64,000 nucleotides of DNA. Origin: Puniceicoccales bacterium (lineage in GTDB: Bacteria > Verrucomicrobiota > Verrucomicrobiia > Opitutales > UBA953). Under the pieces are notes generated by a model. That model saw only the letters and a list, made by a program, of their open reading frames with translations. It made no database searches and had not been told where the DNA came from. The translations under genes and the position numbers were made by a program. The stretch lies in the NCBI GenBank assembly GCA_031256995.1, contig JAIRPL010000047.1:62001-126000 (forward strand), read 5' to 3'. This document shows positions 1-64,000 of this stretch, one piece after another (the first letter of the stretch is position 1; each line of letters opens with the position of its first letter).

Positions 1-3000
1 CGCTTTCGCCATCCCGAGGCTGCCGTAAAATGTCCCGCGATATTGCGAGAGATTCACCTTGCCCGCGCCGTGGTGGAAATCGGCCTGCCCGAAGTGGCCG
101 CCAAGGCTGGCACCGAGAAGCATGCTGGGACCCTTGCCGCCTCTCACGTCGCCAAACTGGCTGTCCAGCCCGATGATCACGGAGCCGCTGTTGTGGTTGA
201 AGAATGGGTCGGAGGCGCCGGTGCCGTTGCGCGCAATGTTCCCCGTGCCGCGAACATGAAAATCCGGGGTTGCGCCCGCGCCGGGGCGGCCCTCCGCATC
301 CCCCCGTTTTTCGGCTCCCAGACGATAAGAAAAGCGGCTCTCCAGATGTTCGCGCAGCGATTGTGTGGAATCGTTGGCGGCGCGGTTCAGGAGGGCGGGC
401 ATGGCGCCAAAGCCGATCGGGGAGGCGGCGGCGATGGAGACGGGGTCGTAGCCCGTCGAGCCTTCGGTCATGCCCAGCAGATAGGCGGCATAGGCGTTGC
501 CCTGCCAGGCGCGGGTGGCCAGTTCGTTGACAAACTGCCCAAGCCCGTCGTGGACGTTGGCGAGGTTGTATTGGCGGGAGATGCGAACCGAACCCGTGGC
601 GGCATCCACGAGCGTGCCTTTCATGGTCGGGTCCACGAAGGCGAGGGTGGCATCGCCGGAAATGCGGATGGTGCCAGCGGTGGCGTCGCGCTCAAGGAAT
701 CCGGGGAGGATCTCGTTGTTATTCTCGAGCCATTTTGAGTCCACATAGTAGAGGATGGTGCCGCCGATCACGATGTCCGCCTCGCCAATGTTGCGCAGCC
801 TGTCGTATGTGAGGTCGGAGAGATATTTCACGCGGATCGTTCCCTCGTTTTCCAGGGGGCCGGCGAGGCTGATCGTGCCGCGCTTGCCGTTGTGCCCCGC
901 GGCAATCGTGCCCTTGTTCAGGATGGTGCCGCCGGCGGCAAGAGTGCCGTCCCCCATGACATAGCCGTGGATCTCGATGTCGCGCGCCTCAAGCCTGCCG
1001 GTGGATTCCGGCACGGCGGGGGCGGGCGTCTCGTCACCCGATTCCGGCTGCCTGCCGAGAAACAGCGCGCCGTGGAACTCGGCCTTGCCGCTTGTGGAGA
1101 GCACGGCGTTGTCGAGCGTGAGCGGATGCTCCCCGGAAGTCGACCCGGTGTTGTTCACCACGATTCCCTCCGCAAACGAAGCCGTGGTGTCCTTGAGGGA
1201 CAGGCCGACGGGGGTGGAGAGCGTCAGGCTGCCATCCGACTCGATGCGCCCGCCGCTGAACACGAGCGGGGTCTGGTTGTTGTTGAGGGAAACGGAGGCG
1301 GGGCGGACGGTTCCGTCAATCTGGACGTTGCGCGGCGCGGTTGGCACGTTCGGGTCGAATGGCGAATCGCCAAACGTGACCGAGTCGCCATCGCGAAATG
1401 TCGTGGCCACGAGGCCGTCCGAGGTTTTTCCGGACCAGTTTGCGGCGCTGGAGGCATGGCCCCACACGTCGCCCGCCTTGCCCGTCCAGGTGAGCGCCGC
1501 GGCGTCCGCCAATTCGCCGGTGGTTTCCACGATGAGGGAAAGGGTGCGGTCCTCGACGCTGGCGCCAAGGGTGAGCATGCGCGCGATGCCATCGACGCCG
1601 CGGATGCCCCTGGCACCCTCGACGCCGTCCAGCACGAGGGTCTCCGGCGCATGAAATCCGGCCTCGTCGATGGCGGCCGTGGTGGCGCTGGCATCCACAA
1701 GCCGGTGGGTGCCGTCGGCGATGTTGGCGAAGTTGGAAAGCACCAGCGTGGTGGCGTCGAGGAGCACTTTTTCGGCGCCGCCGGCAAGCGTGAGCATGGC
1801 GGCGGAGGCCGCAGGCTCGGCCACATTGCCAAGATCGAAAAGGAGTTTGCCCGTGCGATAAAGGGTGATGGTGCCCGCCTCGATGGTGTTGCCGCCAGCG
1901 ATGGAGAGGGTGGCGTCACCCGAAATGGTGAAGGTCGAGGAGGGGCCGAGGTGAAGCCCGCCCGCCGGGGCCTCGGCGGATTCATTGTCGATGGTGGCGT
2001 TGTAGGCCCCCGCGCTTGCGAGGTGGAGCTTTCCGGCGGCGAGGTCGAATTTGACGCTCGAATCCGTGCCGGCCTGCTGCGTGAAACGGCTTGCGCCGTG
2101 CAAAACCAGCTCCCCTTCCCCCAGTTTGGAGATGTTGATGACGCCCTTGAGGGCCGGGGTTTCGCCAACGGCGGCAAGCCCCGCGTGGCCGCTCATGGGA
2201 TCGCGAAGATCAAAGGTTCCCGTGGCTGTGGCGACAAACTCGAGGCTCGACGTGGCGGTGTCGCCAGCCGTCCTCGCCATGCCCGTGTTGATGTGAATCG
2301 AGTTGGGGATGGAGGTGGAGGGATCCGCCCCGGTGGTGTTGCCCGTGAAAAGGACGGTTTTTGCCGCCGAGACAATGAGGCGCGCGTTGGAGCTGTTTTC
2401 CAGATGGATCGCAGCGCCGCCCGTGGCCGCCGTGTTTTGGGTGAAAGTGGCGTCGGTGAGCGCGAGGCCGGAGCCGTTTGTGGCGTAAACCGCCCCACCC
2501 GCCGTCGCGGCGGTGTTCCGGGTGAAGGTGTTGCCCAGCTCCTTGGAGGGGTCGTCGGAGCTGGCGCGCGTGGCGGCCGTCAACGTGGCGCCTTCAAGGA
2601 ACAGCGCGCCGCCCGCCGCTGCGGATGTGTTTCCCGTGAAGGTGGAGGTTGCCAGCTGGAGGGCGGCGGTGTCGACGAGGTGGATCGCCCCGCCGCCGGA
2701 TGGTGTTTCGCCGGGGGATCCGGAGGCGGCGTTCCCGGTGAATCCCGTCCCGGAAATGACGCCCGTCGTCCCGCTCCCTGCCATGTGCAGCGCACCGCCA
2801 TTGGCGGCGGTGTTCTCGGTGAATTTGACCGCGGCGAGCGTGAGGGAGGCCCCGGAGTCGACATGAATCGCGCCGCCGGTGCCATTCGCGGTGTTCTTGG
2901 CAAACTCCACCGTGCTGTGGAACGAGAGCGTGCCCCCGCGCCCGTACACCGCGCCGCCGTGCACGGCTGTGTTTTCGGTGAAACGCGTGTTGAGCAATTC

Positions 3001-3693
3001 CAAAAGGCCGGGCTGGACGGCAAACACCGCCCCCCCCAATCCGCCCTCCTGCGGAGCTCCCGCCCCCGCCCCTTCCGGCACGCGGGCCTCGGCGGTGTTT
3101 TTGGAGAAAACCACATTCTCCAGCCGCGCAAGCGAGCCGGTCCCCTCCGCCCCGTCAGGGCCAAGGATGCGCAGGCCGCCACCGTGGGCCGAGGAGTTCT
3201 CCGTGATGGTCAACCCGCCCGTGCCTGCCGTGGAGTTGACCGGGCCGACGTGCAGGGCACTCCCCGCGGCAATCAAGATCGCCGAATCGTTGTTGCCCGA
3301 GACCACGACATTCTTGCCGGCCGTGATGCGCACGGCCCCGGAAACCGCCGCGCCATCACTTTGCGAGGGGCCGATGAAGAGGCGCTGCTCCGACGTGCCC
3401 GCCCCGGCGGCAAACGTGGCATCCTCCGTGATCAGAAGCGCCGAAAAGATGGAGGAGATGCTGACGGCGGGCGGTATGGTGCCGGAAAACCGCAGGGTTG
3501 AGAGGTTTCCATCCCACCCGGCCCCCGCAAGGTCCGCCGGCGTTTTCGACTCGAATTGCTTGATGGTGATGATGGCACCATCCACGTGGACGGGCGTGAG
3601 AGCGGCGGCGCCCAACGCGGCCGCGGCGGCGAAAAACAGGCTGGAAAACGGGCGGAACGGGGCGTGAAAGCGCATGCGGAGGCTGGGTTTCAT
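1..3693 (-). CDS. Autotransporter with Pmp-like repeats (partial, 3' end outside window)
   Basis: The frame is open from ATG at 3693 to the window edge (1231 codons). The first ~38 residues form a signal peptide with an Ala-rich core. Residues ~130-430 carry about eight repeats of the form FxxNTA...GGA(I/V/L), the two signatures (FxxN and GGAI) of chlamydial polymorphic membrane proteins, expected to form a right-handed beta-helix. Next comes a long passenger with an autotransporter-type W...NW segment, then a helical linker ([18 protein letters not shown]) and the first strands of an outer-membrane beta-barrel (e.g. [12 protein letters not shown]). Role: surface-exposed or secreted passenger exported through its own barrel (type V secretion). 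The passenger ligand is unknown. Large open frames on the opposite strand here are codon-aligned shadows. Confidence 0.88.
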
Positions 3694-3886
3694 TGGAAAA
3701 AATGCTCCCCGGATAATCCGTGAAGCCCATTTTTTAAGGAAGCAAAAAAGCGGCACGCCGCCACGTTTGATGACAACCGGGCAAACCGCCCCGCCCCGTT
3801 TTCCCGCTTTCTTGACAAGCACGCCTTGGGACAATTCTTGCCAATGGACACACGAGAGCACAACAAAGCACACGGAAAAACCACAC

Positions 3887-5653
3887 ATGGCAGAAGGCTA
3901 CCAAGTAATCGCCCGCAGATGGCGCCCGCAACAGTTCGACGAAATCGTCGGGCAGGAACACATTGTCCGCACACTCAAAAACGCCATCGAGACCAACCGC
4001 ATCGGCCATGCCTATCTCTTTGTCGGCCCGCGCGGCACGGGCAAGACCACCACCGCGCGCATCTTCGCAAAAGCCCTGAACTGCACCAACGGCCCCAAGG
4101 TCGCCCCTCCGCTCGACGACCCCATCTGCCAGGCCATCGTCGCGGGCGCGTGCATGGACGTCATCGAGATTGACGCCGCGACCAACCGCAGCATCGACGA
4201 TGCCAAGACCATCCGCGACGAGTGCCAGTATGCCCCGGCCCAGTGCCAGTTCAAAATCTTCATCATAGACGAGGTCCACCAGCTCACCAAGGAGGCCTTC
4301 AACGCGCTTCTGAAAACGCTCGAGGAGCCCCCGCCCCACATCAAATTCATATTTGCCACCACCGAGGCCGACAAAGTCCTTCCCACGATCACATCCCGCT
4401 GCCAGCGATTCGAGTTTCAGGCCATCTCCGAAAAGCAGATCGCCGAGCGGCTCACCCTCATCGCCAAAACAGACGGCATCGAGGCCACCCCGGATGCCCT
4501 GCTCACGATCGCCCGCCTGGCAAAAGGCGGGATGCGCGACTCGCAATCCATCCTCGACCAAGCCATCTCATTCTGCGGAAAAAACATCACGGCGGACGAT
4601 GTCGCGAACATCTACGGCATCGCCTCCATCGAGGAAATCAAGGCGCTCTTTCAGGCCATGTCCGCCGCCGATTACAAAACCGTCGTCGCCATCTCGGACA
4701 AATTTTTCGCGGACGGACGCGACCTTGTCCGCATTCATCAGGACATCCAGACGCGCGTCCGCGAAGCCCTTCGCGCCACGATACAAAACCCCGCCGCCCC
4801 GGCCTTTTCCGACGGCGACGCCGTGCCGCCGCTCACCACGGAACAATACCTGCGGATGCTCGAAACGCTGCAGGCCGGCGAATACAGCCTGAAAAACGGA
4901 CTCTCCGAGCGCGCGAACTTCGAGGTCACGCTCTTGAAGGCCGTCGAGCAAAGCCGAAGTCGGGCCATAGACACCCTCATCAAGCAAGTCGCCGGTCTCG
5001 CAGCCAGCCTCCCCCAGGAGGCTGGCGAAAAAAAAATAGGCATCCCGCCACCGGCGGACAGCGGGGAAAATGACGGCGGAGACACCCGCCTGCCCGCCGG
5101 AAACCCGCATGGGGCGGCTGCCATCGGCGGCCTTTCCATGCCGCCCCTGCCGCGCCGCGACCCTCCACCCCCGCTGGCCATTCCGCGCCCCGCCAACGCG
5201 CCCCGCACCTCCACCTGGAACATCCCAACCGCCCCGCGCTCGCCCCTTCTTGGCGGGCATGACGCGGGCGGGGAAGTGGAGCCGGACGCCTCCCCGGGAG
5301 TTCGCAGCGTTTCCGCGCAGCCCCAGGCGCAGGCCTCCGAGGATGTCCCCCCGCTTGAGGCCATCCAAGGCGGCGACGAGTTTGATCCGGATTTCGTTGA
5401 GGGATGCGACACCCCGCCCCCCGCCCCCCTCTCTCGCGTCGCCACTCCGCCCGCCCACCCTGGCGACCCCGATTTTGATGCCGCCCTGGCCGCGACCCCC
5501 GATTTTCTCCGAAAATGCCTTGCCGACATTTACCACGCCGAATTCGTCGCCCTGCTCTCCCCTCCCAAGGGCGCAAGTCCTTCCGCCACCCCGGCCGGCC
5601 ACACATCCCCTTCGCAGTTCCCCGCTTCTGATCTTGGCGACCCTGGCCATTGA
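3887..5653 (+). CDS. dnaX: DNA polymerase III subunit gamma/tau
   Basis: 588-residue clamp-loader ATPase of the replicative polymerase. Walker A GPRGTGKT lies at residues 47-54, Walker B DEVH at 128-131, followed by the conserved LLKTLEEPP stretch and a TSRCQRF sensor motif. The zinc module looks reduced: only Cys66, Cys81 and Cys89 are seen in the usual four-cysteine region. The C-terminal third is Pro-rich and low complexity, as in many tau proteins. The start was set at [12 protein letters not shown], matching the family N-terminus; the frame is open further upstream but that part is not conserved. An internal AGGAGG plus A9 slippery signal (5016-5036) suggests a shorter gamma form of about 395 residues is also made. 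Convergent with recD2. Confidence 0.95.
5016..5036 (+). promoter_or_regulatory. dnaX slippage signal: internal AGGAGG and A9 run
   Basis: Inside dnaX an AGGAGG (5016-5021) is followed after 6 bases by nine A (5028-5036), read in frame as E-K-K-I. A -1 shift on the A run gives 12 new codons and a TGA at 5071-5073, for a product of about 395 residues that keeps the ATPase core and loses the tau tail. A +1 shift meets TAG at once (5037-5039). E. coli dnaX uses a Shine-Dalgarno-like stimulator upstream of A-AAA-AAG, and Thermus dnaX uses an A9 run with transcriptional slippage. Both elements occur here together. Confidence 0.7.
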
Positions 5654-5778
5654 GCCATTTCCACGCCTCCCCCCGCCAACCGCTCCACGGCCCATTTTCG
5701 ACGCCCCGGCGGGCCACATTTTTTCCACGCCAGCCCGGATGCCGCGCCGCAATCCAAGGCGGGATCCGCTCCGAAAAT

Positions 5779-8061
5779 TCAGCACTTCCCCAGGATTTTC
5801 CCCAGACGGAACGGGAGCAGGGTGTGACGCCGGAGGGATTCGGCATTGCGCACGGCGAGCGTGTAGGCGGCAGGATCCCCGACAAGAATGACCCGTTTTC
5901 GCCCCCGTGTGATGGCGGTGTAAATCAGGTTGCGTTGGAGCATCAGGAAGTGGGCTTTCACGAGGGGGATGACAACCGTGTCAAACTCGCTGCCTTGGGA
6001 TTTGTGAATGGTGATGGCATAGGCGAGCTGAAGCTCATCCTGCTCGGCGCGGTCGTAATCGGCGGTGGCGGCGTCAAATTCGGCGGAAAGGACGCCCGTC
6101 TCGGGATGGATGGCGCGGACGCGGCCCAAATCGCCGTTAAAGACGCCCTTGTCGTAATTGTTCCGGGTCTGGATGACCTTGTCCCCAGGCTCAAGGCGCG
6201 AATGGGCGGGCACGCCGGCCGCACCCGCCCTGGAAGCCCTGTCCGGCCCTCCCGCCGTGGCGGCATGCGATTTCCCCAAGGCAAGCTGCAAGGCCGCGTT
6301 GATGGACTGAACGCCGGCGATGCCCTTGTGCATTGGCGCAAGCACTTCGATGTCGCGGAATGGATCAAGCTTGTGATTCGCCGGCAAAAGGTCGCCGCAG
6401 AGCCGGACCACGGTTTCGAGACAACCCCCGGCATCGGGAACGGGGAGAAACTGGATCTCGGCCCCAGGGTCATAGGCGGTGTTTGTCGCCGGAAGCACGG
6501 GATTTCCCTGAAGAATGTTGTGCGCGGTGGCAACAATCTGGCTGCGGGCGCCCTGCCGATGAATCGCGGTGAGGGTTGTCACGGGGATGCGCCCGCAGGT
6601 GGCGAGGTCTTGCAGCACATTGCCCGGCCCGACACTGGGGAGCTGGTGTGTGTCGCCAACAAGAAGGACATGGGCATTGGCGGGCACCGCGCACAAAAGG
6701 GCGCCGGCAAGGCGGTTGTCCAGCATGCTTGCCTCATCGACGACAAGGATCCCGGCCGAGATCGGATTTTCCTCGTTGTGGTGGAAACGATGCGCCTCGG
6801 GTTCGTATTTGAGAAGCCGGTGAATGGTGGAAGCTTGCAAACGGGTGGTTTCCGCCATGCGCTGGGCGGCGCGCCCGGTGGGGGCGGCGAGCACAATCCG
6901 GACCTTTTTTGCGACAAGAATGGCCGTCAAGGCGGACAGGATGGTGGTTTTTCCAGTGCCGGGACCGCCGGTGAGAATGGTGAATTTGTTGGCGAGGGCG
7001 GATCGGATGGCGTCCACCTGGGCGGGCGCGAAAGCAAATCCCGCCCTGTCCTGCGCCCAGGCGATCGCGCGTTCGACTTGGATGGGCGGGAAGGCGCTGG
7101 GGGCGGCGAGCAGCCGTTCGACAGCCGCGGCGATCTGCTCCTCGGCCCGGGCCTGCCTCGGGGATTGCAGGCTGCCGTCCGGCCCCGCCTCAAGCCGCCC
7201 TTTCCCGACAAGAAGATCAAGAACGGAGGCCACCTTCTCCGAGGCGACCTCAAGAACCTCCATCGCGCGGGCGAGCAAGGCGCCGGGCATGACCGCGGTG
7301 TGCCCATCCTCCTCCAACTCCTTGTGCGCGTGCATGATGCCAGCCTCAATGCGCGCCGCCCCCTCCGTGGGGAGGCCGAGATTGCGCGCAATGCGGTCGG
7401 CGGTGCGAAAACCAATGCCATCGATCTCGCGGGCGATTTTATACGGCTCGTTTTCGAGAAGCATCTTCGCAAACGGGCCGTATTGGCGTATGATCCGCAG
7501 GCATTGCGAGGTGGAGACGCCATGGGCGTGCAGAAAAACCATCACATCGCGCGTGGCGCTCTGGTCCTCCCAAGCCTTCTTGATCTCGACCGCCCGTTTG
7601 GCGCCGATACCCGGCACTTCGCGCAGGCGGGCAGATTGCGTGGAAATGACTTCGAGGGTTTTTTCGCCGAATTTATCCACGATTTTTCTGGCATAGGTTT
7701 TGCCGATGCCGGGGACGAGGCCGCTGCCGAGGTACTTGCGGATGCCATGCACGCTGGATGGCAGGCGGGCCTTGAATGAGCGCACCTTGAACTGCGCCCC
7801 ATGCTCGCGATGGAACGCCCAGACACCCGCAAGCTCGAGCGTCTCGCCACACCGCACACCGGGAAGCACGCCGGTGATGATCACCGGCGCCGGCAAAGGC
7901 GCGTCACGGGAGGGCGGGTCGGGGCACAGCTCGCCTATCGTGTAATGATTTTCCTCGTTGAAAAAAATGATCCGCTCCAGGACACCCGCGAGGGTCTCCA
8001 CCGCAGGCTGCGCCGGCAGGCGCGCGGCGGCAGAACCCGGTTCTGGATGCGGCAGGTTCAC
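5779..8061 (-). CDS. recD2: RecD2-type ATP-dependent DNA helicase
   Basis: 760 residues, the usual size for the RecD2/RecD-like family that works without RecBC. The N-terminal part has tandem helix-hairpin-helix motifs (PGIGKTYARKIV near residue 115, PGIGAKRAVEI near 150). The superfamily 1B helicase core has Walker A GGPGTGKTT near 361-369, a DEASMLD Walker B, and the C-terminal ITIHKSQGSEF (motif V) and TAITRGRK (motif VI) segments. The start is a GTG whose bases overlap the stop of the PiT gene (GTGA), so translation is probably coupled to the phosphate transporter upstream. Expected role: 5'-3' unwinding in DNA repair or recombination. Confidence 0.93.
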   Translation of the reverse strand: MNLPHPEPGSAAARLPAQPAVETLAGVLERIIFFNEENHYTIGELCPDPPSRDAPLPAPVIITGVLPGVRCGETLELAGVWAFHREHGAQFKVRSFKARLPSSVHGIRKYLGSGLVPGIGKTYARKIVDKFGEKTLEVISTQSARLREVPGIGAKRAVEIKKAWEDQSATRDVMVFLHAHGVSTSQCLRIIRQYGPFAKMLLENEPYKIAREIDGIGFRTADRIARNLGLPTEGAARIEAGIMHAHKELEEDGHTAVMPGALLARAMEVLEVASEKVASVLDLLVGKGRLEAGPDGSLQSPRQARAEEQIAAAVERLLAAPSAFPPIQVERAIAWAQDRAGFAFAPAQVDAIRSALANKFTILTGGPGTGKTTILSALTAILVAKKVRIVLAAPTGRAAQRMAETTRLQASTIHRLLKYEPEAHRFHHNEENPISAGILVVDEASMLDNRLAGALLCAVPANAHVLLVGDTHQLPSVGPGNVLQDLATCGRIPVTTLTAIHRQGARSQIVATAHNILQGNPVLPATNTAYDPGAEIQFLPVPDAGGCLETVVRLCGDLLPANHKLDPFRDIEVLAPMHKGIAGVQSINAALQLALGKSHAATAGGPDRASRAGAAGVPAHSRLEPGDKVIQTRNNYDKGVFNGDLGRVRAIHPETGVLSAEFDAATADYDRAEQDELQLAYAITIHKSQGSEFDTVVIPLVKAHFLMLQRNLIYTAITRGRKRVILVGDPAAYTLAVRNAESLRRHTLLPFRLGKILGKC

Positions 8062-9272
8062 GGTGCTGGGGAAGCGGCAACAGAGGGGGTGGCGGACCGG
8101 GGTTTCAATGGCCCCGCAGGCCGTTCTTTCTCATTCCCGGCATTTTTTTCACTGGATTTCGCCGCCGGCGGCACGCCCACATCCCCCACCCGTGTGGCGG
8201 GGGAGCCAAGGGAGACAACCTGAAACGCGCCATAGCCGATGGCCGCCGTGGCAGGCAAGGTGAGCACCCAGGCCCAGACAATCCGCCCGACAATCCCCCA
8301 CTTCACGGCGCTAAAACGCTTCGTTGCCCCGACGCCCATGATGGAGGTGGAGATGACATGCGTGGTCGAAAGCGGGATGCCCAGCGCACTCGCGCCTTGG
8401 ATGACAAGGCCGGCGCTGGTTTCGGCCGCAAAACCATGAACAGGCTGCAACCTCACCATCTTGTGACCCATCGTGCGGATGATGCGCCAGCCGCCGCCAG
8501 CCGTGCCTGCCGCGATGGTCACCGCGCACAAGATTTGCACCCAGCGCGGCACATGCCCCATTTCGTCAATGCGCAAAAAGGAGAGAAAACCCGGCAAACC
8601 CTCAAAAAAATTACCGTTTGTCCCGGCAAAGAGGGCAAGTGTGACGATCCCCATCGTCTTCTGGGCATCATTCATGCCATGGCTGAGTCCCATGCCGGCG
8701 GCGGAAATGATCTGCAACTTCCCGAACACGCGTTGCACATGCATCGGGCGGCGCTTGCGCACAAGAAACGTGAGCACGAGCATGAAAAACGCGCCAAGCA
8801 TCATGCCAAACAGCGGCGAAAGCAGCATTGGTTGAATGAGTTTGGGCCAGAGGCCGACGTGTTTTCCAACGCCGTTTTCAACAACCACCGCGTTCCAAAT
8901 CAACGAACCCCAGTCGAGGTTTGTGTTGGCCAGCACGGCGCCGCACAGCCCGCCGATGAGCGCATGACTGGAACTGGAGGGAATGCCGGCAACCCAGGTC
9001 ACCAAGCCCCAGACCACGCTTGCCAGCAATGCCGCGAAAATGACCTCCATCGTCACGGCATCCGTGTTCACGTACCCGGTTTGGATCGTCTTCGCAACCT
9101 GCACGCCGAGCATCGCGCCCACCAGATTCATGCCCGCGGCAAGCAAGATCGCCGTCCGCGGCGTGAGCACTTTGGTCGAGACGACCGTGGCGATGGCATT
9201 GGCGGCATCATGAAAACCGTTGATGTACTCAAATACCAGCGCGGCAAAAAGAACGAGAAATATCAGTGTCAT
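8058..9272 (-). CDS. pit: PiT family inorganic phosphate transporter
   Basis: 404-residue integral membrane protein of the PiT (PHO4) family, which imports phosphate with a cation. The N-terminal repeat has FEYINGFHDAANAIATVVST and the C-terminal half has GLSHGMNDAQKTMG, the paired GFHDAANA/GxxHGxNDAQ signatures. The second repeat continues with STTHVISTSIMGVG. The start was placed at MTLIFLVLF because the open frame upstream encodes a non-conserved Arg/Cys-rich stretch. About 45 C-terminal residues are polar, Pro/Ala-rich and probably cytosolic. It lies between a DUF47 gene (71 bases upstream) and recD2 (4-base overlap). Confidence 0.94.
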   Translation of the reverse strand: MTLIFLVLFAALVFEYINGFHDAANAIATVVSTKVLTPRTAILLAAGMNLVGAMLGVQVAKTIQTGYVNTDAVTMEVIFAALLASVVWGLVTWVAGIPSSSSHALIGGLCGAVLANTNLDWGSLIWNAVVVENGVGKHVGLWPKLIQPMLLSPLFGMMLGAFFMLVLTFLVRKRRPMHVQRVFGKLQIISAAGMGLSHGMNDAQKTMGIVTLALFAGTNGNFFEGLPGFLSFLRIDEMGHVPRWVQILCAVTIAAGTAGGGWRIIRTMGHKMVRLQPVHGFAAETSAGLVIQGASALGIPLSTTHVISTSIMGVGATKRFSAVKWGIVGRIVWAWVLTLPATAAIGYGAFQVVSLGSPATRVGDVGVPPAAKSSEKNAGNEKERPAGPLKPRSATPSVAASPAP

Positions 9273-9343
9273 GCGTGAAAGGGGAATTCCAAGGTCGGGA
9301 GAAATCCGTGACGGACGGGCGGCACAAAGGCAGGCCGCGCGCC

Positions 9344-9985
9344 TCAGGCATATTTGAGAGCCACTTGAAACACGACCTTCCCGGCGTCGCGACACAGGTC
9401 GATGGAGCGCTCAAGGTACTCATAAATGTCCGACATGATGAAAACCTCCTTCGCATCGGCGCCACCAAGATAAAGGTCGCGCAGGACACCCGCCATGAGC
9501 TTGTCCGCATCCCCCTCCACCGATTGGAGGTTTTCGTACGCCGCCTGGATTTTTTCCACCTCGGAGATTTTCCGCAGCAGGCCGGTCATGCGGATCACGA
9601 TGGCCGTGGCCTCCTCGAGCATTTGCAGCTGTTTCGCGACATGCGGATTAGTGAAACGCTCGGGGCTGATCGCAATCCGCCCGCCAATCTTGCCCGTCAT
9701 CTTCGGGATCTTGTAAAGGGCGTTGGCCAATGCCTCGATGTCCTCGCGCTCAATGGGCGTGACAAAGGTGGCGCACAACGCGCGCGTGATCTCCTGCGCG
9801 ATGCGCTTGTCCTTGCGCCGGGACTCGTCAAGCTCGGCGAGCACCGTGTCGAAATTCGGCTGCCCTATCGCCGAGTGGAGGCTCCGCAGAATCCTCACGC
9901 TCGTGTGCGCCTGCTGCGCGCTGGCTTCAAGCAAGGTGAAGAAGCGCTCGTCGCGTCCAAGTAATCGTTTGATGAATGCCAGCAT
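9344..9985 (-). CDS. DUF47 (PhoU-like) family protein
   Basis: 213 residues, all helical, with no signal or membrane segment. It begins MLAFIKRLLGRDERFFTLLEASAQQ and contains the segment FVTPIEREDIEALANALYKI, typical of DUF47 proteins, which resemble PhoU. Members are usually encoded next to PiT transporters and are thought to control them; here the pit gene follows 71 bases downstream on the same strand. The start was set at the internal ATG matching the family N-terminus; the frame runs about 34 codons further upstream without conserved features. Confidence 0.9.
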   Translation of the reverse strand: MLAFIKRLLGRDERFFTLLEASAQQAHTSVRILRSLHSAIGQPNFDTVLAELDESRRKDKRIAQEITRALCATFVTPIEREDIEALANALYKIPKMTGKIGGRIAISPERFTNPHVAKQLQMLEEATAIVIRMTGLLRKISEVEKIQAAYENLQSVEGDADKLMAGVLRDLYLGGADAKEVFIMSDIYEYLERSIDLCRDAGKVVFQVALKYA

Positions 9986-10197
9986 GGAGAAGAAGGCCCG
10001 CAGGTTGCCGTCCCGGAACGCACCGTGCAAGGCGGAACGCACCCGCCGAAAACAGAAGAAAACGAGCGCCCCGCCGCGCCCCTTCACCCGGTGTCCTCAT
10101 GCAACAGGCACATTCGCAAGCAAGAATCGGGCCAAACCGGCCCAAAAAACTTGCCGCAGAGTCATCCGGACGGTTTAACGTCGCCCACGGAAAAACG

Positions 10198-11118
10198 ATG
10201 GAAACCATCTCCCACAACGAAGAAACCCTGCAGCGCTGGCAGCTCGGCGCCTCCACTTTCACCGCCAACGTCCAGCGCGGCGCGCGCCTGCAATCCTGGG
10301 TTCTCAAACTTCCAACTACTTCACGCAACGTGATTTACTGGCCTGAAAACCCGGACATGTCCGACTACGCGGGCATCCGCGGGGGAAACCCGATCCTCTT
10401 CCCTTTTTGCGGACGTTGTTACGCGGACGGACAACGCTTCTTTTGGAGCGACCCCGATGGCAAGATCCGCCCCATGCCCCTTCACGGAATCGCACGCCAG
10501 GGCCGATTTTCCATCGTTTCCGCCTCAAAAAACACTCTCGACGCCCTTTTCCACCCCTCTCCGGACGCCAACGAGGCCTACCCCTTCACCTACGCCTTCA
10601 ACGTCCGCTACACCTTCGCCGAACTGGCCCTTGAGTGCGACCTCGTGCTCCGCAACGACGACACCCGCCCCATCCCCTGGGCGCCAGGCCACCACCCCTA
10701 TTTCGGCCTGCCATGGCACCCCGGCCTCGCGCGGGCCGACTACCAAGCCAGCATCCCGGCAAAAAAAATCTGGCGCCACGCCGCCGACGGAAAGCTGGCC
10801 CCCCACCCCGGCCTCGCGAGCCTCCAACCCGATTTCGCGGATCCCGGCCTGAGCGACGCCATTCACACGCGATTGAGAACCAACATCGTCACCTTCGGCC
10901 CCCGCTCCGGCGAGGAAAACATCAGCCTCCAGATCGGGGAGGATTCCGTGCCTGACGCGCGGACAACTTGTGTCACGTGGACCGCCGCCCCTGACTCCCC
11001 GTTCTACTGCGTCGAACCCTGGGCCGCCCCGCCCAACGCCCCGGCCCTCAAAAATGGCCTGCGATGGGTGCCCCCGGGCGCCACGGACACCTTCCACATC
11101 CGCATAAGCCTCGACTAA
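10198..11118 (+). CDS. Aldose 1-epimerase family protein
   Basis: 306-residue cytosolic protein with the galactose mutarotase-like beta-sandwich fold. Visible landmarks are the N-terminal RGARLQSWVLK segment, GGNPILFPFCGR, the catalytic-type histidines in MPLHGIAR and in PWAPGHHPYFGLPW, and the glutamate near the C-terminus in YCVEPWAAPPNA. Family role: interconversion of alpha and beta anomers of free or phosphorylated hexoses; which sugar cannot be told. The next gene, rpoN, starts 22 bases downstream on the same strand, so the two may be co-transcribed. The start was chosen at METISHNEE. Confidence 0.86.
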   Translation: METISHNEETLQRWQLGASTFTANVQRGARLQSWVLKLPTTSRNVIYWPENPDMSDYAGIRGGNPILFPFCGRCYADGQRFFWSDPDGKIRPMPLHGIARQGRFSIVSASKNTLDALFHPSPDANEAYPFTYAFNVRYTFAELALECDLVLRNDDTRPIPWAPGHHPYFGLPWHPGLARADYQASIPAKKIWRHAADGKLAPHPGLASLQPDFADPGLSDAIHTRLRTNIVTFGPRSGEENISLQIGEDSVPDARTTCVTWTAAPDSPFYCVEPWAAPPNAPALKNGLRWVPPGATDTFHIRISLD

Positions 11119-11140
11119 TCTCCCCGCAACCACCCCGCCC

Positions 11141-12724
11141 ATGAGTAGCCTCGCGCAAGGTCTACAGCAAAGCCAGCACCAGGCCCAGAAAATCATCCTG
11201 ACCCCGCAGTTGCGCCAGTCCCTGCGCATACTCCAGATCCCCACCTCCGAACTGCGGCAGGAAATCAACAACAGCCTCACCACAAACCCGCTGCTTGAGG
11301 AACTCGCCCCCGCCGAGCCGGACATCCCCACCGTTCCGGCTCCCACGGCCGCGGACGCCACGCCCGCCTGCGCCGATGCCTCGGGCGACTCCACGGACGC
11401 CGACGCCGACGCCTCCACCGCGCCCATGCGCCAAGCCAGGCTCGACACGCCCATGCCTGACGATGACTACAACGAAATCCTCCAAAAAATACGCGATGAC
11501 CACGAGGACGGCTTCAGGGACGACACCGCCATCACATCCGCCACATCCGCCACGCCCGAGGAGCAGGAAAAGTTCCGCCAGCACATCTTCGACACCGCCC
11601 CGCAAGGCGCCCCCTCCCTCGAAACCCATCTCCTCGCGCAAGCCCGCGAACTGGCCCCCAACGCCCCCGTGCTCGCCGCCCTCGAAACCCTTGTCGGCGA
11701 ACTTGACCCGCATGGCTTCGTGACGGCCAGCCTCGGCGACATCGCCCTCCAGACCGGCCATGCCCTCTCCACCCTCAACACCGCCCTGCGGCTGCTCCAA
11801 GGCTTTGATCCACCCGGGATCGGCGCCGCCAGCATCCGCGAGTGCCTCCTCATCCAATTGCGCCAAAGCCAGGGACAAAACCGCAACCCCGCCCCGGACA
11901 ACGACCTTGGGAAATCATTCAACCTCGCCATCGCCATCCTTGAAAAGAGCTACCCGCTCCTCCTCAAACGCCGCATCCCCGACATCGCCGCCGCCCACCG
12001 TGTCCCCATCTCCACGGTCCACGACGCCTTCGCAATCCTTGGAAAGCTCGAAACCAACCCCGCCCGCCCGTTTGAAAGGGACGAAAACCGCATCATCGCC
12101 CCCGAGATCACCTTCCAGCGCAATGCCACCGACGACGCCTGGGAAGCCATCGTCCACAACGAAATCCTGCCACGCCTGCGCCTCAACCCGGAATACAAGA
12201 GCCGTCTCGGCGACAAAAACCTCCGGGAGGGCGACCGGGAGTACATCTCGGAAAAAATCCGCGAAGGCCGCTTCCTCATCGGCGCCGTCGAACAACGCCA
12301 GCAAACCCTCGCAAAAATCGCCCGCCTCATCCTCCAGTACCAGCCCGACTACTTTGAGCACGGCCCCCGCAAGCTGCGCCCGCTCACAATGGCCCAATTC
12401 GCCAAGGAACTCGGCGTCCACGAGACAACCGTCAGCCGCGCCATCGCCAACAAAAGCGCCTCAACCCCCTACGGAGTCAAGGAACTGCGCTATTTCTTCC
12501 CTTCCGGATTCACCTCGGAAAGCGGCGAAAACCTCGCAAACAGCAGCGTGCGCACACTCCTTGAAAAAATCATCGCAAATGAGCCGCACGACGCCCCACT
12601 CAGCGACGAGGCCTTGTCTCGCGAACTCAAAAAACGCGGTTTCACCGTCGCCCGCCGCACCATAGCCAAATACCGCGACGCCCTGAACCTCCCCCCCGCC
12701 CACCTCCGCAAACGGCTGGAGTGA
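11141..12724 (+). CDS. rpoN: RNA polymerase sigma-54 factor
   Basis: 527 residues with the full RpoN layout. Region I is Gln/Leu-rich (LQQSQHQAQKIILTPQLRQS) and contacts activators and core polymerase. An acidic region II is expanded with Ala/Asp/Thr-rich low-complexity sequence (~residues 55-105). The core-binding region follows, then a helix-turn-helix (ELGVHETTVSRAIANK) for the -12 element. The RpoN box near the C-terminus reads ARRTIAKYRDAL, matching the consensus ARRTVAKYRE closely. It directs transcription from -24/-12 promoters and needs AAA+ activators; none is encoded in this window. Confidence 0.97.
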   Translation: MSSLAQGLQQSQHQAQKIILTPQLRQSLRILQIPTSELRQEINNSLTTNPLLEELAPAEPDIPTVPAPTAADATPACADASGDSTDADADASTAPMRQARLDTPMPDDDYNEILQKIRDDHEDGFRDDTAITSATSATPEEQEKFRQHIFDTAPQGAPSLETHLLAQARELAPNAPVLAALETLVGELDPHGFVTASLGDIALQTGHALSTLNTALRLLQGFDPPGIGAASIRECLLIQLRQSQGQNRNPAPDNDLGKSFNLAIAILEKSYPLLLKRRIPDIAAAHRVPISTVHDAFAILGKLETNPARPFERDENRIIAPEITFQRNATDDAWEAIVHNEILPRLRLNPEYKSRLGDKNLREGDREYISEKIREGRFLIGAVEQRQQTLAKIARLILQYQPDYFEHGPRKLRPLTMAQFAKELGVHETTVSRAIANKSASTPYGVKELRYFFPSGFTSESGENLANSSVRTLLEKIIANEPHDAPLSDEALSRELKKRGFTVARRTIAKYRDALNLPPAHLRKRLE

Positions 12725-12869
12725 ATTCCATCCACAAAAAGCAAAATTCACAACAAAACCGGGACTCCTGGCGGACCCAAAGAAACATAGAAATTCCTCA
12801 TCGGATTTTTCCGCATCAATTTTCAAACGCCGTTCAGGCCATTTTCATATTTTCCTGCGATTGCGGTAC

Positions 12870-13649
12870 TTATATGTCAAAAATATTGTCAAGGCGCGGG
12901 GCAAGGAGCTGGGCCACGGCGGTTTTGATGGCGACGATGTGGGCGATCACGCGGGAAGGAAGCGGCTGGGAGGAGGGGGTTTCGAGGGTGAATGAAAGCG
13001 CGGCGTGGCGGTGCTGGATATAGAGTTGCTCAGGCCACTTTTCGACGGTCTCCAACGAGGTGACGGTGTGGGGATGTATCCGCCCATTGAGCGCGGGAAG
13101 GCCGTCGATCTCAGGCGAATGATCGATCCCGATGACAGGCTCTACGGATTGCAAAATGACCCGGCCAGGCTGGGCGGCGCCGGGGGCGTTTATTTCGTAA
13201 AGATAAAAACCCTTGGCTTCCCAATCCTCGTGCAGGCAGAGGGCAAGATCGTAAGGGCGCCCATGATGCCCCAGCCATTGCAGGAGGGCGCGGGTCTCGT
13301 GGGCTTTTGGGGAACGGAAGTCGCGATTCAGGTCGAGTTTTGAAAGTTGGGACTCGCGGGTGCCCGCCTCCATCCCGGTCGGATTAAGCAGCGGGAGGAT
13401 GTGCCAGGCGATTTCCGGGTCGAACCACCGTTGGCGCATCAAGGCAAGGAGTGCGAGCGGTCCCGCCGGTTCGTCGCCATGGATTCCGGTGGAAAGATAG
13501 GCGCTCATCTTGGGGTGTCCCGGGTTGAGATCCGCCGCCAAAAGCGGGAATTCTCCAGCCTCGCCGTACTGCGTCACGCCGAAACCGGCCGTGTGCGCGG
13601 CTTTCGCAAAATGCTCCAGGTAAGATTCAACCTCGAATTTCTCAGGCAT
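12870..13649 (-). CDS. M14-like zinc carboxypeptidase / AstE-AspA family hydrolase
   Basis: 259 residues, no signal peptide. The zinc-binding motif HGDEPAG (residues ~57-63, H and E ligands) and the downstream His in LCLHEDWE fit the M14 peptidase superfamily; NPTGME and KLDLNRDFRSP are also typical of the succinylglutamate desuccinylase/aspartoacylase and murein peptide amidase (MpaA) branches. The substrate could be a cell-wall peptide such as a tripeptide with meso-diaminopimelate, or another small amide; sequence alone does not decide. It is convergent with rpoN and separated by an AT-rich spacer. Confidence 0.8.
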   Translation of the reverse strand: MPEKFEVESYLEHFAKAAHTAGFGVTQYGEAGEFPLLAADLNPGHPKMSAYLSTGIHGDEPAGPLALLALMRQRWFDPEIAWHILPLLNPTGMEAGTRESQLSKLDLNRDFRSPKAHETRALLQWLGHHGRPYDLALCLHEDWEAKGFYLYEINAPGAAQPGRVILQSVEPVIGIDHSPEIDGLPALNGRIHPHTVTSLETVEKWPEQLYIQHRHAALSFTLETPSSQPLPSRVIAHIVAIKTAVAQLLAPRLDNIFDI

Positions 13650-14017
13650 TTTTCAAAAAGGATTCGAAACGGGGAAAAGGGATGGCGGCAATCTAAACCC
13701 TGCCGCGGGTTTGCCCATCCCAATGTGCTCCCGGAAAATAAAACTTTCAGACAAGGGCGGAAAATATTTCGGGAATCTCCGGGAAAATCCATCCGGAGGC
13801 TTGGAAGGATCTTGATGCACGGGAGAATCCGGGGCGGGGCGGCAAATGAATCCGGATCCGATTCCACAACCCCCTGTTTTCTCTCCCAGCTCTCCCTTTT
13901 CATGTCAAAAACCCGGTTTCGGGCTGGTTTTCCGTCTTTTCCGTCATTTTCACATGCGAAAACACCCCTTCGTCCCAAAAAAATGGAAGAGGGAACATGA
14001 GGAAGGGCAGAGCGATG
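13650..14017. other. Intergenic stretch, no gene seen
   Basis: 368 bases between the M14 peptidase start and the ABC-F gene end. No supported open frame. A small inverted repeat (AAACCC / GGGTTT, 13695-13712) with a six-base loop is present but no T-run follows it, so it is not called a terminator. The promoter of the peptidase should lie at the left side of this stretch. Confidence 0.5.
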
Positions 14018-16009
14018 TCACCCTTGCTCAATGGCCGCGATTTCGTCGGCGAGGGCGGCCCAGCGGGCATAGGCGGTTTCCGTTTCAGCCTTGGCGGCGT
14101 TGTAGGAGTCCATCACGGATTTCGTGTTGGCGCCCTTTTTGAAAAAATCGGGGTCGGCCATCCGTTGTTCCCAGTTGGCGATCTCGGTTTCGAGGGTGGT
14201 GATGCGTTCCTCGATAACGGAGGCCTGTTTGCGCAAGGGAGCGAGGCGGGCGTTGCGTTCGGCAATGCGGCGGCGGCGCTCCCGTGGGTCGGTGACGGAG
14301 GTCGCCGGAGTGACCGGGTGCGCGGCGGGGGCGGTGCCGGCGCTTTCGTTGGAAAGGGCGCGAAGGGGGGCGTCATTGCCGTCATTGCCGGCGCGGCGGC
14401 GCTCCGCCTCGGTGGTCTCGAGGTAGTGGGTGATGTTGCCGTGAAAAAGGCGGAGGCGCCCGGCGCGGATCTCAAGCACCTTGGTCACGAGCGGATCGAG
14501 GAAGGCGCGGTCGTGGGAGACGATGACGAAGGTGCCCGCGTAGTGGCGGATGGCGTCGGCGAGCACGGCCTTGGATCGCATGTCGAGGTGGTTGGTCGGC
14601 TCGTCGAGGATGAGGAAGTTGAAGGGGCGGAGCAGGAGGCGGGCGAGGGCCAGGCGGTTGCGCTCGCCGCCGGAAAGCACGGAGACTTTTTTGAAAACAT
14701 CCTCGCCACGAAAGAGAAAGGCCCCAAGGAGGCCGCGCAGGCGGGCGCGCCCCTCGCCTGTGGCGACAGCGTTGACGGTCTCAAGCACGTCGAGATCCGG
14801 GTCAAGCTCGGCGGCCTGGTGCTGGGCAAAGTGGGCGATCGAGACACGCAAGCCCTCCGTGCGCGTCCCCGAGGTCAGGGGTTCGCTCCCGGCAAGGATG
14901 CGGACAAAAGTTGATTTTCCGGCGCCGTTGGGGCCGACGATCGCGAGCCGCTCCCCCCGTTCGAGCTGGAAATCCACATTGTCGAACACGCGCAGGGCGC
15001 CGTAGTGCTTGCCGGCGCCCTCAAGCTTGAGCACGCACTGGCCGCTGGCTGGCGGGTTTGGAAAGCGGAAGGTGATGGCGGTCTCGTCCTCCTCCTCGGC
15101 CGCGATGCGTTCGATCTTGCCGAGCGCCTTGATGCGGCTTTGCACCTGCGAGGCTTTGCTGGCCGTGGCGCGGAAACGATCTATGAAGCGCTCCGTTTTC
15201 TCAATTTCGCGTTGTTGTTTGGCGGCGGCGGCGCGTTGCTGTTCGCGCAGAAGGGCGGAGGTTTTTTCGTAATGGGTGAGATTGCCGGCATAGTCCTCAA
15301 GGCGCGCACGGTGCAGGGCGAAGGTGCGCGTGCAGACGGCGTCGAAAAACGCGCGGTCGTGGGAGACGAGGACAAAGGCGCCGCGGTGGCCGCGAAGCCA
15401 GTTTTCAAGCCAGCGCTGCGATTCGATGTCGAGGTGGTTGGTCGGCTCGTCCATGAGCAACAGCGAAGGTTCGCGCAGCAGGAGCTTCGCGAGGGCGATG
15501 CGCATCTGCCACCCCCCGGAAAATTCGCCGGTGTCGCGGGCCATGTCCTGCATGGAGAAGCCAAGGCCGAGCAGGACACGCTCGACCCGCGATTTCACCT
15601 TGTCGGCCCCGGAGTCCTCCAGCTTTCGCTCCCAGTCACCCAACAATTCCAGTGATTCGCGATATTCGGCCGACGCGGGATCCATCCCCGGCAGGCGGGC
15701 GGAAAGCCCGGCGACATTTGCGCGAAGCTCCACAATGTCATCCAAGGCCTGCTCCACCTCGACAAAGAGCGGCCGCCCGTGCGTCTCAATGCCGTCCTGC
15801 GGAAGATAGCCGATGGTGGTGCCGCGCGCGCGGCGGATCTCGCCGGAATCCGGCTCCACAAGGCCGGAAAGCATCCGCAGCAGGGTGGATTTCCCCGAGC
15901 CATTGAGACCGGCGAGGCCAATGTGGTCATGCGCGCCAATGGTCGCGATGACGTCTTCAAAAAGCAATTGGTGCCCGTAGCGCAGGCAGATTCCATTAAG
16001 TTCCAACAT
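14018..16009 (-). CDS. ABC-F family ATP-binding protein (Uup/Ettin-like)
   Basis: 663 residues with two ABC ATPase domains and no membrane segments. Domain 1: Walker A GLNGSGKST near residue 35, signature segment TGEFSGGWQMRIALAK, Walker B LLLMDEPTNHLD. Domain 2: Walker A GPNGAGKST near 365, signature LSGGERNRLALAR, Walker B LILDEPTNHLD. A charged linker (LREQQRAAAAKQQREIEKTE) joins them and a coiled-coil-prone C-terminal tail with ENA-type NARLAPLRKQA follows, as in Uup-like members. Role: translation or ribosome-associated ATPase; antibiotic-resistance function is possible but not indicated. Start set at MLELNGICLRYG; the frame extends upstream into the tRNA terminator, which argues against the longer form. 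Confidence 0.93.
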   Translation of the reverse strand: MLELNGICLRYGHQLLFEDVIATIGAHDHIGLAGLNGSGKSTLLRMLSGLVEPDSGEIRRARGTTIGYLPQDGIETHGRPLFVEVEQALDDIVELRANVAGLSARLPGMDPASAEYRESLELLGDWERKLEDSGADKVKSRVERVLLGLGFSMQDMARDTGEFSGGWQMRIALAKLLLREPSLLLMDEPTNHLDIESQRWLENWLRGHRGAFVLVSHDRAFFDAVCTRTFALHRARLEDYAGNLTHYEKTSALLREQQRAAAAKQQREIEKTERFIDRFRATASKASQVQSRIKALGKIERIAAEEEDETAITFRFPNPPASGQCVLKLEGAGKHYGALRVFDNVDFQLERGERLAIVGPNGAGKSTFVRILAGSEPLTSGTRTEGLRVSIAHFAQHQAAELDPDLDVLETVNAVATGEGRARLRGLLGAFLFRGEDVFKKVSVLSGGERNRLALARLLLRPFNFLILDEPTNHLDMRSKAVLADAIRHYAGTFVIVSHDRAFLDPLVTKVLEIRAGRLRLFHGNITHYLETTEAERRRAGNDGNDAPLRALSNESAGTAPAAHPVTPATSVTDPRERRRRIAERNARLAPLRKQASVIEERITTLETEIANWEQRMADPDFFKKGANTKSVMDSYNAAKAETETAYARWAALADEIAAIEQG

Positions 16010-16080
16010 GTCAGGTTCGGGGCGGGGGAATGCCGCTGGCGCCGGTCGCGGGCTGGATGACACGCGGGCCTCCGCCAACA

Positions 16081-16108
16081 AAAAACCCGCCGGAACAAGT
16101 CCGGCGGG
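16081..16108 (-). terminator. Rho-independent terminator of tRNA-Ala
   Basis: On the minus strand a perfect 9-bp stem (CCCGCCGGA / TCCGGCGGG) with a 5-base loop is followed directly by TTTTT. It begins 10 bases after the encoded CCA of the tRNA and ends before the ABC-F start. Confidence 0.9.
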
Positions 16109-16118
16109 CCATTTGAAA

Positions 16119-16194
<76 letters not shown>

Positions 16195-16355
16195 AAAAGG
16201 TTCGGTTTTGAGGGACGCCAAGGAATGGATTTCCCGGCGCGGGTCAAGCCGTTTTTTGATTTTTTTCGAAAAGAATCTTTCCGCCACCTTCCAACACCTT
16301 GTTCCCGCCAAAGTGACAAGGGGAGAACGCCCGGCTGGACGGCCTTTGTTCGCCC

Positions 16356-17339
16356 TCAGGAGGCGGCAATGGCGATGGTGAGGAATGCGGCATGCAGCAG
16401 CAGCAGCAACGCGCTCTTGCCGAGAACCGGGTTGTAGGCGGCTGGCGTGGCATCGGGAACACCCCGGAATTTTCGCGCCACCCACCATGCCAGCGGCGCG
16501 CTTGGCAAAAGCAAAAGCACGGGCCAGGGCGGACGGCTGCCGAATGCAGGCGGAGCGTCTTTCATCCCCATGACCACGTCCAGGAATCCTGCGGCACGGG
16601 CCTCCCAAAGCAGGAAAAGGATCGGGACCCCGACGGCGAGCAAGACGTTCAGCGTGTAAAAATCGCGGGCAAAACCGCGTCCAAGGCGGACGACGGTGGT
16701 GCGCTTGCCAGCGGCGGCGTCCGTCTCCATGTCGCGGGTGTTGTTCACAAGCAGGATGTTCACCGCGAGCAATCCGCAAGCCCCCCCCCCGACCCATGCC
16801 GCCACGGGGAGGCAGCCGCACTGGGCATGGGCGGAAAAGAGCGTCGCCACAAATCCGAAGAAAATGAGCACAAAGGCGTCGCCAAGGCCCTTGTAGGCCA
16901 GGGGAAACGGGCCATTGGTGTAGGCGAAGGCGGCAAGCAGGCTCGGCGCGCCCACCATGACCAGCCACCATCCCCGGGCGATCGCCAGCGGCAGGCCGGC
17001 GGCAAAGGCCGCCAAGGCGCAAACGGCCGCGCCGAGGCGCAATTGCCCGGGCGTGAGCGCGCCCGTGGCGGCCATGCGCGCGGGACCAACCCGGCGGGGC
17101 GTGTCGGCCCCGCGCAGGAAGTCGCCAAGGTCGTTGGAGATGTTGCACGTGATTTGCGTCAGGAGCGCGAAGACCAGCGCGCTGGCCGCGAGGTCCCAGC
17201 GGATGGCGTCCACGCCGCCGCCAGCATGCCGCCAGCCTGCGGCGGTTCCGACCGCGATTGGCGCCGCGGCCGCCGCCAGTGTCTTGGGCCGGCACGCCGC
17301 CACCCATGCCCCAATCGTCCCCTTGGAAACGGTTCTCAT
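16356..17339 (-). CDS. menA: 1,4-dihydroxy-2-naphthoate polyprenyltransferase
   Basis: 327-residue UbiA-superfamily membrane prenyltransferase with about eight hydrophobic segments. The first Asp-rich motif is NDLGDFLRGAD (residues ~60-70) and the second DMETDAAAGKRTT (~195-207). The N-terminal WVAACRPKTLAAAAAPIAVG is characteristic of MenA, which attaches the polyprenyl tail in menaquinone synthesis. Start set at MRTVSKGTIG; the frame is open for 69 more codons upstream without conserved sequence. The coding strand has a run of ten G (16781-16790) encoding Gly-Gly-Gly, a slippage-prone tract in an otherwise intact gene. Confidence 0.92.
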   Translation of the reverse strand: MRTVSKGTIGAWVAACRPKTLAAAAAPIAVGTAAGWRHAGGGVDAIRWDLAASALVFALLTQITCNISNDLGDFLRGADTPRRVGPARMAATGALTPGQLRLGAAVCALAAFAAGLPLAIARGWWLVMVGAPSLLAAFAYTNGPFPLAYKGLGDAFVLIFFGFVATLFSAHAQCGCLPVAAWVGGGACGLLAVNILLVNNTRDMETDAAAGKRTTVVRLGRGFARDFYTLNVLLAVGVPILFLLWEARAAGFLDVVMGMKDAPPAFGSRPPWPVLLLLPSAPLAWWVARKFRGVPDATPAAYNPVLGKSALLLLLHAAFLTIAIAAS

Positions 17340-17850
17340 TGAAAAACGGGGCTTTTTGCCCGTCCATCCCCCTCCCGCCAACGGAAAATCCCGTCTGGTC
17401 CGGAAAGATCCATGGGCATGGCGCCCCAAGGGAAGGCGGCCCGCCTGTTCCGGCGTAAAAACACAGGGCGAGGGTTCCCCCGCAGCGCGAAACCCAAACG
17501 TGCCCGCCCGCTCCCGTTTCCTGCACACCACCCGCCGCAAACCCACGGACGCGCTCTTTTTTCACGGCGCCTCCGCGTTGTCCAAAAAAACTGCGTCACA
17601 TTCCCACGCGCTCCGTTCCTGCTTCGCGGTTCAAAATAATTTTTTCATGCGAAATTGTGAACAAGCTGTTAATAAAACGAGGAAAGCTTGTTAACATCCG
17701 GGAATATATCTGGGAAAATGTGTTGAAATTTTCTTCTGCAAATATTTAATTCGTTATGGATCAATAAATTAAAATTTTCGAAACTGTGAATAACTTTCCC
17801 GTCACCATCGAAATTACCAAATCACAATTTCCCCGCGCGAGGAGGCGTTT
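17340..17850. other. Intergenic region with AT-rich segment before mraZ
   Basis: 511 bases without a supported gene. The first ~290 bases have normal GC; the segment 17630-17830 is strikingly AT-rich for this genome and probably holds the promoter(s) of the cell-wall cluster. It contains an inverted repeat AACAAGCT (17660-17667) / AGCTTGTT (17685-17692) and a TGTGAATAA (17785-17793), which is a DnaA-box-like 9-mer on the minus strand. No dnaA is nearby. A strong ribosome site GAGGAGG sits at 17839-17845. Confidence 0.6.
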
Positions 17851-18636
17851 GTGTGCATTTTGGACGTGCAAATGGGGCGCATGTGCGGTTGGATGGGGCG
17901 CAGTAGCAGTTGCCACCCAATGTCCGCCAAAACCTCCAGTTGCGAGTTCCTTGGAAAAACCAAAGGAAAGCTCGACGATCGGAATCGCATCACGATTCCG
18001 GCGGAGTGGCGTTCGCAGATAAAAAACGGCGGCAAATACCTCGTGACCTATGACTGCTACAAAGGGGTCATCCGCATCTACGCGCCCGAAAGCACGGAGA
18101 AAATCCTGGCAGCCACTGAAAATCCCTTTGCCGGGGGTCTTGAGGCAGCGGAGGTCCTTGAGGAGTTCATCGCAGGCAGCGAACTCATAGAATTCGACTC
18201 AGCAGGCCGCATCCTTCTCAGCGAGGACCTGCTTGCCCTCGCCAACATCACCAAGGAGGTCCGCTTCAGCTCATTCGGCCGCAGCGGATTCACCATCGCA
18301 TCGGACAACCCGCCCGTAGTGGACCGCCAGTCCGAGAAAGTGCGCCGCTACAGGGAGTGCATGCGGCTGATCTTCCCGGAGACGCTCGCCGTGCCGCCGG
18401 ACATGTCCACCGAGACGGCCCGCGACCTCCTTCGCGGCATGGCGGCCAACAAGAGCTACCACATGGCCCAGCCCGCGCCGCCGGCCGCCCAGCCTGCCGC
18501 GCCGCAGCCCGATCCGCTGCCGGCGCCGCAGTTCCAGCAGCTCCAGCAACTCATGCAGCTCATGGGGCAGTTTCCAATCCAACCCGTGCCACAGGGCCTT
18601 CAGGCCGATGGCGCGTCCCGCGATCAACCGGTGTAA
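17851..18636 (+). CDS. mraZ: MraZ, transcriptional regulator of the dcw cluster
   Basis: 261 residues with this start. Two AbrB-like swapped-hairpin domains are visible: FLGKTKGKLDDRNRITIPAEW (residues ~33-53) and the second repeat LIEFDSAGRILLSEDLLALANI (~112-133), both with the D-x-x-x-R/G-R-I consensus. MraZ usually binds upstream of its own operon and represses it. The GTG at 17851 has GAGGAGG five bases upstream, so I prefer it; an ATG at 17920 would trim 23 residues. The protein is unusually long (typical ~150): a Gln/Pro/Ala-rich tail of about 80 residues ends it, and about 30 extra residues precede the first domain. Confidence 0.9.
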   Translation: MCILDVQMGRMCGWMGRSSSCHPMSAKTSSCEFLGKTKGKLDDRNRITIPAEWRSQIKNGGKYLVTYDCYKGVIRIYAPESTEKILAATENPFAGGLEAAEVLEEFIAGSELIEFDSAGRILLSEDLLALANITKEVRFSSFGRSGFTIASDNPPVVDRQSEKVRRYRECMRLIFPETLAVPPDMSTETARDLLRGMAANKSYHMAQPAPPAAQPAAPQPDPLPAPQFQQLQQLMQLMGQFPIQPVPQGLQADGASRDQPV

Positions 18637-18691
18637 GCAAAAATTACTTACAGGGTTACTCACTCTATTCCCGACTTATTCACACTCCGCC

Positions 18692-19651
18692 ATGCCCGGC
18701 CACCGCCCAGTCCTCCTTCACGAGACGCTCGCGCTCCTGCGCGCGGCGGCAGGCGGGGTGTTCTGGGACGGCACGTTCGGGGGTGGCGGCCACACGCGCG
18801 GCATCCTCGAGGCCTCGCCGGCCGGCACCGTTTACGCCGTGGACCGCGACCCGGCCGCCGCCGCCCGCGCCGCCGCCCTCGAGTCCGAATTTCCGGGCCG
18901 CCTCCACTTCACGCACGCCAATCATGCCGACACAAAGGCGTTCGCGGGCCAGCCCTTTGACGGGGCGCTCATCGACGCCGGGGTCTCGAGCTTCCAACTC
19001 GACGACGCCACGCGCGGGTTTTCGTTCCGCGCGGACGCGCCAAGCGACATGCGCATGGACCCGGGCTGCGGAATCCCGGCGGCCGAGTTCCTTGAAACCG
19101 CGCCGGAGGCCAGCCTTGTCGAGGCCGTCCGGGACTTCGGCGGCGAGCCACGCTGGCGCGCGGTCGTGCGCGCCCTGCTCGCGGCCCGCGGCACGGGCGC
19201 GCTTGCCCGCACGGAAAGCCTCGCCGCGCTTGTCGCGCGGGCGGTGCACAGGCCCGGTCCGCCACCCCGGATCCACCCATGCACCCTCGTCTTCCAAGGC
19301 ATCCGGATCGCCGTCAACAACGAGCTTGGCTCGCTCCGCGCCGTGCTGCCGGCCGTCTTTGCCGCGCTCAAGCCCGGCGGCGTGCTGGCCGTCATCAGTT
19401 TCCACTCCCTTGAGGACAGGATCGCGAAACACTACTTCAACGAGATCGCCGGCCGCCCTGTCGGGCGCGACGACAACCGCCCGCAGGATTCCCGCACGGC
19501 CGTGGCCTCGCTTCTCACGCGCCACCCCGTCCAGCCCTCCGAGGCTGAGCGGACCGGGAATCCGCGTTCACGCAGCGCGCGCCTGCGCGCCGTTTGCAAA
19601 CTTCCAGCCCCGGCGGCGCCGCCCGCCATCCACGCGAGGATCCGGACATGA
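18692..19651 (+). CDS. rsmH: 16S rRNA (cytosine1402-N4)-methyltransferase
   Basis: 319 residues, standard length for RsmH (MraW). N-terminal HRPVLLHETLALL, the SAM-binding GGGGHTRGIL (residues ~30-39), AVDRDPAA, and the DDATRGFSFRADAPSDMRMDP segment are all diagnostic. The motif after DGALID reads AGVSS where most members have LGVSS. A late ISFHSLEDRIAKHYF completes the family pattern. The ATG start lies 55 bases after mraZ; the leader between them has three similar 9-mers (18644, 18656, 18676). The gene ends with ATGA, overlapping the next start. Confidence 0.96.
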   Translation: MPGHRPVLLHETLALLRAAAGGVFWDGTFGGGGHTRGILEASPAGTVYAVDRDPAAAARAAALESEFPGRLHFTHANHADTKAFAGQPFDGALIDAGVSSFQLDDATRGFSFRADAPSDMRMDPGCGIPAAEFLETAPEASLVEAVRDFGGEPRWRAVVRALLAARGTGALARTESLAALVARAVHRPGPPPRIHPCTLVFQGIRIAVNNELGSLRAVLPAVFAALKPGGVLAVISFHSLEDRIAKHYFNEIAGRPVGRDDNRPQDSRTAVASLLTRHPVQPSEAERTGNPRSRSARLRAVCKLPAPAAPPAIHARIRT

Positions 19652-20103
19652 GAAAGCGGCCCTTATTCCACGTGATTTTTCTCGGCGGCCTGGCCTTGGC
19701 CGCCGGCTATCTGCATTTTTTCAGGACGCCGGAGTTTATCCCCCTGCGCAGGGCCGTCAGCGCGAGACAAAAGGAGGTGCGGGATCGTTGCAAAGTGCTG
19801 GCGCTTGAAAATCGCGCCGCCGAGGACGAATTCAAGGCGGTCGCCAGCGCCTCCAATTTTCAAAAAATCGCGCGCGAATATTTCGGCAGCCTCGGCCCCC
19901 GGCACCAACGTTTTGCCAGCACGCTCACATTCCAGCCGGGCGCGCAGCAAACCGCCCCCGCCCTCGGCATGGATCCCTCCCCGGACGACATCCTGGGCAG
20001 GGCTGGCATCCCATCAATGTCCACCGTGGCGGGCGACGACCCGGCTTTCGGCGTCCACGGCCTGGCCGGGCCGAGCAAAGCAATCGTAACCCCGGAACCT
20101 TGA
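19648..20103 (+). CDS. ftsL: FtsL-like cell division protein
   Basis: 151 residues. A short basic N-terminus (MRKRPLF) is followed by one membrane helix (residues ~6-24) and then a charged, coiled-coil-prone stretch with the RRAVSARQKEVRDRCKVLALEN pattern, the bitopic plan of FtsL. Position between rsmH and ftsI and a 4-base ATGA overlap with rsmH support the call, since FtsL sequences are poorly conserved. The C-terminal half is a Pro/Ala/Gly-rich extension beyond the usual ~100 residues. Expected role: divisome complex with FtsB and FtsQ at the inner membrane. Confidence 0.72.
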   Translation: MRKRPLFHVIFLGGLALAAGYLHFFRTPEFIPLRRAVSARQKEVRDRCKVLALENRAAEDEFKAVASASNFQKIAREYFGSLGPRHQRFASTLTFQPGAQQTAPALGMDPSPDDILGRAGIPSMSTVAGDDPAFGVHGLAGPSKAIVTPEP

Positions 20104-20133
20104 CAGCAAGGCCAAGGGAAGGAACACGCACCC

Positions 20134-22452
20134 ATGCCGCTCGCACCCAAGTTCATCCTCCACAGATGGCGCTTTCACGTCCTTCTCCTTGCCCTCGCGA
20201 TCATGTTCATCTGGCTCGGCTCCAGACTCTACTGGTTGCACATTCACGAGGCGGAATACCTTCAGGAAGTGGCGGCATCCGCTCGGGTCTATGAACGGCG
20301 GCTTCACGCGTTGCGCGGGGAAATCACGGATTGCAATGCGAACGTGCTCGCCCAGTCCCAATTCGTCTGGGACATCGTGATCGACCCATTCGACGCGGCT
20401 GGAAAATTGAACGAAATCATCAACTCACGATACAAGAAGGAGATAATAAAGACGAGGCACCCCTCCGAACGACAAAAGGACGCCGCACGCGCCAAGGCCA
20501 CCAGCGAGGCGATGGCGGAAAACGCCGAAAAAATCCAGTGGCTTGCCAGATTGCTCAAGGAGGAGCCCCGCCAGTTCGCCGAAAAAACGAGCCTCCGCTG
20601 GAAAATAAAACCCCTTGTGCGGACCCGGGAAAAAAAGGAGGAAACCAAGGCCGCCATTCCCGCAAAGGGCACCCCCGCGCGCGCGCTTGAGGACTCCTGG
20701 GCGTCATGGTTCGCAAAAATCTGCCGCCGTGTTTGCTCCGCCACCGGCCTCGTGGAAAGTTACCACAAAAGAATGCGGGAAATGCGGGAAAAAACGGAAA
20801 GGCGCCACCCCCCCCTGACAAAGCCGCCATTTGAGGGCGCGGAACCGGCATTCCGCCACGTCCTTCTCGCCAACGGGGTGAACCTCGATGTGAAAAAGGT
20901 CGTGGAAGCCAGGAAAATACCTGGCGTACGCTGCATCCAGCGCGCCATACGCACCTACCCTTCCGGATTCATCGCCTCGCAAATAGTGGGCATGGCGGAC
21001 GCCGAACAGCGAACGGACGGCGGCGGGCAATCCCCAAAGAACAACAAGGGGAGAAAGGGTCTCGGCCTGGAGAAAGGGATGAATGAATGGCTCAGCCCCA
21101 CCGACGGAACACTCATCTCCGAGCAGAAAAACAACGAGGAGATCCCCTGGCGCCGCAAACAACTCATCCCCCCGACGCCGGGAATGCGCGTCGAAACCAC
21201 CCTCGACAAACGCATTCAGGAAATTTGCGAGGAGCAGGCGGCGGCGGCGGCGGCCCTCTACAAGCCGGAAGGCATCGTCATCATCGTCTCCGAGCCTTCC
21301 ACGGGAAAAATCCGCGCATTCGCAAACTGGCCGTCATTCAACCCGATAACGGGCACACCCTTGGGCGAGCTATCCGAAGCCTCAAAGAAACGCGATCTGT
21401 ACAGGATCGCGGGAGTGTCCGACAAATACGAGCCAGGCTCGGTCTTCAAAATCATCCCCTTCAGCGTGGTGATCAACGAGGGAATCGTCTCGCCCGAGGA
21501 GCAATTTGACACCAAAAGCAACCTGCTGCATTTCCCCGTGAGATACAGGGGGATCAAGCGGGACCTCGTCCGGGAAAAAGGCGAACCCATGAAAAACATC
21601 CAGGACATGGTAAAGCACTCCTCCAACCGCGGAACCGTCCTCGCCCTCATGCGGCTGACGGAACAGCAAGGTGGGGAAAAGCTTTTCGCAAATTACATGG
21701 AATTATTCGGAATAGGCTCGCGCACAGGAATTTATGAACCCATCGGACTCTCCGAGGCGCACGAGCCCAAGGGGGACATCCCCAAACTGACAAGGAGAAA
21801 CAACGACTGGGAATTCGCCGATCCGACGGCCATCACGCGAGTGCCGGACGGGCATGGAGTCCACGTGACTCCCCTGCAAATGCATTTTGCCATGAGCGTG
21901 ATCGCCAACGAGGGAAAGCTCATGAAACCAATGCTCGTCGAACGCATCGTCAAAAAAAAGCCGCGCGACGAATCCCTCGGCGACGAATACGAGGAGGAGA
22001 TTTTCATCCAAAACAAACCCGTGCTCCGCCAAACGCCAATCAAGGCGACAACCGCCCGCCAGCTGGCGCAATACCTCCGCGGCGTCTTTCTCCCCAAGGG
22101 AACAGGCGAGTCCGGCGAATGCCCCGGCTACGAACCCGCCGGAAAAACCGGGACGGCCCAGCGCAAACTTGAGGATGGGGAGGTGCGCATCAATGCCTTC
22201 GGAAAGAAAGTCACCTACAGCAACACGAACTGGAATGTGACCCTCTCCGGCTTCTTCCCATTTGAAACCCCCCTCTACGTCGTGTCCGTGATCATCTTTG
22301 ATCCCCGCGCTCCCAACAACCCCGCGATAGGCTGCAACAAGGGCGCCGGAGCGATCTGCGGCCCGGTCTTCAAAAACATCGTGGAGAAAATGGGTGAAAT
22401 CCTCGCCATCCCCAAGGCCGAACCCAGACTCGCCCCCCATGAACCCCGGTAA
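20134..22452 (+). CDS. ftsI: Class B penicillin-binding protein (FtsI/PBP2-like transpeptidase)
   Basis: 772 residues: one N-terminal membrane helix (~14-32), a pedestal/dimerisation region, then a transpeptidase domain with SVFK (active serine near residue 435), SSN in KHSSNRGT (~490) and KTG in AGKTGTAQ (~671). Periplasmic septal peptidoglycan cross-linking is the expected role, supported by the dcw position after ftsL. It is longer than typical FtsI (~580-650) because of a large Lys/Glu-rich insertion at about residues 85-260 (many RXXK and EKKE stretches) with no counterpart I recognise. Confidence 0.9.
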   Translation: MPLAPKFILHRWRFHVLLLALAIMFIWLGSRLYWLHIHEAEYLQEVAASARVYERRLHALRGEITDCNANVLAQSQFVWDIVIDPFDAAGKLNEIINSRYKKEIIKTRHPSERQKDAARAKATSEAMAENAEKIQWLARLLKEEPRQFAEKTSLRWKIKPLVRTREKKEETKAAIPAKGTPARALEDSWASWFAKICRRVCSATGLVESYHKRMREMREKTERRHPPLTKPPFEGAEPAFRHVLLANGVNLDVKKVVEARKIPGVRCIQRAIRTYPSGFIASQIVGMADAEQRTDGGGQSPKNNKGRKGLGLEKGMNEWLSPTDGTLISEQKNNEEIPWRRKQLIPPTPGMRVETTLDKRIQEICEEQAAAAAALYKPEGIVIIVSEPSTGKIRAFANWPSFNPITGTPLGELSEASKKRDLYRIAGVSDKYEPGSVFKIIPFSVVINEGIVSPEEQFDTKSNLLHFPVRYRGIKRDLVREKGEPMKNIQDMVKHSSNRGTVLALMRLTEQQGGEKLFANYMELFGIGSRTGIYEPIGLSEAHEPKGDIPKLTRRNNDWEFADPTAITRVPDGHGVHVTPLQMHFAMSVIANEGKLMKPMLVERIVKKKPRDESLGDEYEEEIFIQNKPVLRQTPIKATTARQLAQYLRGVFLPKGTGESGECPGYEPAGKTGTAQRKLEDGEVRINAFGKKVTYSNTNWNVTLSGFFPFETPLYVVSVIIFDPRAPNNPAIGCNKGAGAICGPVFKNIVEKMGEILAIPKAEPRLAPHEPR

Positions 22453-22471
22453 GAACAACCACCCACCAACA

Positions 22472-24037
22472 ATGTCCTTCACACCCGATCCACCCCCTCC
22501 ATCCGCCGCCCCAAGGACAGTCTCCCTGCTTGAAATCCTGGATGACATCGAATTCCGCGACTACCGCGGCGATCTCAAAATCCCGGTTTCCGCCCTTGCC
22601 TTGGACAGCCGGCTCGTCCGCCCCGGTAGCGCCTTCTTCGCCCTCAAAAGCGCGCGGCCGGACGCCCCTGGCGGCGCCAGCCACATTGCCGACGCCATCA
22701 ACCGGGGCGCCGTCGCGATCATCTCCGAGGAAATCCTGAAAGAAACCTGCCGCCCGGATCCGGTCTGGGTGCGCGTCGCGGACGCCCGGCGCACCCTCAG
22801 CGCCGCCGCCCTGAACTTCCATGCCCACCCAGAGCGATCCCTCCGCCTTGCCGCCGTCACCGGCACCAACGGCAAAACCACCGTCACCACCCTGCTCCAC
22901 CATCTGCTCGGGACGGACAATTCAAAATGGGGCCTCGTGGGCACCGTGCGCTACGAACTTGGCGGGCGCTCCATCCCGGCGCACCGCACCACGCCGGAAG
23001 CCCACGAACTTGCCGCCATGATGGCCCAAATGCGCGACACCGGCTGCGAGGGGCTTGTCATGGAACTCAGCTCGCACGCCATCGCACAGCACCGTGCGGA
23101 CGGCCTCCCCTTTGCCGCGCTGGCCTTCACCAACCTCACACAGGACCACATGGACTACCACGGCGACATGAAGTCCTACTTTCAAACCAAGGCCCTGCCA
23201 TTCCTCGGAAAATGCGGCGCCGCGCCGCCCCCGTTCGCTGTGCTCAACGCCGCCGACCCAGCGGCACGAAATCTTGCGGAAATTCTCCCCAAAACCACCC
23301 GCCCGCTCTTCTTCGGCGAGGAGGACCATGCCGATTTTCGTGCCGTGGACATCCGCCTCGGTCCGGCCGGAACCACATTCAAGCTCCTCTGGCCCGGCGC
23401 CACGGCCCCCGTCAGCGTCCACACCTCCCTTCCCGGCTCCTACAACGTGGCCAACATCCTGTGCGCCCTCGCCCTCGCCCACGCGCTTGGCCGCCCGCCG
23501 GAGGCGCTCATCCCGGCCCTCGCCACCTTTCCCGGGGTCCCCGGGCGCATGGAACGCGTGGGTGACGGCTGGCCGTGCCCCATTTTTGTGGATTATGCCC
23601 ACACGGACGATGCCCTCCGCAACGCCTTGCGGATGCTCCGCGCAATCACCCCCGGACGCCTCCTCGTCGTCTTCGGGTGCGGCGGGAATCGCGACCGCGC
23701 CAAACGGCCCAAAATGACCGCCGCGGTCCAGGATCTGGCCGATTTCGCCTGGGCCACCTCCGACAATCCCCGAAAAGAACCGCAGGAATCCATCTTTGAG
23801 GACATGCGCACGGGCGTCTCCGCCCCGGAAAAAATCGCCTTCATCGAGGACCGACGCCATGCCATCAGCCTGGCCCTCGACGGCGCCCGGGAGGGCGACA
23901 CCCTCCTCATCGCGGGAAAAGGCCACGAGGACTATCAGGAGTTTTCAACCGTCACGATCCCCTTCGACGACCGCCTCGTCACGCGCGAGCTCCTCTCCCT
24001 CAAGCGCCTCCGCCCGCGACAAGGCATCATCGCCTGA
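22472..24037 (+). CDS. murE: UDP-MurNAc-L-Ala-D-Glu:meso-diaminopimelate ligase
   Basis: About 521 residues. Mur ligase ATP motif TGTNGKTTVTTLL near residue 129, the central domain with MELSSHAIAQHRADG and TNLTQDHMDYHG, FVDYAHTDDAL, and the C-terminal substrate motif DNPRKE near residue 430. DNPR is the signature for meso-diaminopimelate specificity, so the peptidoglycan is of the DAP type. Cytosolic step adding the third residue of the stem peptide. The start is uncertain: ATG 22472 avoids overlap with ftsI, ATG 22439 would overlap by 14 bases. The cluster stops here; murF, mraY and later genes do not follow. Confidence 0.95.
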   Translation: MSFTPDPPPPSAAPRTVSLLEILDDIEFRDYRGDLKIPVSALALDSRLVRPGSAFFALKSARPDAPGGASHIADAINRGAVAIISEEILKETCRPDPVWVRVADARRTLSAAALNFHAHPERSLRLAAVTGTNGKTTVTTLLHHLLGTDNSKWGLVGTVRYELGGRSIPAHRTTPEAHELAAMMAQMRDTGCEGLVMELSSHAIAQHRADGLPFAALAFTNLTQDHMDYHGDMKSYFQTKALPFLGKCGAAPPPFAVLNAADPAARNLAEILPKTTRPLFFGEEDHADFRAVDIRLGPAGTTFKLLWPGATAPVSVHTSLPGSYNVANILCALALAHALGRPPEALIPALATFPGVPGRMERVGDGWPCPIFVDYAHTDDALRNALRMLRAITPGRLLVVFGCGGNRDRAKRPKMTAAVQDLADFAWATSDNPRKEPQESIFEDMRTGVSAPEKIAFIEDRRHAISLALDGAREGDTLLIAGKGHEDYQEFSTVTIPFDDRLVTRELLSLKRLRPRQGIIA

Positions 24038-24052
24038 AAAGGGGCGCGGCGC

Positions 24053-25141
24053 TCACGCCCAAAATGTGTGGATGAGAAAATAGAAAAGCAGGTTGGCCAT
24101 CGCCAACGGAAGCAGGCGCGACCAGCCAAGACGCATCACCTGGTCATAGCGAAAACGCGGAAGCGTCCAGCGCATCCAGACAAAGAAAAAAATCAAAAAG
24201 AACACCTTGGCGCAAAACAGCGCGAAACCCAGCGCCGTCCCCCACCAGCCACATTCCAACAAGCTCTGCGGAAGCAGCGGCAAATTCCAGCCGCCCAGGA
24301 AAAACAACACAAACAACGAGCTTCCGACGACCATGTGCGCGTATTCACCCACAAAAAACAACCCGAACTTGAAGCTGCCGTACTCCGTGTGAAATCCTCC
24401 GACAAGGTCCGTCTCCGACTCCGGCATGTCAAACGGCTGGCGGTTTGATTCCGCGAAAATTGCGACCAGAAAAAGCAGCGCGCCAACAGGTTGCGTAAAG
24501 ACATTCCACAGCCCGCCCTGCTCCCGCACGATGTTGAACAAACTCAGCGGACTTTCCACGCCCGGCGCCGCCGTGGCCAGAACCACCGGGATCACCGCAA
24601 GCACAAGCGTCAATTCGTAGGAAAGCACCTGCGCCACGCCACGAACCGCGCCAAGAAAGGAGTATTTGGAGTTGGACCCCCATCCCGCGAGCAGGATGCC
24701 ATGCACACCAAGCGACGCTGTCGCGAAAACGAACAGGAAACCGACATCGACATTGCACAACGCAAGAGGCATCAGGACACCGTCAGCGCCGGGGAACTGG
24801 CCAAACGGAAGCATCACGAGCGCCGTCACTGGCAATGCGAGCACGAGACACGGCGCAAAAAAATACCAGAATTTCTGGACATGCCCCGGCACCGGATCCT
24901 CCTTGAAAAGGAACTTCAAGCCATCCGCCGGAAGCTGCACGACCCCTAGACGCTGCAAAAAACGCCCCAAAAACGGAATGGCCGCAAGCGCCGGCACCGT
25001 GGTGCGATTGGGGCCAAGGCGCCCCTGCATCCAGCCAGCCACCTTCCGCTCGACCAAGACCGAGTATCCCGCGACAGCCAGGACGGCGATGACAACCCCC
25101 AAGGCCTTGGCCGCAAGAATGGCGATTTCCCAGACATTCAT
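24053..25141 (-). CDS. nuoH: NADH-quinone oxidoreductase subunit H
   Basis: 362 residues, eight or so membrane helices. Diagnostic stretches: VERKVAGWMQGRLGPNR (residues ~31-47), LADGLKFLFKEDPVP-like QLPADGLKFLFKED, and the quinone-site loop ESNRQPFDMPESETDLVGGF followed by HTEYGSFKFGLFFVGEYAHM. Subunit H forms the quinone pocket at the junction of the membrane and peripheral arms of complex I. It stands alone here: convergent with murE (15 bases apart) and divergent from ade, with no other nuo gene in the window, so complex I genes are probably scattered or this operon is split. Confidence 0.96.
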   Translation of the reverse strand: MNVWEIAILAAKALGVVIAVLAVAGYSVLVERKVAGWMQGRLGPNRTTVPALAAIPFLGRFLQRLGVVQLPADGLKFLFKEDPVPGHVQKFWYFFAPCLVLALPVTALVMLPFGQFPGADGVLMPLALCNVDVGFLFVFATASLGVHGILLAGWGSNSKYSFLGAVRGVAQVLSYELTLVLAVIPVVLATAAPGVESPLSLFNIVREQGGLWNVFTQPVGALLFLVAIFAESNRQPFDMPESETDLVGGFHTEYGSFKFGLFFVGEYAHMVVGSSLFVLFFLGGWNLPLLPQSLLECGWWGTALGFALFCAKVFFLIFFFVWMRWTLPRFRYDQVMRLGWSRLLPLAMANLLFYFLIHTFWA

Positions 25142-25290
25142 TGTCGCGGCAGGGAAACGCCCGGCCCGGCCGTTTCAACCCGAAAGCCCGGCGGCGCCAC
25201 CCCCCGCGCGAAACGGCGACGGACAAGATCACCACCCCCTCCAGATTCCAAACTTGGCACAAAACGGAAATTCCGTGCAAATGCGCCGGC

Positions 25291-26976
25291 ATGGGCAAAA
25301 GCAAACCAGGGCCGGACGCGGCAGACGAAGGCACAATTGAAGGGATGATCGCGGACGTTGTCGCAGGAGACATCTTCCCCGGGGAGATTTCCATCAAGGA
25401 CGGGCGCGTGGCCTCGGTGCGGCGCAACGCAGGCGCGCGCCGCGACCGCGTCATCACGCCGGGCCTGGTGGATGCCCACGTCCACGTGGAAAGCTCCCTG
25501 CTGACACCCGCGGCGTTTGGGCGCGCCGCCTGTGTCCACGGCACCACGGACACCGTGAGCGACCCCCACGAGATCGCCAACGTACTCGGCGTCGCCGGCG
25601 TCCGCTGGATGCTTGAGGACGCCCGCCAAAGCCCCGTGCGCATCCACTTTGGCGCCCCATCCTGCGTGCCGGCCACCTCATTTGAGACCGCCGGGGCCTC
25701 CCTCGGGCCGGAGGAAATCGGGGAGCTGCTGTGCCTGCCCGGGGTAAACCATCTGGCCGAGGTGATGAATTACCCCGGCGTGCTCCTCGGAGACCCGCGC
25801 ATGACAGCCATCCTTGGTGTCGCAAAACAACTCGGAAAACGCATCGACGGCCACGCGCCAGGCCTCACAGGCGACGCGCTTGCGAAATACGCCGCCGCCG
25901 GGATCCAAACCGACCACGAGGCCGCCACGCTCGACGAAGCCCGGCAGCGTGCCAGGCTCGGCATGTTCGTCGCCATCCGGGAAGGCTCCGCGGCGCGCAA
26001 TTTTGACGCCCTCGCGCCACTCCTGCACGAGCACCCGGACCAGTGCTTCCTGTGCTCCGACGACAAGCACCCCGACGAGCTGCTGCGCGGGCACATCAAC
26101 CAGCTGGTCGCCCGCGCCATCGCCGCAGGCATCGCGCCAATGGCCGCGCTGCGCGCCGCCACACTCAACCCCGCGCGCCACTACGGACTTTCCGCCGGAA
26201 TGCTCCAGCCAGGGGACGCGGCCGACTTCGCCATCCTCACGAGCCTTGGGGAGGGTCGCGTTCTGGAGACCTGGATCAAAGGCCGCCGCGTCGCCGCGGA
26301 CGGGCATTGCCTGCTCCCCGCCCCCCCGCCCGCCCCGGATTCCTCCCTCCCCAACATTTTCAACAGGCTTCCATGTCGCGAGGGCGATTTTGCCGTGAAA
26401 GCCCCCCCGGCAGGGCAAAAATTCCGCCTCATCCTCGCCGAGGACGGCCAATTGCTCACCGGATCGGGCGAATTCACCCCCCGCGCACACGACGGGCTTG
26501 CCTTGGCGGACCCCTCGCGCGACATCCTGAAAATCACGGTCGTAAACCGTTACACCCCAAGCGCGCCACCCGCCACCGCCTTTGTGAAGAACTTCGGCCT
26601 GCGGCACGGGGCGATCGCCTCCAGCGTCGCCCACGACTCGCACAACATCGTCGCCGTCGGGGCCGATGATGCGAGCCTGTGCGCGGCCGTGAACGCCGTC
26701 ATCGCCAGGCGCGGCGGCCTGAGTTTCGCGGCGCCCGGTTGCGAACCCCTGGCACTCCCCCTGCCCGTCGCCGGACTGATGACCCCCGGGAGCTGCGCCG
26801 GGACCGCCGCGCAATTCACCCGCCTGAGCGACGCCGCCCGCGCGGCGGGAAGCCCCCTGCGCTCCCCCTACATGACACTCTCATTCATGGCCCTCCTCGT
26901 CATTCCCCGCCTGAAGCTCGGCGACAGGGGCCTCTTTGACGCCACTCCATTCACACTTGTTCCCCTTTACGCATGA
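25291..26976 (+). CDS. ade: Adenine deaminase
   Basis: 561 residues, family length. Amidohydrolase metal site DAHVHVESS (residues ~58-66), the conserved TVSDPHEIANVLG, a second metal-site segment IDGHAPGL, TDHEA, and SDDKHPDEL late in the barrel. The C-terminal part ends with PYMTLSFMALLVIPRLKLGD, typical of Ade. Reaction: adenine + water to hypoxanthine + ammonia, purine salvage, with Mn2+ or Fe2+. Start set at MGKSKPG (ATG 25291), 150 bases from the divergent nuoH start. Confidence 0.95.
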   Translation: MGKSKPGPDAADEGTIEGMIADVVAGDIFPGEISIKDGRVASVRRNAGARRDRVITPGLVDAHVHVESSLLTPAAFGRAACVHGTTDTVSDPHEIANVLGVAGVRWMLEDARQSPVRIHFGAPSCVPATSFETAGASLGPEEIGELLCLPGVNHLAEVMNYPGVLLGDPRMTAILGVAKQLGKRIDGHAPGLTGDALAKYAAAGIQTDHEAATLDEARQRARLGMFVAIREGSAARNFDALAPLLHEHPDQCFLCSDDKHPDELLRGHINQLVARAIAAGIAPMAALRAATLNPARHYGLSAGMLQPGDAADFAILTSLGEGRVLETWIKGRRVAADGHCLLPAPPPAPDSSLPNIFNRLPCREGDFAVKAPPAGQKFRLILAEDGQLLTGSGEFTPRAHDGLALADPSRDILKITVVNRYTPSAPPATAFVKNFGLRHGAIASSVAHDSHNIVAVGADDASLCAAVNAVIARRGGLSFAAPGCEPLALPLPVAGLMTPGSCAGTAAQFTRLSDAARAAGSPLRSPYMTLSFMALLVIPRLKLGDRGLFDATPFTLVPLYA

Positions 26977-27069
26977 TTTTTTGGAAAAAACCACGTTTTT
27001 TCGGAAAAAACCCATTAAAATTCCGTAACTTGCGCCTCAGCCCTGCCTTGACAATCGCCCCCTCCCGTG

Positions 27070-27085
27070 AATGCTGACCAGCATT
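27070..27085. promoter_or_regulatory. Palindromic operator-like site before ribH
   Basis: Perfect inverted repeat AATGCTG-AC-CAGCATT, 39 bases before the ribH start. It lies where a -10 element would fall relative to a TTGACA at 27048-27053. The symmetry suggests a dimeric regulator site, but no known regulator is indicated. No FMN riboswitch fold is seen upstream of ribH. Confidence 0.35.
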
Positions 27086-27124
27086 AGCAAGCAGACGGAG
27101 CCAGACACAGACCTTCCCTAACTT

Positions 27125-27706
27125 ATGAGTAAAAATAAACCCAGCTCACCGTCCGTGGACGGCACCGACCTTTTCATCGCCATCGTCGCCTCGCGCTATA
27201 ATGAACAATATGTGGAGCCGCTGCTTCAAAAAGTGCGCGAAACCCTGCAGAAAAACCGCGTCGCCGAGAGTTCGATCCGCGTGCTGCGCGTCCCCGGCGC
27301 GGCGGAAATCCCGTACGCCGCCCAGATGCTCGCCCTGACCAACGAATACGATGCCATCATCGCCCTGGGCCTCATCCTCAAGGGGGACACCGACCACGCC
27401 TCGACCCTCGCCACAACCACCGCCTACGCCCTGCAAGGGGTCGCCCTCCAGAACGAAATCCCCGTCATCAACGGCATCCTCTCCGTGAACAACGTGGAGC
27501 AGGCCGAGGAGCGCGTCAACGGCCCCGCCGACCGCGGCACGGAATTTGCCAACACCGCGCTCGAGATGGCATGGCACCGCGTCCGCCTCTCCGACTACCT
27601 CGACACCCTCGACGCCGAGGCCGAATGCGAGGGGCGGGAGGCCGCCGGACGCCTCGGGCCGGACGAGGCCGATGACGACAACGACGATTTTCGTTTCAAC
27701 AACTGA
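27125..27706 (+). CDS. ribH: 6,7-dimethyl-8-ribityllumazine synthase
   Basis: 193 residues. Family motifs: VASRYNEQYVEPLL at the N-terminus, RVPGAAEIPYAAQML, then LGLILKGDTDHASTL with the catalytic His, and the C-terminal PVINGILSVNNVEQAEER. It condenses 3,4-dihydroxy-2-butanone 4-phosphate with the ribityl pyrimidine in riboflavin synthesis. About 35 residues of acidic tail (DEADDDNDDF) extend beyond the usual ~155-residue enzyme. nusB follows after 152 bases, the common ribH-nusB order. Confidence 0.94.
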   Translation: MSKNKPSSPSVDGTDLFIAIVASRYNEQYVEPLLQKVRETLQKNRVAESSIRVLRVPGAAEIPYAAQMLALTNEYDAIIALGLILKGDTDHASTLATTTAYALQGVALQNEIPVINGILSVNNVEQAEERVNGPADRGTEFANTALEMAWHRVRLSDYLDTLDAEAECEGREAAGRLGPDEADDDNDDFRFNN

Positions 27707-27858
27707 CAGACTGCGGGGGCCGGCTCCCCTTCCCCTCCCCCGCACCCTTTCCGCCAGCCACGCACTCACAGACATATTCCCAAAAATCCATCCCTCCCCA
27801 TCAACGCCAATCCCGCAAAACCACGCCCACGCCGCCCACGCGAGACGCCCCGACAACC

Positions 27859-28479
27859 ATGATGAAACTCCCTCCGCATGCCACACCCTGCGGCTACGGC
27901 TATCCTGACGACGAAACAAGCGCCCCACCCACCCCGGATGGGGATGCCAGCCAGGGCCAGACGCATCTCGGCCAGTCCGGGCGCGCAGGCATCATCCCCC
28001 CCGGCGCCATCCCGCTCCCACCACCCGAGCCTCCCCAGAACAGCCGGCGGCGGCTCAACCGCATCGCCGCCATGCAGTTCCTCTACGCATGGGACATCAC
28101 ACGCCCCGAGAATGTCCACAACGCCACGCGGAGCTTCTTCGAATCCCAGGAGCACGAACGCGACTATTATGCCTTCGCGGAAGAACTTGCGAACGGCGCC
28201 ATGGAAAAGCACGCGGACATTGACGAGACCATCCGCGCCTTCGCGCAAAACTGGAAAATCAACCGCATCGCCAAGGTGGATCTCGCCATCCTTCGCCTCG
28301 CCGCCTACGAACTTCTCTACCGCCCCGACATCCCCCCCATCGTCTCCATCAACGAGGCCATCGAGATCTCCAAGCAATTCTCCACCCCCGAGGCCAAGCG
28401 TTTCATCAACGGCATGCTCGACAAAATCAAGGACCAGCTCACACGCCCCGCCCGCGAAGCCGCGATCTCCATCATGTGA
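27859..28479 (+). CDS. nusB: Transcription antitermination factor NusB
   Basis: 206 residues. The NusB fold begins at RRRLNRIAAMQFLYAWD (residue ~62) and contains NWKINRIAKVDLAILRLAAYELLYRPDIPPIVSINEAIEI, the strongly conserved core, ending KRFINGMLDKIKDQL. NusB binds boxA RNA with NusE in rRNA antitermination. The first ~60 residues are a Pro/Gly-rich extension; an internal start is possible but no ATG with good context precedes the conserved part closely, so the longer form is given. Confidence 0.93.
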   Translation: MMKLPPHATPCGYGYPDDETSAPPTPDGDASQGQTHLGQSGRAGIIPPGAIPLPPPEPPQNSRRRLNRIAAMQFLYAWDITRPENVHNATRSFFESQEHERDYYAFAEELANGAMEKHADIDETIRAFAQNWKINRIAKVDLAILRLAAYELLYRPDIPPIVSINEAIEISKQFSTPEAKRFINGMLDKIKDQLTRPAREAAISIM

Positions 28480-28646
28480 GCAAGGCCTGGGAACGCCCCG
28501 TCCCGCCAAAAAAACGCCCCCGTTTCGCAAATGCCGTGCGACGCCGCTGGCGCGCCGGGCGTTCACAAAGGCACTGACGCGAAAAGCGCCCCCCCTTCTG
28601 CCTTGCGGGAAACACGCGGGACGGCACCTTGCGCGGCATTGCAAAC

Positions 28647-30245
28647 ATGCCAATCCAAAGCGACGCCATCATCATCGGCAGCGGGATCGCGGGCCTGAGT
28701 TTCGCGCTCAAACTCGCCGCCAAAGGGAAAAACGTGGTGCTCGTCACCAAACGCAACCGCGCCGATTCCAACACCAACAATGCCCAGGGCGGCATCGCCT
28801 GCGTGATGGAATCCACGGACAGCTTCGAGTCCCATGTCCACGACACCCTGGCCGCCGGCGACGGCCTGTGCGACGAGGCCGCCGTGCGCGCCATCGTGGA
28901 GGCCGCCCCCGAGCGCGTCCGCGAACTCTCCCGCTTTGGCGTGGACTTCTCCCAAAATGACGACACGGGCCGCCCCGACCTCGGCCGCGAAGGCGGGCAC
29001 TCCCACCGGCGCATCCTGCACGTGCGCGACCTGACGGGCGCCGCCATCGAGGAGGCCCTTCTCGCCGCCATCAGCCGCGAGCCTCGCATCCGCCTCCTTG
29101 AGCACCACGTCGCCATAGACATCATCATCCCCGCCCTTCCCCCGCCCTCCCCGCGCCCCGTGCTCGGCATCTATGCGCTCAACACAGGCGAGGGCCGCAT
29201 CGAGACCCTTCGCGCGCGGGTCGTCGTGCTCGCCACCGGCGGGGTGGGGCAAGCCTACCAATACACCACCAACCCCGGCATCGCCACGGGCGACGGGATC
29301 GCGATGGCCTGGCGCGCCGGCGCCGAGATTGCCAACATGGAATTCATCCAGTTCCACCCCACGGCCCTCTACACGCCGGACGGCGACCGCGCGCTCATTT
29401 CCGAGGCCGTCCGGGGCGAGGGCGCGATACTCCGCGACTTTGACGGCAACGCCTTCATGAAACACTACCACGAACGCGCGGACCTCGCCCCGCGCGACAT
29501 CGTGGCGCGCGCCATAGACTCCGAGATGAAGAAAAGCGGCGCCCCTCACCTCTGGCTCGACATCCGCGGGCGGGGCGAGGCGAAACTCATGCGCCGCTTC
29601 CCGCACATCTTCGCCACCTGCCTCAAAAACGGCGTCAACATGGACCGCGACCTCGTGCCCGTCGTGCCCGCCGCCCACTACCTTTGCGGCGGAGTCCGCA
29701 CGAACCTCGACGCCGAAAGCAGCATCCCCGGCCTCTACGCCTGCGGCGAGACGGCCTGCACCGGCCTCCACGGCGCCAACCGCCTGGCCTCCAACTCACT
29801 CCTGGAGGCCGTCGTCCTCGCCCGCAATGGCGCCGAATCCGCCGCCCGCCACCTCGACTCCACCCCGGACAACGCGGAGGACGCCCCCGAGTGGGTGGAC
29901 GGCAACGTGACGGACAGCGACGAGCGTGTCATGCTCACCCACAACCGCGACGAGATCCGCCGCACCATGTGGGACTACGTGGGCATCGTGCGCACCACCA
30001 AGCGCCTCCGCCGCGCCCATGCCCGCATCCTCGCCCTTGAAAATGAGATCCGCGAGTACTACTGGAATTTCAAGATCGAACCCTCCCTGCTGGAGCTGCG
30101 CAACCTCGCCCTCACCGCGCGCCTGATCGTCGAATGCGCCATGCAGCGCGAGGAGAGCCGCGGATTGCACCACACCCTGGACTTTCCCCTGAAAGCCCCC
30201 GAGGCAAAAAACACCACGACACTCCGCGCCTGCCCCCCATTGTGA
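28647..30245 (+). CDS. nadB: L-aspartate oxidase
   Basis: 532 residues. Rossmann FAD motif IIGSGIAGLSFALKLAAKG (residues ~9-27), followed by NTNNAQGGIACVM, the substrate-loop EFIQFHPTALY, and GLHGANRLASNSLLEAVV near residue 380, the pattern that separates NadB from fumarate reductase subunits. The first step of de novo NAD synthesis: aspartate to iminoaspartate. nadA and nadC are not in the window. Start at ATG 28647; a TTG six codons upstream is open but less likely. Confidence 0.94.
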   Translation: MPIQSDAIIIGSGIAGLSFALKLAAKGKNVVLVTKRNRADSNTNNAQGGIACVMESTDSFESHVHDTLAAGDGLCDEAAVRAIVEAAPERVRELSRFGVDFSQNDDTGRPDLGREGGHSHRRILHVRDLTGAAIEEALLAAISREPRIRLLEHHVAIDIIIPALPPPSPRPVLGIYALNTGEGRIETLRARVVVLATGGVGQAYQYTTNPGIATGDGIAMAWRAGAEIANMEFIQFHPTALYTPDGDRALISEAVRGEGAILRDFDGNAFMKHYHERADLAPRDIVARAIDSEMKKSGAPHLWLDIRGRGEAKLMRRFPHIFATCLKNGVNMDRDLVPVVPAAHYLCGGVRTNLDAESSIPGLYACGETACTGLHGANRLASNSLLEAVVLARNGAESAARHLDSTPDNAEDAPEWVDGNVTDSDERVMLTHNRDEIRRTMWDYVGIVRTTKRLRRAHARILALENEIREYYWNFKIEPSLLELRNLALTARLIVECAMQREESRGLHHTLDFPLKAPEAKNTTTLRACPPL

Positions 30246-30330
30246 CAATGGCGGGAGGAGCCTTCCGCGCGGGCCTTGGCTCGTGATTTCGGGATTGTCG
30301 GTTCCCGGCCGGAACGTTGTCTTCCCGCCA

Positions 30331-31122
30331 ATGCCCATGTTTGTCGAAGCCGCCGGGGGGTTCATTTACCCGCTTGGCATTTGTTCGTTCATCGCCGTCT
30401 TTCTCGTCGTGGAAAGATTCCTCGCCCTGCGCCCGGGCCGCACACTTCCGGCGGCACTCGCCGCGCATCTGGCGGATCCGGACAAAAACCCGCGCCCGCG
30501 GGCGCTCGCAGCCTCGACAGGCGGACGCATCCTGGCCTACCACCTCCGCACCCAGCCGGAACCCGAGCAGTTGAAGGCCTACGCCCAGTTTGAGCTTTCG
30601 CGCCTGGAGCGCGGGCTGTTCCTCCTCGACACCGTGGTCGGAGCCGCGCCGCTCATCGGTTTGCTCGGCACCGTCTTCGGACTCTTCATGCTCTTTCCCG
30701 AGGCCGGGCTTCCCAAGGCCGAGGACCTCACGCACGGCGTCGGCCTCGCCCTCACCACCACCATCATCGGGCTTTTCATCGCCATCCCCTCGTTGCTCTT
30801 TTCCAACGCCCTCGCACGGCGCGTGGAATCAATCTCCGCCCGCATAAACCTCCTCGTCGAACGCATCCTTGCCCTGCGCGACAAACTCGGAACCGCCACG
30901 GCGGCGCCCGCGCCTGATGCTGCCGCGCCCCTGAAAACCACGCCTCCCCCCCCTCCCTCCGCCAGTGTCCCCGTGCCCGCCAAGCCGGCCGCCCCCGCCG
31001 AAACACCAGCCGCCACGGCCACCACCCAGCCCCCCGGCTTCACGCCCCCGCGCCCCCGCAAACTCGAATTTGAATTGAAGCCCCTCCCCGCCCCGCCCAA
31101 CCCGGCAAGGAGGCCCCGGTGA
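30331..31122 (+). CDS. exbB: MotA/TolQ/ExbB proton channel family protein
   Basis: 263 residues from this start. Three membrane helices: GGFIYPLGICSFIAVFLVVE (residues ~8-27), then PLIGLLGTVFGLFMLF and LTTTIIGLFIAIPSLLF, the last two with the GLLGTV and TTxxGLxxAIP signatures of the ExbB/TolQ proton channel. The final ~75 residues are a Pro/Ala-rich tail, probably cytosolic or spacer. The stop overlaps the exbD start (GTGA), so the two subunits are translated together. With ExbD it would drive TonB- or Tol-type outer membrane work; no tonB is present here. Confidence 0.9.
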   Translation: MPMFVEAAGGFIYPLGICSFIAVFLVVERFLALRPGRTLPAALAAHLADPDKNPRPRALAASTGGRILAYHLRTQPEPEQLKAYAQFELSRLERGLFLLDTVVGAAPLIGLLGTVFGLFMLFPEAGLPKAEDLTHGVGLALTTTIIGLFIAIPSLLFSNALARRVESISARINLLVERILALRDKLGTATAAPAPDAAAPLKTTPPPPPSASVPVPAKPAAPAETPAATATTQPPGFTPPRPRKLEFELKPLPAPPNPARRPR

Positions 31123-31529
31123 GCCTCTACCGTCCACGCCGCCGCCGCGCGGAGATCAACATCGTCCCACTTATCGACGTGATGACCGTGCTGATCTTTT
31201 TTTTCCTCCTCACGATGCGTTTCGACGAGATGCGTTCGCTCGCCATCACGCCGCCCTCTTCCGAAAGCGCGGATGTCGCCTTCAGCGCGGGAACGGGCCG
31301 CACCGTCATATCCGTCACGAAAACCGGAAGCATCTATCTCAATGGCAAAGCCATCACCCGCGAGGCCCTTGAGATCCACTTTGCCGAGGTCGGCAAGAAA
31401 TACCCCAAAAGCCGGATATTCGTGGTCACCGATGAAAAAACCATGATGAAGGACGGGGTTTACGTCGTCGACCGCGCCAACAAAGCCGGGCTTCTCCCAA
31501 GTCTCGTCACGCGCCGAACACGCGGATAA
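31119..31529 (+). CDS. exbD: Biopolymer transport protein ExbD/TolR family
   Basis: 136 residues. Basic N-terminus then INIVPLIDVMTVLIFFFLLTM, the single membrane helix with the functional Asp in PLIDV. The periplasmic domain follows, with VISVTKTGSIYLNGKAIT and the YPKSRIFVVTDEKTMMKDGVYVVDRANKAGL segment. GTG start overlapping exbB by four bases. Works as the proton-channel partner of ExbB in the inner membrane. Confidence 0.92.
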   Translation: MSLYRPRRRRAEINIVPLIDVMTVLIFFFLLTMRFDEMRSLAITPPSSESADVAFSAGTGRTVISVTKTGSIYLNGKAITREALEIHFAEVGKKYPKSRIFVVTDEKTMMKDGVYVVDRANKAGLLPSLVTRRTRG

Positions 31530-31607
31530 AAATTGCAAATCCGGCGGCCACATCCAACTTTGCCTCCACCCTCACCATCACCATTAAACCCAAAACAACA
31601 CCCGAAC

Positions 31608-32336
31608 ATGTCAAAAGGTCTCGTTCTCACTCTTGTCGCAGCCACAATCCTCATGGGGTCGGGTTGCGCGGACTCACCCTTTAAGATTAACACGCGCAAG
31701 GACACCGACTCCCTCATCATCACCATTGGCGACAAAGAAGGGAACAAGGTCAACGTGGACTACAACCGCCTGCGCGATCCCGCCGACCTGCAAGCCGTGC
31801 TCAACAAGTACGGGATGCGATACCCGAAACGCGCCGTGACGCTTGAGCTGCCTGACGATCCGGACCCCCGCATCGAGGTCTCCGTGACCCGCATGGTGCG
31901 CTCGGCCGGCCTTGGCGAACTCTCCGTCCTGGAAGGCGCCGAGATGCGCGGACGCTTCCGCTCCCGCCCGGCGCGTGACAAAATTCTGGAAAAACCCGCC
32001 CCGGAACCCGTCAAAACGCCCCCCGCTGCGGCACCAGACACGCCCCCGGCCCCAGCCCGGACGCCCGTGCCAACGCCAGCGAAACCAGCAGGCGGGGCCC
32101 CGGAATCGCCCGGGAATGTCGTGACCGTCCTTGCCAGGGACGACGGCCAGTTCCTAGTCAACAACGCATGCATCGTTCCCCTTGGGCAACTGCACGCCGC
32201 GCTCGCCGAAATTGGAAAAACCGCCCCCAACGCAAAAGTGCTCTACACCCGCGAACCCAACGCCCCCGCCGACGCTCCCCTGAATGTCTATAAGGCGGCG
32301 AAAGGCACCGGACTCGGCGCCGTTTCCGCAAAATAA
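31608..32336 (+). CDS. Probable lipoprotein with two ExbD-like periplasmic domains
   Basis: 242 residues, third gene of the exbBD unit (78 bases after exbD). The N-terminus is a signal sequence ending in MGSGC, a relaxed lipobox with Cys20. I see two internal segments that line up with the periplasmic domain of the ExbD just upstream. One is at ~27-100 (DSLIITIGDKEG ... YGMRYPKRAVTLELPDDPD ... VRSAGLGEL) and one at ~170-242 (VTVLARDDGQFLVNN ... APNAKVLYTREPNA ... VYKAAKGTGLGAV). A Pro/Ala-rich linker joins them. The relation is my alignment by eye. A role in assembling or gating the ExbB-ExbD complex is inference. Confidence 0.65.
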   Translation: MSKGLVLTLVAATILMGSGCADSPFKINTRKDTDSLIITIGDKEGNKVNVDYNRLRDPADLQAVLNKYGMRYPKRAVTLELPDDPDPRIEVSVTRMVRSAGLGELSVLEGAEMRGRFRSRPARDKILEKPAPEPVKTPPAAAPDTPPAPARTPVPTPAKPAGGAPESPGNVVTVLARDDGQFLVNNACIVPLGQLHAALAEIGKTAPNAKVLYTREPNAPADAPLNVYKAAKGTGLGAVSAK

Positions 32337-32440
32337 CACCCGCCCTTCGGGCTTCCCTTCAATCAACGGCAGACAGCACCTTCTCTCCCGAAAAAATCGT
32401 GGGGAGAAAAAATGCGTGGGACGGCCGGGCGCTGCGGCCC

Positions 32441-33385
32441 TCAAGGTCTTTTCCTTGCGCCGATCCGCAGCAGGCCACCCAAATTCCAACGCATAAGAAA
32501 CGCCTTCGCGCGAAAATTCCGCCCGCGTTCCCGTCTTAGGTATTCATTCGCCGGCCAGTCCGGAAAGTTCTCCTTCAAGAAATCGCGCAAACGTCCCTGA
32601 AATTCCGCACCGCGCGGATGGCGCGCCACCAAGGCGTAACGAAACACACAAGCCTTCACGGCCATCCACTCCAATTCCGGAAAAAACGTCTCCGGAAGCA
32701 TCTTCCGCAAACGCCCTAGCGTGATGAAAATATGCAGGATGCGTTCGTCGCGGAATGTCGTTATCGCTCCCGGCCTGCCAATCCTGTAATGATAAACCGG
32801 AGCCTCGCACACCGCAAGTTGCCGGGCGCGGGCCACCAACAGCGGAATCGTCCCCAAATCCTCGTAGCAAACCCCCTCAAGAAAACGTCCACTAGGGCCG
32901 TCAAACAACTCGCGCCGGAACATCTTGTTGCACGCAAACGTCGGCCCAAGAAGAACTTGGCGCCGCAATTCTGGGGCGCGGGAATCCGTTCCCGGAAGAA
33001 TTTCCAAATGTCCGTCCGCGTGGTGCGCGGTGTAACCACAAACCACAATGTCCGCAGCTACCGCCAGCGCCGCCTCATGAAGCACGGCAAGAAAATCCGA
33101 CGAGACCCAATCGTCCGAATCCACAAAACAAACATACTCTCCAAGCGCCCTCTCCAATCCCGTGTTTCGCGCGGACGAAAGCCCGCCATTCTTCTGCGAA
33201 AACAAACGGAAAACATCCGGTGCCCGTTCACAATATTCCTCGCAAATCCGCAACGAGCCATCCGTCGAGCCATCATTGACAAGCACGACCTCAAAATCAC
33301 GAAACGTCTGCCCCAGCAACGAGTCCAGACACTCGCGAAGGTAGCACTCCACGTTATACACGGGGACAATCACAGAGACCAGCAT
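32441..33385 (-). CDS. GT2 family glycosyltransferase
   Basis: 314 residues from MLVSVIVPVYN. GT-A fold: VSVIVPVYNVECYLRECLDSL at the N-terminus, LVNDGSTDGS, SSARNTGLERA, and the metal-binding DxD as FVDSDDW near residue 85. The acceptor is unknown. The C-terminal ~100 residues have Arg/Trp-rich helices as in capsule-type transferases. It is the last gene of the island in transcription order, 10 bases after the next GT2 gene, so the two are likely one transcript. Confidence 0.88.
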   Translation of the reverse strand: MLVSVIVPVYNVECYLRECLDSLLGQTFRDFEVVLVNDGSTDGSLRICEEYCERAPDVFRLFSQKNGGLSSARNTGLERALGEYVCFVDSDDWVSSDFLAVLHEAALAVAADIVVCGYTAHHADGHLEILPGTDSRAPELRRQVLLGPTFACNKMFRRELFDGPSGRFLEGVCYEDLGTIPLLVARARQLAVCEAPVYHYRIGRPGAITTFRDERILHIFITLGRLRKMLPETFFPELEWMAVKACVFRYALVARHPRGAEFQGRLRDFLKENFPDWPANEYLRRERGRNFRAKAFLMRWNLGGLLRIGARKRP

Positions 33386-33395
33386 GGGAGAAAAA

Positions 33396-34421
33396 TCATG
33401 GTTGCCTTGAAACACTTCCAAACCCGCCGTCCCCGAAAAAACGTGACAAAAGAAAATCCATCACGCAAAGCGGCAGAACCAAAAACAAACACCCCAACAA
33501 CGCATGCCGCGCATTCCCGCAAAACAACGGGAACGCGGTCTTAAACAACCTCCAACGCCCCCGGAAAACTCGGGACAACTCCTTGCGCCGCGCGTGTCCA
33601 TCACAATTCGAAGAATACAAAAACGGCAGACGAAAAACATGCTGTCCAAACAACAGCAAACTTTCCAGGCGCTTCCGATAAAAAAATTCCCCGCGCAGCA
33701 ATCTTCCCAAAACCGGCAGCGCGACCTTCGCGATCGCCTCCCCTCCGCGTCGATGTGATTCCCACGGCAACGGACGACGACTCAGCCCCGCCGCCGACAC
33801 CCGATAGTTATACCCGGCACCCTCCACCACATGAACCTCCCGAACCCGGCTCAAGTACCGGAAAAAGAAAACACTGTCCTCCCCCAAGGAAAGCGTTTCA
33901 TCAAAACGCAATCCCATGGCCTCCACAATCCCCCTGTTGAAAAACTTCCCCCACGGACTCCATTGCCGAAACAGGTCATTTTTTGCGATCGTCCGCGCCG
34001 GATCGGAAAACCCGGCAAACCTCCGTTCCTCAAAAACACCATTTTCCCCCACCTTGCGCCACCCTTGAAAAAGCAGCGTCTCCGCCCGCAAAAAAGGAGA
34101 ACCCGCAAACGCCGCCAGATAACCGGCATCCAGCCAGTCATCCGAATCCACAAACACAACCCACGCCCCGCGCGCCCGATCCAATCCGGAATTCCGCGCC
34201 GACGACACCCCGCCATTCTCCTTGTGCACCACTTTCAACCGCGCGTCCCTCCCCGCCCATTCCTCACAAATCCGTCCCGATGAATCACGGCTTCCATCGT
34301 TCACAAGGATGGCCTCAAAATCTGAAAACTCCTGCCCCACAATGCTTTGCAAGCACCGCTCAAGACATGCCTCCGCGTTGTGAACGGGGATAATGACACT
34401 GATCAAGGGCATTGCTTCCAT
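33396..34421 (-). CDS. GT2 family glycosyltransferase
   Basis: 341 residues from MEAMPLISVIIPVHN (a start three codons downstream at MPLIS is equally possible). Landmarks: LISVIIPVHNAEACLERCLQS, LVNDGSRDSS, SSARNSGLDRARG and the DxD segment FVDSDDWLDAG. The second half has a short hydrophobic stretch near the C-terminus (LLGCLFLVLPLCVMDFLL) that may anchor it to the inner face of the membrane. Similar to but clearly distinct from its downstream neighbour. Confidence 0.87.
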   Translation of the reverse strand: MEAMPLISVIIPVHNAEACLERCLQSIVGQEFSDFEAILVNDGSRDSSGRICEEWAGRDARLKVVHKENGGVSSARNSGLDRARGAWVVFVDSDDWLDAGYLAAFAGSPFLRAETLLFQGWRKVGENGVFEERRFAGFSDPARTIAKNDLFRQWSPWGKFFNRGIVEAMGLRFDETLSLGEDSVFFFRYLSRVREVHVVEGAGYNYRVSAAGLSRRPLPWESHRRGGEAIAKVALPVLGRLLRGEFFYRKRLESLLLFGQHVFRLPFLYSSNCDGHARRKELSRVFRGRWRLFKTAFPLFCGNARHALLGCLFLVLPLCVMDFLLSRFFGDGGFGSVSRQP

Positions 34422-34460
34422 GACACGTTTCCTCCAATCATCCCCGCGAAAAAACATCCG

Positions 34461-35456
34461 TCACAAACCCAGCATTTTCCTCATCCTTCGCGCACCGCTC
34501 CACTCGCAAAGAAAAGCGCGGAATTTCCCCAAAATTTCCCTCCATCCCGCCTTGCAAAAAAACGCGAGTGGATGGTGTTTGAAAAAACGAAGAAATTCCA
34601 CCAGCAATCGAAACGGCACGGACCGGAAGTAATCCTGGAAAAAACGTGCCGCAAGCGCCGAATACGGAGTCTCCGACAAGTGCGAATAATACTCCCGCAC
34701 AAACGCACCCGGAACCGGGCTTGAGGGAAGAATCCAAGGCTTCCAGGGGCCAATGAAATGCATGATGCGCGGCGCGGACGCCGCCATCCGGATCTCTGAC
34801 TCCACTTCCCGAAACTTCCCCGGGATATCCATGAAAAAAAGCGTCGTGACATTCCAGCGAAAATCAATGAAACGGACATTCCCATTGAAGGCGAGATTCA
34901 GGATGTCCTGATCCTGATATTGAATCTCCGAACGATGCCCCGCCTCAATCTCCAGGAAATCCTTCAATGAGAATTCCCGCCTTATCCTTTCCAGATTCAA
35001 CACCATGACACCGGAGTTAAAATAGCGCGCCGCCGGGAAGCGGATTTTTTCCGGAGGCATCAAATCCTCCACGACAGCGGCAAAAACACCGGAGACATCC
35101 TCCTCCCAAAGCATCTGGATGTCCTCCCTGACAACAACATCGGTGTCAATGTAAATTCCCTTTGGAATGCCCGGCCAAACTTCCGGTATCAACAAACGAT
35201 AATTCGCCTCAATGGGAATTCTGGATATCGTGGGGGAAATTCCGCGAAAGGAGGCGTCGCCCACGTGGTGATACTCAATGTCGAAATTGTCGCCATTCCG
35301 CAACAACTCAATCCTGCGCTTGGAATCCTCCGAAAAGTTGGAGGTCAGGACGTGGAACTTCAACTTCGCCCTTGTGTGCGACAGGATGGAATGAATCGTC
35401 ACCGCGAGATGCGGCGCGTATTTGTCATTCGCATTCAGGAAGACGGGGATTGGCAT
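34461..35456 (-). CDS. GT8 family glycosyltransferase
   Basis: 331 residues. N-terminal PVFLNANDKYAPHLAVTIHSIL, the metal-binding DxD motif in GIYIDTDVVV (near residue 103), YFNSGVMVLNLERIR, and DQDILNLAFNG are the GT8 pattern (LgtC, glycogenin, RfaJ). Such enzymes transfer galactose or glucose from UDP-sugars with retention, often in LPS outer core. The C-terminal ~90 residues with repeated Phe/Arg helices resemble the membrane-associating tail of LgtC-like enzymes. Confidence 0.9.
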   Translation of the reverse strand: MPIPVFLNANDKYAPHLAVTIHSILSHTRAKLKFHVLTSNFSEDSKRRIELLRNGDNFDIEYHHVGDASFRGISPTISRIPIEANYRLLIPEVWPGIPKGIYIDTDVVVREDIQMLWEEDVSGVFAAVVEDLMPPEKIRFPAARYFNSGVMVLNLERIRREFSLKDFLEIEAGHRSEIQYQDQDILNLAFNGNVRFIDFRWNVTTLFFMDIPGKFREVESEIRMAASAPRIMHFIGPWKPWILPSSPVPGAFVREYYSHLSETPYSALAARFFQDYFRSVPFRLLVEFLRFFKHHPLAFFCKAGWREILGKFRAFLCEWSGARRMRKMLGL

Positions 35457-35812
35457 AATTTATCGCGTTTTTTTGGAGCAGTTGCCGATGCGAAAACCGT
35501 CACCAATGCAACGAATCCCCGCCCATGTCAGAACAGAATGTGAAAGGCGGGCGGGAAAGGCGAAATCCGCATTTCTGGTTTTGCGTTTCTGGTTTTCCCC
35601 GTCATTTGTGGAGACGCCGGTGGAAGGCCGGTGGAGAGGTGGAAAAAGCCGCCGTGCGCAAGGCAGCAGAGATCCGGCAGACTTCCTAAAAACACGGCGT
35701 GAAATGCGACATGCGACGCGACGCAAGTTTCCAACTCCACCTCCACGTCAATCAAACCCGCCCGCCGTGCCATCCCGAAACTCCTGGCACACATAAAGCC
35801 GCCGCCTTTCAT
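35457..35812. other. Intergenic stretch, no gene seen
   Basis: 356 bases between the GT8 gene and ATPase copy A. No convincing frame on either strand. It contains a short direct repeat of TTTCTGGTTTT near 35572-35596. The sequence shared with ATPase copy B begins at about 35798, inside the right end of this stretch. Confidence 0.5.
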
Positions 35813-37377
35813 TCAGCAGCCGAGGACGTGGATGGAATCCACGGTCTTCCAATAAATGCGCTGCTCCCAAGGCAGTTTCTTCTCAGGGGAACGACGATCA
35901 AAAATGACAAGATAACAGGGGGAATCAGGCGCAACCGTCTCACGGTAATGACGAACCTGCAAAAGACCCTGCGACTCAACACGTTCAAGCGTCTGATAGT
36001 CGCGCAACAACTTGATCTCCAAAATGTAGCGGGAACCCTCGTACTCAACGCACAAATCAAGACGCCCGCGCCCGGCGGCATACTCCCGGTCTATGCGGCC
36101 GCCTCCGTTCGTGATCCGCTGTAAAAACGCCATGAGAAGCAAATGCGGAAAGGCCTCCGTGTAATCCGATGTCCGCTCCCATATCTCGGAGTGTTCACGC
36201 CAGAAATTCTGAAATTCCCGAAGCAACTGATCCATGTCAAGACGCCCTTCTGCCGTCTTCCAACGAAAGAATGGCTTGGGAATGGCATATTGCGAAGAAT
36301 GGGTCATTTGACGCGCAAGGACCTCCCGATAGATCGGATTGGCGATCTGGACTTCTCCATCGAATATCTCAACCAAGCCCAGATCTTTGCACAATTGATA
36401 ACCGGGGCTGTCCAGCATTGACTGATCACTCGCCCCGGACAAGAGAGTCTCCATCACCTTGCGCACTTCCGGTTTTTCCAGCCGGTATGCAAGGGCGTCA
36501 AGATGTGTCTCGCGCGCGGAAACCATCTGCTCGCGGGCCTCCAGCAAATGGGACAGCGTGACTGTCTCCGAACTCGTCTCCCCTAGGACGCGCAGCGTGG
36601 CACGCATAAACAGATTGTTCACAATCCAAGGCTGGCCGCGAGATTGGGAATAAACATAATCCAAGGCCTCCGACGTGATTTGCTGCCCGGTCTCCAATGT
36701 GCGCTGCGCAAAAAGACGCGAGATCGAATCTCGCGAAAAATTGCCAATCACGGCGGAATCCGCCTTGATGTTAAAGGGTGAGCCGGGATTGGGGGAAACG
36801 CCTCCTTTCGCGTCCGTTATATAGTCCTTCAAATCGCGCATCCCGACCAACGCGATCGAGACAGGAAACCGGCCTATCCCACGGGTGGAAAAACCGCCGC
36901 GCAATTGGCGCAAAAAACTTATCATGCTCTCGCCGGCAAGAACGTCCACCTCGTCAAAAAGAACAACCAGGGGCTTGGGAGAAACCAGGACCGCCCACTC
37001 CGTGAGCGACAAACTCAGCATGCTCGCAGCCCCGGAGACGGGGATGCCAGGCGCGGGAAAACCGGCCTTCAAGGCACCCTCGCGAATCGCCTCGCAGGCG
37101 GCGGGCATCGCGCGCTCCAAATCCAGCCCCTGGCAGCGCTCCAAGGTCACATAACACGCGACAGCCTCCCCGCCGGCGTTGATCTCACGCATCCATGTCT
37201 GCAAAAACGTCGTCTTCCCCGTCTGGCGCGGCGCATGAAGCACCCAATAGAGCTTGTCGCGCACATAACGTCCCAGTTGCGCGCCCTGCAAACGCTCCTG
37301 CGGCGGAAGCATGTAGTGATCCGCGGGATCACACGGACCGGTCGTGTTAAAAAAACGAAGATGTCGGCGTGTCATAT
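35798..37377 (-). repeat. Direct repeat A (ATPase copy A unit)
   Basis: About 1.58 kb nearly identical to 46668-48250, same orientation. The match starts with GCCGCCGCCTT before the stop codon and ends at the ATG; sequences beyond both ends are unrelated. Only one internal block of ~195 bases differs strongly. The two copies bracket about 9.3 kb of glycan genes. Confidence 0.85.
35813..37375 (-). CDS. AAA-like ATPase with C-terminal PD-(D/E)xK domain, copy A
   Basis: 520 residues. Walker A APRQTGKTTFL at 48-58, Walker B LVVLFDEVD near 134-142, an arginine-finger-like RDSISRLFAQRT and a helical lid. The C-terminal part has D440 ... E453-x-K455 (RLDLC ... ILEIKLL), the catalytic pattern of PD-(D/E)xK nucleases. 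Such AAA/nuclease fusions are common multi-copy genes in anaerobes; function is not established. It is nearly identical to copy B (46683-48248) except for a divergent block at residues ~306-369 (36268-36460). No transposase is attached. Confidence 0.85.
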   Translation of the reverse strand: MTRRHLRFFNTTGPCDPADHYMLPPQERLQGAQLGRYVRDKLYWVLHAPRQTGKTTFLQTWMREINAGGEAVACYVTLERCQGLDLERAMPAACEAIREGALKAGFPAPGIPVSGAASMLSLSLTEWAVLVSPKPLVVLFDEVDVLAGESMISFLRQLRGGFSTRGIGRFPVSIALVGMRDLKDYITDAKGGVSPNPGSPFNIKADSAVIGNFSRDSISRLFAQRTLETGQQITSEALDYVYSQSRGQPWIVNNLFMRATLRVLGETSSETVTLSHLLEAREQMVSARETHLDALAYRLEKPEVRKVMETLLSGASDQSMLDSPGYQLCKDLGLVEIFDGEVQIANPIYREVLARQMTHSSQYAIPKPFFRWKTAEGRLDMDQLLREFQNFWREHSEIWERTSDYTEAFPHLLLMAFLQRITNGGGRIDREYAAGRGRLDLCVEYEGSRYILEIKLLRDYQTLERVESQGLLQVRHYRETVAPDSPCYLVIFDRRSPEKKLPWEQRIYWKTVDSIHVLGC

Positions 37378-37472
37378 GAATATTTCCTCTTTTTCACAAA
37401 GGACACCGATCCCCAAAAAAACGCTTGGAAGACAAGCTGGAAAGAAATTCTTCGTGCGGGCGTCCCTGATCG

Positions 37473-38906
37473 CGGCATTTCTGACTCTCATTTTCATCCT
37501 GTCAACAAATTTCCACTATCCCCAAGGCGGGACATGGGGTGTTTCAGGATTCATTCATCCATTTTTATTCGAGGAAAGCATCCTCTTTTGCAAATCAGAC
37601 ACACGAATGGTGAAACTGTAAATCAGGCGAAAGCTCCAAAATGGAAGGTGGAGTTTCGTCAAAAGGCGATAACAACCATAATAAGGCCTCCAAAAAACCT
37701 TGCGCAAAGGCACCTTGCGCAAGGGCAGAAGCCCCGCCCTTTGGAGACGATGAAAAAATCCACGCGCCAGCGAATAGTCCAATGTTGAAAACACCAGACG
37801 CCGGAAAACAGAATAACTGATGGCACAAAGCCTATGTTCCAGAAAAATCCATTGCGCGCTCGCCTTTGAAAAACCAGCCTGAAATTCGACCAATTTTTCA
37901 AGCACAACCAGATAACTCGAAACCCGTCTTTGAATATGCCCCGGATCCGTCCGGGTCATCGTGGAATTCTCCCGCTGAAAATAATGATACCCGGCAAAGC
38001 GTGTGAAATACCCCGTTTTTGCAAGGCAAAGCACGCGGGAGGTGAAATCCTCGTCCTCATGGAGAATTCCCTCGATGAATCTCAGTTTTCCAGATTCCAG
38101 AAAACTCCGCTTGTAGACATATCCCCAAACCACTGGAGAAAAGTAGTTGTCCGCGAGAATATCCGCGACGAAAACTTTTTTCCCGGCCGCATATGCAAGG
38201 GGAGCGGCGATTTCCACGCCCGTGGAAAGATGCCTGACATGCGAGAATCCAAGAAGATCCACGCCCTCGGAAGACAGAACATTCTCGAAAAATGAAAAGG
38301 CCCTGGCATCAAACCAATCATCCGCATCGAGAAAGACCACATACTCGCCCGTGGCACGATCCAAACCCGCATTCCTCGCGGCGGACAGACCTCGATTGGG
38401 TTGGTGAATAACCTGCGCCCAAGCGTGCCTTCGCGCAAAATCGTCACAAATTTGTCCACTGGAATCGGTCGAGCCGTCATCCACAAGGATCAGCTCCATG
38501 TCACCATGAAAATCCTCCTGCCTCAGAACAGATTCAATGGCGCGCGGCAAGAAATCCTCGACGTTAAAAACAGGGATGATAACACTATACTTGGACATGA
38601 GCAAAAAAACGCCGAAGCGGATATGATCTTAAGACTTGATCTTGAATTTGGAAATGATGCAAACCCGTTGCGCTGGCTTTCCTCGTGAAAGAAACTCTCC
38701 CGGCATTCCGCAGAAGCGGTGGCGTCAAAATTGCAAAACTGGCTTCATGGACTTTCCAAGTCCCTGCCGTTGTCTCTTTCTTGGGAAAATTGACTTCCGC
38801 CCCATTTTCCTTAAAAACTCTTGCGATTTCCAAACGGCGGCAAAGCTGGCATGGAGAATTCGGGCTTCATCCTCAAACACCCCACCCGCGTGTTCACGGT
38901 TTCCCC
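37473..38906 (-). repeat. Tandem repeat unit 1 (GT2 gene plus flank)
   Basis: This unit and 38913-40281 are adjacent diverged copies. Both begin with CGGCATTTCTGA, run through a GT2 gene and a conserved ~300-base upstream flank, and end with CGCGTGTTCACGGTT. Flank and gene are both conserved, so the duplication took in the whole gene with its leader. Confidence 0.8.
37555..38598 (-). CDS. GT2 family glycosyltransferase, tandem paralogue 1
   Basis: 347 residues from MSKYSVIIPVFN. GT-A landmarks: YSVIIPVFNVEDFLPRAIES, LVDDGSTDSSGQICDDFA, LSAARNAGLDRATG, and DxD in FLDADDWFDA. The C-terminal part (HYFQRENSTMTR, SSYLVVLEKLVEFQAGFSKA, FSTLDYSLARGFFHRL) is shared almost word for word with the gene upstream at 38942-39973. 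Differences concentrate in residues ~30-180, the likely sugar- and acceptor-binding part. A duplicated PLRK segment near the C-terminus makes it slightly longer than its twin. Confidence 0.88.
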   Translation of the reverse strand: MSKYSVIIPVFNVEDFLPRAIESVLRQEDFHGDMELILVDDGSTDSSGQICDDFARRHAWAQVIHQPNRGLSAARNAGLDRATGEYVVFLDADDWFDARAFSFFENVLSSEGVDLLGFSHVRHLSTGVEIAAPLAYAAGKKVFVADILADNYFSPVVWGYVYKRSFLESGKLRFIEGILHEDEDFTSRVLCLAKTGYFTRFAGYHYFQRENSTMTRTDPGHIQRRVSSYLVVLEKLVEFQAGFSKASAQWIFLEHRLCAISYSVFRRLVFSTLDYSLARGFFHRLQRAGLLPLRKVPLRKVFWRPYYGCYRLLTKLHLPFWSFRLIYSFTIRVSDLQKRMLSSNKNG

Positions 38907-38941
38907 TGGTCACGGCATTTCTGATTCTCGTTTTCACCCTG
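38599..38941. other. Inter-GT2 flank with a coding-like remnant
   Basis: 343 bases between the two GT2 paralogues, repeated at 39974-40281. On the minus strand a 70-codon frame (38725-38937) begins 4 bases after the upstream GT2 stop and contains FHASF/LHASF-AAVWKSQEFLRKMG. The second copy keeps the same frame: of the differences I compared in this part, three are synonymous, one changes an amino acid and one turns a codon into a stop. This looks like the 3' end of an old gene rather than random sequence, but I do not recognise it. Confidence 0.35.
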
Positions 38942-40281
38942 TCAACGAATTCCCGCCGCCTTATCCGAGGAAACCATCCTCTTTCGAAAATCAGACGTGC
39001 GAACGATGAAACGGTAAATCAGGCGAAGGCTCCAAAAGGGAAGGTGGAGTTTCGTCAAAAGGCGATAAAAACCATAACGAGGCTCCCAAAAACCCTTGCG
39101 CAAGGGCAAATGCCCCGCCCTTTTGAGACGATGAAAAAATCCACGCGCCAGCGAATAGTCCAATGTCGAAAACACCAGATGCCGGAAAACATAATAACTG
39201 ATCTCACGAAGCCTGTGTTCGAGATGGATCCATTGCGCGCTCGCCTTTGAAAAACCGGCCTGAAATTCGACCAATTTTTCAAGCACAACCAGATAACTCG
39301 AAATCCGTCTTTGGATATGCCCTGGATCCATCCGGGTCATCGTGGAATTCTCCCGTTGAAAATAATGATACGCGGCAAAGCGCGTGAAACACCCCGTTTT
39401 CGCAAGACAAAGCACGCGGGAGATGAAATCCACGTCCTCATGGAAAATTCCCTCGACAAACCTCAATCCATTGGCTTCCAAAAACTCCCTTTTGTAAACA
39501 TACAGGCATACGGATGGAAAAAAATAGTTGGACGCTATGACGTCAGCCAGGGGGACCGCCTTCTCCAAGGCATATGGCAGAAAAGACGGCACCTCCCTCC
39601 CGTCGGAAAAATGCCGCACATGTGAAAACCCCAGAATATCGGCATCCCTCAAGGCCGGATTTTTTTCAAAATCACAAAAGGTGTGACTGTCAAACCAATC
39701 ATCCCCATCAAGAAAAACCACGTAATCCCCGGTCGCCCGGTCCAATCCGGCATTTCGCGCGATGGATGGGCCTCCGTTCTTCTGATGAACAACATGCACA
39801 CACGCATGCCGTTTTGCGAAATCATCGCAAATCATCCCGCTCGCATCCGTCGAGCCGTCATCCACAAGGATCAACTCCATGTCACCATCCTCCTGACTCA
39901 GAACAGACTTGATGGCGCGCGGCAAGAAATCCGCGACATTAAAAACAGGGATGATAACACTATACTTGGACATACGCGAAAAAACGCCGAAGCGGATATG
40001 GTCTTAAGAGTTGATCCTGAATTTGGAAATGATGCACGCCCGTTGCGGTGACTTTCTTCGTGAAATGAACTCACCCGGCATTCAGCGGAAGCGGTGGCGT
40101 AAAAATTGCAAAACCGGCTTCATGGACTTTCCAAGTCCCTGCCGTTGTCTCTTTCTTGGGAAAATTGACTTCCGCCCCATTTTCCTCAAAAACTCTTGCG
40201 ATTTCCAAACGGCGGCAAAGCTGGCATGGAAAATTCGAGCTTCATCCTCAAACACCCCACCCGCGTGTTCACGGTTGCCCC
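38913..40281 (-). repeat. Tandem repeat unit 2 (GT2 gene plus flank)
   Basis: Second copy of the unit at 37473-38906, same orientation, directly adjacent. Its right end runs into the last codons of the polyol-phosphate transferase gene (stop at 40269), which marks the duplication boundary. Confidence 0.8.
38942..39973 (-). CDS. GT2 family glycosyltransferase, tandem paralogue 2
   Basis: 343 residues, start MSKYSVIIPVFN identical to its neighbour. Landmarks: LVDDGSTDASGMICDDFA, PSIARNAGLDRATG and DxD in FLDGDDWFDS. The C-terminal half is nearly the same as paralogue 1, while residues ~95-180 differ (e.g. PALRDADILGFSHV, SFLPYALEKAVPLADVI). The pair probably adds related sugars to the same glycan, or one is a spare under diversification. 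Confidence 0.88.
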   Translation of the reverse strand: MSKYSVIIPVFNVADFLPRAIKSVLSQEDGDMELILVDDGSTDASGMICDDFAKRHACVHVVHQKNGGPSIARNAGLDRATGDYVVFLDGDDWFDSHTFCDFEKNPALRDADILGFSHVRHFSDGREVPSFLPYALEKAVPLADVIASNYFFPSVCLYVYKREFLEANGLRFVEGIFHEDVDFISRVLCLAKTGCFTRFAAYHYFQRENSTMTRMDPGHIQRRISSYLVVLEKLVEFQAGFSKASAQWIHLEHRLREISYYVFRHLVFSTLDYSLARGFFHRLKRAGHLPLRKGFWEPRYGFYRLLTKLHLPFWSLRLIYRFIVRTSDFRKRMVSSDKAAGIR

Positions 40282-41705
40282 TTGAGCTTTCTCTTCAACG
40301 TGGACAGGAAAACAAAAAGGCGAAAGCAACAACGCACATAGAAACGCAGGACAGGAATGGGCGCGTGGATCCAAAATAAAAAGCGAAAAAGGCAATGAAT
40401 CCCCCTGCCTTTGTTGGCCACCTTCCCCCAGGTCTTTCGCATTTTTTCGACGGCAAACCGGGTGCTCCGGGCATCCGCCGAGTTGCTAAAAAGATTCCAA
40501 AGAAATGTGAAATCCAAAACCGGTTCATTGTAGATTTGGCTCCCGTCTTCCCAATTCCCGTATATCGCAACACTCTCCGCGACACGCTGGCTTGCGCCAT
40601 CGGGAAAATTTTCAAGCGCATGGACAATCTCGGGGACCGCGCTCTCGGGAGGGGTTGAAAAATGGAATTGCAAAATCTTCCCACGCCACTCCCGGGACTC
40701 TTCCGACTCTGACTCAATGGCGGAAAACGATTCCTCCAACTCCCCAAAGCTCTTGCAAATTTTCCCAGCGGCAAAGACTTCCGGACTGATAACACAAGCC
40801 GTCTGCAACTCCTCATAGGATTCCTTGTCATCAATGAATATCGAGATGGGTTTTCCAGTGAAAAGAAAATCGGTGGCGATGGAGGAATAGTCCGAGATGA
40901 TCATGTCCATCTCCCTGAATAATGGGTAAATATCCGAATCACACTGAATGATCCGCAACCGCCCGGAAGTCATTTCCGTCGCCAACTCATTCCGCAAATA
41001 CTCCTCAAACAACGTGTCAAGCGGATGCAATTTCAGAAATAAAACCGCCCCAATCTGACGAAGCTTTTCGCAAATCTTCCGGACAACATCCGCCCTGGGA
41101 GAAAGCAACTCAGGATGAGCGCGGAACGAACGGAATGTGGGGGCGTAAAGGACCGCCTTCCCCTTTCGCTCCGCAAGCTGACGGCGCGCGACTTCGTCCA
41201 CACCAATCCAGTCCAGCGGCGAGCAAGCCCCGGCCTTTACCACCCGGTTTCGCGGAAGGTTCGCCACAAACAAGCGCCTTGGCCTGAACATCTTCGCAAA
41301 AATCAAGGTTAGCGCCGGGGAAGTGGCCACCAGCAGGTCATCGCCAACAAAATGTCGGATCGAGTTCGGCGTGAAATGCTTTACAAGCAACCCAGCAGCC
41401 TTGACGCCGACACCGTGCCAAAGCTGGCAAATGCGTGTCCGCGCAGGCAGGATGATCTCCCCGGTCGTACGCCCTGGATTGGAGTCAACGACGAGCCAGT
41501 CGGCCTCCTCAATCCGCTTCCCCGCCGCCTCGGAACCCAAGACAAACGCCCGCGGCTCGGGAAGCAATCCATTGATGCGCGCCGCCAATGCCTCGTCCTT
41601 GACAAGAATGGAGCCATCCACCCCGGGACAATTCAGCGAATCAATGAAGAAATACTTCGTGTTGTCAGCAAATCGGAAATCCCTTCCGGCAATCACAATT
41701 TTCAT
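40269..41705 (-). CDS. CDP-polyol phosphotransferase, TagF/TarL-like
   Basis: 478 residues from MKIVIAGRDF. It has the pattern of the CDP-glycerol glycerophosphotransferase family: WHGVGVKAAG (His near residue 93), VLYAPTFRSFRAHPE, LFLKLHPLD and SDYSSIATDFLFTGKPI. These enzymes polymerise or transfer glycerol- or ribitol-phosphate from CDP-polyol at the cytosolic membrane face. The start overlaps the stop of the cytidylyltransferase gene upstream (ATGA), so donor synthesis and transfer look coupled. A Cys/Phe-rich hydrophobic segment lies near the C-terminus. Which polyol is used is not visible. Confidence 0.83.
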   Translation of the reverse strand: MKIVIAGRDFRFADNTKYFFIDSLNCPGVDGSILVKDEALAARINGLLPEPRAFVLGSEAAGKRIEEADWLVVDSNPGRTTGEIILPARTRICQLWHGVGVKAAGLLVKHFTPNSIRHFVGDDLLVATSPALTLIFAKMFRPRRLFVANLPRNRVVKAGACSPLDWIGVDEVARRQLAERKGKAVLYAPTFRSFRAHPELLSPRADVVRKICEKLRQIGAVLFLKLHPLDTLFEEYLRNELATEMTSGRLRIIQCDSDIYPLFREMDMIISDYSSIATDFLFTGKPISIFIDDKESYEELQTACVISPEVFAAGKICKSFGELEESFSAIESESEESREWRGKILQFHFSTPPESAVPEIVHALENFPDGASQRVAESVAIYGNWEDGSQIYNEPVLDFTFLWNLFSNSADARSTRFAVEKMRKTWGKVANKGRGIHCLFRFLFWIHAPIPVLRFYVRCCFRLFVFLSTLKRKLKGQP

Positions 41706-42424
41706 TTCTGATCGCCTCCTTCCAAGTCGCTTTCTGCAATGCGCACCCAAGTCTCCAAAAGATGGATGTCGTCGTTGTAAGTCAGTTTCATATTTGATTC
41801 CTCTCCCTTGACAAGATGAATTTTCGCGGAGGGAATCCGCCTGAGAATTTCGGCGCATATGTCCCCCCCCTCCCGCCCCTCCGACTTCAAGATTCCAAGC
41901 AGCTTGGAAATCAAGGAGACACGAAAGGCCTGCGGCGACTGCCCGCGCTGCAATAAATTTCTGTCCGGATAATCGGTGACAAGTGTCTTCGCACTATTCA
42001 CACCCAGAAACGAATCCACGGCCGGGACGGCGACATTGACGGCCTCGCATTCGCGCAAGGCCGCCACCACATCCGAGATGATCCGCTGCGAAACCCGGGG
42101 GCGGGCCGCGTCGTGAAATAAAAGCGAGGCGCCGGGATGGGATTCGTAGGCATGATAGGCCGCAAGCGTGGAGTCGAAGCGTTCCTTTCCCCCAAGAAGA
42201 ATCTTGCAACTCTTGCGGCATGGATTCCGGGCCAAAATTTCCTCCATGCGCCTCCGTTGGGCGACGGAAATGACGACGGCGATCTCATCAATGCCGGGGT
42301 GGCGGTCAAAGGCGGCGATGGCGCGCTCGACGACCGTTTTTCCCGCCAAATCCCAAAACTGTTTGGGGAGGGCGCCACCGGCGCGGTTCCCGCCTCCTCC
42401 CGCCAAGATCACGGCAATATTCAT
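41702..42424 (-). CDS. IspD/TarI-family cytidylyltransferase
   Basis: 240 residues from MNIAVILAGGGG. Nucleotidyl-transfer loop GGGGNRAGGALPKQF (residues ~8-22), FHDAARPRVS (~103-112) and a late LTYNDDIHLLE. The family includes IspD (methylerythritol 4-phosphate) and TarI/Bcs1-type ribitol-5-phosphate enzymes. Coupling to a TagF/TarL-like transferase by a 4-base overlap favours activation of a polyol phosphate for a surface polymer. A housekeeping IspD role cannot be excluded. No reductase partner (TarJ) is seen. Confidence 0.75.
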   Translation of the reverse strand: MNIAVILAGGGGNRAGGALPKQFWDLAGKTVVERAIAAFDRHPGIDEIAVVISVAQRRRMEEILARNPCRKSCKILLGGKERFDSTLAAYHAYESHPGASLLFHDAARPRVSQRIISDVVAALRECEAVNVAVPAVDSFLGVNSAKTLVTDYPDRNLLQRGQSPQAFRVSLISKLLGILKSEGREGGDICAEILRRIPSAKIHLVKGEESNMKLTYNDDIHLLETWVRIAESDLEGGDQK

Positions 42425-42529
42425 CTCACAAGATTCCTGTGTTTTTTGATTCCACACCATTGCAAAAACCGGGAAATCCGCGCGCGCAATCCATCTCAGC
42501 GCACTCCTCCAAAAAGCAAACGTGCTCCG

Positions 42530-42655
42530 TCAAAGAATTTCCTTCAACGTCTGCGCGACGATGCTGTCCAAACACTGGCGCAACCAGGGTTCCACTCCAT
42601 AAATGGGAACGACAATGGAGACCTTGGGACGTTGCAAAACATTCTTCACATTCAT
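42530..42655 (-). pseudogene. Truncated GT2 glycosyltransferase (N-terminal fragment)
   Basis: 41 codons: MNVKNVLQRPKVSIVVPIYG then VEPWLRQCLDSIVAQTLKE, the exact start of a GT2 domain, ending at a stop where VNDGS should follow. The ATG overlaps the stop of the flippase gene (ATGA). No later GT2 motifs are found in any frame before the next gene, so this is a deletion remnant. Confidence 0.8.
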
Positions 42656-44070
42656 TTTCTGGAAAGTTGTTTTCTTGCGGAAAGGAGGGAGAAAGAAAGG
42701 GCGTTTGAGACATCCCGGAAGGAAAACTGGAAATCCCGGATCACCCAGAGCGGCCAACGCCAGCTATTGTAGGAAAGCTGCGCGCAAAGGGTGGCCAATG
42801 GGAAGGAAAGAAGGCCGATTTCCGTGAAATTAATGAAGACAAGGCAAAGAAGGATATTGGCCGTTCCCGTCAAAAATGTGGTGGGGACAAACGGGATGAC
42901 ATTCTTGGCGGTTATCAATGTCGCGCATTTTCCATGGATGGCCTCCGTGAAATAAACGCCCGCGTAAAGGAGGACAACCGCCGTCCCCGGCAAAAGCACC
43001 TTGTCCCGCCCCACAAGATGCAACAGCGCGTCGCCCTTCCAAATGACAGCGCCCGTGCCGACCGCCAGAATCGCAATGCTGATGAAAACCGCGCGCAGGA
43101 ACTCCCAGCGAAGGGATTCCATCTTCCCACTGACAAGAAGGCTCACATAACGAGGGTAGGTCAGGTTGAAATAGGAACTGGAGAATATGTTCAGAAAATT
43201 AAAAACCCTCAGGGTGATCAGTATCTTCGTGAAATCATTCGGAAAATAATGAAGCCCCACGAAACCCGTCGCCTGATAAATCAAAAAAACCCCGATGGAA
43301 TTCATGCCTGATTTTTTCGCGTTGTGCCAGATGATCGGAAGGACGGAAGGCTTCTCCCCGGATTGGGCCGCCGCGCGCAGCCTGGATTTTAACGGCGCAT
43401 CAAAATAAACGCGGACGACGACAAAACGCATCAGCAGGGACAGACCAAGCGAGACACAAACCGTCCCCAGCAGGCCGTGCCCGAAATAGAGAACCAGGAA
43501 ATTGAAAACAATCCCCATGACGCCCGTGGCAATGCCGACCTTGTTTGCCAGCGCAATGGCCCCCCTTCCTCCGATGAAAACATCCAGATAACGAAAATAG
43601 ATGGCAAGAACCGTGGAGAAAATGAACAACACCCACGTCGGGAGAATCTCGCTGAAAACAAACCCCTCAATCTTCGTCCCATTCTCATAAAGATAATAGG
43701 TTCCGAAGATGGACAGGAGCAGAAAGACCGCGGCGGCGATGATGGCATAAACTTTTTTGCAGGCACGGAACAACGCGTGCAGCAGGACGTAGTTCGGCTC
43801 CTTCCCGGCCTCCTGCTCCGAGATGCCTTCCCTCAGGATCTCCCTCGCCCCGCTGAATGCGCAAGTTATGGCGCGCGATGCATTTGGCGTGAAACCAAAA
43901 TCAAGAAGCCCGATGCTGGAGGTTATCAAGGTGAAGAGAAACCAGACATCGACATGCGTCTTGGGAAGATATTTCCAAACAAAGGGCGCGACAAAGAAAA
44001 ACGAGCCTAATTTGAAGAAATAATTGGCATAGGCCCAAAAATATTGCTTCCTGCCTATTTTTATTTCCAT
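42652..44070 (-). CDS. wzx: Polysaccharide flippase (Wzx/MATE-like)
   Basis: 472 residues with about 12 hydrophobic segments, starting MEIKIGRKQYFWAYANYFFKL. The conserved early loop GLLDFGFTPNASRAI is the mark of oligosaccharide flippases of the Wzx/RfbX group. It would move lipid-linked oligosaccharide across the inner membrane. It lies amid glycosyltransferases, which supports the role; a Wzy polymerase is not recognised in the window, though the large membrane proteins at 49.5-53.6 kb could be considered. Confidence 0.82.
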   Translation of the reverse strand: MEIKIGRKQYFWAYANYFFKLGSFFFVAPFVWKYLPKTHVDVWFLFTLITSSIGLLDFGFTPNASRAITCAFSGAREILREGISEQEAGKEPNYVLLHALFRACKKVYAIIAAAVFLLLSIFGTYYLYENGTKIEGFVFSEILPTWVLFIFSTVLAIYFRYLDVFIGGRGAIALANKVGIATGVMGIVFNFLVLYFGHGLLGTVCVSLGLSLLMRFVVVRVYFDAPLKSRLRAAAQSGEKPSVLPIIWHNAKKSGMNSIGVFLIYQATGFVGLHYFPNDFTKILITLRVFNFLNIFSSSYFNLTYPRYVSLLVSGKMESLRWEFLRAVFISIAILAVGTGAVIWKGDALLHLVGRDKVLLPGTAVVLLYAGVYFTEAIHGKCATLITAKNVIPFVPTTFLTGTANILLCLVFINFTEIGLLSFPLATLCAQLSYNSWRWPLWVIRDFQFSFRDVSNALSFSLLSARKQLSRK

Positions 44071-44155
44071 GGAAACCTGTGATGGGACAATCCGGAGAAG
44101 AATGATGGCCTGTCACAAAAAATCCAAATCGCGAAACCATCAAGCCGTCATCCCC

Positions 44156-45100
44156 TCATTTTTTTCTTTTGAGAAAACGCCGCGCTTTGTTTGCCACGGC
44201 AAGCCAGAAACTTTTTGTTTTCGACGCCGGCGAATCCGGCGCGTGCCTCCAGATCCGGATCAATCCACGCCAACCGAATGAACGCAACGCGTCGTTAAAA
44301 TGGGAATTTTGCCGGACCTGCCAGTGACGCCGATTTTCCGCAAGCGCCAGTCCCCGGCAGTCGCCCGACGACTTCTCCAGAAGCTGGTTCACCAGGTTGT
44401 AAAGAAAGAAATCGCTGTCCAAGGAATCCTCGTAGAGTCCGGGACGCCTCACGTTGGTATAATTCATCCCGTGCCAGCGATAGTTCAGCAATGGAAGATT
44501 CAGGTTGCCGATTTTGTTCTGCCGCGAGGCGAGCCGGATGACGAACGACTTGTCGCTTGCCAGACAACCCGGCATTGAGGGAAATCCGCCAATCTCCAGC
44601 GCGGACTTTCGCGAGAACGCGAAATCGGAGAGCGCCTGCCCCCTGAAAAACCTGAATTGAAAATAGACATATTCATCGACGGTTTCCAATTCTTTTCCGG
44701 GGCAGGAGTATGCAATCGCAAGTTTTTCCCTGCCGAACTCCTTTCGCAGGAACCTGACCACATCCAGGCCCTCGCCCCGCCCTTTCAAGAATGCATCCAG
44801 TTCGGCAAGGCATTCCGGCGCAAGAATGTCATCGTCGCAAAGCAGGACGATATAGTCGCCCCTGGAATGCTCGATGCCTTTGTTCCAATTGGGAGCCGGG
44901 GCAAGCTGGGTTTCATTGTGGAAAAGCCGGACGCGCGGTTTCTCCGCCCACGTGGAAAGATCGCCGTCCGCCTTGTTGTCCACGACGACAATCTCATAAT
45001 CTTGGAAATTTTGCGCGAGCGCGCTTTCGATCGCCTCCTGGAAATAGCGTGTCTTGACGACAGGGATCAGAATCGTGAAACGTGGATTGTCAGATGCCAT
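44156..45100 (-). CDS. GT2 family glycosyltransferase
   Basis: 314 residues from MASDNPRFTILIPV. It differs from the others: RFTILIPVVKTRYFQEAIESAL, VVVDNKADGDLSTW, PAPNWNKGIEHSRGDYIVLLCDDDIL with the DxD as DDDI near residue 90, which is typical of the rhamnosyl/galactosyl-type GT2 group. A basic tail (ARRFLKRKK) ends the protein. The start was set at the internal ATG; the upstream extension is not conserved. Confidence 0.86.
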   Translation of the reverse strand: MASDNPRFTILIPVVKTRYFQEAIESALAQNFQDYEIVVVDNKADGDLSTWAEKPRVRLFHNETQLAPAPNWNKGIEHSRGDYIVLLCDDDILAPECLAELDAFLKGRGEGLDVVRFLRKEFGREKLAIAYSCPGKELETVDEYVYFQFRFFRGQALSDFAFSRKSALEIGGFPSMPGCLASDKSFVIRLASRQNKIGNLNLPLLNYRWHGMNYTNVRRPGLYEDSLDSDFFLYNLVNQLLEKSSGDCRGLALAENRRHWQVRQNSHFNDALRSFGWRGLIRIWRHAPDSPASKTKSFWLAVANKARRFLKRKK

Positions 45101-45180
45101 GAAAGAAACAAGGAATATGTTGGTGGAATCCTTCTCCAAAATCCCGCCAACGATGCGGAAAGACAATGGAAAAGCGTCAA

Positions 45181-46575
45181 TTATTTGATTTGTGAAGCAA
45201 GGGCCTTCCCGCGAAGGACGCAATCATCCGTCCAGAAGTATTTCCACTGCGCAAACCGGCCCGCCATGAGAAGCGACGCCGTCCTGAGCGATTCCGGAGG
45301 TGGAAGGCTCCAATCGACCAAGGGATGCGTGTCCATAGGCTCACGGGAAAGCCCGTGGGGCTGGAGCGCATCCCAGATTGCCTCCAACCGCGCGGAGGTG
45401 CCGGAAAGAAAGACAACATTGGCAAATGGAATGCGGGTGAGTTTGACGGAATCCGGATTGCCGGCCAGCGAGCTGGAAATCGAGGCGGGCAGAATTCCCA
45501 TCACATCCAGTTCGGCGACAACACGCCGGCCAATTTCCAAATCGCCAAGGGGAAGTTTTTTTTGCGGCTGGTGGTAAATCTCCACCTGGACGCCGCCATG
45601 TCCGTCCGGGGCATTGGCCGGGGAAAGCTTCTCGATGAAATGAATGCGCGTGGAAAGAAAATCCTCGTTGTAAACGTAGAGCCAGTGTTCCGGACGCCTC
45701 GTGGGGGCGCGCAATTCGATATCGGCAAGAACGAGGCTGGAGCAAAGAAGCCCCCGGGCCGCCTCTCGCATCCCGGAAGTGCTTTGCACGCAGATCTCCA
45801 CGAATTCCGTGAGTGGAATTGTCGAGACAAGGCGGCTGTAACGCAAGGTCTCGCCGGATTGTGTGCAGACCTCCTTTTTTGCAAGATCAATGGCCGTGGC
45901 TCGAGCGCCAAGGCGTACATTGGCACCCTGGGCCAGAATCGTGGAAAACGATTGGTAACCGCCGGTCTTTGGATAACGAATCCTGTCGATATAATGCAGA
46001 TTGCGCGGAATGTCGCTTTCCGCGCCGGCGCGAACGTCCTCAAGCCTTGGGCGGTGCACCCGCCCGCCAACCCAATCACATGACATCGCGGATGGGGGGA
46101 CGGTCCAATATTTTCTGGTATAGGGCGCGGAAAAATTCTCCGCGAAAGTTTTTCCAAGGGAAGTCTCGAGCCACTGCTGATAATTTTCAGGTGCGTCCAA
46201 CGGCGGCAGGGCATGCGCCTGCTCAAGGGATGCGACACAGGCGGAGCGAAGGGGTTCCGGTACTTGGGCAAGATTCACCTGCGCCGGATGACGCACCCAA
46301 TTGCCGTGGAAAAAATTGCCGACATTGACAGGGATCTCCCAAAACTCATCCCGCGTTGACCGCGCGAAAAGAGAGCGCACATGATCATGTTTTGTAAAGG
46401 AGACATGCGGCCCGTTATCCCACGTGAACCCATTGTGTCTTCTGGAGGCGAGAAGCCCGAACAAATGCGGCTCCTTCTCCAAAATCAGGCAGTTTTCATG
46501 ACCCAAATGGTAACTTGCGGAAAGACCCGACAGGCCTCCGCCAAGAATCAGATTCTCAACAAAGAAATCACTCAT
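45181..46575 (-). CDS. FAD-dependent oxidoreductase, UDP-galactopyranose mutase/PPOX-like
   Basis: 464 residues from MSDFFVENLILGG. FAD-binding LILGGGLSGLSASYHLG (residues ~9-25), the second-strand Glu in LILEKE, and FTWDNGPHVSF, a pattern of UDP-galactopyranose mutases and related amine oxidase-fold enzymes in polysaccharide loci. The late segment SLLMAGRFAQWKYFWTDDCVLRGK matches the C-terminal FAD motif. Substrate is not certain: a nucleotide sugar or lipid-linked sugar is likely from context. Confidence 0.75.
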   Translation of the reverse strand: MSDFFVENLILGGGLSGLSASYHLGHENCLILEKEPHLFGLLASRRHNGFTWDNGPHVSFTKHDHVRSLFARSTRDEFWEIPVNVGNFFHGNWVRHPAQVNLAQVPEPLRSACVASLEQAHALPPLDAPENYQQWLETSLGKTFAENFSAPYTRKYWTVPPSAMSCDWVGGRVHRPRLEDVRAGAESDIPRNLHYIDRIRYPKTGGYQSFSTILAQGANVRLGARATAIDLAKKEVCTQSGETLRYSRLVSTIPLTEFVEICVQSTSGMREAARGLLCSSLVLADIELRAPTRRPEHWLYVYNEDFLSTRIHFIEKLSPANAPDGHGGVQVEIYHQPQKKLPLGDLEIGRRVVAELDVMGILPASISSSLAGNPDSVKLTRIPFANVVFLSGTSARLEAIWDALQPHGLSREPMDTHPLVDWSLPPPESLRTASLLMAGRFAQWKYFWTDDCVLRGKALASQIK

Positions 46576-46667
46576 TCGCGTTGGAGGCATGAATAAAAAC
46601 AACGAGGCACGCCATTTCCAAAAAAATATTCCGCCCCCCTTTCAGTTGCATCCAGATTCCAATACAC

Positions 46668-48250
46668 GCCGCCGCCTTCCATTCAGCAGCCGAGGACGTG
46701 GATGGAATCCACAGTCTTCCAATAAATGCGCTGCTCCCAAGGCAGTTTCTTCTCAGGGGAACGACGGTCAAAAATGACAAGATAACAGGGGGAATCAGGC
46801 GCAACCGTCTCACGGTAATGACGAATCTGCAAAAGACCCTGCGACTCAACACGTTCAAGCGTCTGATAGTCGCGCAACAACTTGATCTCCAAAATGTAGC
46901 GGGAACCCTCGTACTCAACACACAAATCAAGACGCCCGCGCCCGGCGGCATACTCCCGGTCTATGCGGCCGCCTCCGTTCGTGATCCGCTGCAAAAACGC
47001 CATGAGAAGCAAATGCGGAAAGGCCTCCGTGTAATCCGATGTCCGCTCCCATATCTCGGAGTGTTCGCGCCAGAAATTCTGAAATTCCCGAAGCAACTGA
47101 TCCATGTCAAGACGCCCTTCCGTCGTCTTCCAACGAAAGCTCCCGCGCTCGGGAATCATCGCCTGCGGGCCGGCGGTGATCTCACGGGCAAGAACCTCAC
47201 GATAAATGGGATTGGAAACCGTGGGCGGGGCATTGTCATCCGTGACCAATCCAAGATCCACGCATAACTGGAATCCGCGGCTGCGTTTCATCTGCATATC
47301 CGCGTCACCCACGAGAATTTTTTCAATCAAGGTGCGCACTTCCGGTTTTTCCAGCCGGTATGCAAGGGCGTCAAGATGCGTCTCGCGCGCGGAAACCATC
47401 TGCTCGCGCGCCTCCAGCAAATGGGACAGCGTGACCGTCTCCGAACTCGTCTCCCCTAGGATGCGCAGCGTGACGCGCTTGAACAGATTGTTCACAATCC
47501 AAGGCTGGCCGCGAGATTGGGAATAAACATAATCCAGGGCCTCCGACGTGATTTGCTGCCCGGTCTCCAATGTGCGCTGCGCAAAAAGACGTGAGATCGA
47601 ATCTCGCGAAAAATTGCCAATCACGGCGGAATCTTCCTTGATGTTGAAGGGCGAGCCGGGATTGGGGGAAACGCCTCCCTTCGCGTCCGTTATATAATCC
47701 TTCAAATCGCGCATCCCGACCAATGCAATCGAGACAGGAAACCGGCCTATCCCACGGGTGGAAAAACCGCCGCGCAATTGACGCAAAAAACTTATCATGC
47801 TCTCGCCGGCAAGGACATCCACCTCGTCAAAAAGAACAACCAGGGGCTTGGGGGAAACCAGGACCGCCCACTCCGTGAGCGACAAACTCAGCATGCTCGC
47901 AGCCCCGGAGACCGGAATGCCAGGCGCGGGAAAACCGGCCTTCAGGGCACCCTCGCGAATCGCCTCGCAGGCGGCGGGCATCGCGCGCTCCAAATCCAGC
48001 CCCTGGCAGCGCTCCAAGGTCACATAACACGCGACAGCCTCCCCGCCGGCGTTGATCTCGCGCATCCATGTCTGCAAAAACGTCGTCTTCCCCGTCTGGC
48101 GCGGCGCATGAAGCACCCAATAGAGCTTGTCTCGCACATAACGTCCCAGTTGCGCGCCCTGCAAGCGCTCCTGTGGCGGAAGCATGTAGTGATCCGCGGG
48201 ATCACACGGACCGGTCGTGTTAAAAAAACGAAGATGTCGGCGCGTCATGG
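46668..48250 (-). repeat. Direct repeat B (ATPase copy B unit)
   Basis: About 1.58 kb partner of 35798-37377. Its right end abuts the stop codon of alkD exactly, as if the unit had been placed there. Confidence 0.85.
46683..48248 (-). CDS. AAA-like ATPase with C-terminal PD-(D/E)xK domain, copy B
   Basis: 521 residues. Same layout as copy A: Walker A APRQTGKTTFL, Walker B LVVLFDEVD, C-terminal RLDLC...ILEIKLL catalytic pattern. The divergent block (47138-47333; TLIEKILVGDADMQMKRSRG ... DNAPPTVSNPIYREVLAREI) replaces copy A's sequence while both flanks are almost identical. A GTG two codons upstream (48254) overlaps the alkD stop as GTGA, so this copy could be translated with alkD; ATG 48248 matches the start of copy A. 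Confidence 0.85.
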   Translation of the reverse strand: MTRRHLRFFNTTGPCDPADHYMLPPQERLQGAQLGRYVRDKLYWVLHAPRQTGKTTFLQTWMREINAGGEAVACYVTLERCQGLDLERAMPAACEAIREGALKAGFPAPGIPVSGAASMLSLSLTEWAVLVSPKPLVVLFDEVDVLAGESMISFLRQLRGGFSTRGIGRFPVSIALVGMRDLKDYITDAKGGVSPNPGSPFNIKEDSAVIGNFSRDSISRLFAQRTLETGQQITSEALDYVYSQSRGQPWIVNNLFKRVTLRILGETSSETVTLSHLLEAREQMVSARETHLDALAYRLEKPEVRTLIEKILVGDADMQMKRSRGFQLCVDLGLVTDDNAPPTVSNPIYREVLAREITAGPQAMIPERGSFRWKTTEGRLDMDQLLREFQNFWREHSEIWERTSDYTEAFPHLLLMAFLQRITNGGGRIDREYAAGRGRLDLCVEYEGSRYILEIKLLRDYQTLERVESQGLLQIRHYRETVAPDSPCYLVIFDRRSPEKKLPWEQRIYWKTVDSIHVLGC

Positions 48251-48979
48251 TCACAGGAGAGGGTTGCCGGGATGTTGTTTCAATCCCAAATAGTGTCTCC
48301 GGCGGGACGTGGGAAAACGCTCAATCGCGTAACGAAGGGTGGTGCGGGGCATGGAGGCGGCGTGTTGATCGAGAAACGCGCACAGTGTCGGCTCATCGCG
48401 CTTTCCAACTTCCCGCAACATCCAGCCCACCGCCTTGTGAATAAGATCGTGCGGGTGGTCGAGAAGTTGTCGCGACACGGATAGCGCGAGGGAAAAACGT
48501 CCCCGGCGAATGTCAAACCATGTGGCCAGAATCGCCATGCGTTGTTCCCACAAATTTCCAGAGCAGGCAAGTTGGCGCAAAACAAGCGGCTTGTCGCAAA
48601 AAACACTTCCGAGAACCTGCGGCGCGGAGACATCCACAAGGTCCCAGTTGTTTATCGCGGCGGAATTCTCCAAATACAAAGAAGCCCATGGCGCGCGCCC
48701 GGCATCATCGGCACGCTCGCTTTTTTCGATGAGCAGTAAAAGGCCGGAAAAACGCACCTCGTGCCAGGGTGAATTCAAAAGGTGGACAATGGTTTCCCTT
48801 GTCGCCGATGCATGATAGGGGCGGACCATCCTGCGGCACACGGGAACGGCGACACCAAGAAACTTGTCCCCCTCGCCATAGTCGCCTGGTCCTGTCTTGA
48901 AGAATCGAAGAGAGGCCCGCGCCCTTTCCCCGGATGCCAGAGCCTCAAGCTGCCCCATTATCGCCCTGGCGGTTTGCAT
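48251..48979 (-). CDS. DNA alkylation repair protein, AlkD-like
   Basis: 242 residues, all-helical HEAT-like repeats. Recognised by FFKTGPGDYGEGDKFLGVAVP near the N-terminus, the NNWDLVDVSAPQVLG motif with the Trp/Asp of the lesion-binding cleft, and RRGRFSLALSVSRQLLDHPHDLIHKAVGWMLREVGKRD. AlkD is a glycosylase that removes N3- and N7-alkylated purines without base flipping. It is complete at the C-terminus (FPTSRRRHYLGLK). It lies inside the glycan island between unrelated genes. Confidence 0.9.
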   Translation of the reverse strand: MQTARAIMGQLEALASGERARASLRFFKTGPGDYGEGDKFLGVAVPVCRRMVRPYHASATRETIVHLLNSPWHEVRFSGLLLLIEKSERADDAGRAPWASLYLENSAAINNWDLVDVSAPQVLGSVFCDKPLVLRQLACSGNLWEQRMAILATWFDIRRGRFSLALSVSRQLLDHPHDLIHKAVGWMLREVGKRDEPTLCAFLDQHAASMPRTTLRYAIERFPTSRRRHYLGLKQHPGNPLL

Positions 48980-49022
48980 AAAAAATCACATGCATCAAAA
49001 GGACGCCGCCGCGATGCGCGCC

Positions 49023-49478
49023 TCAAAGATTCCCGCGTTTTCCAAGAACGTACGCATCCGCCAATTTTCCGGATATCGCCTCCCCGTTCATGTCCAGCTG
49101 GATCAAGGCACCCTTGCCAATCCGGTAATGTGGCGGGATGCCTTTCGCATCCAAGAGGATGCGCGTTCCACCCTCGCTCCGGGAAAACTTCCCTGCCACG
49201 GTGAAATCACCTTCCGCGCGTCCCAAATAACGATAACGGAGCACATAGGTGGAATCCGCGTTCAGGGTTATTGTCACATCGATCCCTGTGCCGCTTGCCG
49301 AGGGAATTTCCCCGGAATAGACACCGGCCCAATCCGAGCCGTTCTTGGGATCATGGATACTGGCGTCCGTGGAATCCGCCTTTCGACAATCCAGACATCC
49401 CGTTGCCAACAACATGAATGGCAACAACAATGAGGATGCGCAAAACAAGGAAAATATCGTGGTTCTTTTCATATTCAT
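49023..49478 (-). CDS. NlpE N-terminal-like lipoprotein
   Basis: 151 residues. Signal peptide with LLLPFMLLATGC, so Cys28 would be lipidated; the next residues give a CLDC pair at the mature N-terminus. The body has the NlpE (copper homeostasis) beta-barrel pattern: WAGVYSGEIPSASGTGIDVTITLNADSTYVLRY-like strands and LIQLDMNGEAISGKLADAYVL. In NlpE the loop normally carries CADC; here it is SASG, so the metal/disulfide site is moved or lost. Probably an outer-membrane surface sensor or unknown lipoprotein. Confidence 0.75.
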   Translation of the reverse strand: MNMKRTTIFSLFCASSLLLPFMLLATGCLDCRKADSTDASIHDPKNGSDWAGVYSGEIPSASGTGIDVTITLNADSTYVLRYRYLGRAEGDFTVAGKFSRSEGGTRILLDAKGIPPHYRIGKGALIQLDMNGEAISGKLADAYVLGKRGNL

Positions 49479-49510
49479 TTCGTGGAATTTTTAAGGAAAA
49501 CTTTTGCCTC

Positions 49511-51453
49511 TCATGCCGTGCCACAGGGTTCATGCCGGCCAAAACCAAGCCTTCGCCCGATCTTTTCAAACACAGGCCGGGCATACAAGAAGAGCGTCCG
49601 AATCAAAAGGAAATAACCGAGCCAGAACGCGGGAACGGCGTAGCGATCGAGAGAAAACAGGCAAAAGGCATGCATCGCCAGAAATGAGAAAATCAGCAAG
49701 GAGCCAAACACGCCGAAGTAATCACGGCGCGCCACGCCGATTCCAAAGGAGAATGGCAATAGAATCAAAATGGCAAAATGAATCCCCTTGTAGTGCCACA
49801 GCAGCGAAAACAAAAAAGAACCGATCGGACTACACACCGCGCGCGCCTCCCAGGAATCCGTGTATTTCGGGTCCCTGATGCGTGTTTTCGCGTGACGCAG
49901 GTAAATCGTACCATCCACAAGGCCGATTGTCTCCTCCCCTCCTAATGCAAAGACAGAAAAGGTCCTCAGTGCCCGAGCAAGGCAATACATCGGATTTGAT
50001 TTCCAAGCCTCGCCAAGGATAGCCAACCTTACCTCCGGATCTTGCGGAAGGTGAAGAAAATCTAAAACCGCCGATTGCGGAACGCCTCCTTTTCGTGGAT
50101 CTTCAAAGAATTTCCCATGCCTTTCCCTAAGTTCAAGTTCGCGATACGCTTCGGAAACCTTGGGATCCTTGTAGTATCCCTCGGGAACCGCCAGATTTCT
50201 AACCACACCCCATTCCGTTTGAAACCCGGAGCACTTCATTGACTCTGAAAAATAGGAGAACATGAAAATCATGGAGAAGAATATCAGCGCGGCGGCAGTG
50301 ACACATCGGCGATTGGAAAGAAAACCCGGATCGTCCTTCAAGAATCGAACGGGAAGAAAGGAAAAAACAGGACGGGCCAGAAAAAATATTCCCAGCGCCA
50401 CAAAAACAGGCATGAAATTCTGTTTGATGTAGAAGGCAAAAACGCAGGAGAAAACGAGGAAGACAGCATTGGCGGGAGAAAAGCTTTCCGACGAGAAGAA
50501 ACGCTCCAGCGCGAACACAACCAATGCAAGCGCGCAAAACAGGGCGCATTCATTGCCGACGATATGCTGACAGGCAACAAGCGTTGGGGAAAAGGCAAGA
50601 AGACATAGGGCCAAGCAATATTGCCTTCCCCTGTCCGCGAAGGATTTTCCCATAAAGAACACGGCCAAAAGGATGAAAATGCCATTCGCCAGCAAGGTGG
50701 ACGCCGCATTCCCCCCAACCAACTCCCGCATGAATGCCAGGACGAACGAATACATGAACGGCCTGAAAAAATTCCAATTCCGCCAATCCAGATCCTGCAG
50801 GACAAAAGAATTTTTAACCCAAGCCGCTCCGTCCGATCCGAGTTCAACCGGGAAAAGGCATCCGGCCAGCAGAAGAAAAACGGAAAAAATAAAAAACGCA
50901 AACCGCGCCTCTTTCAGGATTCCGTTTTCACGAAAAGCAAGCCGCCAAAAAGCCAGGAAAAAGGCGAAGAGAAGAGAAGAGAAGAGAAGAGAAGAGAAGA
51001 GCGCCACCCCTTCTCCGGGAAATCGGAAATTTGGAGGGTCAAAGACGAGCCGGCGCCCCCAACACAAATTCCATCCTCCAATTTGACTGGCCCTGAACTC
51101 CCGGCCTTTGCCGCGCCAGCCAGATCCTCGGAGCGCAAATCAAAGTAGAACGGAAGCAAACCTATTTTTCGATAAGTCCGAAAACCCTTTATTTTCACAT
51201 CATCGAAAATATTCAACCTCAATCTCAAATTCTTTTCCCTTGGGATGGAAAATTTCTTCAGCTCGAATCCATTCACCGCCCCGATCCTCAGCATGGAATG
51301 CTCGCCCTGCCCTATTTTTCCATCCTCCGAGATGCGCGAAAGCATGATCTCCAGATTCTCGCAGGGCGTCCCCTCAATTTCAAAAAAACGGCTTTCCCGC
51401 GAAAGAAAAAAGGCGGCCAGAAACGCAAGCACCGTGATGCACGCAATTTTCAT
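49511..51453 (-). pseudogene. Large GT-C-like membrane protein, frame broken at CTCTT repeat (phase OFF)
   Basis: Twin of the intact gene at 51613-53562. The 5' part (from ATG 51453, SD-like GGGAGG just upstream; an ATG at 51540 is also in frame) and the 3' part (ending at 49511) lie in different frames, and the break is at a (CTCTT)7 tract. With 7 units translation ends at 50914 after a short changed tail; with 6 or 9 units the full ~650-residue product would be restored. No other defect is seen in the rest of the frame, so I read this as a switched-off phase-variable gene rather than a decayed one. Confidence 0.8.
50967..51001 (-). repeat. (CTCTT)7 pentanucleotide repeat
   Basis: Seven perfect units (AAGAG on the plus strand) within the coding sequence of the OFF copy. 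35 bases, not a multiple of three relative to the in-frame 45 bases of the twin. Confidence 0.95.
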
Positions 51454-51612
51454 CCCCCTCCCTAGAATCCGTTTGTGGGAACTCAAAGATCCCCGGATCC
51501 TCCTGAGCGGCAACAGCGAAGAATAAGTATTCTGAGTCATGCGAAAAGTGGTGGATCAAAAGACGTCGTGAATCACAAAAAATTATCGCCATTTAAAGAA
51601 AACCTTTGCTCT

Positions 51613-53562
51613 TCACGGCGGGCCACAGGGTTCATGCCGGCCCAAGCCAAGTCTTCGCCCGATCTTTTCAAACACAGGCCGGGCATACAAGAAGAGCGTC
51701 CGAATCAAAAGGAAATAACCGAGCCAGAACGCGGGAACGGCGTAGCGATCGTAAGAAAACAGACAAAAGGCATGCATCGCCAGGAATGAGAAAATCAGCA
51801 AGGAGCCAAACGCGCAGAAGTAATCACGGCGCACCACGCCGATCCCAAAGGAGAATGGCAATAAAATCAAAATGGCAAAATGAATCCCTTTGTAGTGCCA
51901 CAGCAGCGAACAGTAAAAAGCTCCGATCGGGTTGCTCGCCGTGCGCACCTGCCAGGAATCCGCGAACTCCAACGTCATGACGCGGGTTTTATGCCTCGCA
52001 AGAAAAAGCACTTCGGAAACAGACGACTTCACAGTTACATCGCCAAATGCAAAGGCGGGGAAAGCTTTCAATGCCCGATCCAGACAATATGCCGGATTCT
52101 GTTTCCAAGCCTCGGTGAGAATATCATTTTGCCCGCTGTCAGGCGGACGGTTGAGAAAATCAAAGACCGCAGAATTGGGGATGCCTCCTTTTCGTGGATC
52201 TTCAAAGAATTTCCCATGCCTTTCCCTAAGTTCAAGTTCGCGATACGCATCGGAAACCTTGGGATCCTTGTAGTATCCCTCGGGAACCGCCAGATTTCTA
52301 ACCACACCCCATTCCGTTTGAAACCCGGAGCGCTTCATTGACTCGGAAAAATAGGAGAACATGAAAATCATGGAGAAGAATATCAGCGCGGCGGCAGTGA
52401 CACACCGGCGATTGGAAAGAAAACCCGGATCATCCTTCAAGAATCGAACGGGAAGAAAGGAAAAAACAGGACGGGCCAGAAAAAATATTCCCAGCGCCAC
52501 AAAAACAGGCATGAAATTCTGTTTGATATAGAAGGCAAAAACGCAGGAGAAAACGAGGAAGACAGCATTGGCGGGAGAAAAGCTTTCCGACGAGAAGAAA
52601 CGCTCCAGCGCGAACACAACCAACGCAAGCGCGCAAAACAGGGCACATTCATTGGCGACCAGATGCTGAAAGGCAACAAGCGTTGGGGAAAAGGCAAGAA
52701 GACATAGGGCCAGGCAATATTGCCTTCCCCTGTCCGCGAAAGATTTTCCCAGAAAGAATACGGCCAAAAGGATGAAAATGCCATTCGCCAGCAAGGTGGA
52801 CGCCGCGTTCCCCCCAGCCAACTCCCACATGGATGCCAGGACAAACGAATACATGAACGGCCTGAAAAAATTCCAATTTTGCCAATCCAGATTCTGCAGG
52901 ACAAAAGAATTTCCAACCCAATACTTCCCGTCCCCTCCGAGGGTAACCGGGAAAAGGCATCCGGCCAGCAGAAGAAAAACGGAAAAAATAAAAAACGGAA
53001 ACCGCGCCTCTTTCAGGATTCCGTTTTCACGAAAAGCAAGCCGCCAAAAAGTCAGGAAAAAGGCGAAGAGAAGAGAAGAGAAGAGAAGAGAAGAGAAGAG
53101 AAGAGAAGAGCGCCACCCTTTCTCCGGGAAATCGGAAATTTGTAGGGTCAAAGACGAGCCGTCACCCCCAACACAAATCCCATCCTCCAATTTGACCGGC
53201 CCTGAACTCCCGGCCTTTACCGCGCCAGCCAGATCCTCGGAGCGCAAATCAAAGTAGAACGGAAGCAAACCTATTTTTCGATAAGTCCGAAAACCTTTTA
53301 TTTTCACATCATCCCAAATATACACCCTCAACCTCAAATTCTTTTCCCGTGGGATGGAAAATTTCTTCAGCTCGAATCCATTCACCGTCCCGATCCTCAG
53401 CATGGAAAACTCACCCTGCCCTATTTTTCCATCCTCCGAGATGCGCGAAAGGCTGATCTCCAGATTCTCGCACGGCGTTCCCTCAATTTCAAAAAAACGG
53501 CTTTCCCGCGAAAGAAAAAAGGCGGCCAAAAACGCAAGCACCGTGATGCACGCAATTTTCAT
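51613..53562 (-). CDS. Large GT-C-like integral membrane protein, phase-variable (ON)
   Basis: 649 residues from ATG 53562, which has AAGGAGG just upstream; the frame is open to ATG 53649. One membrane helix (MKIACITVLAFLAAFFL), a ~120-residue extracytoplasmic domain, then about ten membrane helices. The first of these begins with SSLLF repeated three times, encoded by nine CTCTT units (residues ~151-166). GGDGKYW in the first loop after that, and SYDRYAVPAFW near the end, resemble GT-C glycosyltransferases that use lipid-linked sugars. A Wzy-type polymerase or other glycan membrane protein is the alternative. The glycan island context supports a surface-sugar role. Confidence 0.72.
   Translation of the reverse strand: MKIACITVLAFLAAFFLSRESRFFEIEGTPCENLEISLSRISEDGKIGQGEFSMLRIGTVNGFELKKFSIPREKNLRLRVYIWDDVKIKGFRTYRKIGLLPFYFDLRSEDLAGAVKAGSSGPVKLEDGICVGGDGSSLTLQISDFPEKGWRSSLLFSSLLFSSLLFAFFLTFWRLAFRENGILKEARFPFFIFSVFLLLAGCLFPVTLGGDGKYWVGNSFVLQNLDWQNWNFFRPFMYSFVLASMWELAGGNAASTLLANGIFILLAVFFLGKSFADRGRQYCLALCLLAFSPTLVAFQHLVANECALFCALALVVFALERFFSSESFSPANAVFLVFSCVFAFYIKQNFMPVFVALGIFFLARPVFSFLPVRFLKDDPGFLSNRRCVTAAALIFFSMIFMFSYFSESMKRSGFQTEWGVVRNLAVPEGYYKDPKVSDAYRELELRERHGKFFEDPRKGGIPNSAVFDFLNRPPDSGQNDILTEAWKQNPAYCLDRALKAFPAFAFGDVTVKSSVSEVLFLARHKTRVMTLEFADSWQVRTASNPIGAFYCSLLWHYKGIHFAILILLPFSFGIGVVRRDYFCAFGSLLIFSFLAMHAFCLFSYDRYAVPAFWLGYFLLIRTLFLYARPVFEKIGRRLGLGRHEPCGPP
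53066..53110 (-). repeat. (CTCTT)9 pentanucleotide repeat
   Basis: Nine perfect units (AAGAG on plus), 45 bases, read in frame as S-S-L-L-F three times. All three frames of CTCTT encode only Ser, Leu and Phe, so any length keeps a hydrophobic stretch but only every third length keeps the gene open. Confidence 0.95.
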
Positions 53563-53808
53563 CCCCCTCCTTGGAATCTGTTTGTGGGAACACAAAGAGT
53601 CCCGGATCCTCCTGAGCGGTGCCAGCGAAGAATAAGTATTCTGAGTCATGCGAAAAAGTGATGGATCAAAAGACGTCGTGAATCACGAAAAATTTTTGCC
53701 AAAGGAAATGAAGGGAACGCCGGATGGCCGGATCAAAAAAACTATGAGAAATGGGCGGAAAATTCGCTCAAAAAACAAAGGAACCATCCGGCATGGCAGC
53801 ACACAGGA

Positions 53809-54981
53809 TCAAACCAGCGAAAATTCGGAGGAGAATTCGTTGATCTGGCGCCGGGTGAAGGAGCGGATGTCCTCCGAAGACGCCTGGGAATTGGAGGAGA
53901 AATCCCCCCCGGCCCGCCCACAACAATGCAAATACCAGGCGACGGTCTTCTCGATGGTTTGTTGAAAATCCCAAGTGGGTTTCCAACGAAGAAGATGCCT
54001 GGCCTTGTCTATGGCAAGGTTAAGAAGGCCCGCCTCGTGCGGGGCATTTTGCGCGGATGCGAGCGACAGCGCCCCGGGCCAATGGCGAAGAATCCCACGG
54101 ACGAGAGTCTCCACGTCGCGATTGGAATCAAGCGACGGACCGAAGTTGAAGGCACCCTCAAGGGCACAAGGACGATGCGACGAAGGACGCGCGCCAGCGG
54201 AACCGGAGGCGCACCCAGGCTGCAGAACTTCCCAAAGACGCTGTGCAAGAAGAAGATACGCAGACAGAGGCTCAAGGACATGCTGCCAGGGACGCGTTGA
54301 GCGCGGATTGCGAACGCAAATGGGTTCGCCCTTCGCAAGGGCACGGATGGCGTCAGGCACGATGCGGTCGGACGCCCAATCCCCTCCTCCGAGCACATTT
54401 CCCGCGCGTGCGGTTGCAACGGCCACAGGAGAGTCCGCCCCCCAGAAAGAACGTCGCCAGGAGGCCGTCACAAGCTCGGCGCAACCCTTGCTGGCGCTGT
54501 AGGGATCATGGCCGCCCATGGGATCGTCCTCCCTGTAGCCGTGCATCCACTCCCGGTTCTCATAACATTTGTCCGTCGTGACAACCACGACCGCGCAGCG
54601 ATGTCCGGAGCGGCGGACGGCATCAAGCAAATGGACGGTTCCAAGAACATTTGTGGAGAACGTCTCGACAGGAATCTCGTAGGACAGGCGCACGAGGGGC
54701 TGCGCGGCCAGATGGAAGACAATCCGCGGCTTGCAACGCCCAATGGCATCGGCAAGGGCGCCGGCATCACGCACATCCCCGCGCAAATCAGCATGGATCC
54801 GCGACGCAAGCCCAAGCTGGTCAAAAAGGGACGGAGTGGTCGGCGGCGGCAAGGCAAAGCCGGTGACCCGCGCGCCAAGCAGGAGCAGCCATTCGCAAAG
54901 CCAGGCTCCCTTGAACCCGGTGTGCCCGGTCACAAAAACATCGCAATCCCTGTAGACGGAAAACGGCGGCGCATGCGCCAC
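53809..54981 (-). CDS. rfbG: CDP-glucose 4,6-dehydratase
   Basis: 390 residues from GTG 54981, which has GGAGG four bases upstream; longer in-frame starts (ATG 55098) add non-conserved residues. Short-chain dehydrogenase fold: VFVTGHTGFKGAWLCEWL (NAD site), FHLAAQPLVRLSYEIP, VTTDKCYENREW, catalytic YSASK, and ARAGNVLGGGDWASDRIVPD. It converts CDP-glucose to CDP-4-keto-6-deoxyglucose, the branch point to 3,6-dideoxyhexoses. The partner cytidylyltransferase (rfbF) is not adjacent. An extra Ala/Gly/Ser-rich insertion lies at about residues 262-280. It is the first gene of the island in transcription order. Confidence 0.9.
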   Translation of the reverse strand: MAHAPPFSVYRDCDVFVTGHTGFKGAWLCEWLLLLGARVTGFALPPPTTPSLFDQLGLASRIHADLRGDVRDAGALADAIGRCKPRIVFHLAAQPLVRLSYEIPVETFSTNVLGTVHLLDAVRRSGHRCAVVVVTTDKCYENREWMHGYREDDPMGGHDPYSASKGCAELVTASWRRSFWGADSPVAVATARAGNVLGGGDWASDRIVPDAIRALAKGEPICVRNPRSTRPWQHVLEPLSAYLLLAQRLWEVLQPGCASGSAGARPSSHRPCALEGAFNFGPSLDSNRDVETLVRGILRHWPGALSLASAQNAPHEAGLLNLAIDKARHLLRWKPTWDFQQTIEKTVAWYLHCCGRAGGDFSSNSQASSEDIRSFTRRQINEFSSEFSLV

Positions 54982-55334
54982 GCCCCCCTCCGCACCCAAG
55001 CTACCGCCATCAACGGAGCGCCGTGGCGCCTGTCCGTTTTGCCCATGAAGACTCGCCCCAGCGTCGCTGACGCGGCCTTGAAAAATTTGTTTTTCCATTG
55101 GAAATGGATGCGAGGAGGCTGTTTCGGAACCACGTCGATGGCAAGACATTATGCCGGATGAAAGCCGTGGCACGGGGCGGGCGGACGTAACCTGGACCCC
55201 ATGCGCGCGCTCCATTAATTTTTATCCTAAAAACGCGAAATGCTTCCCTCGGCCCGATTTGGGGCATCAGCCCTGTTCACGCGAAAGAAGCGAAAAGGAT
55301 TGTCGCAGGATCTCACAATGACGGGGCAAAAACC

Positions 55335-58300
55335 TCAGGACGGGGAAAGGTTCGCGGCGAGATTCTTGCGGGCGGCGGCCACGGAAACACCCTTGCGATG
55401 CGCATAGTCGGCAAGCTGGTCCTCGCCGATGGCGCCTATTGGAAAATAGCGCGATTCGGGATGCGCAAAAACAAGGCCGCATGTGGATGCCTGCGGACGC
55501 ATCATGCAGGTCTCGGTGAGGGTGACGCCAATCCGGGCATCCGGCGCAAGAAGGCGCCAAAGGGCGCGTTTCTCCGTGTGGTCGGGGAGGATGGGGTAGC
55601 CGATGGCGGGCCGGATCCCGACGGTCTTTCCGACCCCGCGGGCGGGCGGCTCCTGCGCGCCCACAGGCTGGCCCACGATCTGGCAATCCGGCCGCCCGAC
55701 GCCGCCGGGCACCCCCCAGTAGTCGCGAAGAATGCGGGCATGCAGCCATGCGGTCGCGGCCTCGGCAAAACGGATGTTGAGCGTCTGGACAAGCAGCGCG
55801 CGATAGGGATCGCCGGCGTCTTTGAGGGCGGTGGCATGCTCCTCAATCTCGTTCCCCGTGGTGACCACAAAAGTGCCAAGGTAATCCGGCCGCGCCGGGT
55901 CGAGAAAATCGGCGGGTGAAAACGCGAAAAATCCATCGGCGCCTGGCCTGGCGGACGCCTGAGGCGGCGTTTGCGAGGAAGTCTCCAACGCCGCCCCCGC
56001 GCCGCCCGCCGCGCCATTTTCCCCATTCCGGGCGACGCATTGCTGGCGGAGGAAGTGAAACGCCGCCAGGGGGGGGGAGGCCATCGTCCCGGCATCGGCA
56101 GGCGTGGCGTGCAAATAAACGCTGTCGCCATGGCGCCGGGCGGGGTGGATGCCAAAAACCCCGCGCGGGCGGAGGCGCCCGTTCGCAAGAATGTCATCCA
56201 GCTCGCGCATGGCGTCGGCATGAAGCTGGCGCGCCGCCTCGCCCTTCTCCGGATCGTCCAGGATGCGGGGATGGGCGCCACCCAGCCTCCATGCGTAAAA
56301 AAACATGCGCCAGTCAAGAAGCGGCAGGAGCGCGGCGGGCGGGATGTCGACGCCATGGATGCCGGGAACTCGCGGAACGACGGGGGGATGGGCGGCGAAA
56401 TCGGGGACAAAGGCCCGCGCCCGCGCCTCTTCCAACGAAAGAAGCCTGGAGGAAAGGGACGGCGGCCTGCCACCCGCGCAGGCGGCGGCCGATCCGCCGG
56501 GCGGCGCGATTCCGGAGACCGGCGCGCCCCCCGGCCCGGGCGCAACGGGAGCGGCCGGCGCCACGGACGCGCCCCCGTTCCCGGCGCAAAGGGCGGCCTG
56601 CGCGGACCGGACGGAGGCGAAGGCCTCCGCACGGGTGGCAGGATTGAGCAGGGGGGCGTAGGCGGCGGACACAAGCGAGGCATCCGCCGTGTGGACGACG
56701 ACCCCGGCGGGATACAGCGGAGCGAGCTTGAGGGCGGCGTGGAGCCTGGAGGTGGTCGCGCCCCCCACGGCCAGTGGAATGGTGAAGCCCTGGCGCTGCA
56801 TCTCGGCGGCAACGCGGGCCATCTCATCCAAGGACGGCGTGATGAGTCCGGAAAGCGCCACGATGTCGGCATTCTCCCGGCGCGCGGCCTCAAGGATCGT
56901 CTCGCATGGCACCATGACGCCGAGGTCGACAACACGGTAGCCATTGCACTGAAGGACAAGCCCGACGATGTTCTTCCCGATGTCGTGGACATCGCCCTTG
57001 ACGGTGGCAAGGACGACCGTCGGTTGCCGGAGGGCCGGCGCGGCGGCATCCGCCCGCGTCTCCATGTGGGGGGCAAGCACGGAGACGGCCTGCTTCATCA
57101 CACGGGCGGACTTGACGACCTGCGGGAGGAACATTTTGCCCGCGCCAAAGAGTTCGCCGACAACCTTCATGCCCTCCATCAGCGGCCCCTCGATGACGGA
57201 CAACGGGCGCCCCAGCGCAAGGCGCGCCTCCTCAATGTCGGCCGCCACATGGTCGGTGACGCCATGAACGAGGGCATGGGCGATGCGCGCGGAAAATGGC
57301 TGCGCGCGCCACCCGGCGTCCGGCGCGCCAACGGCCACGCCGCCCGTCGCGGCGCCCCCCCCCTCCTCCGCCTTCCGGTTGAAGCGCGGGGCGGCGGCGG
57401 CAAGGCGCTCGGTCGCATCCGGCCGCCGGTTGAGCAGCACGTCCTCGACGAGGGCCAACAGCTCCGGCTCGACATCGGCGTAGTCCACAAGCAGGCCCGG
57501 GTTGACGATGGCCATGTCCATCCCGGCGGCGACGGCGTGGTGAAGGAAGGCCGCGTGCATGGCCTCGCGCACGGGATTGTTGCCCCGGAACGCAAAGGAG
57601 ACGTTGGACAGGCCCCCGGAATAGCGCGCGAACGGCAGGCGCTGGCGCAGCACGCGGATGGCCTCGACGAAGTCCACGGCATAGCTGGCATGCTCCTCGA
57701 TGCCCGTGCCCACGGTGAGCACGTTGCAGTCAAAGACGATGTCCTCCGCGGGGAAACCATCGGCGACGAGCAGCCCGTAGGCCCGCTCGCAGACACGGAC
57801 CTTGTCGGCAAGCGTCGCGGCCTGCCCCCGCTCGTCAAAGGCCATGACAACCGCCGCGGCCCCGTGGCGCCGCAGCAGGCGCGCGCGCCGCAGGAAGGAC
57901 GCCTCGCCCTCCTTCAACGAAATGGAGTTGGCGATGCATTTCCCCGGCACGCAGCGCAGGCCGGCCTCGATCACCTCCCATTTCGAGCTGTCGAGCATGA
58001 GCGGCACGCGCGCAATGTCAGGCTCGGCCGCCAGCAGGTTCAGGAAACGCGTCATGCAGGCCGGCCCGTCGAGCAATCCCTCGTCAAAATTGATGTCGAG
58101 CACATGCGCCCCGGCGGACACCTGCTGGCGCGCGATGCCAAGCGCGGCATTGAAATCGCCGGCGGCGACAAGCTTCCTGAACCTTGGCGAGCCGGTGACA
58201 TTGGTCCGTTCGCCGACAAGGACAAACGGGGCGGCGGTCCGCCCGGGACCGGCGTCCGCCACGCGCCCCGTCTCGGCCGCCCACGGACTCCCCTGCGGCG

Positions 58301-59423
58301 CCGAATACGCCACGTTGAAGGCCTCCAGGCCGCTCATGCGCAGGGCGCCCGCAAGTACGGGCGGCGTGCGCGGGGCATGCCGCTCGGTGGCCCGACGGAT
58401 GGCGCGGATATGCGCGGGAGTCGTGCCGCAGCAGCCGCCGAGGATGTTCACCAGCCCCGCGCGGGAAAACTCGCGCAGCGCCATCGCCGTGTCCTCCGGC
58501 CCCTCGGGGAAGCCGCCCGGCGCGAGCGGATCGGGAAGGCCCGCGTTGGGATGGCAGGACACCAGGCAATCCGCCTTGGCCGCCAGCTCCTCGATGAACG
58601 GGCGCATGGCCGCCGCGCCCATCGCGCAATTCATCCCCACGGCGAGCGGCCTGGCGTGTCGCACGCTGTTCCAGAAGGCCTCCGTGGTCTGCCCCGTCAA
58701 CGTGCGCCCCGACTGGTCGGCCAGCGTGCCCGAGATGATGACGGGGACGCGCCAGCCGCGCGCGGCAAACTCCTCGTCAAAGGCAAACAGGGCCGCCTTG
58801 GCGTTGAGCGTGTCAAAGATGGTCTCAAGCAGGAGCAGGTCCGCCCCCCCCTCAAGCAGCGCGGCGGCCTGCTCGCGGTAGGCCTCGCGCAGCTCGTCGA
58901 AGGTGATTTCCCGCGCGCCCGGGTCATCCACGTCGCGCGAGAGCGAAAGCGTCCTGCCCGTCGGCCCGACGTCCCCCGCCACCCAGCATTCGCGGGGCGC
59001 CCCGGCGGACAGCGCCTTTTCCTCCGCCTCGCGCGCGGCCGCGGCGGCCAGGCGCGCGGCCTCGAAGTTGATCTCCCGCGCGACATCCCCCAACCCATAC
59101 TCGGCCTGGGCCACGCGCGTCGCCGAGAACGTGTTTGTCTTCGTGATGTCGGCGCCGGCCTCAAAATAGTCCCGGTGTGTCTCGCGGACGGCGTCCGGTT
59201 GCGTGAGCACCAGCACGTCGTAGTTTCCACGGATCTCACGCCCATGCCCGGCAAAACGGGCGCCGCGAAAGTCGGCCTCGTCAAACCCGCGCCGCTGCAA
59301 CAGCGCCCCCCATGATCCGTCCAGATAGCCGATGCGGGTGCGCAGGAGCGCCTCAAGCCGGCGCCCTTTCTCGGAAAGAGGGAGCTTGTGTGTGGAGGAA
59401 ATGTTGGCGGTGAGTTCCGTCAT
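55335..59423 (-). CDS. metH: Cobalamin-dependent methionine synthase
   Basis: 1362 residues with all four modules. Homocysteine domain: zinc cysteines in GMNCAMGA and [11 protein letters not shown] (~328). Folate domain: [12 protein letters not shown] and [12 protein letters not shown]12 domain: DVHDIGKN (~808), His ligand of cobalt, with the cap helices before it. Activation domain: [19 protein letters not shown] and [19 protein letters not shown] near the end, for reductive reactivation with SAM. Pro/Ala/Gly-rich insertions (~925-975 and ~1110-1140) enlarge it beyond the usual ~1230. Start at [10 protein letters not shown]; upstream frame not conserved. A run of nine C lies inside it. Confidence 0.96.
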
Positions 59424-60295
59424 GTCTGGAGGGGATCGGCAAAAAGGCGGCAGTGAAGCAAACACCCCAATCCCAAGACAAGCATCCTGCGCAAGGCCTC
59501 GCGCGCGCGCCCTTTCGTCCGTGGAAAATTCCTCAATCCAATTTTTCCCTCGTTTGACACCAGGGTACTCCCACCGGGAAAAAAAGAACCGGCGTCTTGG
59601 ACATGCACCACGGCACACTCACGTTCCGTGGAAATAAATACATGTCCAAGAACACCGAAATTGGTTCGCAGGAGGTCCTGCAAAAGACGTACGCAAGAAA
59701 GACGCAACGTGGGGGAGGTGGCAAGCCATTTTTGATTTTAATTCGTAAAAAAATTTTCCGGCTCCCGCGCCTCTCCCCGGCGTGCGGCGCCCCCGGCAGG
59801 TCGCGGAACGCGCTCATCCGTGAAAATAAAAATCGTCATCCTGGAAAAATTTGAAATTTCCCCGTTTTCATCCGCAAAACCCCCGCGCCAAATCCACGCC
59901 AATCCGCATCGCCCAAACCTTTTCCCCGCCCACAAAGCTCCCGCGCATGGTCCGCACGCCACTTTTGTGATTTGGAATGGACGGGGCGCCAGGAGGGCGG
60001 CCGGCGCTTCCGCCTGCGCCACGGCGTTCCAGATCGTTTGAACATTCCACGGCATCCCACCCTACAGACTTGCGCGGGGCGGCGCGGGAGTGCCGCGCCC
60101 CGGGAAACGTGCCGCGCGACGCGGCGTGCAATGTGACGCGGCATTCAAGCCAGCCCCTTCCACGCACTTCGCCCCCCCTTTTGGGGATTGTGAAATGACC
60201 GGAAAAATGTAACCGCAGGCCCTTGAGTTCACGCTGGTTCCGTTTTTTTGTCAGCGCCTCCCGCGCCCTCCTCCAACCCCCTCGAAAAACGCCCT
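59424..60295. other. 872-base non-coding region with metH leader
   Basis: No supported gene on either strand. The left part is the metH leader, with a nested hairpin at 59596-59650, a palindrome GCAGGAGGTCCTGC at 59668-59681, and a T-rich run on the minus strand (59577-59587). The middle (59740-59870) is mixed AT-rich; the right (60060-60150) is very GC-rich with imperfect hairpins. The plus-strand promoter for the PA14 gene should lie at its right end. Confidence 0.55.
59596..59650 (-). promoter_or_regulatory. Nested hairpin in metH leader
   Basis: Outer arms CTTGGACATG / CATGTCCAAG pair perfectly (10 bp) and inner arms CCACGG / CCGTGG (6 bp) are separated from them by an asymmetric internal loop. 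On the minus strand TTCTTTTTTT follows seven bases after the outer stem, about 165 bases before the metH start. It could be an attenuator or part of an RNA switch. It does not match a cobalamin, SAM or SAH riboswitch that I can recognise. Confidence 0.45.
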
Positions 60296-61789
60296 ATGCC
60301 GACCGACCACAACTTTCTCCCGCCTGTCCCTTCCCTGCCGCCGCTGCCCCCCTTGGAGCCTGAGTCCGACCCGCCCCATCCATCCCAAGCACCGGAAACG
60401 AACGATCTCCCGGAACCAGACGCCCTTCCACCGCAGCACGCGGACGCCGGTCTGCCGCACCCGCAAGAGGAACCCTTCCTCCCCGAGGCCGCCGCCCCGG
60501 ATCCCGCCGCCGGCGCCGCCCTTGATGCCGCGGCGCTTTCCGAAAACCTCGGCTCATTCAGGCGTTTTTGGCGGAAATACGGCGGGGACAGTTTCCTGAT
60601 CTCCGTCGGCGTTCACGCCATTCTTGCCATCATCGCCGTCACCTGGGTTGTCTCGGTCGTCGTCATCAATGACAAGAGGGACAACAGGATCGACACCGGC
60701 GCCGGCGGTGGCAACAGAGGCGACCGCGTGACCATGTCGGAGCACCGTGTGAAGCCCAGAAACGCCCGCAACATGGCGCGCTCAAGCATGAAACTCATGA
60801 GCAAGGCCGCCACCTCGACCGTTTCGTTGCCGGAAATGCCAAACCTAAGCATTTCCTCCCTGCAAAGCGGCCCGCTCGGAGGCGCCACCTCAAAGGGCCT
60901 TGATGGAGGCGCCGGGGGGGGGCCTGGAGGGGGGATCGGCCCCGGAAGCGGCGTCGAACGCCACTTTGTCTCCGTGTTCGGCATCACGCGCCCCGGTTCC
61001 AACGCCCTGGAAGGCACGCTCTACGACCTGAAACGCTCCCGGAACGGGACCGACCTCTACGTCCACACCAACCAGGGCGCGCGCATGAACGAAATGAGGA
61101 AAGCCTACCAGGCCTTTGTCCGCACCGGCCTGAACAAGGTGACTTTCGACAGCCATTACCTCTCCGCCAAGGTCAAGCTCTACACCCCCGACATCTTCAT
61201 CCCGCCACTGATGGCCGAGATGGCCCCCCGGGCCTTTGATTGCGAAAAGGAAATCTCCGCCCCCGGGTGGCTTGCCTATTACGAGGGGTACATCACACCT
61301 CCCAAGACCGACGCCTACCGCTTCGCCGGGATGGGGGATGACGGAATGCTTGTCGCCATCAACCGCCAGGTGAAGCTCTGGGCGCCGTGGACACAGGCAG
61401 GAATGCAGACTTGGATAAAACCGCAAAAAGACTGGGAACCCAAGGGCGCCCATCTCCCCCAAGGCAGATTGCCCGGCCTCGGGCGCGGCGGACGCTACTA
61501 CGGAAGCTGGTTCAACATGAGCAAGGGAAACACCTACTTCGTCCAGATCGTCATCGCCGAAAGCGCCGGCGGCCTGTTCTCCTCGGAGCTGATGATCCAG
61601 CAGAAAAGCCAGAACCCCGAGAATCTCCCCAGCAACGCCGTCCCGCTCCCAATCTTCAAACTCGCCCCCCTTTCGCCGGAGGCGATCAAGGCCAAGCAAA
61701 AAACCTGGATGAAATGGACGCATGATGGCCCGAATTTCGGCCTTGAGGCCAACGGCCTGAAACCACGCCCTGGAAGCTTCTCCCGGTGA
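60296..61789 (+). CDS. PA14-domain membrane-anchored protein
   Basis: 497 residues. A ~95-residue Pro-rich cytosolic N-terminus, one membrane helix (FLISVGVHAILAIIAVTWVVSVVVI), then a Gly-rich spacer with GGGPGGGIGPGSG. The extracytoplasmic part has a PA14-like carbohydrate-binding segment: GWLAYYEGYITPPKTDAYRF, GMGDDGMLVAINRQ, then FNMSKGNTYFVQIVIAE. Such proteins recur in Verrucomicrobia and Planctomycetes; the exact job is unknown. The Pro-rich N-terminus plus single helix resembles a TonB plan in reverse, so a link to energy-transducing or type II-like systems is possible but unproven. Confidence 0.7.
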   Translation: MPTDHNFLPPVPSLPPLPPLEPESDPPHPSQAPETNDLPEPDALPPQHADAGLPHPQEEPFLPEAAAPDPAAGAALDAAALSENLGSFRRFWRKYGGDSFLISVGVHAILAIIAVTWVVSVVVINDKRDNRIDTGAGGGNRGDRVTMSEHRVKPRNARNMARSSMKLMSKAATSTVSLPEMPNLSISSLQSGPLGGATSKGLDGGAGGGPGGGIGPGSGVERHFVSVFGITRPGSNALEGTLYDLKRSRNGTDLYVHTNQGARMNEMRKAYQAFVRTGLNKVTFDSHYLSAKVKLYTPDIFIPPLMAEMAPRAFDCEKEISAPGWLAYYEGYITPPKTDAYRFAGMGDDGMLVAINRQVKLWAPWTQAGMQTWIKPQKDWEPKGAHLPQGRLPGLGRGGRYYGSWFNMSKGNTYFVQIVIAESAGGLFSSELMIQQKSQNPENLPSNAVPLPIFKLAPLSPEAIKAKQKTWMKWTHDGPNFGLEANGLKPRPGSFSR

Positions 61790-61957
61790 TCACCGGGCAA
61801 AAACACGCGGCACACGCCGGCGCCGGGGATTTTTCACCCGATGCCGGCGCCGTGCGCGCCCTCCCCGGCCTGTTTCGTTGACTTGGGGAGGTCGCGCCCT
61901 ACCCTCGCGCGCCCAACAAAACAACCCGTCGTACAACCTGCGCACAACACATCCACT

Positions 61958-63583
61958 ATGGGCGAACTTAACGGCTACCTAAAATACTTTCGCGAGTCAG
62001 GCGAGGACACCGCGCCTCTCGAACGGCTGGATAACTGGAAGGAGTTCCACGGGCACCTCGACGAGGCAAGGCTGCGCAGGCAGGCCGCGCGTTGCATGAA
62101 CTGCGGAACCCCGTTTTGCCACGCCGGGCGCGCCAACGCCCACACCGCCAACATGGCCACGGGCTGCCCGCTGCACAACCTCATCCCCGATTTCAACGAC
62201 TTCGTCTGCAATGGGCACTGGGAGCAGGCCTACCGGCTTCTCTCCCGCACCAGCTGTTTTCCCGAGTTCACCTCGCGGGTCTGCCCCGCCCCTTGCGAGA
62301 CGGCAGGCTGCAATCTCAATGACATCAGCACCCCGCCCGTCACCATCAAGGACATTGAATACGCCATCATCGAAAAGGCGTGGGAGGAAGGCTGGGTCGA
62401 ATCGGGCGCGCACCCCGCGCCGACAGGCAAGAGGGTGGCCGTCATCGGCAGCGGTCCGGCGGGCCTCGCCGCAGCCATGCAACTGAACTCCGCCGGGCAC
62501 AAGGTGACAGTCTACGAACGCTCCGACCGCCCGGGCGGCCTCCTCATGTACGGCATTCCGAACATGAAGATCGACAAGGGAGTCATCCTGAAACGCGTGG
62601 GGCTGCTCAAGAAAAACGGGGTCGAATTCGTGTGCGGCGCCGATGTCGGGGGCGCCCTGGACATACGGGAACTCGACGCCCGCGAAAAATTTGACGCCAT
62701 CATACTGGCCACGGGGTCCACGCTCCCGCGGGACCTCCAGGTCGAGGGGCGCGAACTCAAGGGCATACACTTCGCGGTGGACTACCTCACCGAGGCCACA
62801 AAATCCCTCCTGGACAACCGTGCCCCGCGGATCACCGCATCCGGGAAACAGGTCGTCGTCATCGGCGGCGGCGACACCGGCAATGACTGCACCGGCGCCT
62901 CGTTGCGCCAGAACAACCCGGACAATGACGCCACCCAGCGCCACACCGACGCCACCCTGAAAACCGTCCTGCGCGAGCAAAGCCAGAATGGCGCCGCGCT
63001 TGTCACCCAGCTCGAGATCATGCCCAAGCCGGACAGGACGCGGGACCCGCATGGCGCCGCCAACCCCTGGCCCCAATGGCCCAAGGTGCTGAAAACCGAC
63101 TACGGCCAGCACGAAGCTATCGAGGTGCAAAAGGAGTTCGCGCGCAAACACGGCCGGAAAATGGAGGACGAAGCCGCCGACCCGCGCCGCTGGCTCACCA
63201 CCGTCAAGAGATTCACCGGCGACGCCGACGGCAACGTCACAGGGGTCGTCACCGTGAAGGTCGCCTGGGGCAGGAACGAAAAAGGCGTGTTCGGCCCCAT
63301 TGAATCCCCCGGCACCGAGGAGCACATCCCCGCGCAACTGGTGCTGCTGGCAATGGGTTTCACCGGCCCGCAACAAAAACTGCTCAAGGATCTTGGCGTC
63401 GAGATCGACCCGCGCGGCAACGCCAGGGCCGCGCACGAGGACCACCGCACCAGCAACCCCAAGGTGTTCGCCGCCGGGGACTGCCGCCGCGGCCAGAGTC
63501 TCGTTGTCTGGGCCATGAACGAGGGCCGGGCCGCCGCGCGCGAATGCGATCGCTTCCTCATGGGCGAGACCACCCTTCCATGA
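61958..63583 (+). CDS. gltD: Glutamate synthase small (beta) subunit
   Basis: 541 residues. The N-terminal Fe-S region has RCMNCGTPFCH, GCPLHN, and CPAPCETAGCN cysteine clusters; then FAD site AVIGSGPAGLAAAMQLN, YERSDRPGGLLMYGIPNMKIDK, the NADPH site VVIGGGDTGNDC, and the C-terminal FAAGDCRRGQSLVVWAMNEGR. It passes electrons from NADPH to the large subunit that makes glutamate. gltB is not in the window. It is somewhat longer than E. coli GltD (~470) owing to loops around residues 335-435. Confidence 0.94.
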   Translation: MGELNGYLKYFRESGEDTAPLERLDNWKEFHGHLDEARLRRQAARCMNCGTPFCHAGRANAHTANMATGCPLHNLIPDFNDFVCNGHWEQAYRLLSRTSCFPEFTSRVCPAPCETAGCNLNDISTPPVTIKDIEYAIIEKAWEEGWVESGAHPAPTGKRVAVIGSGPAGLAAAMQLNSAGHKVTVYERSDRPGGLLMYGIPNMKIDKGVILKRVGLLKKNGVEFVCGADVGGALDIRELDAREKFDAIILATGSTLPRDLQVEGRELKGIHFAVDYLTEATKSLLDNRAPRITASGKQVVVIGGGDTGNDCTGASLRQNNPDNDATQRHTDATLKTVLREQSQNGAALVTQLEIMPKPDRTRDPHGAANPWPQWPKVLKTDYGQHEAIEVQKEFARKHGRKMEDEAADPRRWLTTVKRFTGDADGNVTGVVTVKVAWGRNEKGVFGPIESPGTEEHIPAQLVLLAMGFTGPQQKLLKDLGVEIDPRGNARAAHEDHRTSNPKVFAAGDCRRGQSLVVWAMNEGRAAARECDRFLMGETTLP

Positions 63584-63704
63584 CCCAAGGCGGGGGGGCG
63601 GATGCCACGACACGGGCGCGCCATCGCGGCGCCCCCCGCCTCCTCCATTTTTTCGCCGCTCCAACCGCCCTTCCTTCCCTCTGCGACCCCCACATTGCCA
63701 CATT

Positions 63705-64000
63705 ATGAGATACGACATCTGCGTGCTCGGCCTCGGATACATCGGCCTGCCCACGGCCTCCATCTTCGCCGCGCGCCGCAAGCGCGTCCTCGGGGTGGAC
63801 ATCGCCCCCGGCGTCGTGGAGACCATCAACCAAGGGAAAATCCACATTGAGGAGCCGGATCTGGATGTGCTCGTGAAAGCCGCCGTCCAAAGCGGAAACC
63901 TGAGCGCCACCACCGCGCCGGCCCCGGCGGACACCTACATCATCGCCGTCCCCACCCCCTTCACCATCGCCCCCGACGGCGCGCGCAAACCCGGGCTCGC
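63705..64000 (+). CDS. UDP-sugar dehydrogenase, WecC-like (partial)
   Basis: 98 complete codons, then cut by the window edge. N-terminal VLGLGYIGLPTASIFAARRK is the NAD-binding motif of UDP-glucose/UDP-N-acetylmannosamine dehydrogenases. It is followed by VLGVDIAPGVVETINQGKIH and EEPDLDVLV, with HIEEP closer to WecC-type members than to Ugd, and AVPTPF. It oxidises a UDP-sugar to the uronic acid for surface polysaccharide. The specific substrate cannot be fixed from this fragment. Confidence 0.85.
   Translation, partial: MRYDICVLGLGYIGLPTASIFAARRKRVLGVDIAPGVVETINQGKIHIEEPDLDVLVKAAVQSGNLSATTAPAPADTYIIAVPTPFTIAPDGARKPGL

Follow-up and report, generated by a model that had tools for sequence, protein, structure and literature searches.

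The lic, lgt and pgl genes of Haemophilus and Neisseria are SSR-switched glycosyltransferase genes in which the repeat lies inside the glycan gene, and the tracts of SSR-switched glycosyltransferases are mostly homopolymers or tetranucleotides located in cytoplasmic transferases. In the capsule and LOS genes of Campylobacter, a repeat in the glycan gene results in random frame switching (PMC8437040). In the opa genes of Neisseria, CTCTT coding repeats are located in the signal peptide, and the genes are switched by slipped-strand changes in copy number (PMC3899988, PMC13183285). The gtr operons of Salmonella and its phages encode a phase-variable membrane transferase that decorates a surface polysaccharide, such as the O-antigen glucosyltransferase GtrC (PMC2909390).

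The window, i.e., the whole stretch of 64,000 nucleotides that was analysed, contains two tandem genes encoding PMT_2-like membrane proteins, designated A and B, each of which carries a CTCTT tract:

51613..53562, minus strand: gene A (ON), a 649-aa membrane protein according to its translation, transmembrane profile and a weak PMT_2 match; start codon ATG at 53562, preceded by AAGGAGGGGG
53065..53110, minus strand: the (CTCTT)9 tract of gene A, 9.2 copies, 100% perfect, in frame
49511..51453, minus strand: gene B (OFF), the twin of gene A; start codon ATG at 51453, stop at 50914 after 179 aa
50966..51001, minus strand: the (CTCTT)7 tract of gene B, 7.2 copies, 100% perfect, two units fewer than in gene A, a difference that shifts the frame away from the GT-C part

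This pair shares with opa the CTCTT unit, the encoding of LFSSL/SSLLF within a hydrophobic segment, ON and OFF states set by the number of units modulo 3, and the occurrence of several paralogues with hypervariable exposed regions. It differs from opa in that the protein is unrelated, the tract is located between two domains, the OFF product retains a complete N-terminal domain, the copies are in tandem whereas opa genes are dispersed, and the lineage is another one. No homology to the Opa beta-barrel was found for the protein, which is polytopic and helical with a PMT_2-like core. The GT-C locus works like opa but is no relative of it. Compared with lic, lgt, pgl and the Campylobacter genes, the differences are the pentanucleotide unit, the GT-C-like gene and the tandem pair of alleles. 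The gtr operons resemble the GT-C pair in having a variable membrane transferase for a surface polysaccharide; however, gtr switching depends on Dam methylation of the promoter and involves no repeat, and GtrA/GtrB partners were not identified for the GT-C pair.

Akkermansia probably belongs to the same phylum as the source bacterium. The cps1 capsule locus of Akkermansia muciniphila is phase-variable by an inverton, and slipped-strand events at mononucleotide runs have also been suggested (PMC13343947). A phase-variable surface polysaccharide would be common to cps1 and the GT-C pair, whereas cps1 varies through an invertible element and the GT-C pair would vary through a pentanucleotide repeat. 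The original prediction knew of no described example in this type of bacterium, which is too broad as regards phase variation, already described in Akkermansia (PMC13343947), but appears to hold for the pentanucleotide version. No pentanucleotide slipped-strand case in Verrucomicrobiota was found in the open-access papers searched. The mechanism is of a known kind, that of opa, and the host lineage, the gene family and the position of the tract are new. Repeat-driven phase variation has been studied mainly in a few pathogens; the present locus would add a glycan gene from an uncultured lineage in which the switches described so far are DNA inversions.

Both repeat search and alignment bore out the predicted tandem twin genes of ~2.1 kb with perfect CTCTT tracts of nine and seven units, and translation agreed that nine units give an open frame of 649 residues and that seven units put the twin out of frame. 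The ON copy had been described as downstream, which is wrong: both genes are on the minus strand, and the ON copy, A, is first in the order of transcription. The start codons of both genes have AGGAGG upstream. The alignment of A and B extends over ~2.09 kb and contains just three indels in all, namely 1 nt located 5' of the coding sequence, the 10-nt difference between the tracts, and an in-frame codon of 3 nt. Beyond the tract, the GT-C frame of gene B is open across 485 codons, up to the stop common to both copies (49511). The end-to-end alignment and these open codons agree with the earlier observation that the OFF twin has no further frame break. Several independent inactivating mutations in the OFF copy had been named as evidence that would speak against a switch, and none was found in B. 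When the frame was computed for different unit counts, genes A and B both had the full frame only at multiples of three.

The chance expectation for such tracts, as estimated with dinucleotide shuffles, was 0 matches. The tract encodes SSLLF repeats within a hydrophobic helix, and all of its serine codons are TCT, which accounts for 5.7% of the serine codons in the neighbouring genes. The joint codon odds for the tract, given its amino acids and the local codon usage, were ~6.5e-14, indicating that the repetitive DNA does not simply follow from the protein sequence. An exact search of the whole assembly for CTCTT identified three tracts in total, those of A and B and a third on another contig (C61); a reversed-pattern control was uninformative for this search, as the reversed unit, TTCTC, is CTCTT rotated. 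Other repeat types were surveyed in 431 kb (18% of the genome; G+C 61%), and no units of 4–9 nt with at least four copies were found in this sample besides the three CTCTT tracts. Poly-C runs returned by this survey were mostly located at contig ends and were discarded as assembly junk.

The assembly is a draft of 76 contigs that is 90% complete, and the poly-C junk at some contig ends marks it as imperfect, so that the repeat counts could in principle be an artefact of assembly or sequencing. We consider this highly improbable, as ordinary short reads would span both tracts (36 and 46 nt), flanking differences distinguish each copy, and the genome has three independent CTCTT tracts. The tracts are perfect repeats inside genes beyond chance expectation, the length of the unit is not divisible by three, and the OFF gene is otherwise intact; the perfect tracts, the frame states and the intact OFF copy support the slipped-strand ON/OFF architecture that had been proposed.

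Comparison of A and B gave dN/dS values of 0.26 for the part 5' of the tract and 0.54 for the part 3' of the tract. Both halves of the OFF copy are under purifying selection, suggesting that B was switched off recently and probably reversibly, and that it was, until recently or intermittently, a working frame. Alternatively, B might be a decayed duplicate, a pseudogene frozen at seven units that is clean only because the duplication is recent or because A has converted it. Such a history would fit the stretches of very high identity that lie beside divergent ones, and the downstream dN/dS of 0.54 is not very low. However, 166 bases differ between A and B in the part after the tract, where B is free of stops and of a second frameshift over 485 codons, and random placement of the observed substitutions left the downstream frame stop-free in only 0.8% of trials (P about 0.008). 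The frame also stays open and in register through the divergent loop, and the sole frame break is located exactly at the hypermutable repeat. Decay of a duplicate is therefore very unlikely, although gene conversion between the twins could partially explain the stop-free frame of B.

Purifying selection on both halves is also compatible with a switch that splits the protein, in which seven units would yield the N-terminal domain alone (179 aa), an internal TTG or GTG would start independent translation of the GT-C core, and the repeat would toggle between fused and unfused forms, with neither in the third phase. Sequence motifs pointed to candidate starts for such a core:

51005..51067, minus strand: in the seven-unit copy, candidate start codons within the gene that open the GT-C frame

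The TTG at 51067 follows GGAGG with a spacing of 7 nt and would give 518 aa, and the GTG at 51007 follows GGAGAAGGG and would give 498 aa. On the other hand, conserved protein sequence (KLEDGIC, FPEKGW) is encoded at these very positions, and the Shine-Dalgarno-like motifs may be incidental; moreover, TTG and GTG starts within a translated gene are usually weak. Domain splitting is thus considered quite unlikely.

The divergence between A and B is mosaic. Most blocks of 60 bases have 50–60 identical positions, and identity drops to 26–47 of 60 over about 250 bases:

51914..52161, minus strand: divergent segment of gene A, residues about 467–550, in a large predicted periplasmic loop
49812..50062, minus strand: matching divergent segment of gene B, located by alignment

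This segment falls inside the predicted periplasmic loop of 157 residues (residues 404–560). In addition, the first 60 codons past the tract, which include the first loop of the core, have 13.5 nonsynonymous versus 1.5 synonymous changes. The twins differ chiefly in predicted periplasmic parts, which suggests two alleles with different specificities.

Hydrophobicity analysis of protein A indicated an N-terminal anchor, a periplasmic domain of ~130 residues (about residues 20–150), the helix encoded by the tract, and a polytopic core, with about 12 hydrophobic segments. The tract helix (residues 151–173) follows the periplasmic domain and precedes the GT-C core, and does not lie at the N-terminus of the protein. 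By hmmscan, the two copies matched PMT_2 with E values of 1e-4 and 3.5e-5 (24.5 and 22.9 bits, under the curated cut-off of 26.1), and a genome-wide profile search gave 28.1 and 27.2 bits, over the same cut-off. Comparison by hhalign with PMT_2 proteins of relatives gave a probability of 86.7%, versus 0.4% or less for the controls (a flippase, GT2 and a glycerophosphotransferase). The GT-C assignment of the original prediction, moderately supported by these scores on either side of the cut-off and by the hhalign result, is also in keeping with the topology predicted from hydrophobicity, which combines a multi-helix core, a large periplasmic loop and an acidic residue in the first of the periplasmic loops. 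In both proteins this residue is an Asp that comes after the first core helix (LGGDGKYW in A, LGSDGAAW in B), a position at which an acidic residue is retained in GT-C enzymes.

The genes around the pair were as follows:

53809..55215, minus strand: CDP-glucose 4,6-dehydratase, adjoining the pair upstream (TIGR02622, 455 bits, cut-off 278)
49023..49478, minus strand: NlpE-like lipoprotein, adjoining the pair downstream (PF04170, 1.6e-18)
33396..45223, minus strand: polysaccharide genes (CDP-glycerol glycerophosphotransferase-like, several GT2, one GT8)
42652-44070, minus strand: Wzx-like flippase, within the polysaccharide genes

The best matches of the CDP-glucose 4,6-dehydratase were mostly from verrucomicrobial genomes, which makes Verrucomicrobiota the probable phylum of the source bacterium. 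The flippase and several transferases are located 5–20 kb from the pair. The polysaccharide region also contains two related AAA/PD-(D/E)XK proteins (window positions 35813-37375 and 46683-48254).

The switched product might instead be some other polytopic membrane protein and not a glycosyltransferase. The Pfam match is borderline, the pair had no NCBIfam match, no PDB relative was found by sequence, and an AlphaFold2 model computed from the single sequence without an alignment had a pLDDT of 43.2, too poor to use. Nevertheless, PMT_2 was matched in both copies, the hhalign probability far exceeds that of the controls, and the GT-C-like topology, the Asp after the first core helix and the polysaccharide neighbours all point in the same direction, making a different function unlikely. 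The proteins of A and B are likely GT-C (PMT_2-like) glycosyltransferases.

We consider it probable that the pair forms a slipped-strand contingency locus, in which a single membrane GT-C glycosyltransferase is present as two alternative alleles; reversible switching, enzymatic activity and the glycan target are inferred from one assembly. Whenever either gene gained or lost CTCTT units, its GT-C part would move into or out of the reading frame that begins with the N-terminal anchor and periplasmic domain. Each gene would be ON only at multiples of three units; at present A (nine units) is ON and B (seven units) is OFF. Two such genes would allow four ON/OFF combinations. The GT-C enzymes probably act on the periplasmic side, where they would add a sugar linked to polyprenyl phosphate to a surface polysaccharide or protein, and switching between the alleles would swap or remove a decoration. 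If the twin enzymes differ in specificity, two alleles in a compact arrangement would suffice to switch between variants of a surface sugar, with possible consequences for phage resistance and host interaction. The contingency reading offers a precise prediction, namely unit counts modulo 3 at the two tracts.

The third CTCTT tract is located in the signal peptide of a lipoprotein gene elsewhere in the same genome:

G000:C61:19371-19400 (L017 about 7362-7405), minus strand: third CTCTT tract, six units, in a lipoprotein signal peptide
L017:6661-7467, minus strand: the lipoprotein gene with this tract

The hydrophobic core of this signal peptide is made up by the six units (MKKTFFSSLLFSS...LLLLCGC, a lipobox), a location that places the tract closer to the layout of Neisseria opa than that of the GT-C pair. 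At six units, the frame of the lipobox (LLLLCGC) is not in frame with the ATG of the gene. An alternative upstream TTG, which overlaps the stop of the preceding gene, is in frame, and the OFF call is therefore less certain for the lipoprotein than for gene B. With the GT-C pair and the lipoprotein, one pentanucleotide occurs in two unrelated envelope-type gene families of the same genome. A short remnant with a nearly identical start was observed just 3' of the lipoprotein gene (L017 about 6570-6650).

No homologues of the GT-C pair were found in 78 other genomes of the family, nor in 56 relatives, a 289-genome sample of the phylum, a GTDB contig scan or viral contigs. In the same genus, PMT_2-type genes commonly occur in tandem (runs at G008:C45:15717-18110 and G004:C74:29691-40122), and no pentanucleotide repeats were found beside them in the stretches read.

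CTCTT tracts of at least five units were present in 5 of 388 phylum genomes and 4 of 373 order genomes, two samples that overlap and that both include the source genome. Several of these tracts lie close to, or within, the beginning of a coding sequence. The tracts of G239 and G508 had no obvious coding sequence around them, and G137:C1 (L072, L075, L078) has three near-identical, apparently non-coding tracts just upstream of a repeated transposase-like gene. In view of these non-coding tracts and the transposase-like context, a tract alone is no evidence of a switch.

Three more genomes of the phylum had similar tracts in envelope-type genes, usually out of frame. Coding repeats of CTCTT or its complement may represent a recurrent Opa-like contingency mechanism in the phylum that arose independently in unrelated envelope genes, a generalization that we advance tentatively and regard as somewhat less than an even prospect; the pattern across genomes is suggestive only. 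The cases behind it are the GT-C pair, the lipoprotein, a signal-peptide pair in another class of the phylum, and two out-of-frame genes in the same order, one with an N-terminal hydrophobic tract and one formyltransferase-like.

In the pair from the other class, two paralogous secreted proteins of G165 (L074, G165:C175; L077, G165:C177), the complement AAGAG precedes the hydrophobic core of the signal peptide; the copy with five units is open, and the copy with eight units plus AATCG is shut. On the minus strand of L129 (G517:C205), an ATG is followed by a hydrophobic stretch encoded by CTCTT, and the long frame behind it is shut. L130:1400-1640 (G559:C17) has a gene that weakly matches a formyltransferase (E 0.039) and is divided into two frames by (AAGAG)7; this gene is possibly a switched sugar-modifying gene.
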